Source: Verrucomicrobiia bacterium
GTDB lineage: Bacteria; Verrucomicrobiota; Verrucomicrobiia; Verrucomicrobiales; DEV007
Assembly: GCA_030427505.1 (NCBI GenBank)
Contig: JAUICH010000016.1
Span: 1 to 64,000, forward strand
DNA length: 64,000 bases
Direction: 5' to 3'
The translations under genes and the position numbers were made by a program. Below, piece after piece: positions 1 through 64,000 of this stretch; position 1 is the stretch's first letter; every line of letters begins with the position of its first letter. Below the pieces are notes generated by a model that worked only from the letters and a program-made list of their open reading frames with translations, was not told where the DNA came from and searched no databases.

Positions 1-1
1 C

Positions 2-379
2 AATACCCTCAAGCTCTGGGACGCCAAAAGCGGACGATGCCTCCTTACTCTTAAGGAGCACAGTGATTGGGTAAACTCCTGCGCCTTCAGCCCGGATGGC
101 TCCCAGGTGCTCTCCGCTTCCTATGACAAAACCCTCAAGCTCTGGGACGCCAAAAGCGGACGATGCCTCCTTACTCTGATCAATGGGCCGGATCTGGAGA
201 CAGCGGCCATCAATGAAACCGAAGGCCGGTTAATCTGGGCTTCGCCTGACGCCTGGAAATTTCTGGGTTGGCGTGTCTGGGACAAGGACCGGGATTTCTG
301 GCGAATCCTACCCGCGGAAACGTTTGGACCGCTGCCGGGAAATGAGACGGATAAAGTAGCCCTGGCGGTATTGGCTTAG
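2..379 (+). CDS. WD40-repeat protein, C-terminal end (partial)
   Basis: The reading frame is open from base 2, so the gene begins before the window. It encodes WD40 blades: two copies of a block containing TLKLWDAKSGRCLLTL, 42 residues apart, with HSDWVNSCAFSPDGSQVLSAS between them. The two copies are almost identical at DNA level (about 5-52 and 131-178, period 126 bp), which suggests recent duplication of blades. After the second block the propeller ends and a tail of about 66 residues with no recognised domain follows (INGPDLETAAINETEGRLIW onward). WD40 proteins are interaction scaffolds; in PVC bacteria they are often fused to kinases or caspase-like domains, but the N-terminus that would show this lies outside the window. 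Confidence 0.85.
   Translation, partial: NTLKLWDAKSGRCLLTLKEHSDWVNSCAFSPDGSQVLSASYDKTLKLWDAKSGRCLLTLINGPDLETAAINETEGRLIWASPDAWKFLGWRVWDKDRDFWRILPAETFGPLPGNETDKVALAVLA
5..178 (+). repeat. Near-identical WD40-coding tandem repeat, period 126 bp
   Basis: The 48-bp stretch starting ACCCTCAAGCTCTGGGACGC at base 5 recurs at base 131 with essentially no change. The intervening bases complete one 42-residue WD40 blade. Nucleotide-level identity, including silent positions, indicates recent unequal crossing-over or gene conversion. Confidence 0.85.
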
Positions 380-414
380 GAGCTTGGGGTGGCCTTTTGG
401 CCCTACATTCCCCC

Positions 415-3400
415 TCACTTCAGCGTCTCCAGAAACGCCACCACGTCCTCAAACTCCTGCGGCTTTAGCAGCACGCCCATGGGGGGCATGGGGGAGACTT
501 CGGCCTGGAAGCCTTCGGCGATCTTGGCGCCGGGGTCGGTGAGGCTTTCGCGGATGTAGGCTTCGTCTTTGCGGGTGGCGATGCCGTCCAGGGGCGGGCC
601 GATGGGACCGCCCGCGCCGTTCAGGGTGTGACAGCGGATGCAGGCGGCGATGGCGTGTTCGTAGAAGATCTTCCGGCCGCGCCCGGGGTCGGCTTCACTG
701 AGGAGCGCAGCGGCGGGGTCTCCGTAGGTGACTTTTTGCAGGGACACGTCGTCCCACCAGGCGGCGCCGGTGGCGGTGCCCCAGCCGCCGAACAGGGCGT
801 TGATGCTGAGCTTCTTGTGGTTGCCGCTGTTGAAAAAGACTTCCACCTCCGTCCAGTCGTTCCGCTTGGTCAGGGCGCGGGTGCGGGCGTGGTTTTCGCC
901 CTGGATTTCGTGGACGTTCAGCAGCGCGCCGCGCGCGCCGGACAACCCCTGGGTGCGAATCCAGCCGGAGAGGCGGTAGTCCGTATCTGGCTCGACCTCG
1001 ACCTTGGCGAACCAACTGGTGTCCGCGCCGTCCTCAGACTGAATGCGGAGGGCGTGGGCGCCGGAGTGGGCAATCTTTGTGTCCAGGTCGTGCCCGGCTT
1101 TGCCTTTGTAGGTGCGAACCTTCCAGCCGCGAGGCTCGCCGGTGTCGGTCAGTTCTTCAAAGGAGGGATTGGGCAAAAGATTCGGGCCGAGCTTGCCGGG
1201 GCCCAGGCCGCCCTGGCGGGTGCCGATGGCGCGCAGGGCTTCCAGGAGCCATTCGTCCTCCCGGTTCATGGGGTCTTTCATGAGCTGGCTGGCGGCCAGC
1301 TTCACCGCATCGCTCTTGGGGAACTGGGCCATCTTCTCAAAGGCGGCCAGGCGCACCAGCAGATCAGAGTCGGTAATCACGGCGGTGTCGAACAGGAGTT
1401 GCATCGAGGCTTCGTCCGTGCCCAAGGCGCGGATGCCGTTCCGCCGCAGGGCGGGGTCCGGGCTGAGCAGGGCAAGCTGATGGGTGGCCGGGTCCAGTTG
1501 CCCCAGGCCGTCCAGCGTCCACAGGGCATGAATGGCGCCCACGCCTCCGGCGGCGACTTTCTGTTTCAGAGCTTCCGTGGTGGCCTCGCGGTTTCCCTGC
1601 ACCAGCAGCCGCTGGGCGGTGAGGCGCCAGAACTGATTGTCGCTGTCCAGCGCGGCGAGGAGTTGCGCGTCCGTGGCGTCCGCCAGGCTGGCGATGGCGG
1701 GGGTGGGGGCCTTTTCCCAGATGACGCGGTAGATGCGCCCGTGCTCGCGGTCGCGATTCGGGTTTACGTGGGCGTTGCCCTTGCCGAGTTCCGCGTCGTA
1801 ACCGCCGCGTTCCATCTTGGGCGCGGGGTTGTGCTGAATAATGAAGTTATACCAGTCCGCCACCCAGAGATTGCCGTCCGGGCCCACTTCCGCCGAGACG
1901 GGGGAGAACCACTCATCCGCTCCGGCCAGGAAGGACGGGCCGCTTTTCGCCACATAACCGGCGCCCTGGCGCACCAGTTCGAACCGCCCCGTCAGGTCGC
2001 CGGTGGGGCCATTCACGAAAACAGTGCGGTCGCGATAACTTTCCGGGAACGCGGCGGAGGAGGCCAGGGCATGCCCGCAGCCCGCCGTGTAGGCACCCAG
2101 GCAATCTACCTGCCGGATATTCGGCGTGATGGGGTGAAAGACCGGCGTATCGGCGATCATCTTGGCGCTCATGCCGTTGGCGCCTTCCGGAAAGACTGTG
2201 GCGCGAAGGCCGCCGAAGAAGCTCGGGTTATTATTCGCGGTAGACCCAAAGGCGTCGCCCGCCGCGTTGAAGCCCAGGCCCCAGGTGTTGTTGTTGAACT
2301 GGTGGAGAAACTCGATCTCCGAGCCGTCCGGTTTCATCCGGAAAATGCCCATGCCGAATTTGTGCGCCTTGCCGCCCACGGTGCCTTCGAAACCCGAGTA
2401 GCCTACCGTGCCCCAGATCCAGTTGTCGAAACCCCACCGCAGATTGGACGGACCGGCGTGGGTGTCACGGGTGCCCCAGCCTTCCATGAAGACGGTCTTC
2501 ACGTCCGCCACGCCGTCCCCATCGGTGTCTTCCAGGAAGAGGAAATCCGGCGCCTGCGCCACGATCACGCCGCCGTTGGCGAAGACGATAGAGGTCGGGA
2601 TGTTCAGCCCTTCGGCAAAAGTGGTGACCTTGTCCGCCCGGCCATCGCCATCCGTGTCCTCCAGGATCTTGATGGTGTCGTGACCGTGCTGGCCGTCGAA
2701 CATTTCGTTTGGGTAATCCACCGTTTCCGCCACCCAGAGCCGCCCGCGCTCGTCCCAGGCCATGCAGATGGGGTTGATGACCTGCGGCTCCGCCGCGAAG
2801 AGTTCGAGGTGAAAGCCCACCGGGGCTTGGACGTATTTCAGGCTTTCCTCCGGCGGCAGAGGATGCTGGTAAGGCAGTGGTTCGGGACGCTCTTCGTAGT
2901 TCGGGATGTTATCCCGTTTTTCGTAAGTCAGTGGCTGGCGTTCGCTAAGGAATTTTTCGTAGGCGGCTCGCCGCGCGTCGCCCACCGCCCAGAGGATGCC
3001 GCTTTTCAAAAGGGCGTGAAACTCCGGCCGGCTCCAGGTGCGCTCGTCATGGCCGGAGGCTGTGTAGAAGACCCGGCCTTTCCCCTCCGTCCGCACCCAG
3101 GTCCAGGGCTCCGGCGCGGTGATGTTGTCGTCCGGGCCTTGCGGCTCCCGCACCATCAGCACGGTGCGATTCGTTTCATTGTGGTTCTGGTGAACGTAGG
3201 TCTCGTCCCAGGCTTCGAACTCACTCACGCCGCGCATGGCGGGATGGTCTGGCGCGACGATCTTCGTCTTGAAGACCGCCGTCTGGTGCCGGGCGAACTG
3301 TCCGCCGAGCAGGGCGATGTAGTCGGGATTGCTGGTGAAGCAACCGCTGGCGCAGTGCACCGGCACGAAGCCGCCGCCGTTTTCCACGAAGCCCTTCAGG

Positions 3401-3714
3401 TTCTTCCACTGCTCCTGGGTGATGACGTCGTGATTCGCGTAGAGCAGCACGGCGTCGAAATGATCCAGGTAGTCCGCGTCGCCCATGGCTTCCTCCACGG
3501 AGGTTACGTAGTCGAAATAGATCGCATCCCGTCCCAGCGCCTGCGCCAGCATGGGGTAGTAGGCATTGGAGTTATGGTGCTCCTTTTCATGCCCCAGAAA
3601 CAGCACGCGGATGGGGCCGTCCGCCGGACGCGCCCGGACGGTGGAAACGGAAGCCGCGAGAAAGAAACATCCGGCAAGCAGGAGGGCGGCGAAGGGAAGA
3701 GGGGGGAATTTCAT
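415..3714 (-). CDS. ThuA domain + PVC-type membrane-bound dehydrogenase/haem-binding protein
   Basis: Predicted secreted protein of 1,099 residues. I chose the ATG at 3714 because it opens a clear signal peptide (MKFPPLPFAALLLAGCFFLA); the frame extends 41 codons further upstream without signal-like sequence. Domain order: ThuA-like glutamine-amidotransferase fold (about 30-260, IRVLFLGHEKEHHNSNAYYP), a beta-propeller of the PVC 'membrane-bound dehydrogenase' type (about 300-680, repeated DTDGDGxAD loops), HEAT-like repeats (about 690-830), a CBM4/9-like carbohydrate-binding insert (about 845-1000, NLLPNPSFEEL...WWDDVSL), and a C-terminal cytochrome c domain (CIRCH near 1023, distal Met probably in MPPMG). 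The architecture suggests periplasmic oxidation or binding of a sugar with electrons passed to the haem. The substrate cannot be read from sequence. Divergent from the sigma-factor gene across 143 bp. Confidence 0.88.
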   Translation of the reverse strand: MKFPPLPFAALLLAGCFFLAASVSTVRARPADGPIRVLFLGHEKEHHNSNAYYPMLAQALGRDAIYFDYVTSVEEAMGDADYLDHFDAVLLYANHDVITQEQWKNLKGFVENGGGFVPVHCASGCFTSNPDYIALLGGQFARHQTAVFKTKIVAPDHPAMRGVSEFEAWDETYVHQNHNETNRTVLMVREPQGPDDNITAPEPWTWVRTEGKGRVFYTASGHDERTWSRPEFHALLKSGILWAVGDARRAAYEKFLSERQPLTYEKRDNIPNYEERPEPLPYQHPLPPEESLKYVQAPVGFHLELFAAEPQVINPICMAWDERGRLWVAETVDYPNEMFDGQHGHDTIKILEDTDGDGRADKVTTFAEGLNIPTSIVFANGGVIVAQAPDFLFLEDTDGDGVADVKTVFMEGWGTRDTHAGPSNLRWGFDNWIWGTVGYSGFEGTVGGKAHKFGMGIFRMKPDGSEIEFLHQFNNNTWGLGFNAAGDAFGSTANNNPSFFGGLRATVFPEGANGMSAKMIADTPVFHPITPNIRQVDCLGAYTAGCGHALASSAAFPESYRDRTVFVNGPTGDLTGRFELVRQGAGYVAKSGPSFLAGADEWFSPVSAEVGPDGNLWVADWYNFIIQHNPAPKMERGGYDAELGKGNAHVNPNRDREHGRIYRVIWEKAPTPAIASLADATDAQLLAALDSDNQFWRLTAQRLLVQGNREATTEALKQKVAAGGVGAIHALWTLDGLGQLDPATHQLALLSPDPALRRNGIRALGTDEASMQLLFDTAVITDSDLLVRLAAFEKMAQFPKSDAVKLAASQLMKDPMNREDEWLLEALRAIGTRQGGLGPGKLGPNLLPNPSFEELTDTGEPRGWKVRTYKGKAGHDLDTKIAHSGAHALRIQSEDGADTSWFAKVEVEPDTDYRLSGWIRTQGLSGARGALLNVHEIQGENHARTRALTKRNDWTEVEVFFNSGNHKKLSINALFGGWGTATGAAWWDDVSLQKVTYGDPAAALLSEADPGRGRKIFYEHAIAACIRCHTLNGAGGPIGPPLDGIATRKDEAYIRESLTDPGAKIAEGFQAEVSPMPPMGVLLKPQEFEDVVAFLETLK

Positions 3715-3857
3715 GGTGGGGGCCCTGAAACGGTTTACAAAGACTATGGCCGGGCGGCGAGGCTTGTCTTGCCCGGATTGCCATGAAGGATTGGAAAAAC
3801 CCTGGGAAATTTCGTTAGATTTACGGGCTTCCGGCAAAGAAACGGTAGAAACCCATC

Positions 3858-4418
3858 ATGAGTCCGAAGTCCCCCGAGCCCCAGGAAAATGAAGCCGCCG
3901 CCGACGCGTGGGAAGGCTACGTGACACTGGTGACTGGGGCGCAGCCGGGACTGCTGGCTTTTGTCCGCAGCTTGCTGCCGCGTGAGGCCGACGCCCGGGA
4001 CGTGGTTCAGGAGACGAACCTGGTGCTGTGGAAAAAGCGGGCGGACTACGACACGGCACGGCCCTTCATGCCCTGGGTCTGTGGCATTGCCGCCAATCAG
4101 ACCAAAGCCTATCTAAAAAAACGCTATCGGGACGACTGGATTCCCTTCGACGAAACCCTGGTGGAACAGATCGCCGAGCAATCCCTGGCCCACGCGGAGA
4201 CGGTGGAAGAACGGCGGCGGCTCCTGAAAGAATGCGTGCAAAAGCTGCCGGAACGCCAGCGGCGGCTGGTCGAACTGCGCTACACGGATGGCGCCTCCGT
4301 GAAAGGCATCGCCTCCCTGCTGGGCCGCTCGGTGGACGCGATTTCCATGACTTTATTCCGGGCCCGGCAAAACCTGACGGACTGCGTGGAACGTCTCCAG
4401 GCGGGCGCCGCGGAATGA
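3858..4418 (+). CDS. ECF RNA polymerase sigma factor (Rhodopirellula/Verrucomicrobium family)
   Basis: 186-residue sigma-70-family protein. Region 2 lies at about 25-90 (LLAFVRSLLPREADARDVVQ, then FMPWVCGIAANQTKAYLKK) and region 4 at about 130-180 (LPERQRRLVELRYTDGASVK, HTH, SMTLFRARQNL). The combination of PFMPWVCGIAxNQ and ASVKxIAxxLGRS is typical of the PVC-specific ECF group. It is followed 25 bp later by a FecR-like membrane protein, so the two probably form a sigma/anti-sigma pair for a surface-sensed signal. In this group the regulated target is often an adjacent large secreted protein, making the divergent ThuA/haem gene a candidate; that is inference. Confidence 0.9.
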   Translation: MSPKSPEPQENEAAADAWEGYVTLVTGAQPGLLAFVRSLLPREADARDVVQETNLVLWKKRADYDTARPFMPWVCGIAANQTKAYLKKRYRDDWIPFDETLVEQIAEQSLAHAETVEERRRLLKECVQKLPERQRRLVELRYTDGASVKGIASLLGRSVDAISMTLFRARQNLTDCVERLQAGAAE

Positions 4419-4443
4419 CCCGCCGATCCCCTTACATACAACC

Positions 4444-6099
4444 GTGATAACCGACGCACAGTTTGACGATCTGCTTCGCGCTCTGCTGGATGGGGACGAA
4501 TCCCGGTCCACGCTCAGTCAACTGGCGTCGGCTTTGGAAGGGAACCCGGAGCGCATCCGGCGCTACGTGGCCCTGCGGGAAATGGACGCTCTGCTGACGG
4601 CGGATCTGGGCTTGGGCAAGGCCGGTTATTCTGGAGAACCCGACGCCGAAAGCAGCACGGCAGGAGAGGGGAAGATCGTGGCGTTTCCCAGGCTCACCTG
4701 GGCATTGGCCCTGGCGGCCTGCGTGGCGCTTTCCGCCGCCATCACCGCATTTTTTCTGAACCGGCCGAACGGAAACGCCGCCGGCTCAGGCCAGGCCGTG
4801 GCGGTGCTGATCGATGGTGAAGACGCCCGTTGGGAAGGCTCTGCGGAGCCAAAGTTTTTCGGCACGCAAGTCCTGGAAAACGAGCCGATGAAGATCGAGT
4901 CCGGCGTGGTGCGGCTGGCGCTACGCGGTGGCGCGGGCATCGCCATCGAGGGACCGGCGGAGGTAAAGTTAGTCTCCAGCGAAGAGGCCCAGGTCACATA
5001 CGGCCGGGTCAGCGCTTACGCGCCGGAGGAAGCTATTGGGTTCAAGATCACCACACCAGAGATCGAGATCACGGACCTCGGCACCCGCTTCGCCACAAAC
5101 GTCAGCCAGACCGGCCAGACGGAGGTGCATGTGTTCGAAGGTGAGGTGGCGGTAAAAGGTCGGCAGAACTCCGGTGAAGATAGTCGCGAGATCCTGACCG
5201 GCGGCGCGGCGCGGCGCTTCGAAAGGGGAGGACAAACCCGGCAGGCTATTGCGATCGATCCCGCTCTTTTCGTGGAGCCGCCAGCGCTGGAGCAATTGCT
5301 GGCCACTTCCGGAGAGATGAAACCGGTAATTACCATCGAAGACGAATCCGGTGAAGGAGCGCACGTCTACCGGCCTGGAGTCATCGCCTCCCATGTGTTT
5401 TCCGGGTTCGAGGGAGAGATCGACGGCCTGGGCGCAGGCACCGGGTTTGGGAATTCCCACTGGCGCGGGCAGCGGCCTTTTACCCACCTCATCGCCGTGC
5501 CGGGATTGCTCAGCGAACATCCGGACTACACGGGCCGGTCGTCGTTTCTGCTGCTCCGGGGCCGGAACTCAGCGGAACCCTTCGTGGTCAACCGGGTGGG
5601 ACGGCGCCTGGCGGAGCCTCTGCCGGACGAGTTTTTCTTCAGTGTGCGTGGCCAGTACCGCGGGCTGGATGAGGACGACTTTTTCTGTATGTGGCTGGGC
5701 GATACCGATCGCGAGGACTCCAGCCATAGTCGCGAGCCGAACATGGGGATTCTGAAAGGAAAATTCTTCGGGCGGCTGGAACTGGAGCGAACGGTCGAGT
5801 TAGACGGAGCCGCGCCGGGCGAACGGTTTCTCCTGGTCGCCCACTACGCCCGCGATCCGGAGCCCGACGGCGTGGAGGCCGTGACCCTGTGGGTCAATCC
5901 CGGGGCGTCCGGGGCAAACGGCATGCTACCCGAGCCCGTGGGAACCGTCACGCGGCCCCTGTCCGAACCCGGCACCCACACTTTCCGCTACCTGGGCCTG
6001 CGCATGGGGAAATACACCGAGGTGACGGACGAACTGGTCATCGACCACGTCACCGTGGCGGAGACCTTCGAGGCGGCGGTGAGTCCTTTGGCGAAATGA
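4444..6099 (+). CDS. FecR-domain anti-sigma-like membrane protein with C-terminal LamG-like domain
   Basis: 551 residues, GTG start at 4444. This start is preferred because the family begins with the same kind of leader (ITDAQFDDLLRALLDGDESR) resembling a zinc-less anti-sigma N-terminus. One transmembrane helix at about 80-102 (LTWALALAACVALSAAITAF) places the C-terminal part outside the cytoplasm. A FecR domain follows (about 120-255: GVVRLALRGGAGIAIEGPAE, ITDLGTRFATNVSQTGQTEV). The last 250 residues resemble a concanavalin/LamG fold. Likely role: binds the sigma factor inside and senses a ligand, possibly a glycan, outside. Confidence 0.85.
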   Translation: MITDAQFDDLLRALLDGDESRSTLSQLASALEGNPERIRRYVALREMDALLTADLGLGKAGYSGEPDAESSTAGEGKIVAFPRLTWALALAACVALSAAITAFFLNRPNGNAAGSGQAVAVLIDGEDARWEGSAEPKFFGTQVLENEPMKIESGVVRLALRGGAGIAIEGPAEVKLVSSEEAQVTYGRVSAYAPEEAIGFKITTPEIEITDLGTRFATNVSQTGQTEVHVFEGEVAVKGRQNSGEDSREILTGGAARRFERGGQTRQAIAIDPALFVEPPALEQLLATSGEMKPVITIEDESGEGAHVYRPGVIASHVFSGFEGEIDGLGAGTGFGNSHWRGQRPFTHLIAVPGLLSEHPDYTGRSSFLLLRGRNSAEPFVVNRVGRRLAEPLPDEFFFSVRGQYRGLDEDDFFCMWLGDTDREDSSHSREPNMGILKGKFFGRLELERTVELDGAAPGERFLLVAHYARDPEPDGVEAVTLWVNPGASGANGMLPEPVGTVTRPLSEPGTHTFRYLGLRMGKYTEVTDELVIDHVTVAETFEAAVSPLAK

Positions 6100-6122
6100 C
6101 CTGCCTGTTCTGCTGAAACACT

Positions 6123-6527
6123 ATGATCGAAGGCTGGCACCACGATACCTAGCTCATTCTTTTTGAGGAGCAGGCAGACGCCAACGCGATGACGGAGCGA
6201 TATGGACTACCAGATTTGCTGCCGGGGTTCGCGGTAGCTGGCTTGAGAGGGTGAGATGATCTGATCGTTCGAGATGCTGAGGGGCGACTCTTCACGGTTC
6301 CTACCGTCCCGATCACTCAGGAGCAGTTGGAGCCATACGCAAATGGGTATAAGGCAGAGCGAAGCGAGTTATGCCGGATCCGGTTTTCAGCGGAATTGGA
6401 GCCTTGTGGTATGGAAATCACGAAAACTACGAAAGTGGCTTTCCACACGAAACAGCGGAAAGCCAACATTTTCGGGCCGTGGCCACCCGATACGATAAAA
6501 CCGATCTCATGTTCCTTTCCGCCCTAA
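6123..6527 (+). pseudogene. Decayed gene, possible SMI1/KNR4-like small protein, two in-frame stops
   Basis: A single frame from the ATG at 6123 to the TAA at 6525-6527 reads like protein throughout (MIEGWHHDT-stop-LILFEEQADANAM..., YGLPDLLPGFAVAGLRG-stop-DDLIVRDAEGRLFTVPTVPI) but is cut by TAG at 6150-6152 and TGA at 6252-6254. The second stop follows RG where Trp (TGG) would fit, a one-base change. The 5' half resembles small SMI1/KNR4 (SUKH)-type proteins, seen by eye only; the 3' part after about 6330 shows no recognised similarity. This looks like a recently broken gene at the edge of the accessory island. Confidence 0.55.
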
Positions 6528-6560
6528 CTCTTACGGCCATCGTCGATTACATCAATTAGG

Positions 6561-6580
6561 ATTTATTGAACCAGCCCTAG
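6561..6580 (-). repeat. 20-bp perfect repeat, inverted copy at 15068-15087
   Basis: ATTTATTGAACCAGCCCTAG here is the exact reverse complement of 15068-15087. Identity stops sharply at both ends. Both copies lie just after a gene or pseudogene. No transposase is linked to either. Confidence 0.6.
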
Positions 6581-6669
6581 CATGCGCTAGACGCGATTTG
6601 CAAAAAGCAATTAAGCCATAGATTTTATTTCGCGATTGATAAATATAGGGCAGATCTCCCTGAAACTTA

Positions 6670-6972
6670 ATGTCGTTCGAGCACACATTCGAAGTAGTCG
6701 ATCCTGACTCTCAGTACTCGGGGCCGCTCCGAAATCAAATTGTGGCACTACGACGCCATGACGGAGGCTTAGATGTTATTGCGTATTGCATGCTCAACTC
6801 GGCGTGCTCGATCACTGGTAGCCGTGTTACCTCTGCTTTGGGCACGACCAGATTGATTATCCAGTCAGATTCAGAGTCGGGGGTGGTTTGTGAATCAGTG
6901 CGTTTTTGGCAGGCACGATTTCGATTTGAAGACGCTGGCGGCATGGCTACGAATTTCGAACTCGTTTGCTGA
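6670..6972 (+). CDS. Cassette protein 1, hypothetical
   Basis: 100-residue protein (MSFEHTFEVVDPDSQYSGPL start, ending DAGGMATNFELVC) with no family I recognise. It has no signal peptide or membrane helix and looks like a small soluble beta-rich protein. It is followed 14 bp after its stop by an attC-like site, so it is the first visible member of the cassette array. No attI or attC site could be made out in the AT-rich 140 bp upstream, and the origin of its promoter is unclear. Confidence 0.6.
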   Translation: MSFEHTFEVVDPDSQYSGPLRNQIVALRRHDGGLDVIAYCMLNSACSITGSRVTSALGTTRLIIQSDSESGVVCESVRFWQARFRFEDAGGMATNFELVC

Positions 6973-6986
6973 CCCGGAATGAAACA

Positions 6987-7111
6987 GGAGAACAGGCCGG
7001 CGCACCGAATCGCCCACCCGCTATGTTGTTGACGGTCTGAGGCGTTTCGATAGGCTTTGGTGTAGGCCACCCTCGCTCATGAGGGGCGATTCGGTGGCCT
7101 CGACGTTAGCC
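6987..7111 (+). repeat. attC-like recombination site 1
   Basis: Ends GGAGAAC (6987) and GTTAGCC (7105-7111). Inner arms CACCGAATCGCCC (7003-7015) and GGGCGATTCGGTG (7084-7096) are perfect inverse complements. A further GGC/GCC pairing (6999-7001 with 7097-7099) is separated on one side only by an unpaired G at 7002, like the extrahelical bases of attC hairpins. Length 125 bp. Confidence 0.8.
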
Positions 7112-7118
7112 TAAGAAA

Positions 7119-7442
7119 ATGCCTTCAAGATCCTTGTTACTTGTGAGTTTGATTCTGCTTTTCGCTACACTGGCAGGTCTTTTCTTCATTGTTCGGATAT
7201 ACCCCGATCACGAGCAAACTGAGCTGTATCTTGAGTCGATGGGCGCATCGGATGAGTTTAGGGAAGCGCTCACAGCCTCAGAAACTGTTTTGGCATCAGC
7301 ACTTCGAGGATTTGGTATTTTGTTGGGAGCGTGGTCCGTTTTTGGTCTTGCAGTAGCGATTCAGCGGTCACGATCTTTACCGAGTTCGGAGGCGGCTAAC
7401 AAGCCGACGCTGGTAAGCCAGATCCCGCCGCGAGTTGATTGA
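7119..7442 (+). CDS. Cassette protein 2, small two-helix membrane protein
   Basis: 107 residues, ATG eight bases after the GTTAGCC end of site 1. Two hydrophobic segments, about 5-25 (LLLVSLILLFATLAGLFFIV) and about 60-82 (ASALRGFGILLGAWSVFGLA), flank a short acidic loop, suggesting an inner-membrane protein with a roughly 35-residue outer loop. The last 15 residues (NKPTLVSQIPPRVD) are encoded inside the following attC-like site, as is common for cassette genes. Function unknown. Confidence 0.65.
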   Translation: MPSRSLLLVSLILLFATLAGLFFIVRIYPDHEQTELYLESMGASDEFREALTASETVLASALRGFGILLGAWSVFGLAVAIQRSRSLPSSEAANKPTLVSQIPPRVD

Positions 7443-7517
7443 CTTCACTGATTCGAATCCTTACCCTGTTTCGAGGTGGCGCTCCCAGTAGCCGCTGCCA
7501 CACCTCTGACGTTCTGT
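7394..7517 (+). repeat. attC-like recombination site 2
   Basis: GGCTAACAAGCC at the left end, TGACGTTCTGT at the right end, 124 bp. The middle (CGCGAGTTGATTGACTTCAC) is closely shared with sites 3 and 5. The inner hairpin is less regular than in site 1, so this copy may be worn. Confidence 0.6.
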
Positions 7518-7523
7518 CTTGAA

Positions 7524-8012
7524 ATGAAGAAGCGAATTCTATTTGGAAGCGTTGCGCTGCTCTTCATCGTGTTCGCGCCAATCGTTCCAGTCCCGAAATC
7601 GAAGTCGGCTTGGTCTCCTGCCGTTTTCGAAGCGAAGAAGGACGAAATCGAACGGGCGACAGACAAGATCAACGCCTGGACATCCAGATTGCGAAGTCAG
7701 CCCGCTTACAAAGACATCGAGACATTCAATCTCATCTGTAAATGCGAATCTGGAACTGTGTTCAAATCAATTGCGGGTCTCGAGACCGGATTCCGGAAGA
7801 CTACTGAATACGCGTTTGGAACTTGGATCATCCCGACCGTTCCGTATCTGGAATATTCAGAAGACTCAAAGGCATTTCTACGTCCGCGGAATTTTGAAGA
7901 ATTTATCCATTGGGTTAATGAGCGAGAGCGCTACGAAACGCTTCCGGACGCTTTACAAAAATCCGGGACAGAACATGTCGGAGATAGCAAGCCCGATCCC
8001 GCATCGAGTTGA
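7524..8012 (+). CDS. Cassette protein 3, secreted or membrane-anchored hypothetical
   Basis: 162 residues from the ATG at 7524; the frame is open 16 codons further up, but that stretch lies inside the attC-like site. N-terminus MKKRILFGSVALLFIVFAPI is a signal peptide or anchor. The rest is a soluble domain with two Cys in LICKCES and no family I recognise. The C-terminal residues overlap the next attC-like site. Same strand and spacing as its neighbours. Confidence 0.65.
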   Translation: MKKRILFGSVALLFIVFAPIVPVPKSKSAWSPAVFEAKKDEIERATDKINAWTSRLRSQPAYKDIETFNLICKCESGTVFKSIAGLETGFRKTTEYAFGTWIIPTVPYLEYSEDSKAFLRPRNFEEFIHWVNERERYETLPDALQKSGTEHVGDSKPDPASS

Positions 8013-8093
8013 TTGACTTCCCTTATCCGTATCCTTAACGCTCCAAGCGTGGCCGCGCCGTCAGATCGGGCTGCCATTCCTTAAAAGTTCGAC
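7968..8093 (+). repeat. attC-like recombination site 3
   Basis: Ends ACAGAAC (7968-7974) and GTTCGAC (8087-8093), 126 bp. Inverted arms AGCCCGATC (7990-7998) and GATCGGGCT (8064-8072) are perfect. The middle CGAGTTGATTGACTTC matches sites 2 and 5. Confidence 0.75.
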
Positions 8094-8098
8094 AGAAA

Positions 8099-8845
8099 AT
8101 GGATCTCGAGATCATCCTTTGCGTTCCCGGCCCGTGGTGTGACCGACGCGAGCTCCTCGAGACCATCGTGGTCCGCAGTCAGGGCAAGTTCATGTTTGTG
8201 GGTGGAATTCTCGCATGCCCTACAGCGAAGGATCATGTTCCGCTTGATTTTGAGCCCCATACCGCAGCGATGGAGGAAGCATTTCGATGTGCCGGACAGG
8301 GAAAGATTTCGGCAAAAACTCTGGAAGCAATTGGTCAACACAAGGGAGTGGCCTACCTCCATTTCCCGATAGAGTTCATCGTTCAGCGAGAGCGGATCAA
8401 GATGTTCACCTCAATCCTTCGAGATTGCGGCGGCATAGGCATCAAGAACGAGATCTCCGGAATTGCCCACGAGTGGGATCGGTGGTTTGAGCTCATTGAG
8501 TCAGAGAACCTCTTCGACGCATATTGCGCCTGCATTGTGCTGGTGGCAGATGACGATGTTTACTACTCCTGCGGGATGCATCATTTCAACCTCTCCGAGG
8601 TGCAGATTTCACGTGCTTTCGAAATTCAGGAGGCGGCGAAGTTCATCAACGACTTCAACCTCTATCAATTGATCGAGGGGCCCAAGATTGCCGCTGGGCA
8701 TACGTTCGGCCTCACGCCTGACGGACCGAAGTTTCGGATTGGCCACGTCGCCGACGAGCGCCATGACTCCGAGGATCTATTTCACAATCCAGCGGGCGTC
8801 TGGTCACTCGAAGAGGTCGAACAAGCCGGAGCGCAGAGTCCCTGA
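8099..8845 (+). CDS. Cassette protein 4, DUF4261-like
   Basis: 248-residue soluble protein starting six bases after site 3. By eye it resembles a family of bacterial proteins (I believe annotated DUF4261) with a CxPGPWxDRxEL start, a FMFVGGILACPTAKDHVPLD segment, GIAHEWDRWFELIESENLFD, a DDDVYYSCGMHHFNLSEV stretch and a GVWSLEE end. No catalytic motif is evident. Members are often found near toxin, immunity or defence genes, so a protective role is possible but not shown here. It is the largest gene in the array and appears intact. Confidence 0.7.
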   Translation: MDLEIILCVPGPWCDRRELLETIVVRSQGKFMFVGGILACPTAKDHVPLDFEPHTAAMEEAFRCAGQGKISAKTLEAIGQHKGVAYLHFPIEFIVQRERIKMFTSILRDCGGIGIKNEISGIAHEWDRWFELIESENLFDAYCACIVLVADDDVYYSCGMHHFNLSEVQISRAFEIQEAAKFINDFNLYQLIEGPKIAAGHTFGLTPDGPKFRIGHVADERHDSEDLFHNPAGVWSLEEVEQAGAQSP

Positions 8846-8941
8846 CCCACCGCGAGTTCGATTGGTCATGGTCATTCCACTATCAACTCCCAGTCAAAGC
8901 CGCGCCCCCGGTCAGGGGGCCTGTGTCCGTTGACGTTAGCC
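8816..8941 (+). repeat. attC-like recombination site 4
   Basis: Ends GTCGAACAAGCC (from 8816) and TGACGTTAGCC (to 8941), 126 bp. Perfect arms CCCTGACC (8840-8847) and GGTCAGGG (8910-8917). Middle CCACCGCGAGTTCGATTGG is shared with site 7, marking a second subgroup. It overlaps the last 10 codons of the preceding gene. Confidence 0.75.
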
Positions 8942-8949
8942 GAAAAAAT

Positions 8950-9360
8950 ATGATTCAAGAACAACAGCCCGAGCCAAAGAAGGAACGATTCATCTTATTG
9001 AGAGTCGTGGTGGCCTTCTTCCTTTTTGGCATGGTCAAGAATCTAGTCGATATCGTGATCGATGATTATCACTTTGAATGGATTCTCTGGGTCAAATATT
9101 TTGGGCTGATTGTGGCGTGTGTATCTCTATTTCTGCTTTTTCGCTGGGGGTATTTTCTTTTCCTGGCTGTTGTTCTTTTTACGATCATTGCCTTTGCAGT
9201 TGTTGATCCCGATACGAGATCGGCGATGTTTCTCGGCTTGATCGGTCCGATCATAATTTCCGCTGTCGTCTTACCGAAGTGGAGGCGGCTTCGAGGGTGG
9301 CCATCCCCGACGGCGGCTAACGAGGCGGCGATGGACAAGCCCGATTCCGCTGCGAGTTGA
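8950..9360 (+). CDS. Cassette protein 5, small integral membrane protein
   Basis: 136 residues from the ATG at 8950. A GTG at 8923 in the same frame lies inside the attC-like site and is less likely. After a charged leader (MIQEQQPEPKKERF) come about four hydrophobic segments: FILLRVVVAFFLFGMVKNLV, WILWVKYFGLIVACVSLFLL, FRWGYFLFLAVVLFTIIAFA and AMFLGLIGPIIISAVVLPKW. The hydrophilic tail runs into the next attC-like site. No family is recognised; hydrophobic small proteins are frequent cargo of chromosomal integrons. Confidence 0.65.
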   Translation: MIQEQQPEPKKERFILLRVVVAFFLFGMVKNLVDIVIDDYHFEWILWVKYFGLIVACVSLFLLFRWGYFLFLAVVLFTIIAFAVVDPDTRSAMFLGLIGPIIISAVVLPKWRRLRGWPSPTAANEAAMDKPDSAAS

Positions 9361-9440
9361 TTGAGCCCACTGATTCGAATCCCCAATCTCCCATCGAGGC
9401 TTCGCTCCCGGATCGTGCTGCCATGCCTCTGACGTTAGCT
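9315..9440 (+). repeat. attC-like recombination site 5
   Basis: GGCTAAC (9315-9321) and GTTAGCT (9434-9440) pair at six of seven positions. Inner pairing GAGGC (9322-9326) with GCCTC (9425-9429), then ATGG (9331-9334) with CCAT (9421-9424) around a four-base bulge. 126 bp. Confidence 0.75.
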
Positions 9441-9450
9441 GAAGAAATCC

Positions 9451-9633
9451 ATGGCGAACTACCTTTGCATCTTTCCTGCTCCTGACTCTCACATCGACTT
9501 TCTGACGAAAAGCCTCAATAGCGGCGACATTACGAAGTCCTACTCCGATTCTCTTAGAGCGAAGATCGACAAATACCGCTCGGCACCTAACAAGGCGTCG
9601 TGGCCAATTCACACCCGCTCCGAGTCGAAGTAA
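9451..9633 (+). CDS. Cassette protein 6, short hypothetical, possibly truncated
   Basis: 60-residue reading frame starting 11 bp after site 5 (MANYLCIFPAPDSHIDFLTK start). The last 16 residues are encoded by the following attC-like site, leaving only about 44 residues of unique sequence, so this may be the N-terminal remnant of a longer gene. No domain is recognised and no signal peptide or membrane segment is evident. The call rests mainly on its position as the sole frame between two attC-like sites. Confidence 0.45.
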   Translation: MANYLCIFPAPDSHIDFLTKSLNSGDITKSYSDSLRAKIDKYRSAPNKASWPIHTRSESK

Positions 9634-9710
9634 TCTTCCTAGACTTCACATTCAACATTGTTTCGAGCTGGCGCTCTCCGGTGTGGGTCGGCTAGACTCG
9701 GACGTTCGCT
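9585..9710 (+). repeat. attC-like recombination site 6
   Basis: Left end ACCTAAC (9585-9591), which fits the classical RYYYAAC consensus, followed by AAGGC. Right end GTTCGCT (9704-9710). 126 bp. Arms CACACC (9610-9615) and GGTGTG (9680-9685). Confidence 0.7.
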
Positions 9711-9721
9711 CTGAAAAATCT

Positions 9722-10150
9722 ATGAAACCAACCATCCTAACTGCGGCACTTTTTTTTGTGCTATTTCTTCCGAGCTGCGTGATGTCCAACATGGAAGAGG
9801 GCCTGAACGCATTGAATGGCAAGCCCATCACAACAGCGGTCAGTGTTCTCGGCTATCCGGACGGGCAGCAAGAATTCGGAGGTGACAAGATTTACATCTG
9901 GTCCCGCAATTTCCAAAGTAGCTATACTCTTCCTCAGACGGCTACAACCACGGGATACGTTGGGAATACGCCAGTTTATGGGACGACCACCTATTATCAG
10001 ACCCACACTGCGAACTACAGTTGCAAGATCAAGCTGGCAGTCGGGCCAGACGATCGCATCAAACATTGGGAGTATCAAGGCAATCCGGGTGGATGCGGAG
10101 GTTACGCACGAAGCCTCAAAGCCTATGCCGACAGCCAGAAAACTGAATAG
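9722..10150 (+). CDS. Cassette protein 7, predicted lipoprotein
   Basis: 142 residues from the ATG at 9722, 11 bp after site 6. The signal peptide ends in a lipobox (FVLFLPSC, Cys near residue 19), so the mature protein should be lipid-anchored. The body has a short helix (NMEEGLNALNGKPITTAVSV), a GYPDGQQEFGGDKIYIWSR strand pair typical of small periplasmic beta proteins, a Tyr/Thr-rich linker (TTTGYVGNTPVYGTTTYYQT), and Cys residues in YSCKI and GGCGG that may form a disulfide. Related lipoproteins are common and uncharacterised. Confidence 0.7.
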   Translation: MKPTILTAALFFVLFLPSCVMSNMEEGLNALNGKPITTAVSVLGYPDGQQEFGGDKIYIWSRNFQSSYTLPQTATTTGYVGNTPVYGTTTYYQTHTANYSCKIKLAVGPDDRIKHWEYQGNPGGCGGYARSLKAYADSQKTE

Positions 10151-10275
10151 GCGAACAAGGCGTCGCTCTCAACACCTGCCCCGCCGCGAGTTCAAATCGC
10201 CATGGCCATTCCAACCTCAACCCACAGTCGAAGCCGCGCCCTTGGGCAGGCGTAGGAGGACTTTCACAATCGGCA
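10150..10275 (+). repeat. attC-like recombination site 7, right end decayed
   Basis: Left end GGCGAACAAGGCG at 10150. Arms CCTGCCC (10175-10181) and GGGCAGG (10244-10250) are perfect. At the expected position of the right box the sequence is AATCGGC (10268-10274), two changes from GTTCGGC. The middle matches site 4. The array ends here. Confidence 0.6.
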
Positions 10276-10511
10276 TCTTTTGATCTTGATCGTGAAAGGC
10301 TCATCTCCTGATTTAGCGGGGAGAGACCAAGGGGACGGAACGCGATCTCCGGGCGCGTTCGGGAATGGCCCTGGTAGGACCGCGAATTCTGGCTTTGGGG
10401 GTAAACTCCCGGTGCCTTCCTTTCCGCCGCTAAGGTGTCGTGAGCCCGGTTCGCGAGGTCCTCGCCCGGAGGTCGAGGGCCATGTCGTGTTTCGATTCCG
10501 GATTTGCTTCT

Positions 10512-12677
10512 TTATCGCCCTCCGAAAAATCGGCGCAGTTTTCCAAAAAGCCCCTCCGCCGGACGGCGTTTGGGTTCTTCCTGCTGGGTGAAGCTGTCCC
10601 GGTGATTGCCCTGGCAGACGCCTTGGGGGACCAAGTCTTGCGGCAGAGAAATCGCGTACGCTTGGCGGGTGTAGCGGGAGGCGCGCAGGCTGCATTCCCG
10701 GCAGAGACTGACGTTCACCAGTTCCACCGGCGATTGGAGAGCCTGCGCCTGGAATCTTTCCTCCGCCCCAGCGGTCTGCATGAGGTCCACCCATACCGGG
10801 AGGGCCAGGGTGCTGCCATACCCGCGTGACATGATGGTCTGGGGCCGGTCCAGGCCCACCCACACGCCCGTGGTGATCTTGTCGGTGAAGCCCACGAACC
10901 ACGCGTCCTTGTAGTCGTCCGTGGTGCCCGTTTTCCCATAGATCGGGCCCTCCATACCCAGGGTGCGGGCGCTGGCGCCGGTGCCGCGATTCATGACTTC
11001 TCCCAGCACGTCCGCGGTCAGCCAAGCCACGGAGGGTGGAAAGACGCGGTGGCTCAGGACCTTGGACTGGTAGATGACTTCACCCTCCGCCGTTTCGATA
11101 CGGTCGATCAGGTAGGGCCGTTTCCGTTCTCCCAGGTTGGGGAAGACGGTGAAGGCACTCGTCAGCGTGAGAGGCGTGGTTTCAAACGCGCCGATGAAAG
11201 AGACGGGCGACTCGGGAATGTTCTCGCCCAGGTTCAGGGCTCTGGCATAGGCCAGCACGTTTTCCACACCCGCCGTCATGCCCACCCGGATGCTCATGGT
11301 GTTGCGGGAGCGAACCAGGCCAATGCCGGCGGGTTGAAGGCCCAGGAACTTTCCGTCCGAGTTGCCGGGACTCCAGGTTTTCCCGTCGCCTCCGGGCATG
11401 GAGATCGGGTCGTCACTGACCAGCGTGCCGGGCATCAGCCCATTGGCGAAAGCGGCGGCATAGACAAAAGGCTTAAACGTGGAGCCGACCTGCCTTCTGG
11501 CCTGGGTGGCCCGGTTGTAGGGGCTGTCTCCAAAGTCCCGGCCTCCCACCATGGCCAGAATGCCTCCGGTTTGGTTGTCGATCGAAACGACCGCTCCCTG
11601 GAGATACTGGGTGTATTGCAGGCGTTCTTCCACTTGGTCCGCGCCTTTCTTGGGGTGGGGGAATCCTGGCTGGCTCTCCACTTCCGCGAGGTGGGCTTCC
11701 AGGGCTTCGGTGGCTTTCTTCTGCAGATGGGAGTCCAGCGTGGTGAAAACGCGTAGTCCGCCGCGGTCGATCCACTCCTGGTCCAGGTACACCTCCAGTT
11801 CATCGTGCACCGACTGAAGCGCGTAGTCCGCCGGCGCCAGACGCTGATCTGGTGGCCGCAGCCAGAGGGGCTCCTCGCGGGCGGCCGCTTCCTCTTCCTT
11901 GGTGATGTAGCGCTCGTGCACCATGCGGGCGAGGGTGTCGTTCCGTTGGCCCACCGCGGCCTCCACGTCGCGGAAAGGGGAAAACCGGCTGGGCGCCCGG
12001 ATAATGCCGGCCAGCATGGCGGCTTCGCTCAGGGTCAGTTCCGAGGCCGGCTTCATGAAAAAGCCCTGAGAGGCCCGCTCGATGCCGTACATCCCGGAGC
12101 CGAAGTAAATCCGGTTCACGTAGGATTCCAGGATCTCGTCCTTAGTGAACTCGCGCTCGATCCGCGCGGAAATGAAGGCCTCCAGCAGTTTCCGGTCAAA
12201 GCTTTGCTCCCGCATGCCGAAGGTATTCCGCGCCAGCTGCATGGTCAGCGTGCTGGCGCCCTCCGCAATCTCTCCGGCGCGAATGTTCTTCACCGCTGCC
12301 CGAATGACAGCGATGGGGTCGACTCCCTGGTGATCGTAAAAACGCGAATCTTCCCGGGAGAGCAGGGCATGGATGAAGTTTGGCGAAACGTTTTCCAGCG
12401 GAATGACCTGCCGGTTCTCGCCATGTCCCCAGACAGAGCCCAGCCGGTTCCCATCCCGATCCAGGATCTCGGTGCGTTCCCGCATGGCCTTGAGTTCGGA
12501 CAGGTCATATTGAGACGCCCGGTTCACATAGTAGAAATAGACGCCCACCCCAGCGGCCACGGAAAGACCGGCCATTACCAGGAGGAAAATCAGGAAGCCT
12601 CTGAAAAGCGGGGACCGGCGGGCGGTTTCAACCACCCAGGTGCCCGCGCCGCGGACCAATTTTATTGCTTTGTTCAT
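10512..12677 (-). CDS. Class A penicillin-binding protein (bifunctional transglycosylase/transpeptidase)
   Basis: 721 residues. N-terminal cytoplasmic tail and membrane helix (about 25-48, FRGFLIFLLVMAGLSVAAGV), then a GT51 glycosyltransferase domain (about 70-240) with EDSRFYDHQGVDP and the GASTLTMQLARN motif, then a transpeptidase domain (about 330-610) with the serine motif STFK near residue 395, SRN near 455 and GKTGTTDD near 579. It polymerises and cross-links peptidoglycan in the periplasm. A C-terminal segment with two Cys (LCRECSLRASR) and an Arg/Lys-rich end follows. Length and order match the PBP1A/1C group. Transcribed away from the next small gene and towards the end of the cassette array. 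Confidence 0.93.
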   Translation of the reverse strand: MNKAIKLVRGAGTWVVETARRSPLFRGFLIFLLVMAGLSVAAGVGVYFYYVNRASQYDLSELKAMRERTEILDRDGNRLGSVWGHGENRQVIPLENVSPNFIHALLSREDSRFYDHQGVDPIAVIRAAVKNIRAGEIAEGASTLTMQLARNTFGMREQSFDRKLLEAFISARIEREFTKDEILESYVNRIYFGSGMYGIERASQGFFMKPASELTLSEAAMLAGIIRAPSRFSPFRDVEAAVGQRNDTLARMVHERYITKEEEAAAREEPLWLRPPDQRLAPADYALQSVHDELEVYLDQEWIDRGGLRVFTTLDSHLQKKATEALEAHLAEVESQPGFPHPKKGADQVEERLQYTQYLQGAVVSIDNQTGGILAMVGGRDFGDSPYNRATQARRQVGSTFKPFVYAAAFANGLMPGTLVSDDPISMPGGDGKTWSPGNSDGKFLGLQPAGIGLVRSRNTMSIRVGMTAGVENVLAYARALNLGENIPESPVSFIGAFETTPLTLTSAFTVFPNLGERKRPYLIDRIETAEGEVIYQSKVLSHRVFPPSVAWLTADVLGEVMNRGTGASARTLGMEGPIYGKTGTTDDYKDAWFVGFTDKITTGVWVGLDRPQTIMSRGYGSTLALPVWVDLMQTAGAEERFQAQALQSPVELVNVSLCRECSLRASRYTRQAYAISLPQDLVPQGVCQGNHRDSFTQQEEPKRRPAEGLFGKLRRFFGGR

Positions 12678-12918
12678 GAATCAGCCGTCCGCGCGGGCCG
12701 GAAGAAAAAAGTAGCGTCGGAGTGTGTGGTTCGTTTGCGCCCTTCGGCTCTGCACCGGGGCACCATTGAAAACGTCTCACGATACCCCGTTCTATCTACT
12801 AAAACGATTGAAGCGTCCGATTGGGTCGGGTGGCTGGAGTCTGCCAGACAGCAATTTGCGGGCAGACTGGGCGATTTTTCTTGTCTCTCCTCCCTGGGCG
12901 GAGGACGTTCCTTAATAG

Positions 12919-13476
12919 GTGAAGCCAGAACCTTCCGACCAGGTGCGGCTGCAACGCGGGCCGCGCAAGAAGACTAAGAGATCTTCGCCAAACCTCCCCA
13001 TGTTGCCCTTCTTCCTATCGGCTGCCGGTGTGGCAATTTTCCTGGGTCTGACAGCGCTGGGAAGCCGGTTCATTATTCAGTGGTTGAGCAACCGGCCGGA
13101 CTCGAAGCCGGAGTGGGACCCCATTAAGGATGAAGACTTTCACAAGCCCTTTCCCGAGCCCGCCTCGCTGGCCATCGTGGTGGGGCTGGAGTACCTGCCG
13201 ATCGTGCTGGATAACCTCCGGGCTTTGATTGAAAAGGGCTTAGAGCGGCGCCATACCGAGAGCCTGCGCTACCGCATTGAAAACCACCGGCGCAATGAGA
13301 TACGGACCGCTGTCTACCCGGTAACCTACAATGGCACGGAGACCGATCTTCATCTCCAGTGGAGATGCCCCAGGCAAGATGAGGTGAGCTTTTTCGTTAT
13401 CGGGCTGCCGGAACTGGTGAACGATCTTCGGACCAGTCTGAAAAAAGTGCCCACCTGCGCGGCCGCGAAAGTGTGA
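12919..13476 (+). CDS. Hypothetical single-pass membrane protein
   Basis: 185 residues, GTG start at 12919 preceded by AATAGG. A basic N-terminus (about 25 residues, rich in Lys/Arg) leads into one hydrophobic helix (about 28-50, LPFFLSAAGVAIFLGLTALG). A soluble domain follows (PEPASLAIVVGLEYLPIVLD, HHRRNEIRTA-like segment, HLQWRCPRQDEVSFFVIGLP). I do not recognise a family. An ATG at 13000 could also serve but would begin right at the helix. Divergent from the penicillin-binding protein, with 240 bp between them. Confidence 0.65.
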   Translation: MKPEPSDQVRLQRGPRKKTKRSSPNLPMLPFFLSAAGVAIFLGLTALGSRFIIQWLSNRPDSKPEWDPIKDEDFHKPFPEPASLAIVVGLEYLPIVLDNLRALIEKGLERRHTESLRYRIENHRRNEIRTAVYPVTYNGTETDLHLQWRCPRQDEVSFFVIGLPELVNDLRTSLKKVPTCAAAKV

Positions 13477-13518
13477 GCGGAGCGAAACGGAGCCGCCGCA
13501 CCGGCGAAAGAAAGAAAA

Positions 13519-13556
13519 AAGACTGGGTTTCCCAGTAGAGAGGAAAACCCAGTCTT
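13519..13556 (-). terminator. Rho-independent terminator for the minus-strand gene upstream
   Basis: Perfect 12-bp arms AAGACTGGGTTT (13519-13530) and AAACCCAGTCTT (13545-13556). Read on the minus strand the hairpin is followed by a run of T with few interruptions (complement of 13506-13520). Confidence 0.85.
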
Positions 13557-13595
13557 AACCACAAACGGAGGTCCGGTGACTCGCCGGCCCGGTGC

Positions 13596-14194
13596 TTATG
13601 CAACTGCCATGGGGGAGGTCGTTTCTCCCACGGAAAATGTCAGATTGCTCGCCACTACTTCCTGAACTGAGCGCTTGCAGGATCCCACACAGGCGTTCAA
13701 CTCCAGCGGAAAGCCTTCTTCCAGGATGAATCCGGGATACAGGAAGGTTTCGCCGTGCACCCGGACGTTGCAGACGCAGTTCTTGCCGAACTTGTAGAGT
13801 AGGATGTTGCAGGAAATGGGGCTGTGGGGCACCAGCGGAGAGGTAGAGAGGTAGAGAGGTAGCCGATGACGCCTCCTCCATTGATCAAGTCGCCCACTTC
13901 GCCGGTAGCCGGGTGGATGGAAACCGCGATGCCGCGTTCGTTCGTGCGGTCCATGATCCCGAAGAACATCTTGTCCGAGATGTGACTGTGCTCCAGAGAA
14001 ACCGAAAGGGCGATCTGGACCGGATCGGACTCGAGACGGACAGACTTAACTTTCCGGATATTGAAATCGCTTACGCTCAGACAGCTTTGGATGGTATTCA
14101 TAGGCAAAATCTCGGCAGGTCCTTCCAGGGTGTGGGCTGTTCCCTGAGAAGCCGTAAGGGCAGGTAAGAAGTCCAAAATTTTGGAAGATTTCAT
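13596..14194 (-). pseudogene. Hypothetical protein gene, out of frame at an 8-bp tandem repeat
   Basis: Reading from the ATG at 14194 (MKSSKILDFLPALTASQGTA) the protein is coherent up to GGGVIGYLSTS, then the frame changes at three copies of AGAGGTAG (13839-13862). The natural continuation (PLVPHSPISCNILLYKFGKN, ending at the TAA at 13596) lies in another frame. With two copies instead of three the distance is 591 bp, exactly 197 codons, and the two halves join as GYLSTSPLVPHSPI. As sequenced, the product would be 165 residues with an unrelated end. Downstream is a strong terminator in the right orientation, so the gene is transcribed as a unit. Family not recognised; the central part has a faint SPRY-like look. 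Confidence 0.6.
13839..13862. repeat. 8-bp tandem repeat AGAGGTAG x3 inside a gene
   Basis: Three perfect contiguous copies. Unit length is not a multiple of three, so gain or loss of a copy switches the frame of the surrounding gene: in frame with two or five copies, out of frame with three as here. Confidence 0.85.
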
Positions 14195-14515
14195 AGGATG
14201 CTTCGCCGTAGAAGGTATTGAAATTATAGAAAATTTAACAAAGCGAGCCAAAAACCGCAAGCATAAATATGAAAATTATAAATAAATCCAAAATTTATGA
14301 ATACGTGTGAGTCTGAAGGTTAGGATCAGCGACGTGGACGCGTGAAGAGGTCTCTCCATGTTCCCGCCCTCCCAGCAGGGGCTCTCTGAATGCCGGGACA
14401 CGGTCCCTGAAAATCAAACCGGTTGGCATAAGAATCGCGGCGAAAATGGTTTCAGAGTCCGGGACATTGAGATTGTGGAGTTGGCGCGGAAAATGTTAAG
14501 ATACCTTAATTAGAT
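14195..14515. other. AT-rich intergenic region between divergent genes
   Basis: No reading frame of substance. The left third is strongly AT-rich (AAATATGAAAATTATAAATA), probably promoter DNA for the minus-strand gene. The right part leads into the Pho-box-like element of the phnG-like gene. Confidence 0.5.
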
Positions 14516-14531
14516 GTGCCGGAAAAGTCAC
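14516..14531 (+). promoter_or_regulatory. Pho-box-like element upstream of the phnG-like gene
   Basis: GTGCCGGAAAAGTCAC: half-sites GTGCC and GTCAC start 11 bp apart, the spacing of PhoB direct repeats. Lies 57 bp before the start codon. Weaker match than the pstS copy. Confidence 0.5.
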
Positions 14532-14588
14532 TGTTTTGCCCTTCAGGTGCTTAAATCTCCAGCAAAGCTGTAACCAAACATACAGCCT

Positions 14589-15071
14589 ATGAAATTCGAA
14601 GATATCTCCTCTAACTTCTGGTGTGTGGCTCTGGGAAGGTGCGATCGGGAGGATCTGGAAGCGGCAGTGGAATTGGAATCGGAACGGTACCTGATCCGGC
14701 GAATGCAGTTGTCAGAGAGTGGCCTCTACCTCCTGCAGATGGCTGACAGCGTGCAGGGGGATCCGTTTATTTTGGCGGACGTCCCGGTTTCCATGGCGTC
14801 GGTGGGACTTTACTGCCGGGAAGAGGACGACTTTCATTTGGGGACGGCGGTCATCATGCGGGACGATCCCGCGTTGGCTGAGTACATTGCGGTGGGAGAC
14901 GCGGTCCTGCGCAACCGGCTGGAGGGATGGGAGAGCTGGGCGGACCTGGTGGAGATCGGGATGATTAGGCTCAATCAGACCCGCAACGACCGGCGTGGAA
15001 TCTTGGCCCGCTCCCGGGTGGACTTGTCCATGCTTTCCCAGGCGGGTGAGAGCGAAGAAGAGCTGGACTAG
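14589..15071 (+). CDS. phnG: PhnG-like protein (carbon-phosphorus lyase complex subunit family)
   Basis: 160 residues, soluble. The order of motifs follows PhnG: R-leading helix then GLYLLQMAD, a QGDPFILADVPVSMASVGLY strand pair (PhnG: GEvxVTRAxVxL), LGTAVIMRDDPALAEYIAVG (GxxxxxGRDxxxAExxAxxDA) and a C-terminal ARSRVDLSMLSQAGE (PhnG: ASRVDFxxMxxGD). In the C-P lyase core PhnG pairs with PhnI and helps attach phosphonate to a nucleotide. No phnH, I, J, K, L or M gene is nearby, so this is an orphan in the window. Its position next to a phosphate porin and a Pho-box-like element supports a phosphate-stress role. Recognition is by motif reading only. Confidence 0.65.
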   Translation: MKFEDISSNFWCVALGRCDREDLEAAVELESERYLIRRMQLSESGLYLLQMADSVQGDPFILADVPVSMASVGLYCREEDDFHLGTAVIMRDDPALAEYIAVGDAVLRNRLEGWESWADLVEIGMIRLNQTRNDRRGILARSRVDLSMLSQAGESEEELD

Positions 15072-15087
15072 GGCTGGTTCAATAAAT
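15068..15087 (+). repeat. 20-bp perfect repeat, inverted copy at 6561-6580
   Basis: CTAGGGCTGGTTCAATAAAT overlaps the phnG-like stop codon and sits directly beside the dispersed hairpin repeat that follows. Confidence 0.6.
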
Positions 15088-15094
15088 AGGCGGA

Positions 15095-15184
15095 CCGCGG
15101 CTTCGGAAAATTCACCGTTTGCGGTGCTGATTCAGTCTTCCTTTCTCATTTGATTCCACGCGGTTCGGGGATCTGACCGCACAC
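15095..15184 (+). repeat. Diverged dispersed intergenic repeat, copy A (copy B at 63771-63858)
   Basis: Aligns with copy B over about 90 bp with few gaps (shared GGAAAATTC, GCTGATTC, TTCTCAT, CACAC). The core hairpin is ACCGTTTGCGGT here and GCCGCTTGCGGC in copy B, so the outer A-T pair has become G-C with pairing preserved. No transposase is linked to it. Confidence 0.65.
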
Positions 15185-15428
15185 CTTGGCTGCTGGCCAT
15201 TTGCCTGAGCGCCTGTGGTTCAACAGGTCGCAGAGTTCAGATCCGGCAAGGGGCGCCGAGTCAAACGGGGCATCCATTATTTTAAAAATTTCCCCAGCCA
15301 GGAGACGCGAAGTTTCACCGTTTTTTTCTGGCATTGTTCAAGCGACCTTATAAGGTCCCGCGCAGTCGCCAAACCGTGCACGCGGAGCGGCGGCTGGTAA
15401 CGCGCCGTCACATGAGCCTCAGGTAATT

Positions 15429-15444
15429 GTGACAGCAATGTTAC
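15429..15444 (+). promoter_or_regulatory. Pho-box-like element upstream of the phosphate porin
   Basis: GTGACAGCAATGTTAC: GTGAC and GTTAC 11 bp apart. On the other strand it reads GTAACATTGCTGTCAC, close to the enteric CTGTCA-N5-CTGTCA type. 70 bp before the start codon. Confidence 0.7.
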
Positions 15445-15514
15445 AACTCAACGGTGGTTTGCTTTCCCGTCAGGAAGTAAATAACCCGCGACTCAACTCA
15501 ACCAACAAAGCTTA

Positions 15515-16681
15515 ATGAAAAACAACGTTATGTTCAGGAAAAACCAACTCAGCATCTTTGGTGCAGCCGGTTTTTCTCTGGCGATCGCCGGTAGCGCGAT
15601 GGCTGGGGATTCCGGTAAGGTCGTGGAGATGGAACCGGCTCCGGCTCCGGAACCGTGGACCATCTGCAATATCTTTGATTACGCGACTCTTTACGAAGAT
15701 TCCGACAATCCGTTCTTGCAGGAACTGGCTCTGATCGGTCGTTACCACGGTCAATGGCACTACGCCGACAGCGACCGCGGTGAAGACAGTGGCTGGGAAA
15801 ACCGCCGTTTCCGTTTCGGTATCGCGGCGACCTTCCTTCACGACTTCGAGTTCGAAGGTCAGTTCAACCTGAAGCGCGACTACTCTTCGGACGGTCGTTT
15901 CTTCCAAGACGTGGAAGACTTGGCCATTGTTTACAGTGGTGTCGAAAACCTTGAGCTCACCGTTGGTAAGTTCAAGCCCGCCATCACTCAGGAATACGCC
16001 ACTTCCTCCAAGCGCATCATCACCTTCGAGCGCTCCCTGCTGGTCAACCAAATCACCGCTGAGAAAACCGGTGGTGTGATGGTGACTTACGAAATGGATC
16101 CGATCACGATCGACTTGGCCGGTTTCTCCGGTGACCTCAGCGACGACTGGGCGCTGCCCGAGTTCGACGCCGGTTACGGTCTGATGGCTCGCCTTGGCTA
16201 CGCCCTCGGTGACACCGACATCCGCTTCGATTACATGTATCAGGAAGAAGACGACGACAACGTGGCCTTCTCCGACTACGACAACATGTTCTCTCTGAAC
16301 ACCAGCAGCCAGTGGGACAAGTTCGGTCTCAACACCGACATCATCTTCGCCACCGGTATGGGTGACACCGAAGACGTGTTCGGTATCGTGATCATGCCTC
16401 ACTACCAGCTCACGGACAAACTGCAGGCGGTGTTCCGCTATCACCTGGCTACCTCCGAAGGCAATGACGGCATCCGCCTTCAGAGCCGCTACGAGCGCCG
16501 GACCGTCGAAGACGGTGGTGGTACTCGCGGTGATGTCTACAACAGCTTCTATCTGGGTCTGAACTACCGCATCTGCAAAGACAAGCTGAAGTTGATGACG
16601 GGCGTCGAATACGCGACTCTTGACGGAAAGAGCGAGTATAGCGGCTGGACCTACTTCGCCGGTGTTCGTACCTACTTCTAA
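15515..16681 (+). CDS. Phosphate-selective porin O/P family outer-membrane protein
   Basis: 388 residues with a signal peptide (FGAAGFSLAIAGSAMAGDSG), an acidic/Pro linker (EPAPAPEP) and a beta-barrel ending in Phe (GWTYFAGVRTYF), the usual outer-membrane insertion signal. The barrel carries OprP/OprO-type motifs: ENRRFRFGIAATFLHDFEFE, then VGKFKPAITQEYATSSKRII. It would let phosphate or other oligoanions cross the outer membrane. The Pho-box-like element 70 bp upstream and the strong terminator at 16725 make it a single-gene, phosphate-controlled unit. Codon choice differs from neighbours (many GGT, CGT), suggesting high expression. An in-frame ATG at 15530 is an alternative start. Confidence 0.88.
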   Translation: MKNNVMFRKNQLSIFGAAGFSLAIAGSAMAGDSGKVVEMEPAPAPEPWTICNIFDYATLYEDSDNPFLQELALIGRYHGQWHYADSDRGEDSGWENRRFRFGIAATFLHDFEFEGQFNLKRDYSSDGRFFQDVEDLAIVYSGVENLELTVGKFKPAITQEYATSSKRIITFERSLLVNQITAEKTGGVMVTYEMDPITIDLAGFSGDLSDDWALPEFDAGYGLMARLGYALGDTDIRFDYMYQEEDDDNVAFSDYDNMFSLNTSSQWDKFGLNTDIIFATGMGDTEDVFGIVIMPHYQLTDKLQAVFRYHLATSEGNDGIRLQSRYERRTVEDGGGTRGDVYNSFYLGLNYRICKDKLKLMTGVEYATLDGKSEYSGWTYFAGVRTYF

Positions 16682-16724
16682 GAATTCCTAAGAGTAGAGT
16701 TCGAGTCATTGAATATCTAGCATG

Positions 16725-16757
16725 GCGGGGCTTCCGGAAACGGGAGTCCCGCTTTTG
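16725..16757 (+). terminator. Rho-independent terminator of the porin gene
   Basis: GCGGGGCTTCC and GGAGTCCCGC pair around a short GGAAACG-type loop and are followed by TTTT, 43 bp after the porin stop codon. Confidence 0.75.
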
Positions 16758-17049
16758 CGTTCTTAAGGGTCCGGAAGGGGAGCGGTCTCGCCGGACCTTG
16801 ACGCATGTCTGAAAGAATCGTCTTCTTCGGCGCCGTCCGCGGGAGTCCCCTTCTTTGCCTTGGGGCCGGATGGGGGACAGCATCCGAAGGCTGGAATGCT
16901 TCTTGGCTCCCCTCCTGAATTTTCTTTTCGGGGTCGCCCAGTCCCTATCGCCGGGAACCCCTTGTTCGAGGGGAGCAAAGGCGAAGACGGGAGGTTCCGC
17001 GCTCCGCCACCGATAGCCGGGCCGGAGTTCCCGCCATTCCAGGCGAGGC

Positions 17050-17065
17050 GTGACGGAAACGTAAC
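17050..17065 (+). promoter_or_regulatory. Pho-box-like element, distal copy
   Basis: GTGACGGAAACGTAAC: GTGAC and GTAAC 11 bp apart. It lies 313 bp before the next gene and 122 bp before a strong terminator, so it may drive a separate short transcript. Confidence 0.65.
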
Positions 17066-17104
17066 CTTCCGCTCGTTTACGGGAAGGGGTCAAAAGCGCA
17101 TAAG

Positions 17105-17226
17105 ACTTCTGTTCTCCGCGATGTCGTTCCCGGGTTCGCTGAGAGTGTTTATTCAACGCTGTAAACTGCGTAGGGGTGCTGATAAGTAGGGCAGTCGCCT
17201 CCCGGGAGGTGACTGCCCTATCTTTT
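17105..17226 (+). ncRNA. Candidate phosphate-controlled small RNA
   Basis: Between a Pho-box-like element (17050-17065) and a perfect terminator (17187-17226) lies about 120 bp without a convincing gene. A transcript starting about 40 bp after the box would be roughly 110-120 nt and end in the terminator. The start position is a guess; CATAAGACT near 17098 could act as a -10 element. The only frame across it (16860-17189) has no protein-like features. Confidence 0.35.
17187..17226 (+). terminator. Strong Rho-independent terminator
   Basis: TAGGGCAGTC (17187-17196) pairs fully with GACTGCCCTA (17211-17220); a G-T wobble and CCTCCC/GGGAGG continue the stem inward. Followed by TCTTTT. It ends transcription before the beta-propeller gene rather than after it. 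Confidence 0.85.
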
Positions 17227-17278
17227 GCCGTTTTCTCACGGCTCTCTTCCGCTCCTTTCCTTGGTTTTAGCCGGTGTG

Positions 17279-17294
17279 GTTACGGAATATTCAC
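17279..17294 (+). promoter_or_regulatory. Pho-box-like element, proximal copy, with possible -10
   Basis: GTTACGGAATATTCAC: GTTAC and TTCAC 11 bp apart. TATCTT at 17301-17306 sits six bases further on, where a -10 hexamer would be expected, and the start codon of the beta-propeller gene is at 17363. Confidence 0.55.
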
Positions 17295-17362
17295 ACGCCG
17301 TATCTTTATCTTGGTTCGGAGATACTCCTTGTGAGAGGCGACCCTATTTCACTTCATCATTA

Positions 17363-18937
17363 ATGAAAAATCCGATCCTATCTTTGAGGAAACTCTTCTC
17401 TACCACTGCCGCGCTGGCGCTCCTCCAGGTGCTTCCGTCCGCGGAAGCGTTGGAACTCAAGCACCTTTCCACCGCGGACCTTGGCGGCTTTGACGAAGGC
17501 GCCGCCGAGATTGTGGCCTTTGACGCCGCGACCAAACAGATCTTCGCCATCAATGCCGAACGGAAGAGCATTACCGTCGTGGATGCCAGCGATCCGGCCG
17601 CGCTGAAAGAGGTGAAAGACCTCGACATCAGCGAACAGGGCAAAGCGCCCACCTGCATCGCGGTTTACGGAGACCTGGTGGCGGCCACCGTCGAAAACGA
17701 AGACAAACAAGCCAACGGCAAGATCGTCTTCTTCAGCACGGCGGGGGACTTCCTCTGCACGGTCGAAGCCGGTGCGCTTCCGGATAACCTGCATTTCTCT
17801 CCGGACGGAAAGTACCTGGTGGCGGCCAACGAAGGCGAGCCGAGTGACGACTACAAGAACGACCCCGAGGGCTCGGTGACCATCGTGGACACTTCAGGCG
17901 GCGCGGCGGGAATCAAGGACGCAAAGGTCTGGCAGGTCTCCCTGGCCAAGTTCAACGACGCCGAACTCCCCGAATATACCCGCATCTTCGGCCCGGAAGC
18001 CACGGTCGCGATGGACCTGGAACCGGAATACGTGGCCGTTTCTCCGGATTCCAAGACCGCCTACATCATCCTCCAGGAGAACAACGCGGTTCTGATGGTC
18101 GATCTCGAATCCAAGGAAGCGACCGCGATCGCGAGCTTCGGTGTCAAAGACCACAGCAAGGAAGGCAATGGCTTCGATGCCAGCGACAAGTCGGACAAAG
18201 TCGATATCCGTCCTTGGCCGGTGCTGGGCTTTTACATGCCAGACGCGGCCGTGGCCGCTGAGATCGGCGGAAAGACCTACCTGCTGACCGCAAACGAGGG
18301 GGATTCCCGCGACTACGACGGTTATAGCGAGGAAGTCCGCGTGAAAGACCTGAAACTGGACGCCGAAAAATACCCAAACGCGGCGGAACTTCAGGCGGAA
18401 GACCAACTCGGCCGGCTTAAGACCACCACCGCCAATGGCGACACTGACGGTGATGGCGACTTCGACCAGATCTACAGCTACGGCGCGCGGTCGTTCGCCA
18501 TCTGGGACGCGGAAGGCGGCCTCGTTTACGACAGCGGCGACGTCATCGAGCAATACACCGCGAAGGAACTGGGTGAAGGCTTCAACGCCACCAACGACGA
18601 GCAACCCTCCTTCAAGAACCGTAGCGATGACAAAGGTCCGGAACCGGAAGCCATCGACACGGGGGTGATCGACGGCAAAACCTACGCTTTCGTGGGACTG
18701 GAGCGCGTCAGCGGCGTGATTGTCTTCGACATCACCGATCCCACGGCCCCGAAAGTGGTTGGCTACGGCAGCAACCGGGACCACTCCGCTCCGATCGACA
18801 CGGAGGCCGCCGGCGACATCGGTCCGGAATGTGTGGTCTTTGTGCCCGCGGACAAGTCCCCCAATGGAAAGAATATCCTCATCGTGTCCAACGAAGTGAG
18901 CGGCACGGTCTCTACCTACGAGGTGGTGACTGAGTAG
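17363..18937 (+). CDS. Secreted beta-propeller protein of the choice-of-anchor I type
   Basis: 524 residues from the ATG at 17363, which opens a signal peptide (FSTTAALALLQVLPSAEALE); the frame runs 46 codons further up without signal features. The body is a YncE-like propeller: AAEIVAFDAATKQIFAINAE, LHFSPDGKYLVAANEGEPSD, PEYVAVSPDSKTAYIILQEN, TYLLTANEGDSRDYDGYSEE, and an end resembling choice-of-anchor I proteins (SGVIVFDITDPTAPKVVGYG). Related proteins are often annotated as alkaline-phosphatase-like or phytase-like. An extracellular phosphate-releasing or metal-binding role would fit the two Pho-box-like elements upstream, but no catalytic residues can be assigned. Confidence 0.8.
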   Translation: MKNPILSLRKLFSTTAALALLQVLPSAEALELKHLSTADLGGFDEGAAEIVAFDAATKQIFAINAERKSITVVDASDPAALKEVKDLDISEQGKAPTCIAVYGDLVAATVENEDKQANGKIVFFSTAGDFLCTVEAGALPDNLHFSPDGKYLVAANEGEPSDDYKNDPEGSVTIVDTSGGAAGIKDAKVWQVSLAKFNDAELPEYTRIFGPEATVAMDLEPEYVAVSPDSKTAYIILQENNAVLMVDLESKEATAIASFGVKDHSKEGNGFDASDKSDKVDIRPWPVLGFYMPDAAVAAEIGGKTYLLTANEGDSRDYDGYSEEVRVKDLKLDAEKYPNAAELQAEDQLGRLKTTTANGDTDGDGDFDQIYSYGARSFAIWDAEGGLVYDSGDVIEQYTAKELGEGFNATNDEQPSFKNRSDDKGPEPEAIDTGVIDGKTYAFVGLERVSGVIVFDITDPTAPKVVGYGSNRDHSAPIDTEAAGDIGPECVVFVPADKSPNGKNILIVSNEVSGTVSTYEVVTE

Positions 18938-18962
18938 ATCCCGCCCGATCAGATTGCGGAAT

Positions 18963-18996
18963 GCCCGCCCCCAGTTCCTTGGGGGCGGGCTTTTTT
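18963..18996 (+). terminator. Rho-independent terminator
   Basis: GCCCGCCCCC (18963-18972) and GGGGGCGGGC (18981-18990) form a perfect 10-bp stem with an eight-base loop, followed by TTTTTT. It closes the beta-propeller gene. Confidence 0.92.
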
Positions 18997-19011
18997 GTGA
19001 GTTATATGCAA

Positions 19012-19039
19012 TTGACAGAATATTCAAAATAGAGAATAA
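19012..19039 (+). promoter_or_regulatory. Promoter and possible ArsR operator
   Basis: TTGACA (19012-19017) and GAATAA (19034-19039) are 16 bp apart. TATTC (19021-19025) and GAATA (19034-19038) form an inverted repeat overlapping the -10, where an autoregulating ArsR repressor would bind. The arsR start codon is at 19047, so the leader is very short. Confidence 0.65.
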
Positions 19040-19046
19040 AACAGCC

Positions 19047-19442
19047 ATGGATTGCGTGGCGGTTTACAAGTGCCTGTGCGATTCCGTCAGGCTTCGCATC
19101 CTCAATCTCCTTAGCCGGGGGCCACTCTGTGTGTGCCACGTTCAACAAATCCTGGACGAACCGCAGCCCAAGATTTCCAAGCAGTTAGCCTTCATGAAAC
19201 GGAACGGACTCATCGAGTCCACCCGCCACATGAACTGGACGATTTACCGGATTCCGGAACAGCCAAATCCCTTGCTGGCGGAAAACTTGAAGTGTCTCCA
19301 AGAACTGGCTTTCCAAGACCGGGTCTATAAGAAAGACTTGAAGCGCTTCGAAAAGACGGACACCGCCGCCGCTTGTATTCCCGCGGTTCCCCAGCCGAGA
19401 TCAACGTCTTCCAACTCCTCTGGTAGTGCTTGTTCTTGTTAG
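19047..19442 (+). CDS. arsR: ArsR-family arsenite-responsive repressor
   Basis: 131 residues from the ATG at 19047 (MDCVAVYKCLCDSVRLRILN). It is a winged-helix protein of the ArsR/SmtB type: LLSRGPLCVCHVQQILDEPQ carries the LCVC arsenite-binding motif, followed by the recognition helix (QPKISKQLAFMKRNGLIEST). The C-terminus is Ser-rich and ends SACSC, giving a possible extra metal thiolate site. It likely represses the arsR-arsC-aquaporin operon until arsenite binds. The inverted repeat over its own promoter supports autoregulation. Gene order and 30-bp spacing to arsC indicate an operon. Confidence 0.9.
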   Translation: MDCVAVYKCLCDSVRLRILNLLSRGPLCVCHVQQILDEPQPKISKQLAFMKRNGLIESTRHMNWTIYRIPEQPNPLLAENLKCLQELAFQDRVYKKDLKRFEKTDTAAACIPAVPQPRSTSSNSSGSACSC

Positions 19443-19472
19443 CCGGGAAACGCCATCCAGATTCGACCCCTC

Positions 19473-19985
19473 ATGAGCGATACCCACCGGCCATACAAAA
19501 TTCTCTTTCTCTGCACGGGGAACTCCGCCCGCAGCATTATGGGGGAGTACCTCATCCGCCTTGTTGCCCCCGGCAGGTTCGAGTCCTACAGCGGGGGAGC
19601 AGCCCCCAAGGGAGCCGTCCATCCCACGACCATCCGCGTGCTGGACGAAGTCCATCGGCTGGATCTGTCGGATGCCCGCAGCAAGTCTTGGGAAGAGTTC
19701 AAAGATGTCGAGTTCGACTTCGTCATTACCGTTTGCGATAACGCCCGGGAAACCTGCCCAGTTTGGCCGGGGCAACCGATTATTGCGCATTGGGGTTCTG
19801 AAGATCCCGCCGCGGCGGAAGGAACCGGGGAGAAGGTGTACGAGGTCTTCAAGCGCGTTTCTTTCCAGATCCGGCGCCGCCTGGAGCTGTTCACCTCGCT
19901 GCCGCTTGAAAAGTTGGACAAGCTTCGCCTTGAGCAATTGACCAAGGACATTGGAACCTCGAAAGAGACCACCGCTGGCGCATGA
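19473..19985 (+). CDS. arsC: Arsenate reductase, low-molecular-weight phosphatase type
   Basis: 170 residues. The phosphatase-like loop CTGNSARS starts at Cys14, and TVCDNARETCP provides two more Cys with the C-x6-C spacing of thioredoxin-coupled ArsC; HWGSEDPAA carries the general-acid Asp. It reduces arsenate to arsenite in the cytoplasm. About 30 C-terminal residues extend beyond the usual 130-140. The stop overlaps the next start by four bases (ATGA), so translation is coupled to the aquaglyceroporin gene. Arsenate enters through phosphate transporters, so placement amid the pst and porin genes makes sense. Confidence 0.92.
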   Translation: MSDTHRPYKILFLCTGNSARSIMGEYLIRLVAPGRFESYSGGAAPKGAVHPTTIRVLDEVHRLDLSDARSKSWEEFKDVEFDFVITVCDNARETCPVWPGQPIIAHWGSEDPAAAEGTGEKVYEVFKRVSFQIRRRLELFTSLPLEKLDKLRLEQLTKDIGTSKETTAGA

Positions 19986-20773
19986 GACTGCCCCGTTGGT
20001 TCTACTCAGAGTTGTTGGGGACCTTCCTGCTCGTCTTTTTCGGCTGCGGCAGTGTGGCCGTGGCCGTGACGATGGGAAGCCTGGTGGGCGTGTTTCAGGT
20101 GGCCATCGTGTGGGGACTGGGGCTGTCGGTCGCTATTTTCCTAACCGCCCGGCACAGCGGCGCGCATCTGAATCCAGCCATTACCCTGGCCTTTGCGGTC
20201 TGGACGGACTTTCCCATGCGCCGGGTGGCGGGCTACGTGGCGGCCCAGTTTCTGGGCGCGTTCCTCGCGGCGCTGGCCGTTTACCTGGTCTTTGGGGGGG
20301 CGATTACCGCTTTCGAAAGCGCTCATGGCATTCAGCGCGGAGCCTTGGGCAGCGAGGCCAGCGCCATGATCTTTGGCGAGTACTTTCCGAACCCCGGCGG
20401 CACCGCCCTGAGCGAGAAAAGCCGGGTGATGGTTTCCATGCCACGGGCGTTCTTCGCGGAAGCATTGGGGACCGCGTTGCTGGCCCTGGCCATCTTTGGC
20501 TACATTGCCCGGCAGAATGACGCCGGACCTTCGCGGGGCACGCCCTTGGCCATTGGGTTGACTTTGACGGCCCTGATCTGCCTGTTTGGTCCCGTCACCA
20601 TGGCGGGGTTCAATCCCGCGCGGGACTTGGCGCCGCGTTTTTTTTCCATGCTCATGGGGTGGGGGACCCAGGCCTTTACCGTGAATGGCACCGGCTGGCT
20701 GACGGTCTACATCCTGGCGCCCTGCGTGGGAGCGCTGGCCGGTGGCTATGCCGGGAAACGGCTCTTTGAGTAG
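19982..20773 (+). CDS. Aquaglyceroporin, likely arsenite channel (AqpS-like)
   Basis: 263 residues, six membrane segments plus two half-helices with the NPA boxes HLNPAITLA and GFNPARDLAPR, the latter Asp marking a glycerol-type (GlpF) pore. In the ars context such channels (AqpS of Sinorhizobium) let arsenite produced by ArsC leave down its gradient, replacing an ArsB or Acr3 pump. No arsB or acr3 gene is present here, which supports that reading. Overlaps arsC by four bases. A 40-residue loop between helices 3 and 4 (FESAHGIQRGALGSEASAMI) is longer than usual. Confidence 0.88.
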   Translation: MRLPRWFYSELLGTFLLVFFGCGSVAVAVTMGSLVGVFQVAIVWGLGLSVAIFLTARHSGAHLNPAITLAFAVWTDFPMRRVAGYVAAQFLGAFLAALAVYLVFGGAITAFESAHGIQRGALGSEASAMIFGEYFPNPGGTALSEKSRVMVSMPRAFFAEALGTALLALAIFGYIARQNDAGPSRGTPLAIGLTLTALICLFGPVTMAGFNPARDLAPRFFSMLMGWGTQAFTVNGTGWLTVYILAPCVGALAGGYAGKRLFE

Positions 20774-20788
20774 TAGCCCGCGCCGCTC

Positions 20789-22519
20789 TTACCGGAAGAT
20801 CGCGTCGATCCCCATGGCGCTTTTCCGGGCGAATTTGGGAATCATCTTTGGCCGCGTTTTCTTCAGGAACCAGTAGCCAAAGGCCAGCAGGTGGATGCCG
20901 AGGATGCGGTCGATCACCCGGTAGCCGCGATGTTCGCGCACTAGCACGTTAAAGAGCCACATGGCGTAGCGGGGACTGAAGTGGAAGGGCTGGAAGTCCA
21001 GCTTGATGGCGTAGCGCATCCGTTCCTTCTTCGGAAACTTTTTCTTGTAGGCCTTCTTGGCGTCCCGGATCTCTTTCTCCAACTCTTCGTCGGGCTGGGT
21101 CAGGAAATAGGTTCTCGCCAGGAGAAGAATCCTGAAGGTCTCGTACATGAAATCGATGTCTTCCACCGGCAGTCCGCACCGTTCGGCCAGGTGTTTCATC
21201 CGTTCGATGTTCTCCAGGGCCGCCTGCCCCGCCAACAGGCACTCTTCAGGATCCACCACGAACTTGTGGAACACCCGGCGCAGGGAGTGGCTGATGAAAA
21301 TGTTGTGCCAATAGACCGCGATCAGAGGCGGAATCCGGACCCGGCGGAAATACAGGTCGTGCCGGGCAAACTCCGGGGTGTAGAGCAGCTCTTTGACGAC
21401 CTCGTCAGACAACCGCAGGAGTTCCAGCCACGCGGAGGGGTCGTTACATCCCGGATATTGGCGGATGGCTTCCTCCACCGAAAGGTTTTCCCGGAACACT
21501 TTAAGAGTCACGAAGGTATTGATCTCGGTCCAGATGGCTCCGTCTTCCAGGTAGGCCAGCCGGCGGAAGGGGAGCCAGCCGCCTGTCTGGCACCACACGG
21601 AAATGCCGATCAGGTTCCGCGCGTGCCTCAATTCCCGCGCGAAATGCGCGTAGTCCCAGCCCACAAAGGAAGGGTACTCGCCACAGCCTTCGTATTCCCG
21701 GCGGGTCTGAAGTTCGACTATCTTTGGGACATTGGTCCGGAAGAAGCACTTGTTCAGCGGCAGATAGCGGAAGAAGTCGGACTCCCCATACTTCATGGAG
21801 AGCACGAATGCCGGGCTGGAAATGTCTTCCACGGTGCGGGTCAGAGTATCCGGCCGCCAGATCAGGTCGCCAATGCGGTGGGCGCCGACTGTCCAGGTGC
21901 GGAAAACGCAGAGCCGCTCGTGCTTTTCGAAGACCGGGAGCAGCTCTTTGAGGAAGCGATTGAGCATTTTGGCGCTCTTCAGGTGCAACTCGCTACGGAA
22001 AGAGCCTTTGACGTCAATGCCGTCGCTCTCGCCGATTCGCAGAATCAATCCGGTAATTTCGGGAAAATCACGGAAGAACCGGTCGAGCAGTTCCTGGAGA
22101 AACACCACCGAGTGGCGGGGGCTGGAGCCGAGCCGTTCCTTCAGCGCCGGAGTAAAGGTCATGACATCCATCGTGAGGTAGATGTCCAGGCCGTGCCGGC
22201 GGATGATCTTGAAGATCTCCGCGAACTCTTCCCGGAATGCGTCAATCTGTTCGGCGACTTCCGGTTCGTACCATTCGTGTCTGGCCAGGTGGGACACGTC
22301 ATCCAGGCTGACGGCGTTGAAACCGACCGCGGCGATTTCGGAGCAAAACCGCTCCATGTCTTCCCGGATGCGGTCGAATTGCGCTCTCCGCTGGGGACCG
22401 GGAGTGGACAGATGTTCCCAGGGGATCTTTGACCAGTTGATGCGCGTGCGGTCGTAGCCCCGGAAGAAGGGGCCGATGGCGTCGATCAGGAAAATTTGCC
22501 TTTCGGAAGCGGGGAGCAT
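20789..22519 (-). CDS. Large hypothetical protein with a TIM-barrel glycosidase-like look
   Basis: 576 residues, no signal peptide. Sequence order suggests an (alpha/beta)8 glycoside-hydrolase fold: FLIDAIGPFFRGYDRTRINW, AAVGFNAVSLDDVSHLARHE, GLDIYLTMDVMTFTPALKER, ITGLILRIGESDGIDVKGSF (a candidate acidic active-site Glu), LCVFRTWTVGAH, then CGEYPSFVGWDYAHFARELR. It resembles GH67-like barrels by eye, without a confident assignment. The C-terminal 200 residues are helical and basic (KKAYKKKFPKKERMRYAIKL). Convergent with the aquaporin gene (15 bp apart) and divergent from pstS; no Pho-box-like element faces it. Confidence 0.7.
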   Translation of the reverse strand: MLPASERQIFLIDAIGPFFRGYDRTRINWSKIPWEHLSTPGPQRRAQFDRIREDMERFCSEIAAVGFNAVSLDDVSHLARHEWYEPEVAEQIDAFREEFAEIFKIIRRHGLDIYLTMDVMTFTPALKERLGSSPRHSVVFLQELLDRFFRDFPEITGLILRIGESDGIDVKGSFRSELHLKSAKMLNRFLKELLPVFEKHERLCVFRTWTVGAHRIGDLIWRPDTLTRTVEDISSPAFVLSMKYGESDFFRYLPLNKCFFRTNVPKIVELQTRREYEGCGEYPSFVGWDYAHFARELRHARNLIGISVWCQTGGWLPFRRLAYLEDGAIWTEINTFVTLKVFRENLSVEEAIRQYPGCNDPSAWLELLRLSDEVVKELLYTPEFARHDLYFRRVRIPPLIAVYWHNIFISHSLRRVFHKFVVDPEECLLAGQAALENIERMKHLAERCGLPVEDIDFMYETFRILLLARTYFLTQPDEELEKEIRDAKKAYKKKFPKKERMRYAIKLDFQPFHFSPRYAMWLFNVLVREHRGYRVIDRILGIHLLAFGYWFLKKTRPKMIPKFARKSAMGIDAIFR

Positions 22520-22578
22520 GAAGGTTTGGGGAGAGGTTTTTCTTATCGCTTAAGAATCAATGAGTTATAGAACTAAGT

Positions 22579-22594
22579 GTGACGATTTCGTTAC
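22579..22594 (+). promoter_or_regulatory. Pho-box-like element upstream of pstS
   Basis: GTGACGATTTCGTTAC, GTGAC and GTTAC 11 bp apart. Differs at one base from the minus-strand copy upstream of phoB. 100 bp before the pstS start codon. Confidence 0.75.
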
Positions 22595-22694
22595 GGGAAA
22601 GGATTTTGAAGGTTTTGGGCCTGTGTCAGATTCAAGCCGTTCTGGGACACCAGACAAACCACACAACCCAAATAGTACTGACTCAAATCTACCC

Positions 22695-23507
22695 ATGAAA
22701 AAAGCAACCGCTATTCTAGCTGCTCTTGCCCTTAGTTCGGGCTTTGCTGTAGCCGCTGACGAGATCGTGATCAAGGGTTCTGACACGCTGGGCGCCAAAA
22801 TGGTTCCTCAGCTGAAGGACGCATACGTTGCCGCTGGTAACGACGTTTCCATGGATATCGCCGCTGAAGGCTCCTCCACCGCTTTCACTGCTCTGCTTGA
22901 CGGCAGCGCTGAAATCGGCATGTCGAGCCGTGACGTGAAGAGCGAAGAAGTGGACAAGTTCACTGCCGCTGGCATGAAGCTGAAAGAGTGGACCGCCGCT
23001 TACGATATGATTGGCATCATCGTGAACGAAAACAACCCTCTGGAAGACATCACTCTGGAGCAGGTTGAAGGCATCTTCACCGGCGACATCACCGACTGGA
23101 GCCAAGTGGGCGGTCAGCCCGGCGAAATCTCCGCCTACACCCGGAACACTTCTTCCGGCACCTACAAGAGCTTCCAGGAAATGGCGATGAACAAGCGTGA
23201 CTACGGTTCGAACACTCAGAAGATGGCCGGTAACGAGCAGATCGCTGAAGAAGTTTCCAAGAACCCGAACGGCATCGGTTACGTTGGTCTCGCCTACACC
23301 ACCAACCCGGGCATCAAAACCCTCAAGGTTGACGGTGTCGAGCTGAAGCCGAAAAACGCCAAGAAATACCCGATCTCCCGCTCCCTCTACTACTTCACGA
23401 TCGAAGGCAAGCTGTCCGACGCTTCCGAGAAGTTCCTGAAGTGGGCGACCAAGGACAAAGCCGCGATGAAGATCGTCGACGAAGTGGGTTTCATTCCTGC
23501 TAAATAA
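22695..23507 (+). CDS. pstS: Phosphate ABC transporter substrate-binding protein PstS
   Basis: 270 residues from the ATG at 22695, which begins a signal peptide (MKKATAILAALALSSGFAVA); the frame is open for 45 codons upstream through the Pho-box region, which is not protein-like. There is no lipobox, so the protein should be free in the periplasm. Phosphate-binding features of the PstS family are present: KGSDTLGAKMVPQLKDAY, AAEGSSTAFTALLDGSAEIG, MSSRDVKSEE, and TRNTSSGTYKSFQEMAM. It has its own terminator (23543-23575), so it is a separate unit from pstCAB, allowing higher binding-protein levels. Confidence 0.94.
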   Translation: MKKATAILAALALSSGFAVAADEIVIKGSDTLGAKMVPQLKDAYVAAGNDVSMDIAAEGSSTAFTALLDGSAEIGMSSRDVKSEEVDKFTAAGMKLKEWTAAYDMIGIIVNENNPLEDITLEQVEGIFTGDITDWSQVGGQPGEISAYTRNTSSGTYKSFQEMAMNKRDYGSNTQKMAGNEQIAEEVSKNPNGIGYVGLAYTTNPGIKTLKVDGVELKPKNAKKYPISRSLYYFTIEGKLSDASEKFLKWATKDKAAMKIVDEVGFIPAK

Positions 23508-23542
23508 GTCCTTGCTGAACCTCTAAGTTCATCAGTGCAGAG

Positions 23543-23575
23543 AAGCGTCCGAAGTAATCCTTCGGGCGCTTTTCG
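23543..23575 (+). terminator. Rho-independent terminator of pstS
   Basis: AAGCGTCCGAAG (23543-23554) pairs with CTTCGGGCGCTT (23560-23571) with one G-T wobble, followed by TTTT. Confidence 0.85.
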
Positions 23576-23618
23576 TTGAGATAGAGGGGGTAACGAAGAT
23601 AGTTCGAGAGGGCGATAC

Positions 23619-23634
23619 GTTACGGAATCGTTGC
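23619..23634 (+). promoter_or_regulatory. Pho-box-like element upstream of pstC
   Basis: GTTACGGAATCGTTGC, GTTAC and GTTGC 11 bp apart, 97 bp before the pstC start. It lies after the pstS terminator, giving pstCAB its own promoter. Confidence 0.65.
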
Positions 23635-23715
23635 CGTTGAATTCACGCAATTTGCTCATTACTGCGATAGGAGACGGCAGAACAAACGACAGACACTCGA
23701 AGATTTCACCGGACC

Positions 23716-25815
23716 ATGGCTACGACAACGGGCAACGACACCTCTAAAGTTCCGAACGCATTCAAGCGGAAGGGAATCCGCGTTTTTGGCCTCGGAAAAG
23801 CGGAGTTTATTAAGTACTTTTTCGGCGGGAATGCCAGCCTCGCCATTGTCGTGCTGATCCTGATCTGCGTGTTCCTCATGATCGAGGCGGCGGGATTCCT
23901 TCCTGGTAACCGCCGCGGGCTGGAAGATTACCGGAAGTCCGGCCAGGAATTTGTCGATTTCATCCGCGACGAAATCAATCAGCACACCGCCACCACCACC
24001 AAGCTGTCCATCGCCTACTATGCGGAAGTAAACGAAACTTCCCGGCACGAAGACCAGTTGGTGGGCGCCTTCATTCAGGTGCGCAACGCGGTTCAAAATG
24101 ATTCCGGTAAGGTTTACGAAGGCTTGGAACAGGTCATCGACCGTGTGGACGAGTTGAAGGACGACCTCGAGGAGGCCCGTGAAGAGGCGGCTGAAGCCGC
24201 GGAGGCCGCCAGCGCCAATGCTCCGGCGGATCCGAACGCGGTCGCGGCAAACTCACCAGCGGCGCCGGAAAGCGATGAGATCAAGGAGCTCGAACGGAAG
24301 ATCGCGGCCGCGGAAGCCTCGGTGAAGGAGGAGCGGAAGCATTACCTGACGGTCGCGGAAGCCTTATTGAAGGAGGAAAGCACTTGGGACCTCGAGCAGG
24401 CGGGTCTGCATCTCGGTGAAGAGGAGAAAGGGAAAATTTCCGAGGCGGTCCTTTTCTATCTGCCGGATACCGAGGGAGATCATCCCTACATTTCGGAGTT
24501 GAAGAAGATTTCATCCGACAAAAAGAAAGTGGCCGCCGAGGAGCATGCGGACTTCAAGGCGGTGGTGGACGAGTTCCGGGCCGCGGTACAGCCGATGAGA
24601 GACTTTGTGAGTCCCTTGAAGGACAAGGCCGAAGAAAACCGGGCCTTGGCGACCTCCTTTCTGACGGCGGGAGCCCGCAGAGAGGCCCTGCTGGCCAGTG
24701 CCAAGAGGGTGGAAGACGAAGCGAAAAAGCAGGACATCCTGGCCCAGGCGGAAGAGGTGAACATTAAAGAGCCTCCGTATGACAAGCTGACCGAAATTTT
24801 CTACGCCAGCATTCCGCAATACCACGAACTCTCTCCGGCGTTCCTCGCGGCCTCGGAGGCGGCCATGGCGAAGGTGCCGGAGAAAGTGAGTACGGACTCA
24901 GCCCGGGAAAACCTGGGAATGGCCAAGTCTGAGTTCAAAGACCTGAAAAAGATCGGGAAGAAGAACGATAAACGGGTGGATAACTGGCGTCACGACCGTC
25001 CGGTTTCCATGATTGGGGCGTTCTTCTCTTTCCTGACGGGGAAAGACTGGGTGACGAACAGCTCGTGGCATGACTCTTACGGTTTGCTTCCGCTCTTTAC
25101 TGGTTCGCTCCTGATCTCCCTGATCGCGTTGATTGTGGCGATTCCGTTCGCGGTGGGCGCCGCGGTTTACGTGAACCAGGTGGCGCCCTTCAAAGAGCAA
25201 AGCTTTATCAAGCCGACTATCGAATTCATCGAGGCTATTCCCTCTATTGTGTTGGGCTTCTTCGGGATTCTGGTGCTCGGCACGGCTTTGCGCGAGTTGA
25301 GCCAGGTGCCTTACCTGTCCTGGGTGCCCGGTTTTCCGATGTCAGAGCGTTTGAACATCCTCACCGCGGGCCTCCTACTGGCCTTCATGGCGGTCCCGAC
25401 GATCTTCACCCTGGCGGAAGATGCTCTGAACAACGTGCCAGCCACCTTTACGGAGAATTCCCTCGCTCTTGGGGCCAGTAAGATTCAAACGGTTTTCCGG
25501 GTGGTGGTTCCCACGGCGGTCTCCGGGATCATGGCGGCGGTGCTGCTCGGCTTCGGCCGCGTCATCGGGGAGACGATGGTGGTGCTGCTGGTCGCGGGTA
25601 ACAAGATTCAGATTCCGGACTTTAGTAAGGGGATCGGCGTGGTGACCGAGCCTGCTCACACCATGACGGGGATCATTGCCCAAGAGCTGGGCGAAGTCAG
25701 TCAGGGAACCATCCACTGGCAGGCGCTTTTCATGGTGGGCATGGTGCTCTTCGCCATCTCCCTCATCATCAACTTCAGCGCCCAACAGGTGCTGCGCCGG
25801 TTCCAGAAGATCTGA
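23716..25815 (+). CDS. pstC: Phosphate ABC transporter permease PstC with a large periplasmic insertion
   Basis: 699 residues, more than twice the usual 300. Membrane helix 1 lies at about 36-55 (LAIVVLILICVFLMIEAAGF). Residues 56-450 form a hydrophilic, helical, Ala/Glu-rich region with coiled-coil stretches (VDELKDDLEEAREEAAEAAE; ELERKIAAAEASVKEERKHY). The standard permease core follows from about 453 (GLLPLFTGSLLISLIALIVA) with the EAA-type cytoplasmic loop (NSLALGASKIQTVFRVVVPT). The insertion sits between helices 1 and 2, so it should project into the periplasm, where it might contact PstS or span towards the porin. No frameshift is needed to read it. First gene of pstCAB. Confidence 0.9.
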   Translation: MATTTGNDTSKVPNAFKRKGIRVFGLGKAEFIKYFFGGNASLAIVVLILICVFLMIEAAGFLPGNRRGLEDYRKSGQEFVDFIRDEINQHTATTTKLSIAYYAEVNETSRHEDQLVGAFIQVRNAVQNDSGKVYEGLEQVIDRVDELKDDLEEAREEAAEAAEAASANAPADPNAVAANSPAAPESDEIKELERKIAAAEASVKEERKHYLTVAEALLKEESTWDLEQAGLHLGEEEKGKISEAVLFYLPDTEGDHPYISELKKISSDKKKVAAEEHADFKAVVDEFRAAVQPMRDFVSPLKDKAEENRALATSFLTAGARREALLASAKRVEDEAKKQDILAQAEEVNIKEPPYDKLTEIFYASIPQYHELSPAFLAASEAAMAKVPEKVSTDSARENLGMAKSEFKDLKKIGKKNDKRVDNWRHDRPVSMIGAFFSFLTGKDWVTNSSWHDSYGLLPLFTGSLLISLIALIVAIPFAVGAAVYVNQVAPFKEQSFIKPTIEFIEAIPSIVLGFFGILVLGTALRELSQVPYLSWVPGFPMSERLNILTAGLLLAFMAVPTIFTLAEDALNNVPATFTENSLALGASKIQTVFRVVVPTAVSGIMAAVLLGFGRVIGETMVVLLVAGNKIQIPDFSKGIGVVTEPAHTMTGIIAQELGEVSQGTIHWQALFMVGMVLFAISLIINFSAQQVLRRFQKI

Positions 25816-25873
25816 GGGGTTTTTGTCATCCCTTCCCTGTTTTCAAACTTTTTGACCCTTTCCTGTAAAAGCC

Positions 25874-27013
25874 ATGCACGACGTCGCTACCGACACCGCC
25901 ATCAAGAACGCCTTCGCCACGGTCTCCTTCAAGCAGAAGCGGAAGGATGCCGCGGTCCGCTGGACCATGCGGATTGCCACCTACTTCATCCTGGCGTGTG
26001 CCTTCTTTGTATTTATTGACATCATCAGCAAGGGAGCGCCCGTCATTCTAGACCGGGGCTTGGACTTCTTTACGAAGAATCCCGAAACGCTGATGGTTTT
26101 CGAAACCGCTGACGGCACCGAGCACCAGTTGGGGTATTCCGATTTCGTGGTCTGGAAGGACAACAACCCCGATCAGGAGATCGTGGAGCAGCATGGCTAC
26201 ACCTATTGCGGTGGCGGTATTCTGGGCCCGGTGGTGGGCACGGCCTTCCTGACGATTATCTGTATTGTTGTGGCGCTGTTCATTGGGTTGACCTCCGCGA
26301 TTTACCTCAATGAGTACAGTGGAAAGGGTAAGTTCATGGACATGATCCGCCTGGCCATTCTGAACCTGGCCGGGGTTCCCTCCATTGTCTTTGGTCTGTT
26401 TGGCTTGGGCCTGTTCTGTTTGGCGGCGCCGGTCATTACCAATGAGATCAAAGAAGGCGCCTGGCACATTCCGCTCCTGAGTGGGTATGCCATCAGTTTC
26501 CAGGGGTGGGGCACTTCCATGATTGCGGGTGGCTTCACGCTGGCGGTCATGATTCTGCCGGTCATCATCACGGCCTGTGAAGAGTCCCTGAAAGCCATTC
26601 CCATGGGCTTCCGCGAAGCCTCCCTGGCCCTGGGCGCCACCAAGTGGCAGACCATCCGTAAAGCGGTGCTGCCCTACGCTTTCCCGGGTATGTTGACCGC
26701 TTCCATTCTTGGAATTACCCGGGTCGCGGGCGAAACCGCCCCGATCATGTTCACCGCCGCCATGGCGAGTAAAGCAACCTTGCCTTGGCAAGGATTAGAA
26801 GGCAATGTGTTCGAGAGGTTCTTTGGCTTTCTCTCACAGTCGGTTCAGGCGTTGCCTTATCATATTTACACGGTTGCCGCCCGAATTCCCCAGTCCGAGT
26901 ACACCAAGCCCATGCAGTATGGTTCGGTCTTTGTCTTCATGGTGATAGTTATGGCGTTCGCCGCGATGTCGATCTTCATGCGCATTCACTACCGGAAGAA
27001 ATTGAAGTGGTAA
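25874..27013 (+). CDS. pstA: Phosphate ABC transporter permease PstA
   Basis: 379 residues, about 80 longer than typical. Helix 1 at about 33-53 is followed by a 60-residue periplasmic loop (DRGLDFFTKNPETLMVFETA through GYTYCGGGILG) before the usual core with the EAA loop (ASLALGATKWQTIRKAVLPY). It pairs with PstC to form the phosphate channel in the inner membrane. 58 bp after pstC and 52 bp before pstB, same operon. The extra loop parallels the large insertion in PstC at the same topological place. Confidence 0.94.
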   Translation: MHDVATDTAIKNAFATVSFKQKRKDAAVRWTMRIATYFILACAFFVFIDIISKGAPVILDRGLDFFTKNPETLMVFETADGTEHQLGYSDFVVWKDNNPDQEIVEQHGYTYCGGGILGPVVGTAFLTIICIVVALFIGLTSAIYLNEYSGKGKFMDMIRLAILNLAGVPSIVFGLFGLGLFCLAAPVITNEIKEGAWHIPLLSGYAISFQGWGTSMIAGGFTLAVMILPVIITACEESLKAIPMGFREASLALGATKWQTIRKAVLPYAFPGMLTASILGITRVAGETAPIMFTAAMASKATLPWQGLEGNVFERFFGFLSQSVQALPYHIYTVAARIPQSEYTKPMQYGSVFVFMVIVMAFAAMSIFMRIHYRKKLKW

Positions 27014-27065
27014 TCCGCTCCCAGAATCAGAAACTTAAAGAATCAATTTTCAGCAAAAAGTAATC

Positions 27066-27899
27066 ATGAGTGCCATCTCAGCCGGAACCGAAAAGACCGT
27101 CGGCAGCCAGAAGACGGAAAAGCCCGAAGGAGCGAAGAAGAGTCTCGTTATTGAGACCAATGAAGTGAGCTTTGCCTACGACGGGAAGAAAGATGTTTTG
27201 AAGAAGATCTCCATGCAGATCTTCGCCCAAGAGGTGACGGCCTTCATCGGACCCTCCGGTTGCGGTAAATCCACTTTGCTCCGGAATTTCAACCGGATGA
27301 ACGATCTGATCCCGACGGCCAAGATCACGAATGGCCACATCAGCATTCTGGGTTCGGACATTTTCGACCCGATGGTGGACGTGATCGAGCTGCGGAAGAA
27401 AGTGGGAATGGTATTCCAGAAATACAATCCCTTCCCGAAGAGCATCTACGAAAACGTGGCCTATGGCCTGCGCATTGCCGGCGAAAACCGCAAATCCGTC
27501 ATCGACCAGGCTGTTGAAGAGAGCTTGCAGCTTTCGGGTCTCTGGGAAGAGGTGAAAGATCGCCTGGACGCCAGCGGCATGGGGCTGTCCGGTGGCCAGC
27601 AACAGCGTCTTTGCATTGCGCGGACCATCGCGGTGCGGCCTGAAATCATCCTCATGGACGAGCCCTGCTCCGCGCTCGACCCCATTTCGACGGCCAAGGT
27701 GGAAGACCTGATCACCCAACTGAAAGAGAAGTTCACCATCGTCATTGTCACGCACAACATGCAACAGGCGACGCGCGTTTCCGATCGCACGGCCTTCTTC
27801 TACCTGGGCAGCCTGATTGAGATGGATGACACCACGAAGCTGTTCACCAACCCCACTCAGAAAGAGACTGAGGACTACATTAGCGGCCGGTTCGGCTGA
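27066..27899 (+). CDS. pstB: Phosphate ABC transporter ATP-binding protein PstB
   Basis: 277 residues. Walker [11 protein letters not shown]-loop in [20 protein letters not shown], signature [20 protein letters not shown], Walker [14 protein letters not shown] and switch His in VIVTHNMQQ are all present. A 25-residue charged leader precedes the domain ([20 protein letters not shown]). It powers PstCA-mediated uptake, and PstB proteins also relay transport state to PhoR through PhoU. Last gene of the operon; no obvious terminator follows in the 230 bp before the glycosyltransferase. Confidence 0.96.
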
Positions 27900-28059
27900 T
27901 CCTCAGATTCCACGGGAGTGGAAATAAGGGGCTTGCATAAAACTTGCTCCACCGGATTTTTTGGCATACACCCAGTCGCGGGTGTAACATGGGACTGATT
28001 TGGCCCGGCGTGAAGAATCCTTGGAGTAAACCACGCGGTAAAGAGGACCTTTCCATCGT

Positions 28060-28075
28060 GTTACGAAAACGGAAC
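28060..28075 (+). promoter_or_regulatory. Pho-box-like element upstream of the glycosyltransferase/PlcP pair
   Basis: GTTACGAAAACGGAAC, GTTAC and GGAAC 11 bp apart, 61 bp before the start codon. AATATTAAA near 28093 is a possible -10. Second half-site is imperfect. Confidence 0.5.
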
Positions 28076-28135
28076 AGAATCTCAATTGTGCGAATATTAA
28101 AGCTTTTTTAAGCTTTTAACCGATTTCTGGGAGCT

Positions 28136-29287
28136 ATGAAGATCACGTTTGTCACCGATACCTATGCTCCCCAACCCAATGGCGTAGCCACCACCCTCCA
28201 CCGGCTCGTGACCGGCCTGAGGGGGCTCGATCACCAGGTGGATGTCATCCGGCCCGCGGTTTTGGCCTGTGACGAAGAAGGAATGCGGGTCCCTTCGGTG
28301 GCGCTCCCGGGGTATCCGGAGGTCCGGATTGGCCTTCCCATCCGGCTGGTGCTTCAGGCCCGCTGGTACCGGAACCGTCCAGACGTGATCTACGTGGCCA
28401 CCGAGAGCCCGCTGGGCGCTTCAGCCATTAAGGCGGCGCGCTCCTTGAGAGTCCCGGTGGCTTCCGGATTTCACACCAATTTCCAGCAGTATGTGAGCCA
28501 CTACCAACTCCCCGGGCTGGAGCGTGCCACGCTGTTCTACCTGCGGCACGTCCACAACCGCTCGCAGCGGACCTACGTGCCTTCCTACGACGTCATCGAC
28601 GAACTCGACCGCCAAGGGTTCGAGAATCTGGAGATTTTGCCCAAGGGGGTGGACACCAAGCTCTTCAACCCGAAGAAGAGAGATCTCATTCTGCGCTCGG
28701 AGTGGGGCGCGGGGGACAAGGCCAAGGTGGGCATTTATGTGGGACGCATGGCGGCGGAGAAAAATCTGCACCTCGTCGCCAGGACCTTTTCGGAAATTCA
28801 GCGCCGCCTGCCGGACTTCAAGGCGGTGTTCGTGGGTGACGGGCCGAAGAAAGAAGAACTCCGCCGGCAGTATCCGCAGTTCATTTTTGCTGGCGTTCGC
28901 CAGGGAGAGGACTTGGCCCGCCATTACGCGTCCGCTGACGTGTTCGTTTTCGCCAGCATGACGGAGACCTTTGGCAATGTCGTGCTGGAAGCCATGGCTA
29001 GCGGCCTGGTGACGGTGGGGTATGACTACGCGGCTCCCCGGCAACACATTTTGGACGGGGTTACCGGATTCAAGGCGCCTTTTGGAGACGAGGACGCTTT
29101 CGTCCAAGCCGCCATCAGAGCCGTCACGGCCTCCAATCTCCCCGAGATTCGTGAAGCCTCCCGCCGCGCGGCGAAGAAAGTGCGGTGGAAAAAGGTCGTC
29201 CGGCGGTTCGAGAAGAGCCTTTCCGAAATGATCGACAAGTACGACACCGAAAGAAACAGGACGCTACCCGAAGCGGAAATCGCATGA
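28136..29287 (+). CDS. GT4 glycosyltransferase, probable glycolipid synthase (Agt/SqdX-like)
   Basis: 383 residues, cytoplasmic, GT-B fold of family GT4. The N-terminus MKITFVTDTYAPQPNGVATT matches lipid glycosyltransferases of the SqdX, MgtA and Agt type; the donor-binding half has LEILPKGVDTKLFNP, GIYVGRMAAEKNLHLVA, VFVGDGPKKEELRR and the E-x7-E motif in TETFGNVVLEAMASG. Its stop overlaps the start of the PlcP-like gene (ATGA), so the two are co-translated. In the known PlcP-Agt pathway, the phospholipase makes diacylglycerol and the glycosyltransferase adds sugar to it, replacing phospholipid when phosphate is scarce. The acceptor here is inferred from that pairing and from the upstream Pho-box-like element. 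Confidence 0.8.
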   Translation: MKITFVTDTYAPQPNGVATTLHRLVTGLRGLDHQVDVIRPAVLACDEEGMRVPSVALPGYPEVRIGLPIRLVLQARWYRNRPDVIYVATESPLGASAIKAARSLRVPVASGFHTNFQQYVSHYQLPGLERATLFYLRHVHNRSQRTYVPSYDVIDELDRQGFENLEILPKGVDTKLFNPKKRDLILRSEWGAGDKAKVGIYVGRMAAEKNLHLVARTFSEIQRRLPDFKAVFVGDGPKKEELRRQYPQFIFAGVRQGEDLARHYASADVFVFASMTETFGNVVLEAMASGLVTVGYDYAAPRQHILDGVTGFKAPFGDEDAFVQAAIRAVTASNLPEIREASRRAAKKVRWKKVVRRFEKSLSEMIDKYDTERNRTLPEAEIA

Positions 29288-30138
29288 AAAAGTCCGAACG
29301 TATCCAGTATAAAACGCTCTTTCTCTCCGACATTCACCTGGGTACGCCTGACTCCAAGGTCGACGAATTGATCGACTTTCTGAAGCTGACGCATTGCAAG
29401 CGTCTGGTGTTGAATGGCGACATTGTCGACGGATGGCAATTGAAGCGGGGAAGCTCCTGGACCGACAAACACACCAAGCTGGTCCGCACGGTCCTGAAGA
29501 AAATGGAGAAGGAGGATGTGGAGGTGATTTACCTTCGCGGGAATCACGATGACATCCTGGAGCGTTTTCTGCCGATCAATTTCGGGAAGCTCATCATCGA
29601 ACAGGAATACGTGCATCAAACCGCTCACGGAGACTACCTTGTCGTACACGGCGATGGTTTTGACGCCGTCACCACGAGCTGCAAGTTCATCGCCGAACTG
29701 GGGTCCGTGGGGTACGAGCTCTTGCTGCGCCTGAACCGGCTCTACAACAAGTGGCGCAACTGGCAAGGCAAGGAGTACTTCTCTCTGAGCAAGGCCGTGA
29801 AGGCCAAAGTGAAGTCCGCCGTCAGCTTTGTGGGCCGGTATGAGGAGCAATTGCAGAATCTGGCCCGGGCGCGGGGCTGCGTGGGTATTATTTGCGGACA
29901 CATTCACAGTCCGGCCGATAAGAAAATCGGAAACATCCACTACCTGAACTCAGGGGACTGGGTGGAATCTCTGACCGCCATCGCAGAGCATCACGACGGC
30001 CGTTTCGAGGTGATTGAGTATACCGAATTCAAGAAACAGTTTCCGTCCGAAACTCCCAAGTCTGACAAGGATGCTTCCGGAGATGGCGGCTCCGCCGTGG
30101 AAGACACGGAAGAGTCCATGGTAGCCGCAATGGCTTGA
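29284..30138 (+). CDS. plcP: PlcP-like metallophosphoesterase (phospholipase C for lipid remodelling)
   Basis: 284 residues from the ATG at 29284; the frame is open upstream inside the previous gene, but this start gives the family N-terminus and a four-base overlap. Calcineurin-type metal motifs are DIHLG, NGDIVDGW, GNHDD, HGDGFD and CGHIHSP. The WQLKRG segment, SLSKAVKAKVKSAVSFVGRY and the NSGDWVESLTAIAEHHDGRF ending match PlcP-type proteins, which are often misannotated as UDP-2,3-diacylglucosamine diphosphatase (LpxH). PlcP removes phospholipid headgroups during phosphate starvation. LpxH remains the main alternative, but the glycosyltransferase partner and Pho context favour PlcP. Confidence 0.75.
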   Translation: MKKSERIQYKTLFLSDIHLGTPDSKVDELIDFLKLTHCKRLVLNGDIVDGWQLKRGSSWTDKHTKLVRTVLKKMEKEDVEVIYLRGNHDDILERFLPINFGKLIIEQEYVHQTAHGDYLVVHGDGFDAVTTSCKFIAELGSVGYELLLRLNRLYNKWRNWQGKEYFSLSKAVKAKVKSAVSFVGRYEEQLQNLARARGCVGIICGHIHSPADKKIGNIHYLNSGDWVESLTAIAEHHDGRFEVIEYTEFKKQFPSETPKSDKDASGDGGSAVEDTEESMVAAMA

Positions 30139-30561
30139 GGACGAGTGCCGTCCGGCGCGTCCCTCCCCTTTGGGAAGCCTTCCTTCGCGTGGAAAGGGGG
30201 AGACTAGGTTGGCCCGAATGGGGGATGGCTAACCTCGGGGGCTTGTGACGAAATGCTTGCAAAACCTCACCTGCGAAGTCCGCGGCTTCGGCTTATGGTT
30301 AGAAAGATTATAGTGAGTAAACCCCTCACGAAGTCTTCACGCCCCCATTCCGCTGAATGAATTCCCCTTTTAATTTTGGAGATCTCCTGTTTATTTCAGG
30401 AGACCTTGATTTCCCCGACCTCTTGCGCCGGAAGGTGGAGAAACCGATGATCGGGCAGATGATTTCGCTTATTCCCTCTGGTCCGGGGAAGGCGGGAGGC
30501 CGTTAGAGACGGCCGGTTTTCCCACGAATTTGCAAGACTCTTCATAACCAGGTATCCCAAA
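30139..30561. other. Intergenic region with a hairpin before phoU
   Basis: No gene seen. Contains the Pho-box-like element at 30325 and a hairpin TCTCCTG (30383-30389)/CAGGAGA (30397-30403) with a seven-base A/T loop and no following T-run, so it is more likely a leader structure than a terminator. Confidence 0.4.
30325..30340 (-). promoter_or_regulatory. Pho-box-like element upstream of phoU
   Basis: Reads GTGAAGACTTCGTGAG on the minus strand: GTGAA and GTGAG 11 bp apart. About 220 bp before the phoU start, further than the other copies, and both half-sites are imperfect. Confidence 0.4.
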
Positions 30562-31278
30562 GTGGTCAGATCCAATAACATTGTGGCAACCCAGACAGCC
30601 CATACGCTGAGCACCTTCAACGTGGCGATGAAGGAGATCAGAAATTCCGTGCTGACCATGGCGAGCATCACTCAGCAAAATATGGAATTTGCCATCCGTG
30701 GTCTGCTGGAACGGAGTCAGGAAGCTTGCAACGAAGCTATTGCGGACGACGACGAAGTGAACAGCTTCGAAAAGGTGGTCGATACCGAGGGCATGCAGAT
30801 CCTGATCCGCTTTAGTCCCGTGGCCGCCGATCTGCGCCACGTTTTGGCGGCAATGAAGATCGCGGGCAACCTCGAACGGATTTCCGACCAGGCCCAGAGT
30901 GTTGCCCGCCGGGCGCGTAAGATTATCAAGCATCCGGAAGTTTCCGAAACGCGCAGCGTGGAGCCGCTTTTCGAGATGGCCATCAATCTCTACAAAGACT
31001 CCATTCGCTGTTATGCCGAAGGAGACGTGGAGCTGGCGCTGTCTCTCTACGAGAGAGATCAGGAGCTGGACAAGGCCCACTCCAAGATGATCAAGGAGTT
31101 AACCAAGACGATGGAGCGGCAGCCGTCCAATCTGAAGACCTACCTTCATCTGATCTTCATTCTGCGGTGCCTGGAACGTATTGGCGATCACGCGGTAAAC
31201 ATTGGTGAGGACGCGGTCTTTGCGGAAAGCGCTGCCGATATCCGGCACGTGGGCGCCCGGGCCTTGACGGACAGTTGA
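30562..31278 (+). CDS. phoU: Phosphate signalling complex protein PhoU
   Basis: 238 residues, all-helical, two PhoU repeats (about 20-105 and 125-215). Metal-binding motifs of the E/DxxxD type are seen in DDDEVNSFEKVVDTEGMQIL and LERDQELDKAHSK-like segment YERDQELDKAHSKM; the conserved RFSPVAADLRHVLAAMKIAG and RCLERIGDHAVNIGEDAVF mark each repeat. PhoU dampens PhoR kinase activity when phosphate is plentiful and restrains Pst uptake. The GTG start at 30562 is the first in frame; GTG at 30583 is an alternative. Between the lipid-remodelling pair and the phoBR operon, which is convergent. Confidence 0.92.
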   Translation: MVRSNNIVATQTAHTLSTFNVAMKEIRNSVLTMASITQQNMEFAIRGLLERSQEACNEAIADDDEVNSFEKVVDTEGMQILIRFSPVAADLRHVLAAMKIAGNLERISDQAQSVARRARKIIKHPEVSETRSVEPLFEMAINLYKDSIRCYAEGDVELALSLYERDQELDKAHSKMIKELTKTMERQPSNLKTYLHLIFILRCLERIGDHAVNIGEDAVFAESAADIRHVGARALTDS

Positions 31279-31354
31279 AGTCCGGGGATCCGGCTTTCTT
31301 AGCCTTGAGAGGCAGAGGTTCCCGGGTTCCCGGATTGCTCTTTCCCGCCGGCTT

Positions 31355-32701
31355 CTAGCTCACCGGGGCGGTGACGGGCGCTTCCGCTTCCGGTCTCGCG
31401 GGAACTTTGATGGAGAAAACGGTTTCGATGCCGGGACGGCTCTTGACCGAGATAGTCCCGCCGTGAGCTTCCACCGCGCGTCTCACGATGGACAGGCCTA
31501 ACCCCGTTCCTTTCACCTGCTGCGTGGAGTGGTGCTTCTCCACCCGGTAAAACCGCTTGAAGATGTGGGGCAACGCCGTGCCTGGAATCCCCACGCCGTT
31601 GTCGAAAACGTCTATGATGAACTGATTCTCCAGGCACTTCAGGCGGATCTTTATCTTCAAGCCTGGGGAGTGATTCTGTTTCAGGGCGTTTTCGACCAGG
31701 TTGAAGAAGACCTGGTCCCAGTAGAAGCGGTCGCCATAAAACGAGCGGTCGCCCTCTGGAAAGTCGAGAATGATTTCCGCCTCTCGCTGCTCGATCAGGG
31801 GGTGAAGATGCTCGGTGATGCTGGCTACGCAGTCCGCGAAATCGAAGTAATCCCGGTTCAGGAGATCCTGGGGACTCTCCAGTTTGGAGATGGTCAGCAT
31901 GTCCTCCACGATGCGGGAAATGCGGTCGCCATGTTTACGCATGGTGTGGATGGCGCGCTTCGCGGCGGCAGAGTCCGTGACGTCCTCTCCGTCCAGCATT
32001 TCGAGGTAGCCATTGATGATGGAGAGCGGGGTCCTCAACTCGTGGGAGGCGTTGGCGATGAAGTCGCGCCGGATCTGCTCGGTCTCCCGCTGGAGCGTGA
32101 TGTCGCGCAGCAGGATCCACGTACCCGGCTCGATGCCGAGGCCGGTCTGAAGCGGCTCCGCTTCCATGAGGTAGGTGTGGTCCTGGCGGTCCAGGCCCCG
32201 GCGGCTCATGTTCAAGGTGTCTTTGTAAAGGGTGCCAGCTTCGGTCGCCTGATTGACGGCATCCACAATGCGGTGGTCCAGGCAGACCTCGATCAGGGGC
32301 CGGCCTTCATGCGGGATATCCGTGGGAAACACGACTTTCGCGGCCTTGTTGGAAAACCGGATCTCCAAGTGCTCGTCCAGAATGAAGATCAGGTCCTCAA
32401 TGTCGTTTAACACCGCTTCCAGGAACCGGCGCTGATTGGCGTCCGCGTTGCTCCTCATGGAGGCCTCGGTCACGAGGTCCAGGATGAGTTCCCCCAAGTC
32501 AGCAAGAGGTTCTGGCTGGGGGATACTGGCCACGTCCCGGAGGGAGGGAGGGGTGTCGCTCTGGAAGAGTTTGATCTGTTGGCCGACCGCCCGGCGCCAC
32601 CGGTAGCAGCGCCACCCCAGCAGCAGGACCGCCAGCGACAGGACAATGAGCAGAAAAGTCTCCAAGTGGGGAAGTCTACGATGCGTGCGTCGTGGAAACA
32701 A
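31355..32701 (-). CDS. phoR: Sensor histidine kinase PhoR
   Basis: 448 residues. One N-terminal membrane helix (about 14-32, TFLLIVLSLAVLLLGW), a PAS domain (about 95-205, DIEDLIFILDEHLEIRFSNK), the HisKA motif FIANASHELRTPLSIINGYL with the phosphorylated His near 220, and an HATPase domain (NALKQN, DNGVGIPGTALPHIFKRFYR, GTGLGLSIVRRAV). Topology with a single helix and cytoplasmic PAS matches PhoR, which reads Pst/PhoU status rather than external phosphate. Overlaps the end of phoB by 26 bp, so the two are one transcript. Confidence 0.92.
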   Translation of the reverse strand: MFPRRTHRRLPHLETFLLIVLSLAVLLLGWRCYRWRRAVGQQIKLFQSDTPPSLRDVASIPQPEPLADLGELILDLVTEASMRSNADANQRRFLEAVLNDIEDLIFILDEHLEIRFSNKAAKVVFPTDIPHEGRPLIEVCLDHRIVDAVNQATEAGTLYKDTLNMSRRGLDRQDHTYLMEAEPLQTGLGIEPGTWILLRDITLQRETEQIRRDFIANASHELRTPLSIINGYLEMLDGEDVTDSAAAKRAIHTMRKHGDRISRIVEDMLTISKLESPQDLLNRDYFDFADCVASITEHLHPLIEQREAEIILDFPEGDRSFYGDRFYWDQVFFNLVENALKQNHSPGLKIKIRLKCLENQFIIDVFDNGVGIPGTALPHIFKRFYRVEKHHSTQQVKGTGLGLSIVRRAVEAHGGTISVKSRPGIETVFSIKVPARPEAEAPVTAPVS

Positions 32702-33365
32702 ACCGGTAACCGACTCCGCGGACGGTTTCGATACGGGAGCCGTTTCCGCCTAGTTTCTCTCTCAGGCGCTTGATGTGGGTGTCCAGCGTCCGGGTTTGAA
32801 TGAGGTCGCTGTAGCCCCAGACTTTTTGCAGCAGTTCCGAGCGCTCCCGGGCCACGCCGGGAGATTCGATCAGGCTGAGGAGCAGTTTAAATTCCGTCGC
32901 CGTCAGGTCCACGGGATCGCCGCTGAGGTAGAATTTCAGGTTGTTCTTGTCCAATCGAAAATCACCGATTTCGACCACGGAGGCACTGGGGCCTTTCTCC
33001 GTGCGGCGCAGAATGGCCTTCACCCGCAGGATCAGTTCCTTGGGGCTGAAAGGTTTCGTGATGTAGTCGTCCGCGCCCAGAGACAGGCCGGTGATGCGTT
33101 CGTCCAGCTTGCCCTTGGCGGTCAGCATCAACACGGGAAGCTCGCTCGTCCGGGTGTCGTTCCGCAGTTCCTTGAAGACCGCGTAGCCGTCCATTTGGGG
33201 CAGCATCAGATCCAGAATGATCAGGGCGGGAGCCGATTTCCGGGCCATCTTGACGGCGGTAATGCCGTCAGGGGCCTCGATAGACTGGAACCCGGCCCGG
33301 TGAAGATTCAGCGCAATGAGTTCGCGGATATCTTCCTCATCATCGACGATCAGGATAGTGGACAT
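32676..33365 (-). CDS. phoB: Phosphate response regulator PhoB
   Basis: 229 residues. The receiver domain (1-120) has the acidic pair DDEED, phospho-acceptor Asp near 54 in ILDLMLPQMDGY, Thr in MLTAKG and Lys in DYITKPFSPKELILRV. The OmpR-type winged helix (about 135-229) includes LTATEFKLLLSLIESPGVAR and VWGYSDLIQTRTLDTHIKRL, with the recognition helix in the latter. It should bind the 11-bp-spaced elements listed here, including one 73 bp upstream of its own start. Confidence 0.94.
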   Translation of the reverse strand: MSTILIVDDEEDIRELIALNLHRAGFQSIEAPDGITAVKMARKSAPALIILDLMLPQMDGYAVFKELRNDTRTSELPVLMLTAKGKLDERITGLSLGADDYITKPFSPKELILRVKAILRRTEKGPSASVVEIGDFRLDKNNLKFYLSGDPVDLTATEFKLLLSLIESPGVARERSELLQKVWGYSDLIQTRTLDTHIKRLREKLGGNGSRIETVRGVGYRFVSTTHAS

Positions 33366-33437
33366 AGGACAGAGAGAAAGAAGGAGAAGGTGGAGACAGA
33401 CGAAACGCTTGAATTTGGGGTCCGAAAGTGGCGTGAT

Positions 33438-33453
33438 GCAACGAAATCGTCAC
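33438..33453 (-). promoter_or_regulatory. Pho-box-like element upstream of phoB
   Basis: On the minus strand GTGACGATTTCGTTGC, identical to the pstS element except for one base. It indicates autoregulation of phoBR and could also serve the divergent lipid-kinase gene at 33656. Confidence 0.75.
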
Positions 33454-33655
33454 CCCCTCCGGACCACGGCTCAATATTCGTCCGCCGGTGGAATTCTGGA
33501 CGAAAAAAAGTGTAAAGAATTGTAAAGCGCGGCCGGCCGGGAAAAGACGAGCGAAACCAATACCCCGGAATAAAGTGGAGAAGTGTCTCAGTAGCTGGGT
33601 CAAATTCGCTGGAAAAGCCCTGAACCGGAGATTATGAAGACAAGGTCTTGAAGCT

Positions 33656-34606
33656 GTGGAAGTACGTCCCCGACCGAAGAAAGTCCATGTGATCATCAAC
33701 CCCGCGACGGCCCGCCGGGTGGCCTTGCTGTCGCTGTTGAACGATCACTTTCGGCCGAAAGGCATCCAGTGGGATGTCTCGGTCACGCACGGGGAGGGGG
33801 ATGGCGTAGAGCTGGCGCAGCGGGCGCGGGAGGAAGGCGCGGATGTCGTGGGCGTCTTCGGGGGAGACGGTTCCGTCATGGAGGTGGCTACCGGTCTGGT
33901 GCACACGGACACGCCACTGCTGATTCTCCCCGGTGGCACGGGAAACGTGGTGGCCATCGAGTTGCAGATGCGAAACGAACTGACGCCGATCGCGCGGGAC
34001 ATCGCCCGGGCGTGCAACCGCGTTTGTGGGGATACCTTCCGCGTGCGGAAGGTGGACGTGGGCAAGATTGCGGAACACTACTTTCTGCTGCGGGCCGGCT
34101 GTGGAATCGAAACCCAGGTCGTCCAAGACGCCACGCGGCAGCTCAAACAACAGTTTGGCAAGTGGGCCTATATGTTCGCCGCTATCCGGCATGTGCAGGA
34201 GCAGCCATCCGCCGACTACGAACTGACCCTGGACGACCGGGATGTTATTCGCGACCGGGGCGTGGCCTGCGTGGTGGCCAATACGGGGGCCGTGGGATTG
34301 GGTACCCTCAGTCTGTCGCCTTCCGTGGACATTGACGACGGGAAGCTGGACGTATTTTTCCTGCGGAAAGCGAATCTGGAAGGGCTGCTTTCCGTGGGCG
34401 CCAAGATGATTGGGCTGGATCGCGACCTGCCGGAAAAAATGGAGCCCTCCGCCTTGAGCGCGACAAAGCTTATCGGTCATTGGCAGGTCAAGAAGATCAA
34501 GATCTCGACCGATCCGGTGCTGGACATTCAGATTGATGGCGACGTCCTCAGCAAGACTCCGCAAACGATTGAAGTGGAGGCCCAGGCGCTGGGCGTGGTG
34601 GTCTGA
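33656..34606 (+). CDS. Diacylglycerol kinase/YegS-family lipid kinase
   Basis: 316 residues, GTG start at 33656. N-terminal HVIINPATARRVALLSLLND is the family opening; nucleotide-binding motifs VFGGDGSVMEVATGL and ILPGGTGNVVAIELQMRNEL follow, then a beta-sandwich C-terminus (KIKISTDPVLDIQIDGDVLS). Such kinases phosphorylate diacylglycerol or related lipids. Divergent from phoB with a shared 290-bp region containing a Pho-box-like element. Together with the PlcP and glycosyltransferase genes this suggests control of the diacylglycerol pool during phosphate stress, though the substrate is not fixed by sequence. Confidence 0.85.
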   Translation: MEVRPRPKKVHVIINPATARRVALLSLLNDHFRPKGIQWDVSVTHGEGDGVELAQRAREEGADVVGVFGGDGSVMEVATGLVHTDTPLLILPGGTGNVVAIELQMRNELTPIARDIARACNRVCGDTFRVRKVDVGKIAEHYFLLRAGCGIETQVVQDATRQLKQQFGKWAYMFAAIRHVQEQPSADYELTLDDRDVIRDRGVACVVANTGAVGLGTLSLSPSVDIDDGKLDVFFLRKANLEGLLSVGAKMIGLDRDLPEKMEPSALSATKLIGHWQVKKIKISTDPVLDIQIDGDVLSKTPQTIEVEAQALGVVV

Positions 34607-34873
34607 GGAGAATGCCCTTTGAGAGTGTGGGGAATCCACGTTTTCTCCAGAAATCTTAAACGCCGGAAACAGGCGCGCGGTCCAATCTCGTCGGCGGTCA
34701 CCCCCTTTACCCCCCCATGGGGTGCTCCGCGGATTTTTCTGACTTTGCTTTCGATCTCCTGCTTTCCTAGGATGCATTCCGGTGATGCGACGATCCGGCC
34801 GGTTTCCGAGGATCGCTCGCGAGGCAGAGACAGACTGGATCCTCAAAAAACTCCCCGCAGGTAAGTAAACTCC

Positions 34874-37800
34874 ATGAAGAAATACCCCCTTCGTCAGGGA
34901 CTGTTGGCCTGGCTTTCCGTCTTGTTGGCCGCCCCCATGCTGGTCCGGGCGCAGAACGAAGCCGTGACCCCGAATGAAAGGATCGACCTGATGGCCGATC
35001 CGGAATTCGCGGACTTCACTCCTTATTTGAACCGGCCCCGGTCCGTGACCATGGATCCGAAAGAAGTCTGGTCCATTCAGGACGGGCTGCTCCACGTCAG
35101 CGGGAAAGGCTGGGGCTACCTGCGGACCAACCAACGCTACCGGGACTACCACCTGGTGCTGGAATTCAAGTGGGGGGAGCACACCTACGCCAGCCGGGCG
35201 GACCGGGCGCGGGATTGCGGGCTGCTGGTCCATGGTTACGGAGAGGACGGCGCCTACGCGGATACGTGGATGAACTCCATCGAAGCCCAATTGATCGAAG
35301 GCGGCTCTGGCGACATCCTGGTGCTGGCTTACCGGGGTAAAGACGGTCTCAAAGCGCCAACCTCCCTGACCTGTGAGGTCACCCCGGACCGGGATGGAGA
35401 GCCGGTGTGGACCCCGGGAGGGAAGACGCTCACCTTTCCGGAAGCGGAGAAGCAGAATCAACGGATCAATTGGCGGGACCGGGATCCGGACTGGACCGAC
35501 GTGAAAGGCTACCGCGGCGCGAAAGACATCGAAAACCCCGTGGGCGACTGGAACCGCATGGAAGTGGTCTGTAAGGGCGGTCACGTTCAGATTTTCCTGA
35601 ACGGAGAGCTGGTGAACGAAGGCGCCAAGGCGAACCCGGACGAAGGATTCATCTGCCTGCAAAGCGAAGCCGCGGAGTGCTGGATTCGCCGGTATGAACT
35701 ATGGCCGCTGGGAGGATTCACCGAAACCTGGGACCCGGAGAAAGCTTCCACCGACACTGGCTACAGCCCCACGGGGGACAGCCTCCTGCCACGCCGCCTG
35801 CCGTGGAGCCCGGAGGAATCGCTGGCGGCCTGGGAGATCGATGGGGACTACGAACTGCAACTCGTCGCCACGGAGCCGCTGGTGTGCGATCCGGTGGACG
35901 TGGTGTGGGACGAACAGGGGCGGATGTTCGTGGCGGAGATGCGGGACTATCCGTTGCCGCCCGAATCGGGATCGTTTCTCTCGCGCATTCGCCTGTTGTC
36001 CGACCAGGATGGAGACGGCCGGATGGATCAAGCCGTGACCTGGGCGGATGAGCTGGATCACGTCCAGGGCCTTCTGCCCATGAATGGCGGTCTGCTGGCC
36101 ACCACGCGGACGGCGGTGCTCTTCCTGAAAGACACGGATGGCGACAATGTGGCCGATGAGCGGCGGGTGATTTTCGGAAGCAACGAACCCCGGCACAGCC
36201 AGCTGCAGATTTCCTGCGCGCGGTGGGGCCTGGACAACGCCATCTATCTAAACAACGGCCTGGACGGGAAGGAAGTGTATCCCGGCGGAGAGGAGAGCGG
36301 CAAGCTCGACATTACGAAAACGAACCTGCGCTACGATCCGCGCGCGGATCTTATTACGCGGGTTAGCGGGGTGGGGCAGTTTGGCGCGACCCAGGACGAC
36401 TGGGGCCACCGGTTTTTCTGCAGCAACCGGAATCCCACGATGTTCGCCGTGATGCCGCTGGAGGCGGTGACCCGCAATCCCCACGCGGGGCTCACCACGG
36501 GCCACGAAGACATCGCGCCGGAAGGCGGAAATGCCAAGGTGTATCCTCTTCAGCTAAGTCATACCACGGCGGACGCGCATGCCGGAACCCACACGGCGGC
36601 CTGCGGGCTGGGCGTTTATCGCGGCGCGCTGATGCCAGATCTGAAAGGCAACGTCTTTGTTTGCGAGCCGACCGGCCAACTGGTCACGCGTTCCAAACTT
36701 TCGCCCGATGGGGCCAGCCTGAAAGCGGAGCGGGTGGGGGACCACCGCGACTTCCTGGCTTCTCACGATGAATGGAGCCGGCCGGTGAACGTGCGCAACG
36801 GACCGGATGGAGCGCTCTACATCTGCGACATGTACCGGCGTTTCATCGACCACGCGCGCTTCTTTCCCGAGGAATTTTCGCAAAGCAACTACATGCGGGC
36901 CGGTTTCGACCAAGGCCGGATTTACCGGCTGGCGCCGAAGGGGTACAAAGCCCCGCCAGCGCGCGTCCTTCCCGCTGCCAGCAAAGAGTTGGTGGCCCTG
37001 CTGGAAAGTAGCGACAACTGGCCGCGGCTCACGGCGCAACGTCTCTTGGTCGACCGGCAGGCGAAGGAAGTCGCGCCTCAACTGGAAGCCATGTTGAAGG
37101 ATGCAACGTCTGCTCAGACACGGGTCCATGCGCAGTGGACTCTGGATGGCCTGGGCTTGGCCACGGTGGAGCATGTGCTGACTGGTCTAAAGGATGCCGA
37201 ACCTGGCGTGGTGGAAAGCGCTATCGTTCTGGCGGAACGAAAATTTCCGGATCGCGCGGAAGTTGAGAAAGCCTATCTTGAATTGACCCGGCACGACAGC
37301 CGCCGCGTGCGTTTCCTGGCCGCCATAGAGCTGGCGGATGACGAAAGCGAGGCCGCGACCGAAGCCCTGACTGCCGTACTGGGCGACGACCCGGGCGATG
37401 AGTGGATTCGCAAAGGGGTACTGAGCGCTTCGGAGAAACGCGCCGGCACCATCCTGGCGGCCTTGTTAGAACAGGATGACTTTCGGGCGCATCCCGGAGA
37501 TGGACGGGCCGACCTGGTGCGGGAGTTTGCCTCCGCCGCGGCGGCGCGGGCGGACGAGGGAGAGATGAGCGCTCTAGCCTTCGTGACGGTCACGAAGGAA
37601 GAGGGCTCCGGAGCCTGGTGGCAGTTCGCGGTCATGACAGGCTTTTCGGATGGTTTCCGCCAGAGCAGCTTCAAGAGCCTGGCGAACTTTCTAAGCAAGC
37701 CCCCGGCGGGAGCCGCTCCTCAAGTTCTGGGTCTGAAAGCCATTATTGCCGAAGCGGAAACTCTGGCCACGGACGATTCCAAACCCCTGGCGGATCGCCT

Positions 37801-38620
37801 GGCGGCGTTGCCTCTGGTGCGGCAGCAGGGGCTGGAGCGGACCTTGCCGATTGTCGAAAAGCTGATCGATCAGAAACAACCGGTGGAAATTCAGGAAGCC
37901 GCCTGCCAGGCCTTGGCGCGGTTTGACCGGAACCAGGTGGCGGACTTCTTTTTCGAGCATTGGAAGACCTTGCCACCCACGCCGCGCCGCGAAGCCCTGG
38001 CTCTGATCAGCGCGAATCAGACCACGGCCCTGCGGCTGATGCAGAAGATGAAAGCCGGGGAGATCAACCCCGCGCTGATGGACCCCATGAGCCGGTGGCG
38101 TTATGCGCGGAGTAATGACGAAGAAGTGAAAGCGCTGGCCCTGGAACTCTTTGGCCAAGCGTCCAGCGACCGGGCGGAAGTGATCCAGGACTACCATGAG
38201 GCGCTGAAGCTGGAGGGCAGCGCGGCGCGGGGACGGGAAGTATTCACCAAGGCGGCCTGCATTACCTGTCACAAGGTGGGCGACTTGGGCGTGTCGGTGG
38301 GGCCGGACATCACGGATGTGCGGATCAAACCAGCGGAAGCGCTGTTAACGGATATCCTGGACCCAAACCGGGCCGTGGAGGAGCGCTGGGTTTCTTACAT
38401 GATCGAAACGAGTGAGGGGAACACCGTGGTGGGCCTGGTTACTGGGGAAACAGCGGACACCGTGGTGGTGACAAGTCCCGGCGGAGCGGTGGTCACGGTG
38501 CCCCGCAATCAAGTCAGCAAGATGGAAGCGAGTGGCTACTCGCTGATGCCCGTGGGCATGGAGGCCGCCATTACCAAGCAGGACATGGCGGACCTGATCG
38601 CGTTTTTGAAGAAGGGATAA
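34874..38620 (+). CDS. DUF1080 + PVC-type membrane-bound dehydrogenase + cytochrome c protein
   Basis: 1,248 residues. Signal peptide (about 1-26), a DUF1080/3-keto-disaccharide-hydrolase-like jelly roll (about 45-280: WSIQDGLLHVSGKGWGYLRT, YHLVLEFKWGEHTYASRADR, WNRMEVVCKGGHVQIFLNGE), the PVC dehydrogenase propeller (about 315-690: VVWDEQGRMFVAEMRDYPLP, DTDGDNVADERRVIFGSNEP, WSRPVNVRNGPDGALYICDM), HEAT repeats (about 700-1090), and a C-terminal haem domain with CITCHKVGDLGVSVGPDITD near 1129. It resembles the ThuA protein at the start of the window but carries a different N-terminal module. Likely a periplasmic, carbohydrate-linked oxidoreductase; it starts a probable operon with the sulfatase. 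Confidence 0.88.
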   Translation: MKKYPLRQGLLAWLSVLLAAPMLVRAQNEAVTPNERIDLMADPEFADFTPYLNRPRSVTMDPKEVWSIQDGLLHVSGKGWGYLRTNQRYRDYHLVLEFKWGEHTYASRADRARDCGLLVHGYGEDGAYADTWMNSIEAQLIEGGSGDILVLAYRGKDGLKAPTSLTCEVTPDRDGEPVWTPGGKTLTFPEAEKQNQRINWRDRDPDWTDVKGYRGAKDIENPVGDWNRMEVVCKGGHVQIFLNGELVNEGAKANPDEGFICLQSEAAECWIRRYELWPLGGFTETWDPEKASTDTGYSPTGDSLLPRRLPWSPEESLAAWEIDGDYELQLVATEPLVCDPVDVVWDEQGRMFVAEMRDYPLPPESGSFLSRIRLLSDQDGDGRMDQAVTWADELDHVQGLLPMNGGLLATTRTAVLFLKDTDGDNVADERRVIFGSNEPRHSQLQISCARWGLDNAIYLNNGLDGKEVYPGGEESGKLDITKTNLRYDPRADLITRVSGVGQFGATQDDWGHRFFCSNRNPTMFAVMPLEAVTRNPHAGLTTGHEDIAPEGGNAKVYPLQLSHTTADAHAGTHTAACGLGVYRGALMPDLKGNVFVCEPTGQLVTRSKLSPDGASLKAERVGDHRDFLASHDEWSRPVNVRNGPDGALYICDMYRRFIDHARFFPEEFSQSNYMRAGFDQGRIYRLAPKGYKAPPARVLPAASKELVALLESSDNWPRLTAQRLLVDRQAKEVAPQLEAMLKDATSAQTRVHAQWTLDGLGLATVEHVLTGLKDAEPGVVESAIVLAERKFPDRAEVEKAYLELTRHDSRRVRFLAAIELADDESEAATEALTAVLGDDPGDEWIRKGVLSASEKRAGTILAALLEQDDFRAHPGDGRADLVREFASAAAARADEGEMSALAFVTVTKEEGSGAWWQFAVMTGFSDGFRQSSFKSLANFLSKPPAGAAPQVLGLKAIIAEAETLATDDSKPLADRLAALPLVRQQGLERTLPIVEKLIDQKQPVEIQEAACQALARFDRNQVADFFFEHWKTLPPTPRREALALISANQTTALRLMQKMKAGEINPALMDPMSRWRYARSNDEEVKALALELFGQASSDRAEVIQDYHEALKLEGSAARGREVFTKAACITCHKVGDLGVSVGPDITDVRIKPAEALLTDILDPNRAVEERWVSYMIETSEGNTVVGLVTGETADTVVVTSPGGAVVTVPRNQVSKMEASGYSLMPVGMEAAITKQDMADLIAFLKKG

Positions 38621-38652
38621 ACGGCGCCAGCCATAGAGAGGATCTGATCGCA

Positions 38653-40101
38653 ATGAAGAAGTATGTTTGGATAAGGTGGTTGCTTCTGTTTCTAAGCCTG
38701 ACATTGCTGGGCGAAGCCGAAGCGCGGGAAGGGAGGCCTAACTTTATTGTTATTTTCTGCGACAACCTGGGCTATGGCGACATAGAGCCGTTCGGTTCCA
38801 CGGTGAACCGGACCCCGGCCCTGAACCGCATGGCGGCGGAGGGGACGAAGTTTACCCACTTTTACGTGACCTCCGGGGTGTGCACGCCCTCGCGCTCCAG
38901 CATCATGACGGGCTGCTATTCCCAGCGTGTTCAGATGCACTACAATCCCCGGGACGTACATGTGCTGCGCCCCATCTCTCCCTATGGGCTGCATCCGGAC
39001 GAGGTCACGGTGGCGGAGGTGCTGAAGGAACAGGGCTATGCCACGACCATCATTGGAAAGTGGCACCTCGGGGATCAGCCGGAGTTCTTGCCGACCCGTC
39101 AGGGCTTCGATTCGTTTTTCGGCATTCCCTACAGCGACGACATGACCGAACGCGACTGGAACGACGGCACCCACTGGCCACCGCTCCCACTGATGGAGGA
39201 CGAGAAGGTCGTGGAAGCTCCGGCGGACCGGGACACCCTGACGAAGCGCTACACGGAAAGGGCGCTGCACTACATTGAAGAAAACCGGGACCGGCCCTTC
39301 TTCATTTACTTCCCGCAGGCCATGCCGGGCAGCACGAAGGAACCCTTTTCCAGTGAAGCGTTTCGCGGAAAGAGCGCGAACGGTCCCTGGGGAGACTCCA
39401 TCGAGGAACTGGACTGGTCCACCGGGCAGATCCTGGACAAGCTGGTGGAACTGGGCATCGACAAAGACACGCTCGTCATCTGGACCTCTGACAATGGCGC
39501 ACCCATCAGCCCGAAGCCGGACGATCCGAGCCGGGGTTCCAACCTGCCGCTGTTCGGCCGGGGCTACACCACGGCGGAGGGTGCCTTCCGCGTGCCCACT
39601 ATTGCCTGGTGGCCAGGCCGGGTGCCCGCGGGCGAGACGTGTGAGCAACTGGCCACGACCATGGACCTGCTGCCGACCTTTGCCCGCCTCGCGGGGGGCG
39701 AGCCGCCCAGTGACCGGATCATCGACGGTCACGACATTCTGCCCCTGCTCGCGGGAGAAGCGGGCGAGCAAACGCCCTATGAGGCTTTCTTCTACTACTA
39801 TCAGGATCAGTTGCAGGCGGTGCGCTCCGGTCCGTGGAAGCTCTTTTTGCCTTTGGAAGAACCGCTTCGGCATCCCCACCACCGGGGGAAGGGGCCTTCA
39901 CCGGTCCTGTTGTTCAACGTGGAAGAAGACCTCGCCTCCGAGCACAACGTGGCGGCGGAACACCCGGACATTGTCGCGCGGCTGACCGCCCTGGCGGAAA
40001 AAGCGCGGGCGGATCTGGGCGACAAAGGAAAGCCCGGCTCGGGGCAGCGCGTCATCGGTCACAAGGAGAATCCGGTCCCGCAGGTTTTGAGCGCTAACTG
40101 A
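38653..40101 (+). CDS. Secreted sulfatase (type I, formylglycine-dependent)
   Basis: 482 residues with a signal peptide (IRWLLLFLSLTLLGEAEARE). The metal site begins with NFIVIFCDNLGYGDIEPFGS; the catalytic motif is CTPSRSSIMTG with Cys77 to be converted to formylglycine, and GKWHLG and WTSDNGAPISPKPDD complete the active site. It removes sulfate esters, most likely from algal or animal glycans, as PVC sulfatases do. The substrate is not predictable. 32 bp after the DUF1080/haem gene, so probably co-transcribed; the maturase that makes formylglycine is not in the window. Confidence 0.93.
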   Translation: MKKYVWIRWLLLFLSLTLLGEAEAREGRPNFIVIFCDNLGYGDIEPFGSTVNRTPALNRMAAEGTKFTHFYVTSGVCTPSRSSIMTGCYSQRVQMHYNPRDVHVLRPISPYGLHPDEVTVAEVLKEQGYATTIIGKWHLGDQPEFLPTRQGFDSFFGIPYSDDMTERDWNDGTHWPPLPLMEDEKVVEAPADRDTLTKRYTERALHYIEENRDRPFFIYFPQAMPGSTKEPFSSEAFRGKSANGPWGDSIEELDWSTGQILDKLVELGIDKDTLVIWTSDNGAPISPKPDDPSRGSNLPLFGRGYTTAEGAFRVPTIAWWPGRVPAGETCEQLATTMDLLPTFARLAGGEPPSDRIIDGHDILPLLAGEAGEQTPYEAFFYYYQDQLQAVRSGPWKLFLPLEEPLRHPHHRGKGPSPVLLFNVEEDLASEHNVAAEHPDIVARLTALAEKARADLGDKGKPGSGQRVIGHKENPVPQVLSAN

Positions 40102-40241
40102 CGAAGGCCGGTTCGCGGCAGTACGCCGAGGGGTCCAGGGAGTCAGGCGGCTCCGATTCGGGCTGGACGCGGCCCGTTTCCTGAGAAATGTATGCTCCAT
40201 GCCGGCAGACACGCCCGGTGACAAATTCAGCAGCTATTTCC

Positions 40242-40763
40242 ATGTTTTCGGCCAAGTCACTCAGCGAAGAACAGGTCAACACCATCCGGCAGTGGGCCGA
40301 AGAAGGCGCCACCATGGGCATGATTCAGCGGAACCTGGACGAGGAAATGGGCATTCGCCTGACCTTCATGGATACGCGGTTCCTGATCGGCGATCTCGGC
40401 ATCGCCCTGAAGGACGAGCAGAAGGAAGAAAAACCGAAACCTGCTCCGGTTGACGAGGATGGCGTGATCGATGTGGAATCTGAACCGGCGGACGAGTCTT
40501 TGGAACCCGGCGGCGAAGAAGCGATCCCGGCGCCAGCGGCCACGGGAAAAGTCACGGTGACGCTCGATGAGATTCAGCGGCCCGGAATGATCGCGGGCGG
40601 TTCGGTCACGTTTGGAGATGGCGAAACGGCGGAATGGTACCTCGACCAATTGGGCCGCCTGGGCCTGAATCCCGCCAAGCCCGGGTATCGGCCCAAAGAG
40701 TCCGATGTCATGGCATTTCAGCGAGAGCTCGAACGAGTCATTAAGCAGAAGCGTCTATTTTAG
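40242..40763 (+). CDS. Conserved hypothetical protein, small cytoplasmic
   Basis: 173 residues from the ATG at 40242; 18 upstream codons in frame are not protein-like. Two parts: an N-terminal helical unit (LSEEQVNTIRQWAEEGATMG, MIQRNLDEEMGIRLTFMDTR, FLIGDLGIALKD), possibly HTH-like, and a C-terminal unit (VTLDEIQRPGMIAGGSVTFG, AEWYLDQLGRLGLNPAKPGY, FQRELERVIKQKRLF), joined by an acidic Pro/Glu linker (about 65-110). I believe this protein type recurs in Verrucomicrobiota, but no function is known to me. Confidence 0.75.
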   Translation: MFSAKSLSEEQVNTIRQWAEEGATMGMIQRNLDEEMGIRLTFMDTRFLIGDLGIALKDEQKEEKPKPAPVDEDGVIDVESEPADESLEPGGEEAIPAPAATGKVTVTLDEIQRPGMIAGGSVTFGDGETAEWYLDQLGRLGLNPAKPGYRPKESDVMAFQRELERVIKQKRLF

Positions 40764-40904
40764 AGAGGCGCGGGCCCGGCCATTGTGACGGGACCCGGTC
40801 TCCAAATTAGTCCTCCTCAGGCCCGAGGCATTGTGTATCATGCCCAGGTCCACTTCTTGAGAACTTAACCACAGATCCCCAACTCAAACCCTCACCAAAG
40901 CATC

Positions 40905-41936
40905 ATGGGATATAAAGTAGGCGTAATCGGATACGGCTGGGCCGCGACGGCTCACATTGGAGCGATTAACGGAACCACCCAGGGAGCAGTGTCGGCGGTG
41001 TATTCTTCCCGCCCACTGGACGGCGCCGCGCTGTCCGCCGAGCATGGCGGCACCATCCAGCCCTATCAGGACGTAAAGGCGATGCTCTCTGACTCCGGGG
41101 TGGATGTGGTGTCCATCACCAGCTACCCCAACCAGCACCGGGAACAGGCCGTGGCCGCCGCCGAAGCCGGGAAGCACCTCATCATCGAAAAACCGCTGGC
41201 CCTGACTTGGGAAGACTGCAAAGCCATCCATGAAGCGGTGAAGGCGAACGGCGTGAAGGCCTGTGTCTGTTTTGAACTCCGCTTCATCAGCCAGTTTTTG
41301 ACGACGAAGTCCCTGCTCGACCAGGGCATGATCGGCGACGTGCATTACGGAGAGATCGACTACTACCACGGCATCGGGCCCTGGTATGGCCAGTACCGCT
41401 GGAACACCACGCGGGAAAACGGTGGCACCAGCCTGCTGTCCGCCGGCTGTCACGCGCTGGATGCGCTGCTGCTCTGCATGGGGTCTGACGTGGAAGAGGT
41501 CACGAGTTATTCCACCACTTCGAAGCACGAGATCTTTCAGAAGTACGAGTACCCCACGACGACGACGTCCATCCTGAAGTTTGCCGGTGGCAAGGTGGGT
41601 AAGGTGGCGTCCGTGATCGACTGCCTGCAGCCTTACTACTTCCACACCCACCTGGTGGGGAGTGAAGGCAGCCTCCTGGACAACAAGATCTACTCCACCA
41701 AGTTCGCGTTGCGGGACAAGAAATGGGCGGAGTTACCCATGGCCATGGCGGATTCCGGAGACGTGGCGGATCACCCGTATCAGGCGCAGTTCCAGGCATT
41801 CTTCGATGCGGTGGATGAAGGCAAGAACATGCCCCTGACCAGCCTGGATGAGGCCATCCAGAGCTTCAAGGTGCTCTTCGCCTGCGACAAATCCGCCGCC
41901 GAAGGCCGGCCGGTGAAGCTGTCGGAACTCGACTAG
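40905..41936 (+). CDS. Gfo/Idh/MocA-family oxidoreductase
   Basis: 343 residues. N-terminal Rossmann fold with VGVIGYGWAATAHIGAI as the dinucleotide-binding loop, then VSITSYPNQHREQAVAAAEA and the conserved EKPLALTWEDC (catalytic-region Lys-Pro). The C-terminal domain (from about 125) includes GMIGDVHYGEIDYYHGIGPW and GGTSLLSAGCHALDALLLC with the His often used in catalysis. It should oxidise or reduce a sugar or sugar acid with NAD(P). 48 bp before a PIG-L deacetylase gene, so the pair likely acts on one carbohydrate. No signal peptide. Confidence 0.92.
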   Translation: MGYKVGVIGYGWAATAHIGAINGTTQGAVSAVYSSRPLDGAALSAEHGGTIQPYQDVKAMLSDSGVDVVSITSYPNQHREQAVAAAEAGKHLIIEKPLALTWEDCKAIHEAVKANGVKACVCFELRFISQFLTTKSLLDQGMIGDVHYGEIDYYHGIGPWYGQYRWNTTRENGGTSLLSAGCHALDALLLCMGSDVEEVTSYSTTSKHEIFQKYEYPTTTTSILKFAGGKVGKVASVIDCLQPYYFHTHLVGSEGSLLDNKIYSTKFALRDKKWAELPMAMADSGDVADHPYQAQFQAFFDAVDEGKNMPLTSLDEAIQSFKVLFACDKSAAEGRPVKLSELD

Positions 41937-41984
41937 TGCTCTGACCGCCCGAGCCCCGGTTGAACCCCCACCGACAACCCTGAC

Positions 41985-42782
41985 ATGGCCACCAAAACCG
42001 CCCTTGCTGTCGCCGCGCATCCGGACGACATCGAATTCGTCATGGCCGGCACCCTGCTGCTTCTCAAGGAGAAAGGGTACGAGATTCACTACATGAACGT
42101 CAGCAGTGGGAACTGCGGCAGCACGGAGATGGACTCCCAGCAGACCCGCATCGTCCGGGCCAAGGAAGGGCGTCAGGCCGCGAAGATCCTGGGCGCCACA
42201 TTTCATGGCAGCATCAGTGACGATCTAGAGATCGTCTATTCCGTGGATCTGCTGCGTAAGCTGGGTTCCGTGATCCGGGAGGTGGGGCCGGAGATCGTGC
42301 TGACCCACTCGCCCCAGGACTACATGGAAGATCACATGAATACCTCGCGTCTGGCGGTCACGGCGGCGTTTACCCGGGGCATGCCAAACTTTCCGGCCAA
42401 CCCGCCCCGTCAGTCTGTCCAGGGAGACGTGACCGTTTACCATGCGCTACCGCATGGTTTGAGGGATGGGTTGCGCCGCCGGGTAGCTCCGGGCGCCTGG
42501 GTGGATACCGCCACCGTGCATGAAACGAAGCGGGAAGCGCTGGCCGCGCATAAGAGCCAGAAAGAGTGGCTGGACAAGAGCCAGGGCATGGATTCCTACC
42601 TCGTCTCCATGGACGAGATGTCCGAAGAGGTGGGCCGCCAGTCCGGAAAGTTCAAGCACGCCGAAGGCTGGCGCCGGCACCTGCACCTGGGATTTTCCAC
42701 CAAAGAGGTGGACCCGATGAAGGAAGCCCTGGGTGACCTCTACCTCGTGAACGAAGCCTACGAGAAGGGCCTGGAGGAATAG
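41985..42782 (+). CDS. PIG-L/LmbE-family zinc deacetylase
   Basis: 265 residues. The zinc motif AAHPDDIEFVMAGTLLLLKE (HPDD) and the later HMNTSRLAV His give the PIG-L metal site; THSPQDYMEDHMNTS is typical. These enzymes remove acetyl groups from N-acetylglucosaminyl substrates. The partner Gfo/Idh/MocA gene immediately upstream suggests breakdown of an N-acetylated sugar. The substrate is unknown. Confidence 0.9.
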   Translation: MATKTALAVAAHPDDIEFVMAGTLLLLKEKGYEIHYMNVSSGNCGSTEMDSQQTRIVRAKEGRQAAKILGATFHGSISDDLEIVYSVDLLRKLGSVIREVGPEIVLTHSPQDYMEDHMNTSRLAVTAAFTRGMPNFPANPPRQSVQGDVTVYHALPHGLRDGLRRRVAPGAWVDTATVHETKREALAAHKSQKEWLDKSQGMDSYLVSMDEMSEEVGRQSGKFKHAEGWRRHLHLGFSTKEVDPMKEALGDLYLVNEAYEKGLEE

Positions 42783-42824
42783 CCCGCTTTCGGGACGGAG
42801 GATCTGTCCGCGGGGCGCCCGGTT

Positions 42825-44519
42825 TTAGGAAGCCAGGGCGATGGGCAGGTGGATCAGGAGATCGGAGGGATTGAAAGGCTTGGGCACCAGGGTGAAGCCC
42901 GCGGTGGAAGGCGCGTTGCGGACTTCCGCGGAAATGATGTCTCCCGTGATGAGGATGTACTTCGCGTCCCGGCTGATGGAGTCGCGTAGTTTCTGAAAGA
43001 GATCCAGCCCACTCATGCCGGGCAGATGCACGTCGCTGACGATGATGTCGAACTTCGTGTTGAGCGCCAGCTCGTAGGCTTCCTCCGCCGTGCCGGTGGT
43101 GACCACGTTGCAGGAGTAATTTTTGAAGAACCGGCCGAGCATGTAGCAAATGGGTTCCTCGTCATCGACGATCAGGGTGCTGAATGCCTGGGTGGGAGTC
43201 GTGGTCCGGTGGTGAGGGGACACGCAGCCGTTCTGCTGGTGGAGGGGATTGACTTTCCGGGTTTCCCGCACCGGAGTGGCCAGGGGAAGGCTCAGCGTAA
43301 AGGTGGTGCCGCGCCCCTGCTGGGTGCAGCAGGTCAGGCGTCCGCGATGTTCGTAAATGGCTTCCTTGACGATGGAAAGGCCCAGCCCCGTGCCGACACC
43401 TTCACTCTTGGTGGTAAAGAAGGGGTCGAAGATCCGGTGGCGAACTTCCGCGGTCATCCCAATGCCATTGTCGGTAATCTGGATGTGAGCCCATTCATTG
43501 TCACAGTCCACCAGGACATGGAGCTTTCCGGGCCGGTGGTCCATCTTGCCGCGTTCGTCGATGGCCTGCTGGCCGTTGGTGATGAGGTTCAGGATGACCT
43601 GTTGCAGCTTGGTCTTGCTGCCGCTGACCGTGGCGGACGGCTTGGAAACGGAAATGGATAGCGTGGTATTTTTTAGTCTGAGCTGAGGCTTGACCAACTC
43701 GCAGGCCTCGATAACGACGTCATTTACCGCCAGGACTTCCCAAGGTTTCGCCGCGGACTTACGGGAAAAGCTAAGCAGTTGTTTCACCAGGTCGCTGGCG
43801 CGGGCGGCCTGTTGTTCGATGACTTCCGTCGCTCTCCGGGCCTCCTGATCCATCAGATCCAGGCGCAACAGAGAGGCGCTGCCCATGATGGCGGTCAGCG
43901 GGTTGTTAATTTCGTGCGCGATACCGGCGATCAGCTTCCCGACACTGGACATCTTGTCCGCTTGCATCAGTTCCTGCTGGAGATGCTGTTCGCGTTGCCA
44001 TTTGAAGTGGACGTTGATCGCGGAAGCCGTCAACTCGGCGAAGAGGGTCATCTCGCGGAGCGTGTCTTCGTCGTATTCTCCAGGCTGCGTTCCATCAATG
44101 TTGATAATTCCCCAGACGCGGCCATCGACGAAAATGGGTACCGCCATCTCGCTTCGCACGTAGTCGAAGAGTTGCACGTAGGTGGGGTCCGCCAGGGTGT
44201 CGTTGCAGACGTACGGTTTACCGGAGGCGGCCACCGTTCCGGTGATGCCTTCACCCACCCGGAGGTGGGCGGTTTTCTTTTCATCGGTCCAGTCGGGTCC
44301 GAAAGTAGAGGTGATTTGGAGCACGCCGGTTTCGTGGTCGATCTGGATGAACGAACCGTGAATGCTCCCTGAAAGCTGGCAGGCGAAGCGAAGAATTTGC
44401 CGCATGACGACATCCAGAGAGGACTTCGCGTGGATGTTGCGAAGGAGCTCAGTGATGACCTCTAATAGGGCAGCGAAGGGCATGGGCCGTAATTTATCTA
44501 TAAAATCCGTAAATACCAC
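42825..44519 (-). CDS. Hybrid sensor histidine kinase with GAF and receiver domains
   Basis: 564 residues, cytoplasmic. A GAF domain (about 30-170: SLDVVMRQILRFACQLSGSI, VGEGITGTVAASGKPYVCND), then HisKA with the phospho-His in LIAGIAHEINNPLTAIMGSA (about 203), HATPase (NLITNGQQAIDERG, ITDNGIGMTAEVRHRIFDPF, GVGTGLGLSIVKEAIYEHRG) and a C-terminal receiver (about 440-560) with DDEEP, SDVHLPGMSGLDLF and the Lys in LVPKPFNPSDL. There is no DNA-binding output, so a partner regulator must lie elsewhere. A single gene with no obvious operon. Confidence 0.92.
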   Translation of the reverse strand: MVFTDFIDKLRPMPFAALLEVITELLRNIHAKSSLDVVMRQILRFACQLSGSIHGSFIQIDHETGVLQITSTFGPDWTDEKKTAHLRVGEGITGTVAASGKPYVCNDTLADPTYVQLFDYVRSEMAVPIFVDGRVWGIINIDGTQPGEYDEDTLREMTLFAELTASAINVHFKWQREQHLQQELMQADKMSSVGKLIAGIAHEINNPLTAIMGSASLLRLDLMDQEARRATEVIEQQAARASDLVKQLLSFSRKSAAKPWEVLAVNDVVIEACELVKPQLRLKNTTLSISVSKPSATVSGSKTKLQQVILNLITNGQQAIDERGKMDHRPGKLHVLVDCDNEWAHIQITDNGIGMTAEVRHRIFDPFFTTKSEGVGTGLGLSIVKEAIYEHRGRLTCCTQQGRGTTFTLSLPLATPVRETRKVNPLHQQNGCVSPHHRTTTPTQAFSTLIVDDEEPICYMLGRFFKNYSCNVVTTGTAEEAYELALNTKFDIIVSDVHLPGMSGLDLFQKLRDSISRDAKYILITGDIISAEVRNAPSTAGFTLVPKPFNPSDLLIHLPIALAS

Positions 44520-44882
44520 AATTAAAAGGTACCGAAATGTCTGAATTCACATGAATTTTTCCCGAAGGAATGCGGGGTTCCGCCCGGGTAATTACGTGAC
44601 AGGCTGATGCTCAACGAGCAAGTCAGCGCGGGGCCTGTCTAGGTTTGAAACGGCGGATCGTCACCGGAGTCGCATTTTTTGCGAGTTTCCCGGAAAAAAT
44701 GGGCATAAACAGGGGCAAAGTCCCCCATCCGGGCACGAGTGATGGGCGGTCGAGCGGGCCGGGGCCACCAAGTGTGGTGGAGCAACTCCGGACCGCGTCG
44801 GGGCGGCGGATAAGGGGCATGCTGCCGCGGCACGGGCGGCAGGCGGCTTCCGATCAATTGGGAAAAGGGGAGAAGAGAACTC
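44520..44882. other. Intergenic region, no gene seen
   Basis: About 360 bp upstream of the hybrid kinase and downstream of the acetylesterase-like gene. Short frames here have no protein-like features. The left 60 bp are AT-rich (TAATTTATCTATAAAATCCG) and probably hold the kinase promoter; GTAATTACGTGACAG near 44589 recalls a Pho half-site but lacks a second one at 11 bp. Confidence 0.4.
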
Positions 44883-45698
44883 CTACTGAGTCAGTTCCTC
44901 AAAGGCCTTGGCGAACCGGGCGCCCAGTTCCCGTTGGCTGGCGCTGTCGAAGTGAGCTTGGTCCATCGCGGTTAGCTCATCCGTTTTGACGCAGGCGGTG
45001 TGTGGGATGTTTGCCGGTTGTTCGACGATCATTTCGTTGAAGGCTGCGTATTTTTCATTCCACTGGCCCACCTGGCTGAAGATGAAAGGCAGGCCGGGCG
45101 CCTCCAGATCAGCGCGGAAATTCGCGATGAGCTTGGCGAGTTTGTCAGGATAGGCGCCGGCGGCGCCGGAGTTACTCTCTCCCTGGTGCCAGAGAATTCC
45201 CTTGAGTTCGCCGCCTTTGGCGAGGGCTTGTTGGGTCGCGGCAAAGGCGGTGTCATACAGGGGCCACGGTTCCTGGCGGCCTTTGTCCCATTCTTCGATG
45301 CTGGTCCCGCCCCGGGCACAACAAATGATGCCGACCGTCACCTCGGGGTGCTTCTTGAGGTAAGCTTTGACAAAACCCACTCCGGGATTCAGCCGGGAGG
45401 GTGTCTGAGTCTTGCGGTGCGGCGAGTAGCGGTTGAGCGGCGCTTCGGCTGGTTCCCAAGCGCCGGTTTCGAAATTCCACAGAAAAGCGCCGGGGATGAT
45501 TCCCTGATCTTGTGCTTCCAGGACGGCCCGTCCCGCCATGTTGGACTGGCCGACCAGAAGGAAGAGGTGGTCGGGGGCTTCAGGCTCGGCCGTGGTGTCT
45601 TGAGCCCGCGCGGATCCCGGGGCTAACATAGCAAGAACCACCAGGGTCAGGGAAACAAGGGGGCGGGAAAAGAAGCGTGGTGAGACAGGGGAATTCAT
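44883..45698 (-). CDS. Secreted sialate O-acetylesterase-like SGNH esterase
   Basis: 271 residues with a signal peptide (FFSRPLVSLTLVVLAMLAPG). The SASA/CE6 pattern is complete: LFLLVGQSNMAG with the nucleophile Ser, GIICCARGGTSIEEW, ILWHQGESNSGA, and a late DQAHFDSASQRELGARFAKA holding the Asp/His pair. It removes acetyl esters from glycans such as acetylated xylan or sialic acid. It stands next to the Pel locus but reads as a separate unit; a role in trimming an acetylated exopolysaccharide is possible, but general polysaccharide use is as likely. Confidence 0.88.
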   Translation of the reverse strand: MNSPVSPRFFSRPLVSLTLVVLAMLAPGSARAQDTTAEPEAPDHLFLLVGQSNMAGRAVLEAQDQGIIPGAFLWNFETGAWEPAEAPLNRYSPHRKTQTPSRLNPGVGFVKAYLKKHPEVTVGIICCARGGTSIEEWDKGRQEPWPLYDTAFAATQQALAKGGELKGILWHQGESNSGAAGAYPDKLAKLIANFRADLEAPGLPFIFSQVGQWNEKYAAFNEMIVEQPANIPHTACVKTDELTAMDQAHFDSASQRELGARFAKAFEELTQ

Positions 45699-45793
45699 TT
45701 CCAGAAACTAGCGGCGGAAACCTCGCCGGGCAAGGCGGGGGAGTTCGTGCCAGAGGCGGGAGGAAGATCCAGGTCTGAGAGAGCGCCGTGGGG

Positions 45794-47998
45794 TCAGGGC
45801 TGGGAGATGGCCGGGGGCGCGTTTCCAGTGACCAGGGTGGCCGTGGAGGTGGCGGTCTCTTCTTCCTGAGGCAGATCCCCGGACGCGAGGCGGTTTTTCA
45901 ACTCGTCCAGCGCGCGCCGGTAGTTGTCCGATGCCTTGGTCCGGTCTCCGGTGGCCATGTAGAGATCGCCCAGAAACATGAGGGCTTCGGGATCGGGTTC
46001 CTCAAGAAGGGCCAGATAGCGTTGCTGATGAGCGAGCGCCGCGGTGGGATCGCCCATGGCGTAGGCGCGTTCCGCCAGCATCCGGGCGGCATCGCCTTCT
46101 CCGGCCGGAGTGGACTGGTAGATCTCGAGCGCGCGGGAGGTCTGTCCCGCCTCTTCGTAGAGGGCGGCGAGATCGACTCGCTCGCTGCCGGACCATTCCT
46201 GGTAGTTCACGCCGTCCACATCCAGGAAGTCCAGGACCTCCTGAAAACGGCCCGTGTCGTGTGCCAGACTCACCAGCCGGTCGGCAAAGCGTTTGTCCTG
46301 AGGCTTGCCGCGCCCGATCAGCACGTTCAGCGCGGCATCCAGGTTTCCCAGCCTTTTGTGGGTATCCGCGAGGGCCAGCTCCATGGAGGCGCTGTCCGGG
46401 AAGGCCCGCACACCGTCGCGCAATACGGCCAGCGATTTTTCGAAGTCGCCGGCTTCCGCCCAGGCGTCCGACAGTTCCTGGAAGTGTTCCGGAAGCTGTT
46501 GCGGGGCGAGCGCCAGCTTCAGTTCGATGGCGTGGACATAGTCTTTCCCTTCGTCCATGGAGTGGGCCAGCAGCGAGTAGTCCTCCAGGGTCTTACGGGT
46601 GTGCAGGTCGGTGGAAAGCGACCGGTAGGCTTCCAGGGCCGCGTCAAAGTTGCCCATGCAGGTATAGAGACGGGCGGTTTCCCGGTGCAGCGCGGACATG
46701 GTGGGCTCCAAAGCCATGGCCGTCTCGTAGGCCTGCACGGCGCCTTCGAAGTCCTGTTGTTCGTCCAGCACTTCTCCCAGTTCCCGCCAGATGGAGGCGT
46801 CCTCGGGATTGTCCTTCAGCCAGTGGAGGTAGAGAGTCTCCGTCTGTTCCAGATTTCCTTGTTCGCCCTGGAGCCGGGCCAGCAGCAGGTTGTAGTCTGG
46901 CCGGGACTGGACCGGCGCGATGGCGGTCAAGAGCATGGTTACGTCATCCTGCCGGTCGATCCAGGGATACATGGTGACGCAGCGGTCCAGTGCTTCCTCG
47001 TCTCCCAACGCGGCCAGCTTCAGATAGATGTCGAAAGCCGCGTTGATGTGGTTGCTCCACTCCAGGTTGGTTGCCAGCAGTTTGCCGTACTTGAGAAACT
47101 CGGCGTCCGAGGGGTGGGTGACCCGGCGGCTGTCCAGGAGCGCCTTCCAGCCGGAGGAGCCCGCGTCGGTCTCGCTCAGGTAGCGGTTCAGGAGGGGAAG
47201 GCTGTCGCGCACGCGGTCGGACTCCTCCGCCGTGGTGGCCAGTAGCTCCAGGATCTTCCGCCGTTCTTCGGGGTCGTGCTCGGAATCAAACTCGGCACAG
47301 AGCAGTTCGAAGGCTCCGCTGCCGTCATTCACCTCGCGGTGCAGGCCGACCGTCAGGTGGCGCATTCCTTCCGGGAGTTGGGTAAAGGGCAGATGCTTTT
47401 CGTCCAGATAGCTGGAAATGACCTCCAGGGCACGCCGGGGCTCGCCAGCGTAGCGGCAAGCCGTGACCATTTCTTCCAGGCGCTCCAGATTGGGCGGCTC
47501 CAGCTTCCAAAGGTCTTCGTAGACATCCGCGGCCAATTCCGGCTTGCCCAGTTGGAGGGCCCGGACGGCGAGGGATTTTTGAAATTCGATTTTCGCTTTC
47601 TTGGAGAAAGCCCGGTCGCGGTCCTGGATCTGGCGGCGGGCGGAAGCGACGTCTTCCGACAGCTTCAGCAGGGTATTGATCTGCTGGATCGAGCTTTCGT
47701 CAAAGGTGCGGTTTTCCTTCCGCAGCATGATCGACAACAGGGCATCCGGGCGGTCTTCGGGCGGCGCATTCTCTTCTCCACCGGCGGCCAGGACGTCTTT
47801 CGCCGTCACCGTGGCCTCCACGAGTTCCAGGGCGCGGTTGTGGTTGCCGTCTTCGACGAGGCGTTGCACCAGTTCGGTTTCTTTCGGGATGAGCAGGTAG
47901 GCACAGCCGATGGCGAGCAGGACCAGCAGAACGATTTTCCAGAGGGAGAATACCTTCGCGCGCGGTGCGAGCCGGTCTATGGTGGTGGGCGTTCTCAT
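45794..47998 (-). CDS. PelB-like TPR protein, N-terminal (inner-membrane-anchored) half
   Basis: 734 residues. A basic N-terminus and one membrane helix (about 19-37, LWKIVLLVLLAIGCAYLLIP) followed by about 15 TPR units across the rest (e.g. LLHSMDEGKDY-type helices, SIWRELGEVLDEQQDFEGAV, AALYEEAGQTSRALEIYQST). The layout matches the N-terminal region of Pseudomonas PelB, which anchors in the inner membrane and carries TPRs that guide Pel across the periplasm, but it stops before the outer-membrane barrel. The barrel is instead in a separate TPR-porin gene at 58283-60223. Six bases separate it from PelA upstream, so the two form an operon. Confidence 0.7.
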   Translation of the reverse strand: MRTPTTIDRLAPRAKVFSLWKIVLLVLLAIGCAYLLIPKETELVQRLVEDGNHNRALELVEATVTAKDVLAAGGEENAPPEDRPDALLSIMLRKENRTFDESSIQQINTLLKLSEDVASARRQIQDRDRAFSKKAKIEFQKSLAVRALQLGKPELAADVYEDLWKLEPPNLERLEEMVTACRYAGEPRRALEVISSYLDEKHLPFTQLPEGMRHLTVGLHREVNDGSGAFELLCAEFDSEHDPEERRKILELLATTAEESDRVRDSLPLLNRYLSETDAGSSGWKALLDSRRVTHPSDAEFLKYGKLLATNLEWSNHINAAFDIYLKLAALGDEEALDRCVTMYPWIDRQDDVTMLLTAIAPVQSRPDYNLLLARLQGEQGNLEQTETLYLHWLKDNPEDASIWRELGEVLDEQQDFEGAVQAYETAMALEPTMSALHRETARLYTCMGNFDAALEAYRSLSTDLHTRKTLEDYSLLAHSMDEGKDYVHAIELKLALAPQQLPEHFQELSDAWAEAGDFEKSLAVLRDGVRAFPDSASMELALADTHKRLGNLDAALNVLIGRGKPQDKRFADRLVSLAHDTGRFQEVLDFLDVDGVNYQEWSGSERVDLAALYEEAGQTSRALEIYQSTPAGEGDAARMLAERAYAMGDPTAALAHQQRYLALLEEPDPEALMFLGDLYMATGDRTKASDNYRRALDELKNRLASGDLPQEEETATSTATLVTGNAPPAISQP

Positions 47999-48004
47999 CT
48001 TCGA

Positions 48005-50893
48005 TCAGTTGGAGATTTTCAGTGAAGCACGTTCGCTGGCCGGGAGGGTGAACCTTACCGTCCCCTTCTCGTCGGCGGTCAAGTGCGAAACTCCGCCGCC
48101 AAGAGTCAGAACTGTTTCAGTTCCTGGTTCCAGGCCGCCGAACTGAACGCCGGTCAGGCGGACGGTTTTGCCGGTGCGGAACAGAGCGGTGGTGGGCGTG
48201 AGGCGTTCGAACTCCAGTTCCGAGGAACTTTTGATCAGTCTCAGTCCCGGTTTGGGGTGGTCCGACAGGGCGATCTCCACCCGGGGCTCGCCGTTGGTGT
48301 GGATGTAGTGCCAGTCCCGGACCGTGTTGTAGCCGGTGACGTTGGTGGAAGCCGTCACATCGGGCGTGCCCAGGCTGGTGGGGATGCGGAAGGTGCGCAG
48401 CTTCCCCTGGTTCAGGACGATCCAGCGGTTCTTTCCCGCCTGGAAGAGGCGTGTGAAGTGACAGTCGCGGGTCAGGCGGGCAAAGTCCGCCGCGACGATG
48501 GGGTGCAACTCCTGCTGCTGACACCAGTCGTAGATCTCGTGGATAGCCCGGAGCGCGTCGGCTCGTTCGGCGCTGTAAAAGTGGTAGTAAACGTTCACTG
48601 GCTTCAGGCGCCGGGTTTCGTCCGTCTGTTCGAAAGTCTGGATGACCTGGGCGAACCCGCCAAAATAGGGACCCTCCCAGCCGTTCGTGTACATGAACTC
48701 ATTCTGGTTGGAGGCAAAGACCTGTAGCTCTCCGTCCCAGGAGATCACTCGCGGGGCGACGGCGGACAGGCCGGGGTAGCGGCGGCTCAGAATGGTATTG
48801 CCGCCGTTCATGTTTTCGACGCCCTGACGGCTGGCCAGTTGCAGGGCTTCCGGCGAGGGGCGGCAATTGCCGGACCAGAGCATGAGTTCCGTCTGTTTCC
48901 CTTCCGGCGCCAGCACCTTGTCGATGAAGCTGATGGAGCCGGCGACTTCCCGTTCGGCTACAATGTCAGGGTATTTCGCGGTCAGTTTGAGCTCCAGGTT
49001 GCTGGTTTCGAACAGCTCCGTTTGTTCCGCGTCGTCCGAGATCCAGATATAGGGATGAGAGAACGAGTGTGAGGCCAACTGCACATTCGGCAGCGCGAAA
49101 ATTTTCCGGGCCGCCTCAATGCAACGCTGCCGTTCCTCAGGTTTCTGCAGGAGCATGAGGCCTTCGATTTCTGACTCCACGATCGAAACAGTGATCGGGT
49201 AGGGGAGTTCCTTGAGCACGTCCTCGTAGAGCAACTCGGCGCACATCGTATCCGGCACGACATTGCTCAGGGAGGAGAAGCCATCTCCGTCGATGTGAGT
49301 GTAGAACAGGCGCAGGCCGTCGCGGGTAGTGGTATCCGGCGCCGGAAATTGACCGTCCGGCCAGATCTTCGCCAGAAGGGCAAAGGGGTCCACATAGCTG
49401 AGGGCGGTTTCTTCCGAAGCCTCGAAATTGATGTAAGGATCGAGCAGCGTGCCGCCCCAGGGAGCGACGTAGATGGGGTCGAAGCGGAGCCGGACCTCCT
49501 CCGCGCCGGTAACTTCCGCGGGAACCCGGGCTTCCAGACTCAGGAGGACATCGCTTTCCGGGGGAGCTTCCAGAGCCAGGAAGTCCCGTGACGTGGGCCG
49601 GACCCGCGCTTCGTAGTTCAACAGCGAGCCGTCCAGCTTGGCGATTTTTACGTCGCCTCCGATCAGTTCGTCATCCGTGCCTCCCAGGCCCAGTTCCTGG
49701 AAGAGTTCCTGACGCACCCCGGAGTCACGAAATCCGTAGCTTCCGAGGAAGAAGAGCTTCTTCCCTTCATCCCGCCGCGCGAGGAGCCACTCGAGAAACG
49801 CGGGTTCCAGGCGGTAGGGAAATTCGAGTTCCTCATCCAGGATCACGCCGGCGTAGTCGTCCCCCGTCCCGGAGGTGGGGAGCCCCTTGCCCACGTCGTG
49901 GTAGTCCAGCTCGTAGCCCATCCATTCCAGGGGCATCTGAAGCGTGTTTGTGGTGGTGGTGTCCGCGGGCCAGATACGGGGAAGCTCCGACTCCGTGGCA
50001 TCGTGACCGAACAGGACCAGAATGCGCCGGGCCTGCTGCCTGACGGGACCGGTCAGGTTTCCCTGAAGTTCCCTGGTGGAAACAAAGGGGACACAGCCCA
50101 AGGCCGCCAGCCGGGCGTGGGTCCGTTCCGCCAGAGCGGTGTCTATTGCCTCCACATAGTCGATGACATAGACAGGCAGCCCCTGGCTCCGGACCGTGGC
50201 GATGGACTCAAGGAGTTGGCGCGACGTGTCTTCGGCGACGGGCTGGTAGCTTCCGCTGGCGGGATCGAAGGTCTGAAATACGGATTCGACGAGCACCCCA
50301 TCTACCTGGCCGTTTAGGCCGGAGAGCAGGTCGAAGCCCCGGTTCAATACAATCTGCTTGTCCGGGAAGCGTTCCCGCAGGGCGCGGATCACGTTTTGCA
50401 GTCCCTGGCGAAACTCGTTGGCCCGGCCGGGGGCCGAGGCCTCCAGGAGTTCCAGGCTGGAAACGGTGTCGAGGAAGAACCCGTCGAAACCCTTTTCGGC
50501 GGCGCGGGACGCCAGAGTCTCGACCACAAATTTCCGCCACTTGGGATTGCTGACGTCCACCAGTTGGCTGTTCCACTCCGGGTTGTGGCCGGCGAAGGGA
50601 ATCCCCAGTGAGGCGAGCTCGTCCCGGTAGGCCGCGTCCGGGGCGACTTCCACCACGCTCAGGTAGGCGAGATACCGGTTCCCCAGTTTGTGACCCGGCT
50701 TCAGATCCACCTCGGCATCCGGATTCAGAATACCCAGATCGAAGGCCAGCAAGTGGTCCGGGTTCGGAGTCTCGGAGTAGTCCACATACAGACGCTCATT
50801 CGTTTCGCCGAAGGCCAGGCCTGAGGCCGCGAAAACGAACAGAGTCGCAAGAAATTCAAGGATAAGGGCGAAGCTGAGGCGGCGCTGAACCAT
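48005..50893 (-). CDS. pelA: PelA-like bifunctional glycoside hydrolase/deacetylase
   Basis: 962 residues, close to the 948 of Pseudomonas PelA. Signal peptide, then a GH114/GH166-like hydrolase domain (about 35-280: LYVDYSETPNPDHLLAFDLG, RAAEKGFDGFFLDTVSSLEL with candidate acidic residues), a flavodoxin-like domain (about 290-430: RRILVLFGHDATESELPRIW), and a CE4-like deacetylase (about 540-790: FYTHIDGDGFSSLSNVVPDT with the metal Asp, LASHSFSHPYIWISDD). The last 170 residues form a beta-rich end. It deacetylates and trims the Pel polymer of N-acetylgalactosamine in the periplasm. Divergent from the beta-helix gene across 240 bp of AT-rich DNA that likely holds both promoters. Confidence 0.85.
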   Translation of the reverse strand: MVQRRLSFALILEFLATLFVFAASGLAFGETNERLYVDYSETPNPDHLLAFDLGILNPDAEVDLKPGHKLGNRYLAYLSVVEVAPDAAYRDELASLGIPFAGHNPEWNSQLVDVSNPKWRKFVVETLASRAAEKGFDGFFLDTVSSLELLEASAPGRANEFRQGLQNVIRALRERFPDKQIVLNRGFDLLSGLNGQVDGVLVESVFQTFDPASGSYQPVAEDTSRQLLESIATVRSQGLPVYVIDYVEAIDTALAERTHARLAALGCVPFVSTRELQGNLTGPVRQQARRILVLFGHDATESELPRIWPADTTTTNTLQMPLEWMGYELDYHDVGKGLPTSGTGDDYAGVILDEELEFPYRLEPAFLEWLLARRDEGKKLFFLGSYGFRDSGVRQELFQELGLGGTDDELIGGDVKIAKLDGSLLNYEARVRPTSRDFLALEAPPESDVLLSLEARVPAEVTGAEEVRLRFDPIYVAPWGGTLLDPYINFEASEETALSYVDPFALLAKIWPDGQFPAPDTTTRDGLRLFYTHIDGDGFSSLSNVVPDTMCAELLYEDVLKELPYPITVSIVESEIEGLMLLQKPEERQRCIEAARKIFALPNVQLASHSFSHPYIWISDDAEQTELFETSNLELKLTAKYPDIVAEREVAGSISFIDKVLAPEGKQTELMLWSGNCRPSPEALQLASRQGVENMNGGNTILSRRYPGLSAVAPRVISWDGELQVFASNQNEFMYTNGWEGPYFGGFAQVIQTFEQTDETRRLKPVNVYYHFYSAERADALRAIHEIYDWCQQQELHPIVAADFARLTRDCHFTRLFQAGKNRWIVLNQGKLRTFRIPTSLGTPDVTASTNVTGYNTVRDWHYIHTNGEPRVEIALSDHPKPGLRLIKSSSELEFERLTPTTALFRTGKTVRLTGVQFGGLEPGTETVLTLGGGVSHLTADEKGTVRFTLPASERASLKISN

Positions 50894-51137
50894 GGAACGT
50901 TTTGGGGCGAAGAAGGGTGAAAGGTGGGGGCGGGATGATTTCTTAAGTATGAAAATTACTCACACCGCTTGAATTTCAGTTTGCATAAAGAATCCATGAA
51001 AAACAGAGAATGTATGGAAAACATAAGCGTCAATTCTCAGTTATCTAACTATTGTGACTCAATCAAGAGAATTATTGCAAAAACGAGTAGTGGATAAGAA
51101 TTTTTAGAAATTCAGACGTTATGAGGCATCTTTTGGC
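50894..51137. promoter_or_regulatory. AT-rich divergent promoter region between pelA and the beta-helix gene
   Basis: About 240 bp of markedly AT-rich DNA (TTTCTTAAGTATGAAAATTA through AAGAATTTTTAGAAATTC). Contains ATGTATGGAAAACAT near 51010, an imperfect inverted repeat. No reading frame of note. Both neighbours are transcribed away from it. Confidence 0.5.
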
Positions 51138-52664
51138 ATGCTGCCTCTCGGCCTTCCTTTTCAGAACCCCCACTGGGTCCTCCGTCCGCTCCTGAATCGC
51201 CTGTTTTCGGCCTCGAAAGCGGGACTCGAGAAAGTGCCCCTGGCCCTAATGCCCCTAGGCGCGATTCTGGTGTCCGGATTGTCTTTAGCCGCCGCGGGAC
51301 CGGCTCACGCAGGAGAGACCTATTATGTCTCGACGGACGGCAGCGATGACTCCCCTGGAACGGCCCAGTTCCCCTGGAGAACGGTCCAGAAAGCCTGCGA
51401 GACCCTGGAAGCCGGAGACACGGCCTACGTGCTGGAGGGCCTCTACAACGAAAAAGTCTACGTGGAAGTGCAGGGGGACTCCCGGCGGGGACCCGTGACG
51501 ATTGAGGCCAAGGGGAAGGCCGTCATTTCCGGGCAGGGGAAGAAAGGGGAGAATATCTTCTACATCGAAGACAAGAGCCATCTACGCATCATCGGATTCG
51601 AGATCCGAGACCTGGATACGAAGGACGGCTCCGCGATCCGCTTTGAGGGTTCCGGGGACAACATCGAGTTCCGGGACAACGTGATTCACCGCATTTATGG
51701 CAAGAACGCCATGGGCATTACGGTGTACGGCACGTCGTCCAAGCGGCCGGTATCGAACCTGACGATCACTGGCAATCACATCTACGATTGCGAACCGTCA
51801 CCGAGTGAGGCGCTGGTGCTGAATGGGAACGTGACGAACTTTGTCGTTAGCGGTAACAACGTTCACGACGTGAACAACATTGGGATCGACTTCATCGGCG
51901 GCGAGGATTCCATCGTGGAGGACCCGGCCAAGGTGGCCCGGAACGGCGTCTGTCGTGGAAACCGTGTTACCCGCGCGCGCTCCAACTATGGGGGCGGTTT
52001 TGCCGCCGGGATATACGTGGACGGCGGCAGCCAGATCGTGATCGAAAACAACACCATTACCGAGTGCGACATGGGCATCGAAATCGGTGCGGAGAATCAG
52101 GGGACCATCACCCAGGGGGTGATTGTCAGGAACAACCTGATTTATCAAAACGACAAAGCCGGAATCGCGATTGGGGGGTACGACAAGAGTGCCGGCCGGG
52201 TTTTCGACTGCGGGATTTTCAACAACCTTTGCCGGAACAATGCCTCGCACAAGAAGGCGGAAGGAGAGCTGTGGATCCAGGTGGCGTTGAACAACCAGAT
52301 CAAGAACAACATTCTGATTGGCGGGGGAGATAAGCCGCTCCTTTCCGTAGTGCCGCTGGGGCAGAGCAACGTCCTGGACTACAATCTCTGGTTCCACGAA
52401 AACCCACGGTGCGAAGAGCCTTTCGTCTGGCTGGGGAAATCGTACGGTAGCTTGGATCGCTATCGCGCCGCGTCCGGTCAGGATCCGCATTCTCTTTACG
52501 GTTCTCCCGTTCATGGGATGGACCGGGTGCACCTCAGTGCGGGTTCGCCCGCGATAGATGCGGGCGATCCTGGCTATCAGCCAGGATCGGGAGAAACCGA
52601 TATCGACGGCCAAGACCGCGTGTCGCGAGGCCGGGTGGACATCGGGCCGGACGAAGTGCCCTGA
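51138..52664 (+). CDS. Secreted right-handed parallel beta-helix protein inserted in the Pel locus
   Basis: 508 residues on the strand opposite to the pel genes. An unusually long N-terminal region (about 55 residues) ends in a hydrophobic stretch (LMPLGAILVSGLSLAAAGPA). Then a DUF1565-like start (YYVSTDGSDDSPGTAQFPWR), a pectate-lyase-like beta-helix of repeated Asn-rich turns (LTITGNHIYD, FVVSGNNVHD, IVIENNTITE, VIVRNNLIYQ, QIKNNILIGG) and a choice-of-anchor-Q-type end (AGSPAIDAGDPGYQPG, DIDGQDRVSRG). Beta-helix enzymes bind or cleave acidic or aminated polysaccharides, so it may act on the Pel polymer, but no catalytic residues can be assigned. Confidence 0.82.
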   Translation: MLPLGLPFQNPHWVLRPLLNRLFSASKAGLEKVPLALMPLGAILVSGLSLAAAGPAHAGETYYVSTDGSDDSPGTAQFPWRTVQKACETLEAGDTAYVLEGLYNEKVYVEVQGDSRRGPVTIEAKGKAVISGQGKKGENIFYIEDKSHLRIIGFEIRDLDTKDGSAIRFEGSGDNIEFRDNVIHRIYGKNAMGITVYGTSSKRPVSNLTITGNHIYDCEPSPSEALVLNGNVTNFVVSGNNVHDVNNIGIDFIGGEDSIVEDPAKVARNGVCRGNRVTRARSNYGGGFAAGIYVDGGSQIVIENNTITECDMGIEIGAENQGTITQGVIVRNNLIYQNDKAGIAIGGYDKSAGRVFDCGIFNNLCRNNASHKKAEGELWIQVALNNQIKNNILIGGGDKPLLSVVPLGQSNVLDYNLWFHENPRCEEPFVWLGKSYGSLDRYRAASGQDPHSLYGSPVHGMDRVHLSAGSPAIDAGDPGYQPGSGETDIDGQDRVSRGRVDIGPDEVP

Positions 52665-52909
52665 GAAAGCTGGACGGCGCGCGGCTGATGGTGGTCCTCG
52701 ACCTCCGGGCGAGGAACTCGCGGGCCGGGCTGGGAATTGACGGCGGCGGAATCGGTAGAGGACGGCGATAGAGTTTGGACGGAAGCTTGGAACCCGGAAG
52801 TAGCCGATTGGGATGTCTCAGCGATGGATAAGCGTAGCCACAGGGGCCATTCGCGAACGCGCTTAAAGATCGGGTTCCACCTTTGCCGGAGGGTACGCTT
52901 TGGGAGTAT

Positions 52910-54289
52910 TCAGGAGGTCTCCCGCCGCGGCATGAAGATGTAGTATTCCAGGTCCGCCGTGCGTTGGTTGACGCGGATGGCGGCCACCAGAACGGCGGCA
53001 CCGGCCGCCGCGACGAACCCGAATCCATACCAAGCCTCGTTCGCCAGCAGGGTGGCAAAGCTCAGCACCGCGTTGCCGGCGCCGAAGATGAGCGTGCATA
53101 CCAGCGCTCCCCGCCGGTCGTCAAAGTAGAAGAGGATCGTCAGCACCGAGAGAAAGAGGATCAGCAGAAAGGCTCCCACCAGGGTGACCCGGAAGATCCC
53201 GACCTGAATGGCGCCGATGCCGAGCCAGCCGCCGAGTTGGTTTGCGTAGATCAGCAGGGCCAATGTCACGACCCCCTGCACGGCCATGAGGTGGGCGAAA
53301 CCGCTTTTCAGGACCTGAACGATGTCGCTCCGCGCGCGGACGATTTCCACCAGGGAACCCTGGCGGTTGACCTTGTTGAAGAAGGACTGGTAAACGTCCG
53401 CGAAGTCCGTCTCCAGCTTCAGAAAGAAGACCGTGATGCCGGGCACGATGGAAAGCAGGCTGAGGTAGATGGAGATGTCGTATTCGATGGAGGCGTGGAG
53501 AAAGCCGCTGACCTGTACGTGGTTTTGGGAATGCCACCAGAAGAGCATCTTATCGATCCAGATACCCAGGTTGTAAAAGAGGCCGCAAAGCGCCAGATCC
53601 CAGAAGCGGCGGTACTCCTTCAGAAAATTCCAACTGGCCATGGCCCGGCTGCCCAGTTCGTTCTGCAAACACCAGAGCAGCGAGATCAGCAGGATAAGGT
53701 GGCCAGTGGCAAAGCCGAACAGAGCCGCTTCGAAGCCCCACCGCTGCGCGGACAGGTAGGCGGCCAGTCCGCTGACCACGTAGCCGATGAAGAAGGCGGC
53801 GACCACCTTCTTGTAGTCTTGCAGCACCGTCAGGTAGTTCGCGGTAATGAAAATGCAGCAGACATAGACCAGTAGAGAGATGGCCGTGAAACGGTAGAAC
53901 AGGTTTTCTTCCGTGAAGAAACCGAAGAGCACGATTCCAACCCCGAGACTGACGACCGCGGTGATGACCAGGGCCGCGATGCAAGAGGCCATCACCTCAT
54001 GGGTTCGCTTCTCGGACAGCAAGTCAGCGGAGTAGCGGGTCAGCAGGAACTGAAGGGGACCCACCAAGATGAGGCCCAGGGCGTAGGCGTGTGTGATGGT
54101 GACCGAAAAGAGAGTCAGCTCCTTTTCATCCATCAAGGTTCCCAGCAGGCGGTGCAGGACGATGATGGAGAAGATGGAAATGATCCAGGGACCGCTGCTG
54201 ATGACGCCGGCATACACATAGGCGCGGGTCAAACCGGAGAAGGAGTGTCCGTCCAGGAGTTTGCGTAGTTCGAAGCCAATGCCCGCCAT
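52910..54289 (-). CDS. pelG: PelG-like polysaccharide flippase
   Basis: 459 residues, about 12 membrane helices. The PelG opening MAGIGFELRKLLDGHSFSGL and YVYAGVISSGPWIISIFSII is characteristic. The conserved GLFYNLGIWIDKMLFWWHSQ loop is present. PelG carries the growing polymer across the inner membrane with PelD, PelE and PelF. Nineteen bases after PelF, last gene of that operon. The terminator is not obvious; about 245 bp separate its end from the end of the beta-helix gene. Confidence 0.92.
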   Translation of the reverse strand: MAGIGFELRKLLDGHSFSGLTRAYVYAGVISSGPWIISIFSIIVLHRLLGTLMDEKELTLFSVTITHAYALGLILVGPLQFLLTRYSADLLSEKRTHEVMASCIAALVITAVVSLGVGIVLFGFFTEENLFYRFTAISLLVYVCCIFITANYLTVLQDYKKVVAAFFIGYVVSGLAAYLSAQRWGFEAALFGFATGHLILLISLLWCLQNELGSRAMASWNFLKEYRRFWDLALCGLFYNLGIWIDKMLFWWHSQNHVQVSGFLHASIEYDISIYLSLLSIVPGITVFFLKLETDFADVYQSFFNKVNRQGSLVEIVRARSDIVQVLKSGFAHLMAVQGVVTLALLIYANQLGGWLGIGAIQVGIFRVTLVGAFLLILFLSVLTILFYFDDRRGALVCTLIFGAGNAVLSFATLLANEAWYGFGFVAAAGAAVLVAAIRVNQRTADLEYYIFMPRRETS

Positions 54290-54308
54290 GGAAAGATGAG
54301 GTCGTTGA

Positions 54309-55865
54309 TTAGGCCGATTGAGAGATCTCCTGGCCGCGGCCAGCCAGATCGCAATAGAGGTCGTGGTATTGTCCCGTCACCGAACGTTCCGTGTAGTAGC
54401 GCCGCAGCCGTTCGAGCCCGGTGTTGCCGTACTGGTCCTGCTGTTGGCGGTCGCGAAGCAGGCGAATCAAGGCAGCGGCCAGGTCCGCCGGTTCGCCTAC
54501 TTTGACAACCTCCCCCGCGGGTCCCAGCCGGGGAATCTCTCCCGGTTCGCCGAGAACGAGATCCGGGCAGGAGCCGACGTTGGTGGTTACCACCGGAATA
54601 CGGCAGGCAAAGGACTCCAGCACCACGAAGGGCAGCCCTTCGCTGAGGCTGCTGAGTACCATCACGTCCAGATCCGGCATGATCTCGTCCAGCTTTTTCG
54701 GTCCGGTGAAAGTCACATGGTTTTCCAACTCCAACCGCCGCCAGAGATTCAGGCAGTCCTGAAAGTATTCCGGCTCCTCCTCGGTGGGTCCAATGATCAG
54801 GAACCGGGCTTCCGGCAGTTGCTCCGCCGTGAGACGGGCGGCCCGGAGCAGTGTTTTCACGTCTTTGATCGCCACGACACGGCCAATGAAGCCCACCAAT
54901 TTCCGTTCCGGATGCTGCTGCCGCTGCTCTTCCCGCTTCTCTAACAAGTCGGCGAAAGTCTCGGGATCTATCCCGTTCGGAATTACGCGCACCCGCTCGG
55001 GCGGGGCGCCGAACTCCACCTGGTAGTCCGCGTTGCGCCGGAAGAGGGCCACGATCTCGCTGGCGGCGCCGTAGCTGAAGCGGCCGAGTTCGATAAAGAA
55101 GTCGATCCACAACTGGCGAAGCGGGTTGGCGCCGGTGCGCCAGCGGCTCAAGCTGTTCTTGGAGGGAATCCACCGGGCGCGCTGGAGTTCGGCGATTCGC
55201 TCGCGCACGTAAATGCCGTGTTCGCTAAGGAGAAAGGGCTTCTGCCGCTTGTGACTCAGCACGGCTCCCAGGGCACCGGCGTAGCCGGTGGACACGCTGT
55301 GATAGACCGCCGCGTCCGGGACCACGGGCTCGGAGGCCAAGAGGCGCCATAGAGGTTCCAGGATGAAGCGGGCGGTCCAGAAAAAGTCGATGAACGACTC
55401 CCCGGCGAAGTGCCGTTGGTAAATCGTGGAGACCAGGTTCCAGGCACGGCGATCCTGCCAGAAGCGCGGGAAACTGCACTGCGTGGCAAGTTCTGACATG
55501 GCCAGCAAGAGGCCGGACATTTCGCGGGCTTTCCGCTCCGGATCGCCCAGCTTCACGGAAAGTTCGTCCGCCGCCGACTGGAGGATTTCCCATTCGCGGC
55601 GGAATTTGGCGACTGGGCGGAAAGGCTGAGTTCCCGGGTCGAAGAGGTAGATTTCTTTCAGCGAAAGGACGTTTTCCGGCAGGTCATAGCGGACTGGGCC
55701 GCGTTCCTTTCGCTTGGAGCCAATGTAGACGATGGCGAAATTCACCTCCGGCAGGGCGGTGATGATCTGGTGAACCCAGGTGGAGACCCCGCCGCGAACG
55801 TAGGGATAGGTGCCCTCCAGCAGGAGACACACGTCGATCTCGGCGTTGTGCTTAGTTTTGGCCAC
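54309..55865 (-). CDS. pelF: PelF-like GT4 glycosyltransferase
   Basis: 518 residues from a GTG at 55865 whose first base is the last base of the pelE stop codon. The frame is open 79 codons further up, but that lies inside pelE; from this GTG the protein starts with the family's IDVCLLLEGTYPYVRGGVST. GT-B motifs: VLSHKRQKPFLLSEHGIYVR, VIPNGIDPETF, GFIGRVVAIKDVKTLLRAAR, and the E-x7-E motif in SEGLPFVVLESFACRIPVV. It polymerises Pel from UDP-GalNAc in the cytoplasm. Length matches the usual 500-510. Confidence 0.92.
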   Translation of the reverse strand: MAKTKHNAEIDVCLLLEGTYPYVRGGVSTWVHQIITALPEVNFAIVYIGSKRKERGPVRYDLPENVLSLKEIYLFDPGTQPFRPVAKFRREWEILQSAADELSVKLGDPERKAREMSGLLLAMSELATQCSFPRFWQDRRAWNLVSTIYQRHFAGESFIDFFWTARFILEPLWRLLASEPVVPDAAVYHSVSTGYAGALGAVLSHKRQKPFLLSEHGIYVRERIAELQRARWIPSKNSLSRWRTGANPLRQLWIDFFIELGRFSYGAASEIVALFRRNADYQVEFGAPPERVRVIPNGIDPETFADLLEKREEQRQQHPERKLVGFIGRVVAIKDVKTLLRAARLTAEQLPEARFLIIGPTEEEPEYFQDCLNLWRRLELENHVTFTGPKKLDEIMPDLDVMVLSSLSEGLPFVVLESFACRIPVVTTNVGSCPDLVLGEPGEIPRLGPAGEVVKVGEPADLAAALIRLLRDRQQQDQYGNTGLERLRRYYTERSVTGQYHDLYCDLAGRGQEISQSA

Positions 55866-56884
55866 TAGGCGTTGGTCGTGATCAAGGTTCGGGGGTAAAG
55901 CCAGAAGAGCTGGGCGCCTTGGGGGAGCTGATGCCCTTCGACGAGGGCCCGGCGGAAGGTCTCGGTGCCGCGCTGCCAGTTTCCGATGCGCGCAAAGTAC
56001 TCCATCTCCACGGCGGTGGCCCATTTCTTGGCGTGCGGCAGCGCCAGGAGCCGGCCGTACAAGTCGGGAATCGCATCGGTCCGCCCGGCCTTCAAAAGAC
56101 ACAGGGCTTTCAGGTAGAGCAGGCGGCCACTTTCAGGACAGGAATGAAGCCCCGTATCCACTCGCGCGACGGCTTCTTCCAGGAGGCGGTGGGCCTCATC
56201 CTCCGAATACACGCCCACGGCATGGGCGTGCAGGAGCACCTCCACCAGGCGGATGTGAGCCTGGGCGGCCTTGGGGCATTCTTCCACGAGTGCCCGTGCT
56301 TTTTGCAGTTGGTCTTCCAGGCGCTCCACAATGGCCGCCAGGATGCCCTGGGCGGTCAGTTGGACATGGGCGTCTTCGTACTCCTGAAGGGCGCGAAGCA
56401 GGCGCACCTCTTTCAGGCTAACCTGCCGCTTCAGCCGCAAGACGGATTGACGCAGGAGGGACGTCTGGCCCGCGCTGAGCTGGTGGGCGATGGGCGGGTA
56501 GGGGGTGCGCTTCATGGCCGGCCCGCGCTCCGGGTGTTCGAGCAGGGGGTTGCCCAGGATGAAGCGGCCGTCCTTTTCCTGGCGGTTGCCGCGGGAAGAA
56601 TTGGTCAATATCAGGACGGAACAGGCCAGCGGCCCAATCACGGGCGTCAGGTAGAAGAACAGAGAGAGCAGAACGGCGTAGGTGCCATTTCCGGGCCGGT
56701 TCTTGAAGGGCGGGTAGACCAGAAGGCAGAGCAGAGCCAAGACCGTTGCCAAGGTGTGAAGGGTCAGGGCGATGGGAAAGGGGGGCAGGCCGGTGGTGCC
56801 AATCTGGCCGTCGTAAATCAGCACGGCGGCGGCGTCCAGGCCCCCCAGGATAAGCAAGGCGATGGTCAGGGGAACGTTATACAT
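55865..56884 (-). CDS. pelE: PelE-like inner-membrane TPR protein
   Basis: 339 residues. Three or four N-terminal membrane helices (LTIALLILGGLDAAAVLIYD, LTLHTLATVLALLCLLVYPP, GTYAVLLSLFFYLTPVIGPL) then a helical cytoplasmic region (about 140-330) with TPR-like pairs (ALQEYEDAHVQLTAQGILAA, LHSCPESGRLLYLKALCLLK). This is the arrangement of PelE. It overlaps the end of pelD by eight bases and touches the start of pelF, so D-E-F-G are translationally coupled. Assignment rests on topology and position because PelE is poorly conserved. Confidence 0.85.
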   Translation of the reverse strand: MYNVPLTIALLILGGLDAAAVLIYDGQIGTTGLPPFPIALTLHTLATVLALLCLLVYPPFKNRPGNGTYAVLLSLFFYLTPVIGPLACSVLILTNSSRGNRQEKDGRFILGNPLLEHPERGPAMKRTPYPPIAHQLSAGQTSLLRQSVLRLKRQVSLKEVRLLRALQEYEDAHVQLTAQGILAAIVERLEDQLQKARALVEECPKAAQAHIRLVEVLLHAHAVGVYSEDEAHRLLEEAVARVDTGLHSCPESGRLLYLKALCLLKAGRTDAIPDLYGRLLALPHAKKWATAVEMEYFARIGNWQRGTETFRRALVEGHQLPQGAQLFWLYPRTLITTNA

Positions 56885-58250
56885 TCGGCTTCGCCTGAGT
56901 ACGGAGTTCTTGCCACTGCTGCCGGAACTGAGCGGCGTCCTCCACCTGGAGAATGCGGTAGTCGATCAATTCCGGCCCACGGGGAATGTGGGAAAGGAGA
57001 CGGTGCGCCAGGCCCTTGGAGCCCACGGTGGTGCCCGCCGGCCGCAGCACCGCGATGGCGTAGGCGGACTGGACGCCCTTGACCGGCACGGCTCCGATAA
57101 CGTCCAGAGGCTGTGCCGTGGATCGCAGGGCGCGGACAAAGTCCGCCTTCAGTGTGTCGGGGGCATCCGGCGCGGACTGGAAGATCACCAGGCTGGAAGA
57201 AACCGCGCGTGTCGTGGCGTACTCCAGGGCGTGTTCGATAGCGGCTTCGAAGTCATCGGGCTGGAGAATGGAGCCAGGGTCCGCCTCCGTGACGGCTTTC
57301 GCGGCTTCCACTTGCATGGCTTGTTCCATGGTCCAGGAAAAGAGCGCTTCCAGCCGGGCGAGAGATTCCCAGGACACCAGGGTCACTGGGATGTGGCTGA
57401 CCAGCAGGAGCGCGCAGGCACTGCCTCCAGGAGCAAACCAGGGAATGGCCGCCAGGTAGGCGGAGTCTTCCAGGGACTCGCCCCGCCACAGGTGCCGGCA
57501 GGTGGCCAGCTTCCGGGCGGTGAGCGCCGCGGCCACCATGGGGGTACCGGAAGGGCGCATCTCTTCCTGGAACGCGGAGCGGTTGCCGATGACGGCGGAC
57601 ATTTCCAGGGGCGAGCCGGGCCGTTTGCCGGTGTAGATGGCGGCCTCGGTCACGTCAAAGAACTCGGCGGCCAGCTTCAGGAAGCCCTGCTCCGGCGGCG
57701 GCGCGCCGGGAGCAAACAGACGCCGCATTCTTTCATCGAGGGGCGCGAATTCCGCGCCATGATCCAGGAGCACATCCGTCAGAGAAGCTTCGTTCTCTCG
57801 ATAGACGGAAATCTCCCGTTCCATCTTCTGATTGGCCTGAATTAAGGTGTCCTGCAGTTCCTTCTCAGGGCCCAAGGTGCTTTCCAGCAGGAAGTGAATC
57901 AAGCTGCCGCAGGCGCCCCCGATCAGGAGAGCCAGAAAGAAGTAGGGCTCCTCCCGGAGAGCGAGTCCTGGTGGGGTGCCGTTCAAAAAGAACTGAAGCG
58001 CCAAAATGGCGCCGATGGCGAGGATGGTTCCGGAGATTCCGCCCCGGCTGCCGTAGCGCCCCCCTAGAAACACGGGCAGCAGTAACCAGGGAGTGGGGTT
58101 GAGGCCGGTCCATCCCGGGTCGTCCCGGTTGATCCAGAAATTGGTCGCCGCCAGGGCCAGGAAAATAAGGGTGGCGTCCAAGGGAGCGCCAAGCCAGCGC
58201 TTGCCGGTCTTCTTGATCCGAGGGGTGGGGTTGGCGTTACGACGACTCAT
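56877..58250 (-). CDS. pelD: PelD-like c-di-GMP-effector membrane protein
   Basis: 457 residues. Four N-terminal membrane helices (LDATLIFLALAATNFWINRD to EEPYFFLALLIGGACGSLIH), a short coiled coil, a GAF domain (about 180-300: FFDVTEAAIYTGKRPGSPLE, AALTARKLATCRHLWRG) and a degenerate GGDEF domain (about 325-440). In Pseudomonas PelD, c-di-GMP binds an RxxD site (RGLD). At the matching place this protein has QPLD (in LRSTAQPLDVIG), so the Arg is replaced. The GGDEF catalytic motif is absent, as in all PelD. It would activate the PelDEFG complex, but possibly by a changed signal. Confidence 0.85.
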   Translation of the reverse strand: MSRRNANPTPRIKKTGKRWLGAPLDATLIFLALAATNFWINRDDPGWTGLNPTPWLLLPVFLGGRYGSRGGISGTILAIGAILALQFFLNGTPPGLALREEPYFFLALLIGGACGSLIHFLLESTLGPEKELQDTLIQANQKMEREISVYRENEASLTDVLLDHGAEFAPLDERMRRLFAPGAPPPEQGFLKLAAEFFDVTEAAIYTGKRPGSPLEMSAVIGNRSAFQEEMRPSGTPMVAAALTARKLATCRHLWRGESLEDSAYLAAIPWFAPGGSACALLLVSHIPVTLVSWESLARLEALFSWTMEQAMQVEAAKAVTEADPGSILQPDDFEAAIEHALEYATTRAVSSSLVIFQSAPDAPDTLKADFVRALRSTAQPLDVIGAVPVKGVQSAYAIAVLRPAGTTVGSKGLAHRLLSHIPRGPELIDYRILQVEDAAQFRQQWQELRTQAKPNV

Positions 58251-58282
58251 CCGCTGGCCCGCACTTTAACCAGACCGCGCGT

Positions 58283-60223
58283 TTAGTAAAACACTCTCAA
58301 CCCCACGGAACCAATAAGCACGGAAGAGTCGCTGCTGGCGCCGGTGCCATTGGAGTAATACGCCCCGCCCAACTCCAGCGCGGCGCGTTGGGAAAAATCA
58401 TAGAGCAGGCCGGCGGAAAGCTGGTATTCGAGACCCTCACTCTCGAAGTCATAAAACAGTCCGGCATTCGCATAGGCGAACAGTTTTTCGGTTACGTCGA
58501 AACCCAGGTCGATGTAGAAGCCCTGCTGATGGTAGGTGGGGTCGATAAAGGTTTCGCCGAGCAGACGGCCTTCCGCCGGGTCGTCTCCGATGAAGCCCAG
58601 CCGGTCCAGGTCTTCGGCGTTCAGGCGGTCCGCGTCAAATTGGGAATAGTCCAGGCGGTAGCCCACCTTGGTGACGAAGGTCTCGGTAACTGATTTCCTA
58701 ACGACCCTGGAAATGTCCAGCTCTCCGCCGAAGCCGTTACCCAAGTCCACGCCCTGGGCGGAAACGGACCGTCCGTAAGCATTTGCGCTCACCTCGTATT
58801 TGCCCGCCACCATGCCGGCGGCATCCGCCTGGACCCGGTCTTCCGAGCCTTGGATGGCCACTAGCTGCTGGCTGTCGATGGCGCGTTCGTTTGCGGCATA
58901 GGAAAGAGAGTAGCGCCACTTGCTGGAGTGAAGGCGGTCTTTACCCGCTTGAGCGCCAATGCGGACATCGTCCCCAGAACCGCCGCCGACCCAGGCTTTC
59001 AAGTAATGCTGGTCCGGAAGGCTGTAGCGAAACAGGGCATCTCCGTACGCGTTGGAAGCACTCTTCCGGTCGATGACGCCGCCTTTGTTGAGGTCCACAT
59101 GATCGAAGTAGGAGCGGACGCCCACGTGAACTTTGTCCGAGACTTTGTTCCAGGCCTCGAAAGAGGTGGCGACCATGGTGCCCTCGTCTTCGTCGAGAAC
59201 TTCGCTGGACGCGGAAGCCCAGTCCGCGAGTTGCCGGTATACTTCCATGGCGCCGGAGCGGGCGTCCTTGATTTCCTGGGGAGTCAAACCGGTCTGAGCC
59301 AGGCCCCGGCCGTAGGCTGCCTGGGCGTCCTCCAGACGGCCCGCGGCCCGCAAAGACTCGGCCAGTTCGAATTCGCCCGTGAAGGGTTGGCCCTGATAGA
59401 CTGGATCGGCCCGCAATTTCTCCAGGAGAGGCAGGGCCTCGCCGTACCGGCCGTTGGCGGAAAGGCACTCCGCGTAGAGGAGTTCTACCTCTGGCTGGCC
59501 AGGGTTGGTCTGCCTTAGATTCCCGGCCAGCGCGAGGGCCTCCTTGTGCCGGCGCAGGGCCAAGTTCGCATAGGCTTCTTTGATCTTTTCGTTCCGGGCA
59601 AAATCCTCCAGCCACTTCTGGGCAGCGTCCTGTTCTGTTTTTGGAAAGGCAGCGTTTCCAGCGATGGACTCGTAGAGCGCCTTGGCTGTCTCGGTTTGAC
59701 CGCTTTCCGCGTAGGCGTCCGCCAAGTCGGGCTCGAAGCGGAAGGGTACGCCGTTGAAGTCTCGCTTCTTCAGGTCTTCCAGTTCCTGGATGGCTTCATC
59801 GTAGCGCTTGGAATTCATGAGAAGCTCCAGCCGGTTCTCAAAGGCGTCATAGGGATCGTCCGGCTCCTGGATGCCGCCCGCGAAGTCCTCCGTGCTTGGG
59901 AAGGTGAATGGCGGGGCGCCCGTGGGATTGCGCCGGTTGATCTCGGCGGTCAGGGCCTCCACCATTTTCTGGTTGTCCAGACGCTGGTAGAGCATGACGA
60001 GCTCGACGAGGCTGTCCATCGACAGCAGCGACATGCGCTCCAGCACGTCTTCATCGCTCATGGAAGCCTGAGCGGCGGGACTATCTTGAGCAAAGCTTTG
60101 AGGGGCCGTGAAGGCGAAGGCCAGCGCTACGAGAAAAGCCGTCAAGGCGACGGGGAGAGCCCAAGAGATCCAGCGGGATCGTACCGGTGGCGGAACCGGC
60201 ATTCGGGGAAAAATTGGTCTCAT
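58283..60223 (-). CDS. TPR + outer-membrane beta-barrel protein, PelB C-terminal-like
   Basis: 646 residues with an unusually long N-terminus before the signal helix (WALPVALTAFLVALAFAFTA). TPR units fill about 60-330 (DEDVLERMSLLSMDSLVELV, YDEAIQELEDLKKRDFNGVP, FELAESLRAAGRLEDAQAAY), then a beta-barrel (about 370-646) with alternating strands and a C-terminal aromatic end (SVLIGSVGLRVFY). This is the layout of the C-terminal half of PelB, the outer-membrane export porin. It is the first gene of the operon containing pelD-E-F-G, 32 bp before pelD. Calling it PelB is inferred from position and architecture. Confidence 0.75.
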   Translation of the reverse strand: MRPIFPRMPVPPPVRSRWISWALPVALTAFLVALAFAFTAPQSFAQDSPAAQASMSDEDVLERMSLLSMDSLVELVMLYQRLDNQKMVEALTAEINRRNPTGAPPFTFPSTEDFAGGIQEPDDPYDAFENRLELLMNSKRYDEAIQELEDLKKRDFNGVPFRFEPDLADAYAESGQTETAKALYESIAGNAAFPKTEQDAAQKWLEDFARNEKIKEAYANLALRRHKEALALAGNLRQTNPGQPEVELLYAECLSANGRYGEALPLLEKLRADPVYQGQPFTGEFELAESLRAAGRLEDAQAAYGRGLAQTGLTPQEIKDARSGAMEVYRQLADWASASSEVLDEDEGTMVATSFEAWNKVSDKVHVGVRSYFDHVDLNKGGVIDRKSASNAYGDALFRYSLPDQHYLKAWVGGGSGDDVRIGAQAGKDRLHSSKWRYSLSYAANERAIDSQQLVAIQGSEDRVQADAAGMVAGKYEVSANAYGRSVSAQGVDLGNGFGGELDISRVVRKSVTETFVTKVGYRLDYSQFDADRLNAEDLDRLGFIGDDPAEGRLLGETFIDPTYHQQGFYIDLGFDVTEKLFAYANAGLFYDFESEGLEYQLSAGLLYDFSQRAALELGGAYYSNGTGASSDSSVLIGSVGLRVFY

Positions 60224-60503
60224 CGAAGCATGGATTATTCGTCCAGCTTAGTAAAGAGACCTTAAATATCAAGGTATTTGAGAATTTTATTAGTTTTAAA
60301 AATTTTATTTGAGTATTTATGAAAATTCCCGAAAAACTGCGAAAAACCGGGGCTTCATGGCGATTGTTCCCTGTTCCACTCCGCCAAGGAAACGCAACCG
60401 GGCAATCCCGGGAAAGGCAAAGCGATAGCCTCTCCAGGGAAGCCGCCAGTGTTTCCGGGCACTGATGCCCGCTGTGGGGAAGGTGGGCGGGAAGCCGGGA
60501 AGC
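60224..60503 (-). promoter_or_regulatory. AT-rich upstream region of the pel operon
   Basis: About 280 bp without a gene. The part next to the TPR-porin start is strongly AT-rich (TAAATATCAAGGTATTTGAG, TTTTAAAAATTTTATTTGAG), a probable promoter. No Pho-box-like pair was seen. Confidence 0.5.
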
Positions 60504-61610
60504 CTAGCGCTTCCGTTCTTCGGAGCCGCCGCCCGCGTTGCCGAGTTCGGCGTGTTCGGGGGGCAGAGCGCTACGGAACCGGGTTTTGTCGATGGCCTTC
60601 ATGTAGGCCTCGACGGCGCTGACGGTGCCGTCCACCATCTTGGCCCAAATGGCGTCGTCCATGAACTGCATTCCCGCTTCGCGGCCGCCGGAGATGATGT
60701 CGTAGAGCTTTTGGGTAGCGCCTTCGCGGATGACCGCGCCGACGGCCGGTGTGGCCACAAGCACTTCGTTCACTGCCACGCGGCCGCCACTCTCTTTCCT
60801 CATGAGAAGCTGAGCCACGACTCCACGAAGGGAAGCGGAAAGCATGGTGCGCACCTGGGACTGTTGATCGGAGGGGAAGACGTCGACCAGACGGTCGACC
60901 GTTTTGCGCGCATTGTTCGTGTGCAGAGTGCCGAACACGAGCAGACCGGTTTCCGCGGCGGTCAGAGCCAGGGAAATGGTTTCCAGGTCGCGCATCTCAC
61001 CCACGAGCACGATGTCCGCGTCTTCACGCAGAGCGGCGCGCAGACCGTCGGAGAATGTCGGGGCATGAATACCGACTTCCCGCTGGGTGACGATGCTCTT
61101 CTTGTTTGAGTGCACGAACTCGATCGGCTCTTCCACCGTGATGATGTGGCGAGAGTAGGTCTGATTGATGTAGTCGATCAGAGCCGCCAGGGTGGTGCTT
61201 TTTCCGGAACCGGTCGGGCCGGTGACCAGGACCAGGCCGGACCGCATGTCGCCGAAGCGTTCGACGGACTTGGGAATGCCCAGGTCATCCAGCGAGGCGA
61301 TCTTGGTGGGAATCAAGCGGAAGACCGCGCCCAGACCGTTGTTCTGCTTGAAGTAGTTGCAGCGGAAGCGCGAGTCCCGGTCCATTTCATAGGCGAAGTC
61401 CAAGTCGCCTTTTTCGAGAAAGCGTTCGTAGGCCCGTTCCTCGCAGATCTCGCTCAGCATGTGGTTGAGCGTGTCTCCTTGCAGGGCTTCGTCCGCGATG
61501 GCCTGAACCGAACCGTGCAATCGTATCTTGGGCGGCTGACCTTCGCTGAGGTGCAAGTCGGAGGCGCCAGTGGCGACGATGTGTTGAAAATATTGGTCAA
61601 TGACAGGCAT
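60504..61610 (-). CDS. pilT: Type IV pilus retraction ATPase PilT
   Basis: 368 residues. N-terminal PAS-like region (ATGASDLHLSEGQPPKIRLH) and a secretion-ATPase core: Walker A VTGPTGSGKSTTLAALIDYI, Asp box ITVEEPIEFVHSNKKSIVTQ, Walker B in ALREDADIVLVGEMRDLETI and His box FGTLHTNNARKTVDRLVDVF. The C-terminal helix region continues beyond. It powers pilus retraction and twitching. 39 bp after a second PilT-like gene, one operon. Confidence 0.93.
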   Translation of the reverse strand: MPVIDQYFQHIVATGASDLHLSEGQPPKIRLHGSVQAIADEALQGDTLNHMLSEICEERAYERFLEKGDLDFAYEMDRDSRFRCNYFKQNNGLGAVFRLIPTKIASLDDLGIPKSVERFGDMRSGLVLVTGPTGSGKSTTLAALIDYINQTYSRHIITVEEPIEFVHSNKKSIVTQREVGIHAPTFSDGLRAALREDADIVLVGEMRDLETISLALTAAETGLLVFGTLHTNNARKTVDRLVDVFPSDQQSQVRTMLSASLRGVVAQLLMRKESGGRVAVNEVLVATPAVGAVIREGATQKLYDIISGGREAGMQFMDDAIWAKMVDGTVSAVEAYMKAIDKTRFRSALPPEHAELGNAGGGSEERKR

Positions 61611-61649
61611 GGAAATTTTGGGGTATTCGGATTTTGGGGCGCCGGTGGA

Positions 61650-62732
61650 TCAGGCGGCTAGTACTTTGCGCATTTCGATCTGATCGGCGGCCCGCGAGAT
61701 ACATTCCTCGCGCGTGATGATGCCGGATTCGTAGAGTTCCAGCAGGGCGTCATCCATCAGGATCATGCCGACGTTCTTTCCGGTCTGCATGATACCGGGG
61801 AGCATGAAGGTTTTGCCGTCGCGGATGGTGGCGGAGACGGCGGGGGAGTTGACGAGCAGTTCCAGCGCCAGAGCCCGGCCCGAGCCGTCCGCTTTGGGCA
61901 CCAACTGTTGACTGACGACGCCTCGCAGAGATTCACTGACCATGATGCGGATCTGTTCCCGCTGGTCGGTGGGGAACACGTCCAGCACACGGTCCAGGGT
62001 ACGGGCGGCACTGCCGGTGTGGAGGGTGGCGAGCACCAAGTGACCGGTTTCCGCCGCGGTAATGGCCAGAGAGATGGTTTCCAGGTTCCGCATTTCACCC
62101 ACCATGATCACGTCCGGATCTTCACGAAGAGCGGCGCGCAGAGCGGCGGAGAAAGAGTCAGTGTGGGTGTGAACCTCGCGCTGGTTCACATGGCAGCCTT
62201 TGGACTCGATGACGTATTCGATCGGGTCTTCCAGGGTGATGATGTGATCCGTGCGCTGTTTGTTGATCCGGTCGATCAGGGAGGCCAGGGTGGTGGACTT
62301 ACCGCTACCGACCGCGCCGGTGACCAGGATCAGGCCATTGTGGAATTCCAGCAGCGGCTTAATGGCTTCGGGCAGGCCTAGATCCTCCATGGTGCGGAGG
62401 TTGGTGCTGATGACACGGAAGACCATTTCCCAGCCCAGGCGCTGCTTCACCACGCTGGCGCGGAAGCGCCCGAACCCGGGATCGTAGGCAAAGTCCACGT
62501 CGCCCTTTTCTTCGAGACGCTGCAGTTCCGGCTCCGGCAGGTAGCGGCGGGCCAGCTTTTCAGTGTCCTCGGGAGTCATGTCTTCAGCGTTTTCCCAGAT
62601 CGGCTGAAGGAGGCCGTAGCGGCGCCAGGTAGGTTTGCGGAAGGGGGAAAGGTGGACGTCCGAACATTCGTACTCCTGAGCCAGCCTCAGGTATTCATCA
62701 ACGTGATCGAGAACAGGAACGGTGTCTGACAT
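61650..62732 (-). CDS. Second PilT/PilU-family ATPase
   Basis: 360 residues from the ATG at 62732, chosen because the family sequence (LDHVDEYLRLAQEYECSDVH) starts just after it; the frame is open 12 codons further up. Core motifs: Walker A VTGAVGSGKSTTLASLIDRI (Ala-Val in place of Pro-Thr), Asp box ITLEDPIEYVIESKGCHVNQ, Walker B in ALREDPDVIMVGEMRNLETI, His box LATLHTGSAARTLDRVLDVF. Likely acts with PilT as an accessory retraction motor, in the manner of PilU, though the two are too similar to say which is which. Confidence 0.9.
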   Translation of the reverse strand: MSDTVPVLDHVDEYLRLAQEYECSDVHLSPFRKPTWRRYGLLQPIWENAEDMTPEDTEKLARRYLPEPELQRLEEKGDVDFAYDPGFGRFRASVVKQRLGWEMVFRVISTNLRTMEDLGLPEAIKPLLEFHNGLILVTGAVGSGKSTTLASLIDRINKQRTDHIITLEDPIEYVIESKGCHVNQREVHTHTDSFSAALRAALREDPDVIMVGEMRNLETISLAITAAETGHLVLATLHTGSAARTLDRVLDVFPTDQREQIRIMVSESLRGVVSQQLVPKADGSGRALALELLVNSPAVSATIRDGKTFMLPGIMQTGKNVGMILMDDALLELYESGIITREECISRAADQIEMRKVLAA

Positions 62733-62806
62733 GAGAGATGTGTAATTTTTGGGGGTGGGTAGAGGCAAGCCTCAATCGGTGATTCGCGGGGCGAAGGGGC
62801 GGCTGC

Positions 62807-63247
62807 TCAGCCCCACCGGTTATCCGGTATGTCATCATCGGATGACAGGGGGTCCGGGAGTCTGCCCCACCAGCTATCAAGCTGTTTCAGCGCCAGGTTT
62901 TTCAAGTCTGGCATGTAGTGGCGGAGTATTTGTTTACCGGCAATTCCTAGCAAGCCAAAAATCGTGGACGCGGCCAGGTTTTGCAAGGCCCCGGACTTTC
63001 CTTTCTCCTTGGAGCCGCCCTTTGTCCGGATGGTGATGGGCAGAAATTTGGAGATCAGAAAGCCTGCCGCCAGGCTGCCACCCAGCCACATGATGAGGTG
63101 ATCCTGAAAGTTTGTCTGGATCCGTTCCGGGACATTGATCTTTCCGCCGAGACGGTCGGCCTGGCGGGCCAGTCCGGCGCGGGATCTCGCCAGTTCGGCA
63201 ATCAGCGCCTCGCGATCTACTCTTTGTCCTGTTGATCCCTTAGCCAT
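62807..63247 (-). CDS. Small membrane-associated protein, DUF3618/YqjD-like
   Basis: 146 residues. The N-terminal helix (REALIAELARSRAGLARQAD, RLGGKINVPERIQTNFQDHL) has the periodic pattern of DUF3618/YqjD proteins; one hydrophobic segment follows (LIMWLGGSLAAGFLISKFLP) and another amphipathic one near the C-terminus (LAASTIFGLLGIAGKQILRH). Such proteins associate with the inner membrane and sometimes ribosomes. Overlaps the upstream holin-like gene by 31 bp. About 75 bp before the second PilT gene; a functional link to the pili is not shown. Confidence 0.65.
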   Translation of the reverse strand: MAKGSTGQRVDREALIAELARSRAGLARQADRLGGKINVPERIQTNFQDHLIMWLGGSLAAGFLISKFLPITIRTKGGSKEKGKSGALQNLAASTIFGLLGIAGKQILRHYMPDLKNLALKQLDSWWGRLPDPLSSDDDIPDNRWG

Positions 63248-63636
63248 TGGCGATCTTTTTCGAATTCTTTGATAGTGTCCTGAAACAAGGACTTGGCGGG
63301 CAGGTTTTTGGCCGCGACGAGCAGACCGATGCCGAGGCCGGCATGAAGACCCGCCCCGTAAAGGGCGATAACCGGCCAGGGTTTGTCGAGGGCTTTCGCG
63401 ATGAGCGGCACCAGTCCCGTGGCCAGGCAGACGTAGGCGAAGAAGAAAAGGAGGACGGCTCCGGCCACCAGCGCGATGCGGTGGCCCACGGTGGCTCCGG
63501 CTTCGCGGGCTTCCAACCGCAGCAGTTCGGTCCGAGCCTTCAGGTAGTCCGCCAGGGAACTCAGCAAGGCCATCACGATGCCGCGGACGCCTCCCGGCCC
63601 GGTCTCTCTGTAGCGCGGATGACGGCCGTCAGTCAT
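63217..63636 (-). CDS. Phage-holin-family/YqjE-like small membrane protein
   Basis: 139 residues. A helical leader (VMALLSSLADYLKARTELLR, LEAREAGATVGHR) then two membrane helices (IALVAGAVLLFFFAYVCLAT and WPVIALYGAGLHAGLGIGLL) and a charged tail (QDTIKEFEKDRQWLRDQQDK). This matches the holin superfamily III/YqjE group, which despite the name is mostly chromosomal and of unknown function. It commonly sits beside a YqjD-like gene, as here. No phage genes are nearby. An internal start at the VMALLSSL Met is an alternative. Confidence 0.75.
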   Translation of the reverse strand: MTDGRHPRYRETGPGGVRGIVMALLSSLADYLKARTELLRLEAREAGATVGHRIALVAGAVLLFFFAYVCLATGLVPLIAKALDKPWPVIALYGAGLHAGLGIGLLVAAKNLPAKSLFQDTIKEFEKDRQWLRDQQDKE

Positions 63637-63770
63637 GGGTTCCTCTAGGATGCGTGGACCAATTGGCGGACTGCCCGGCGCGAGACCATTTTACGGCTGG
63701 CAAGGCGCGCTGAGCGCCGTTGGGTGTGGTTCCAACAGAGGGAGACGGAACGCAGCCCGGCGTAAAATGG

Positions 63771-63858
63771 GCCGCGTTTTTGGAAAATTCGCCGCTTGCG
63801 GCGCTGATTCGATCTCCTCTTCTCATCCCATCCGGGCAGTTTGGGAATTTGTCCACAC
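63771..63858 (+). repeat. Diverged dispersed intergenic repeat, copy B (copy A at 15095-15184)
   Basis: Shares GGAAAATTC, GCTGATTC, TTCTCAT and CACAC in the same order as copy A. The hairpin GCCGCTTGCGGC keeps pairing despite substitutions. Lies in a 295-bp stretch without a convincing gene. CGTAAAATGG at 63761 and CCATTTTACG at 63688 are also inverted copies of each other around its left side. Confidence 0.65.
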
Positions 63859-63931
63859 GTCCTAATGTGGCAAAGAGTCCCGGCGCCATCAAGGCAACGG
63901 GACTCGGGCCGCGCGATTTGCGCTGAGTGGG

Positions 63932-64000
63932 TCAGTATGAAGTGAGGACGATGTCCGGCGGAATGATGCCAATGGCGCCCCTTTCCGGCGTCTTTACTTG
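63932..64000 (-). CDS. C-terminal end of a gene entering from beyond the window (tentative)
   Basis: On the minus strand the last 69 bases read as an open frame of 22 codons ending in TGA at 63932 (QVKTPERGAIGIIPPDIVLT, then SY). The composition looks protein-like, but the stretch is too short to prove coding or suggest a family. Confidence 0.3.
   Translation of the reverse strand, partial: QVKTPERGAIGIIPPDIVLTSY

Follow-up and report, generated by a model that had tools for sequence, protein, structure and literature searches.

The window analysed here, a 64,000-nucleotide stretch of a Verrucomicrobiia contig, carries a pho locus that probably encodes a PhoB-controlled exchange of membrane phospholipid for glycolipid. 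A GT4 glycosyltransferase (GT) gene and a PlcP-like phosphoesterase gene stand between the pst genes and phoU, and a gene of the diacylglycerol kinase family is divergent from phoB (Table 1). Both arrangements had been noticed in a first-pass annotation and are borne out, the former by ORFs, family searches and an ATGA stop/start overlap within the pair. The PlcP gene starts with the ATG at 29284, sharing this ATGA with the GT stop codon – a longer ORF from 29185 is a mechanical call only. The likely start of pstS is at 22695, at an MKKATAIL signal peptide. The phoR and phoB genes also overlap (31355..33365, minus strand).

Table 1. Features of the pho locus, in window coordinates
Feature	Position	Strand	Basis or remark
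576-aa protein, no family match	20789..22519	-	divergent from pstS
pstS-pstC-pstA-pstB phosphate transport genes	22560..27899	+	
pstS	22560-23507	+	ORF; PBP_like_2 (Pfam)
Pho-box-like site between pstS and divergent 576-aa gene	22578..22595	+	score 19.3; no pstS promoter in model
pstC	23716-25815	+	ORF; BPD_transp_1 (Pfam)
pstA	25874-27013	+	ORF; named by reading; homologues in same order in relatives
pstB	27066-27899	+	ORF; named by reading; homologues in same order in relatives
Pho-box-like site before GT-PlcP pair, TGTTACGAAAACGGAACA	28059..28076	+	score 23.4, best in window; orthologous promoters in model
GT4 glycosyltransferase	28136..29287	+	Pfam Glycos_transf_1 / Glyco_transf_4
ATGA stop/start overlap, GT and PlcP	29284..29287	+	sequence; overlap or close spacing in relatives
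PlcP-type metallophosphoesterase	29284..30138	+	PF00149
Pho-box-like site between PlcP and phoU	30244..30261	+	score 18.5; no phoU promoter in model
phoU	30562..31278	+	TIGR02135 158.7 bits, cutoff 130.25
phoR	31355-32701	-	TIGR02966 240.6 bits, below equivalog cutoff
phoB	32676-33365	-	TIGR02154 236.8 bits, below equivalog cutoff
Pho-box-like site between phoB and lipid kinase	33437..33454	-	score 15.9, within simulated range
DAGK_cat / YegS_C lipid kinase	33656..34606	+	PF00781 and PF19279; divergent from phoB

In the proposed scheme, a fall in phosphate would lead PhoR and PhoB to activate expression of the pst genes, the GT-PlcP pair and phoU, with PhoB presumably binding a lineage-specific Pho box. 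PlcP would cut the phosphate-bearing head group off a membrane phospholipid, giving diacylglycerol (DAG), and the Agt2-like transferase would add a sugar to it, with a UDP-sugar as donor and glucuronic acid or glucose as the likeliest residue. With flux in this direction, membrane bulk would be kept while phosphate is freed. Once phosphate comes back, the kinase beside phoB may return surplus DAG to phosphatidic acid.

The GT-PlcP pairing was compared in 32 loci, from 31 relatives and one named genome; the named genome is Candidatus Didemnitutus (Opitutaceae, Verrucomicrobiota). In 27 of the 32, the gene immediately 5' of PlcP is a GT homologue in the same orientation, a pairing beyond chance. 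The five loci without one are L048, L049, L050, L031 and L052, and in L052 the contig ends at the place where the GT would stand. The phoU gene immediately follows PlcP in 13 of the 32 loci; the same holds for 6 of 8 additional loci (hand-picked out of 17). In 3 of the 32, phoB and the GT are transcribed divergently. Five of the 27 linked loci, in families f2 and f5, encode the GT and PlcP as one continuous ORF; all five of these retrieved loci are without pst, and four are also without phoU. A literature search at the level of titles and abstract openings found no description of a GT-PlcP fusion. These natural fusions provide a way to ask whether DAG passes directly from phospholipase to transferase.

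Pho-box-like elements had been suggested before the pair and in the phoB/kinase region. The E. coli Pho box (CTGTCAT-N4-CTGTCAT, up to 3 mismatches) was rejected – it had 3 matches in the 64-kb window, with 3.28 expected, and none of them was in the pho locus. A different, conserved 18-bp element precedes the GT, pstS and phoU genes, with a weaker copy between phoB and the kinase; it is predicted from sequence and read here as a candidate Pho box of the lineage. The site model was built from relatives' GT and phoB promoters, so the window's matches at these two orthologous places are not independent of it, and the held-out promoters also came from close relatives. The best three matches in the window are those before GT, pstS and phoU. 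Weaker matches precede genes for porin O/P, phnG, a choice-of-anchor I protein and pstC; each of these, like the phoB/kinase match, is within the range of a simulated control (20 sequences, maximum score 17.0).

The phoB/kinase site is separated from phoB by 72 bp and from the start of the kinase gene by about 200 bp. A site was present in all 14 phoB/kinase intergenic regions scanned (the window's included), versus 92 of 4000 random segments. Other GT promoters mostly lacked one (5 of 15 had a site), and there was none in the 232–300 bp upstream of the five fused GT-PlcP genes. Elsewhere in the genome, a further site precedes polyphosphate kinase. The whole-genome pattern (up to 3 mismatches) gave 133 matches versus 84 for a reversed control; therefore, most of the weak genome-wide matches are due to chance. 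Titles and abstract openings searched contained no description of a verrucomicrobial Pho box; the candidate would allow the phosphate regulon of the group to be mapped.

By family, motif and tree, the phosphoesterase is of the PlcP type, as first annotated, and not LpxH; an intracellular phospholipase C activity is proposed for it. It matches the calcineurin-like metallophosphoesterase domain (PF00149) at 51 bits (cutoff 21.5), and is 44% identical to PlcP of Pseudomonas aeruginosa and 41% identical to that of Sinorhizobium meliloti. The S. meliloti protein compared is encoded near an acyl-homoserine-lactone synthase gene and, from synteny, is taken to be SMc00171. In a tree of 48 rows, the window's phosphoesterase and both of these proteins fall on a PlcP side split from LpxH at 100/99 (the LpxH rows were flagged for long branches and kept in), so the grouping with true LpxH that would have told against the annotation did not appear. 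GNRD, a mark of LpxH, is found in 4 of the 5 LpxH rows, while the 43 PlcP-side rows, that of the window's protein included, have GNHD; the window's protein also carries NSGDWVE. It is highly improbable that the enzyme is instead an LpxH-type UDP-2,3-diacylglucosamine hydrolase of lipid A synthesis, with the GT an LPS transferase and the place in the pho locus incidental. Its best NCBIfam match is an LpxH-type model, and most plasmid records naming its relatives use LpxH's reaction name, but that match (48 bits, cutoff 134) and the one to TIGR01854 (LpxH; 31.7 bits, cutoff 190.35) are both far under cutoff, and the Pho linkage recurs in relatives. The genome also encodes LpxI, which was found in 54 of 57 genomes; lipid A synthesis there therefore does not require LpxH. 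LpxH identity was rejected on these scores and LpxI together with GNHD and the tree split. PlcP itself is patchily distributed, with a strong match in 32 of the 57 genomes and 31 of 49 in the family; it is reported absent from verrucomicrobial methanotrophs in the available text of PMC9239053.

The GT, proposed here as a glycosyl- or glucuronosyl-diacylglycerol synthase, is nearer to Agt2 than to Agt1, the two characterised transferases compared: it is 44% identical to P. aeruginosa PA0842 (Agt2) across 387 aligned columns, versus 33% to PA3218 (Agt1), and its ETFGNVVLEA and GFHTNF are identical to those of PA0842. Both a GT4 domain and the UDP-sugar motifs expected of an Agt-type synthase were found – by eye, GRMAAEKN and FASMTETFG are alike, not identical, to the GRVAxEKN and FPSxTDTFG quoted from PMC8231724. 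In the GT tree, the Agt1 clade (support 100/100) excludes the window's protein, and the tree does not resolve the branch joining PA0842 to the verrucomicrobial GTs. The PlcP-Agt system first suggested is right in kind, but the partner is nearer to Agt2 than to the Agt1 found beside P. aeruginosa PlcP. That the GT's acceptor is a lipid other than DAG, such as phosphatidylglycerol or a carrier of envelope glycans, with PlcP serving it by a different reaction, is improbable. Its top NCBIfam model is N-acetylglucosaminyl-phosphatidylglycerol synthase (156.5 bits, cutoff 480), but the second is alpha-monoglucosyl-DAG synthase (99.6 bits, cutoff 400), and PA0842, to which the GT is closer than to PA3218, is reported to give glucuronosyl-diacylglycerol (GADG), a DAG glycolipid, in E. 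coli (PMC8528852). DAG is also favoured as the acceptor because the GT adjoins, and in some relatives is fused with, the proposed DAG-releasing enzyme.

The kinase, a proposed DAG-recycling enzyme, is the weak link of the module. It matches DAGK_cat (PF00781, 75.7 bits) and the YegS C-terminal domain (PF19279, 56.9 bits), both above cutoff, as well as BmrU/DgkB-type structures, and falls below the curated subfamily TIGR00147 (103.7 bits, cutoff 118.65). The chances are about even that the pair makes glycolipid while the kinase is a general YegS/DgkB-type enzyme, beside phoB by chance: the genome has three DAGK_cat genes, the phoB/kinase site is nearer to phoB, close orthologues are also found in genomes without a PlcP match, and five other families sampled in the order had no close orthologue (only matches of 27–39% identity). 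Against this, 23 of the 37 genomes with the kinase have it divergent from phoB – 21 of 26 where PlcP is present and 2 of 11 where it is absent (Fisher p 0.0006, uncorrected for relatedness). Absence of PlcP was defined as the lack of a match at E <= 0.001 (one survey) or 1e-60 (family survey), and G059 and G062 were scored as not divergent though the kinase is near a contig end, with a partial phoB adjoining in G062. An earlier test of kinase/PlcP co-occurrence on 18 genomes gave p 0.003, also uncorrected. There were only 3 independent pairs among the 18 genomes and 5 among the 37; about two agreed and nearly all others showed no difference, and relatedness is still a possible confounder because informative pairs are too few. 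The idea of the kinase as a new third member is only partly supported: many genomes of the family have it in this phoB-divergent place, which tends to accompany PlcP, but relatedness was not overcome, and there is a precedent in DagK of P. putida BIRD-1. The paper on that strain (PMC5082522) places DagK alongside PlcP in its set of phosphate-responsive lipid-remodelling proteins and describes it in the discussion as PHO-dependent, though the passage on proteins lost in a phoBR mutant names PlcP, not DagK. The likeness of DagK to the window's kinase is one of role; the divergence from phoB is a difference.

Lipid exchange on phosphate starvation is a known process; its likely genes are found here in a less-studied group, with some new features. 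The cited papers, in the text available, treat it in Proteobacteria and a flavobacterium; the window offers a testable, sequence-based case that some members of another order have remodelling genes integrated in their pho locus, with an Agt2-like partner for PlcP. In P. aeruginosa (PA3219-PA3218 and PA0842), the PlcP and GT genes also overlap, and Pho-box control has been proposed (PMC8528852). There, however, PlcP precedes and pairs with Agt1 while Agt2 is elsewhere, beside plcR. In the window, an Agt2-like GT comes first and PlcP second, both of them between pst and phoU, and some relatives have the two fused. The S. meliloti and marine PlcP proteins are of the same family, with Pho regulation and a lipid gene often adjacent (PMC4796936). 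The available portions of that paper name a verrucomicrobial single-cell genome with PlcP; they mention neither linkage to pst-phoU nor a fusion of GT with PlcP, nor a kinase linked to the pair.

The 576-aa protein, whose gene is directly downstream of PlcP in some relatives and shares the pstS site in the window, is possibly a further member of the module. A still broader reading is rather unlikely, taken as a whole: that the GT and PlcP work as one enzyme unit, fused into a single polypeptide in certain members of two families, in which DAG is handed over to make glucuronosyl-DAG, and that with the phoB-linked kinase and the 576-aa protein they carry out a reversible lipid swap under their own form of Pho box. 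The single 576-aa sequence had no meaningful Pfam, NCBIfam or PDB match, profiles of 18 rows and of 5 rows (the latter from distant relatives) gave none either, and a single-sequence fold had a mean pLDDT of 45.0. An impression by eye of a GH67 alpha-glucuronidase was dropped, none of the family, structure and profile searches having given a meaningful match. A site was found within 400 bp upstream of the gene in 2 of 30 loci, plus L045; the 2 of 30 is a floor, because the pattern is so strict that it misses even the site in the window. On these counts, the Pho linkage of the 576-aa gene looks patchy.

A glycolipid swap under phosphate starvation, as the first-pass annotation proposed for this locus, is probably the best explanation of the sequence evidence: the phosphoesterase tree and its GNHD motif, the identity of the glycosyltransferase (GT) to Agt2, and the recurrence of the gene pair in relatives. 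Such swaps are a known kind of system, found here in a less-studied group. Compared with the known systems, this one has a different GT partner, natural GT-PlcP fusions and a predicted local Pho box, and the lipid kinase is suggestive as an added feature. The gene order, re-derived in the window, confirmed the coordinates of the lipid genes. An ATGA contains both the stop codon of GT and the start codon of the phosphoesterase gene.

Features of the phosphate locus, predicted Pho-box-like sites (weight-matrix matches in the window) and loci elsewhere
Feature	Position	Strand	Remark
phnG	14589		
porin O/P	15515		
choice-of-anchor I protein	~17363		
phnG to choice-of-anchor I span	14515-18937		
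576-aa protein	20789-22519	(-)	divergent from pstS, sharing site
pstSCAB	22560-27899		
GT4 glycosyltransferase	28136-29287		
metallophosphoesterase	29284-30138		
phoU	30562-31278		
phoR, phoB	31355-33365	opposite strand	
DAGK_cat/YegS_C lipid kinase	33656-34606		
site before GT	28059		score 23.4, top in window
site at pstS	22578		score 19.3, second
site at phoU	30244		score 18.5, third
sites, choice-of-anchor I protein	17049, 17278		within 16.6-13.9
site, phoB/kinase	33437		within 16.6-13.9
site, phnG	14515		within 16.6-13.9
site, porin O/P	15428		within 16.6-13.9
site, pstC	23618		within 16.6-13.9
site, polyphosphate kinase 1 (own genome, contig C30)	L208 4576-4593		~110 bp upstream of gene
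polyphosphate kinase, Candidatus Didemnitutus	L031 6502-7569		
polyphosphate kinase, Mitsuaria plasmid	L039 6923-8983		

The phosphoesterase, previously called PlcP-like, is by sequence PlcP-type. In a 48-row tree, which retains LpxH rows flagged for long branches, it and its relatives in the order group with proteins of S. meliloti (L036) and P. aeruginosa (L037), and the split from five LpxH comparators has support of 100/99. The S. meliloti gene lies near an acyl-homoserine-lactone synthase gene and, by synteny, is presumably SMc00171. The P. aeruginosa gene, followed by its GT, corresponds to PA3219-PA3218 as described in an excerpt of PMC8528852. GNHD is present in all 43 PlcP-side rows, and GNRD in four of the five LpxH rows (the exception is from Bacteroides). 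Both LpxH models scored the window protein far under their cutoffs. The genome encodes one PlcP and one LpxI, and LpxI was found in 54 of 57 genomes, so lipid A has no need of this gene. The tree split, the motif, the model scores and the LpxI gene make an LpxH identity very unlikely.

The window GT is 44% identical over 387 columns to a P. aeruginosa protein (L106) whose gene adjoins plcR and a phosphocholine-specific phospholipase C and which, from its neighbourhood, we take to be PA0842 (Agt2); identity to Agt1 (PA3218) is 33%. By identity, Agt2 is thus the nearer of the two. In the tree the Agt1 clade is set apart at 100/100, and no resolved branch unites PA0842 with the verrucomicrobial GTs. 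In E. coli, PA0842 reportedly gives glucuronosyl-diacylglycerol and PA3218 MGDG (PMC8528852, excerpt). Which sugar the window GT would add is a guess, because several different UDP-sugars can serve as donors for a GT4 lipid enzyme (PMC8231724, excerpt).

PlcP was matched in 35 of 57 genomes at E ≤ 0.001, strongly in 32 with the window's own genome counted. Among 32 loci surveyed (31 strong-PlcP relatives and the Candidatus Didemnitutus locus), 27 have a GT homologue directly upstream of PlcP on the same strand, though the one in L058 is only 31% identical. In five loci the two are one open reading frame (L062, L067, L069 and L070 in family f2, L053 in family f5); the 57-genome set includes six f2 genomes, two of which gave no PlcP match. 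GT and PlcP form a unit, judging by this arrangement. PlcP is followed by phoU at 13 of the 32 loci, and six out of eight additional loci, selected from 17 new PlcP genomes, show the same order; pstB is ahead of GT in six of the 32, and phoB divergent from GT in three. Over the stretches fetched, the fused loci lack pst and any recognised site, and phoU is also missing from four of the five. PlcP is present in 31 of 49 genomes of the family and missing from part of the group; verrucomicrobial methanotrophs are described as lacking it in an excerpt of PMC9239053.

Promoter alignment revealed an element common to the relatives, and a weight matrix for it was built on the GT and phoB promoters of 20 relatives, with the window left out. 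The three best window scores exceed the peaks of 20 simulated 64-kb sequences (12.5–17.0). Each of the next matches (16.6–13.9) is inside that range, and their positions are coherent. The Pho-box-like elements noted earlier held up before the pair; the phoB/kinase match falls in the simulated range, yet among promoters kept out of the model a site occurs in 14/14 such regions (13 new and the window's own) versus 92/4000 random segments. Of the family's new GT promoters, also outside the model, 7 of 8 have one, versus 44/2000; among other GT promoters only 5 of 15 do. As these promoters are closely related to the modelled ones, the 14/14 and 7/8 counts are no independent proof. A genome-wide pattern search at up to 3 mismatches gave 133 matches, versus 84 for the reversed pattern, so most weak ones must be chance; the site ahead of polyphosphate kinase 1 fits a Pho-box reading. 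The E. coli consensus was absent in a window search. The predicted sites would be a Pho box of their own kind, and we infer that PhoB binds them.

The kinase had been proposed as a third member. Close orthologues (49–65%) occur in 17 same-family relatives of the 57-genome set, other matches being 24–39% identical; within the family, 35 out of 49 genomes carry one. Of 37 kinase-bearing genomes, 23 have the gene divergent from phoB, 21/26 with PlcP versus 2/11 without (Fisher p 0.0006, kinship ignored), so its placement appears to go with PlcP. About two of five independent pairs agree and the rest mostly show no difference, which is too few for a conclusion. The best site in phoB/kinase regions is 58–82 bp from phoB and 108–202 bp from the kinase, and so may serve phoB alone; just one of the 14 regions (L189) has another site, a weak one, closer to the kinase. 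The own genome has three DAGK_cat genes. Nor is a kinase member a new idea, since the excerpt of PMC5082522 assigns both PlcP and DagK of P. putida to Pho-linked lipid remodelling; among proteins lost in the phoBR mutant it names PlcP and not DagK. The arrangement with the kinase divergent from phoB may be new. One genome with the kinase and no PlcP match at E ≤ 1e-60 has a phoB match with one in-frame stop (G076:C16:22162-22839).

The 576-aa protein, whose start and the pstS site are 59 bp apart, is a possible further member. It had no known-family match; across the order, 127 out of 240 genomes have a match to it. Its gene lies directly after PlcP in L059, L200 and L202, upstream of it in L227 and L236, and after GT in L237; most other scanned loci had other settings and no site found. 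The L237 genome (G018), with GT directly upstream, has no PlcP match.

A Pho-box-like site precedes each of phnG, porin O/P and the choice-of-anchor I protein, so the phosphate gene island may extend well upstream of pst; by eye, no other phn genes were seen among listed ORFs of at least 150 aa in 12500-20000. In the Candidatus Didemnitutus locus a polyphosphate kinase gene, identified by eye, lies close to PlcP, and on the Mitsuaria plasmid one adjoins it.
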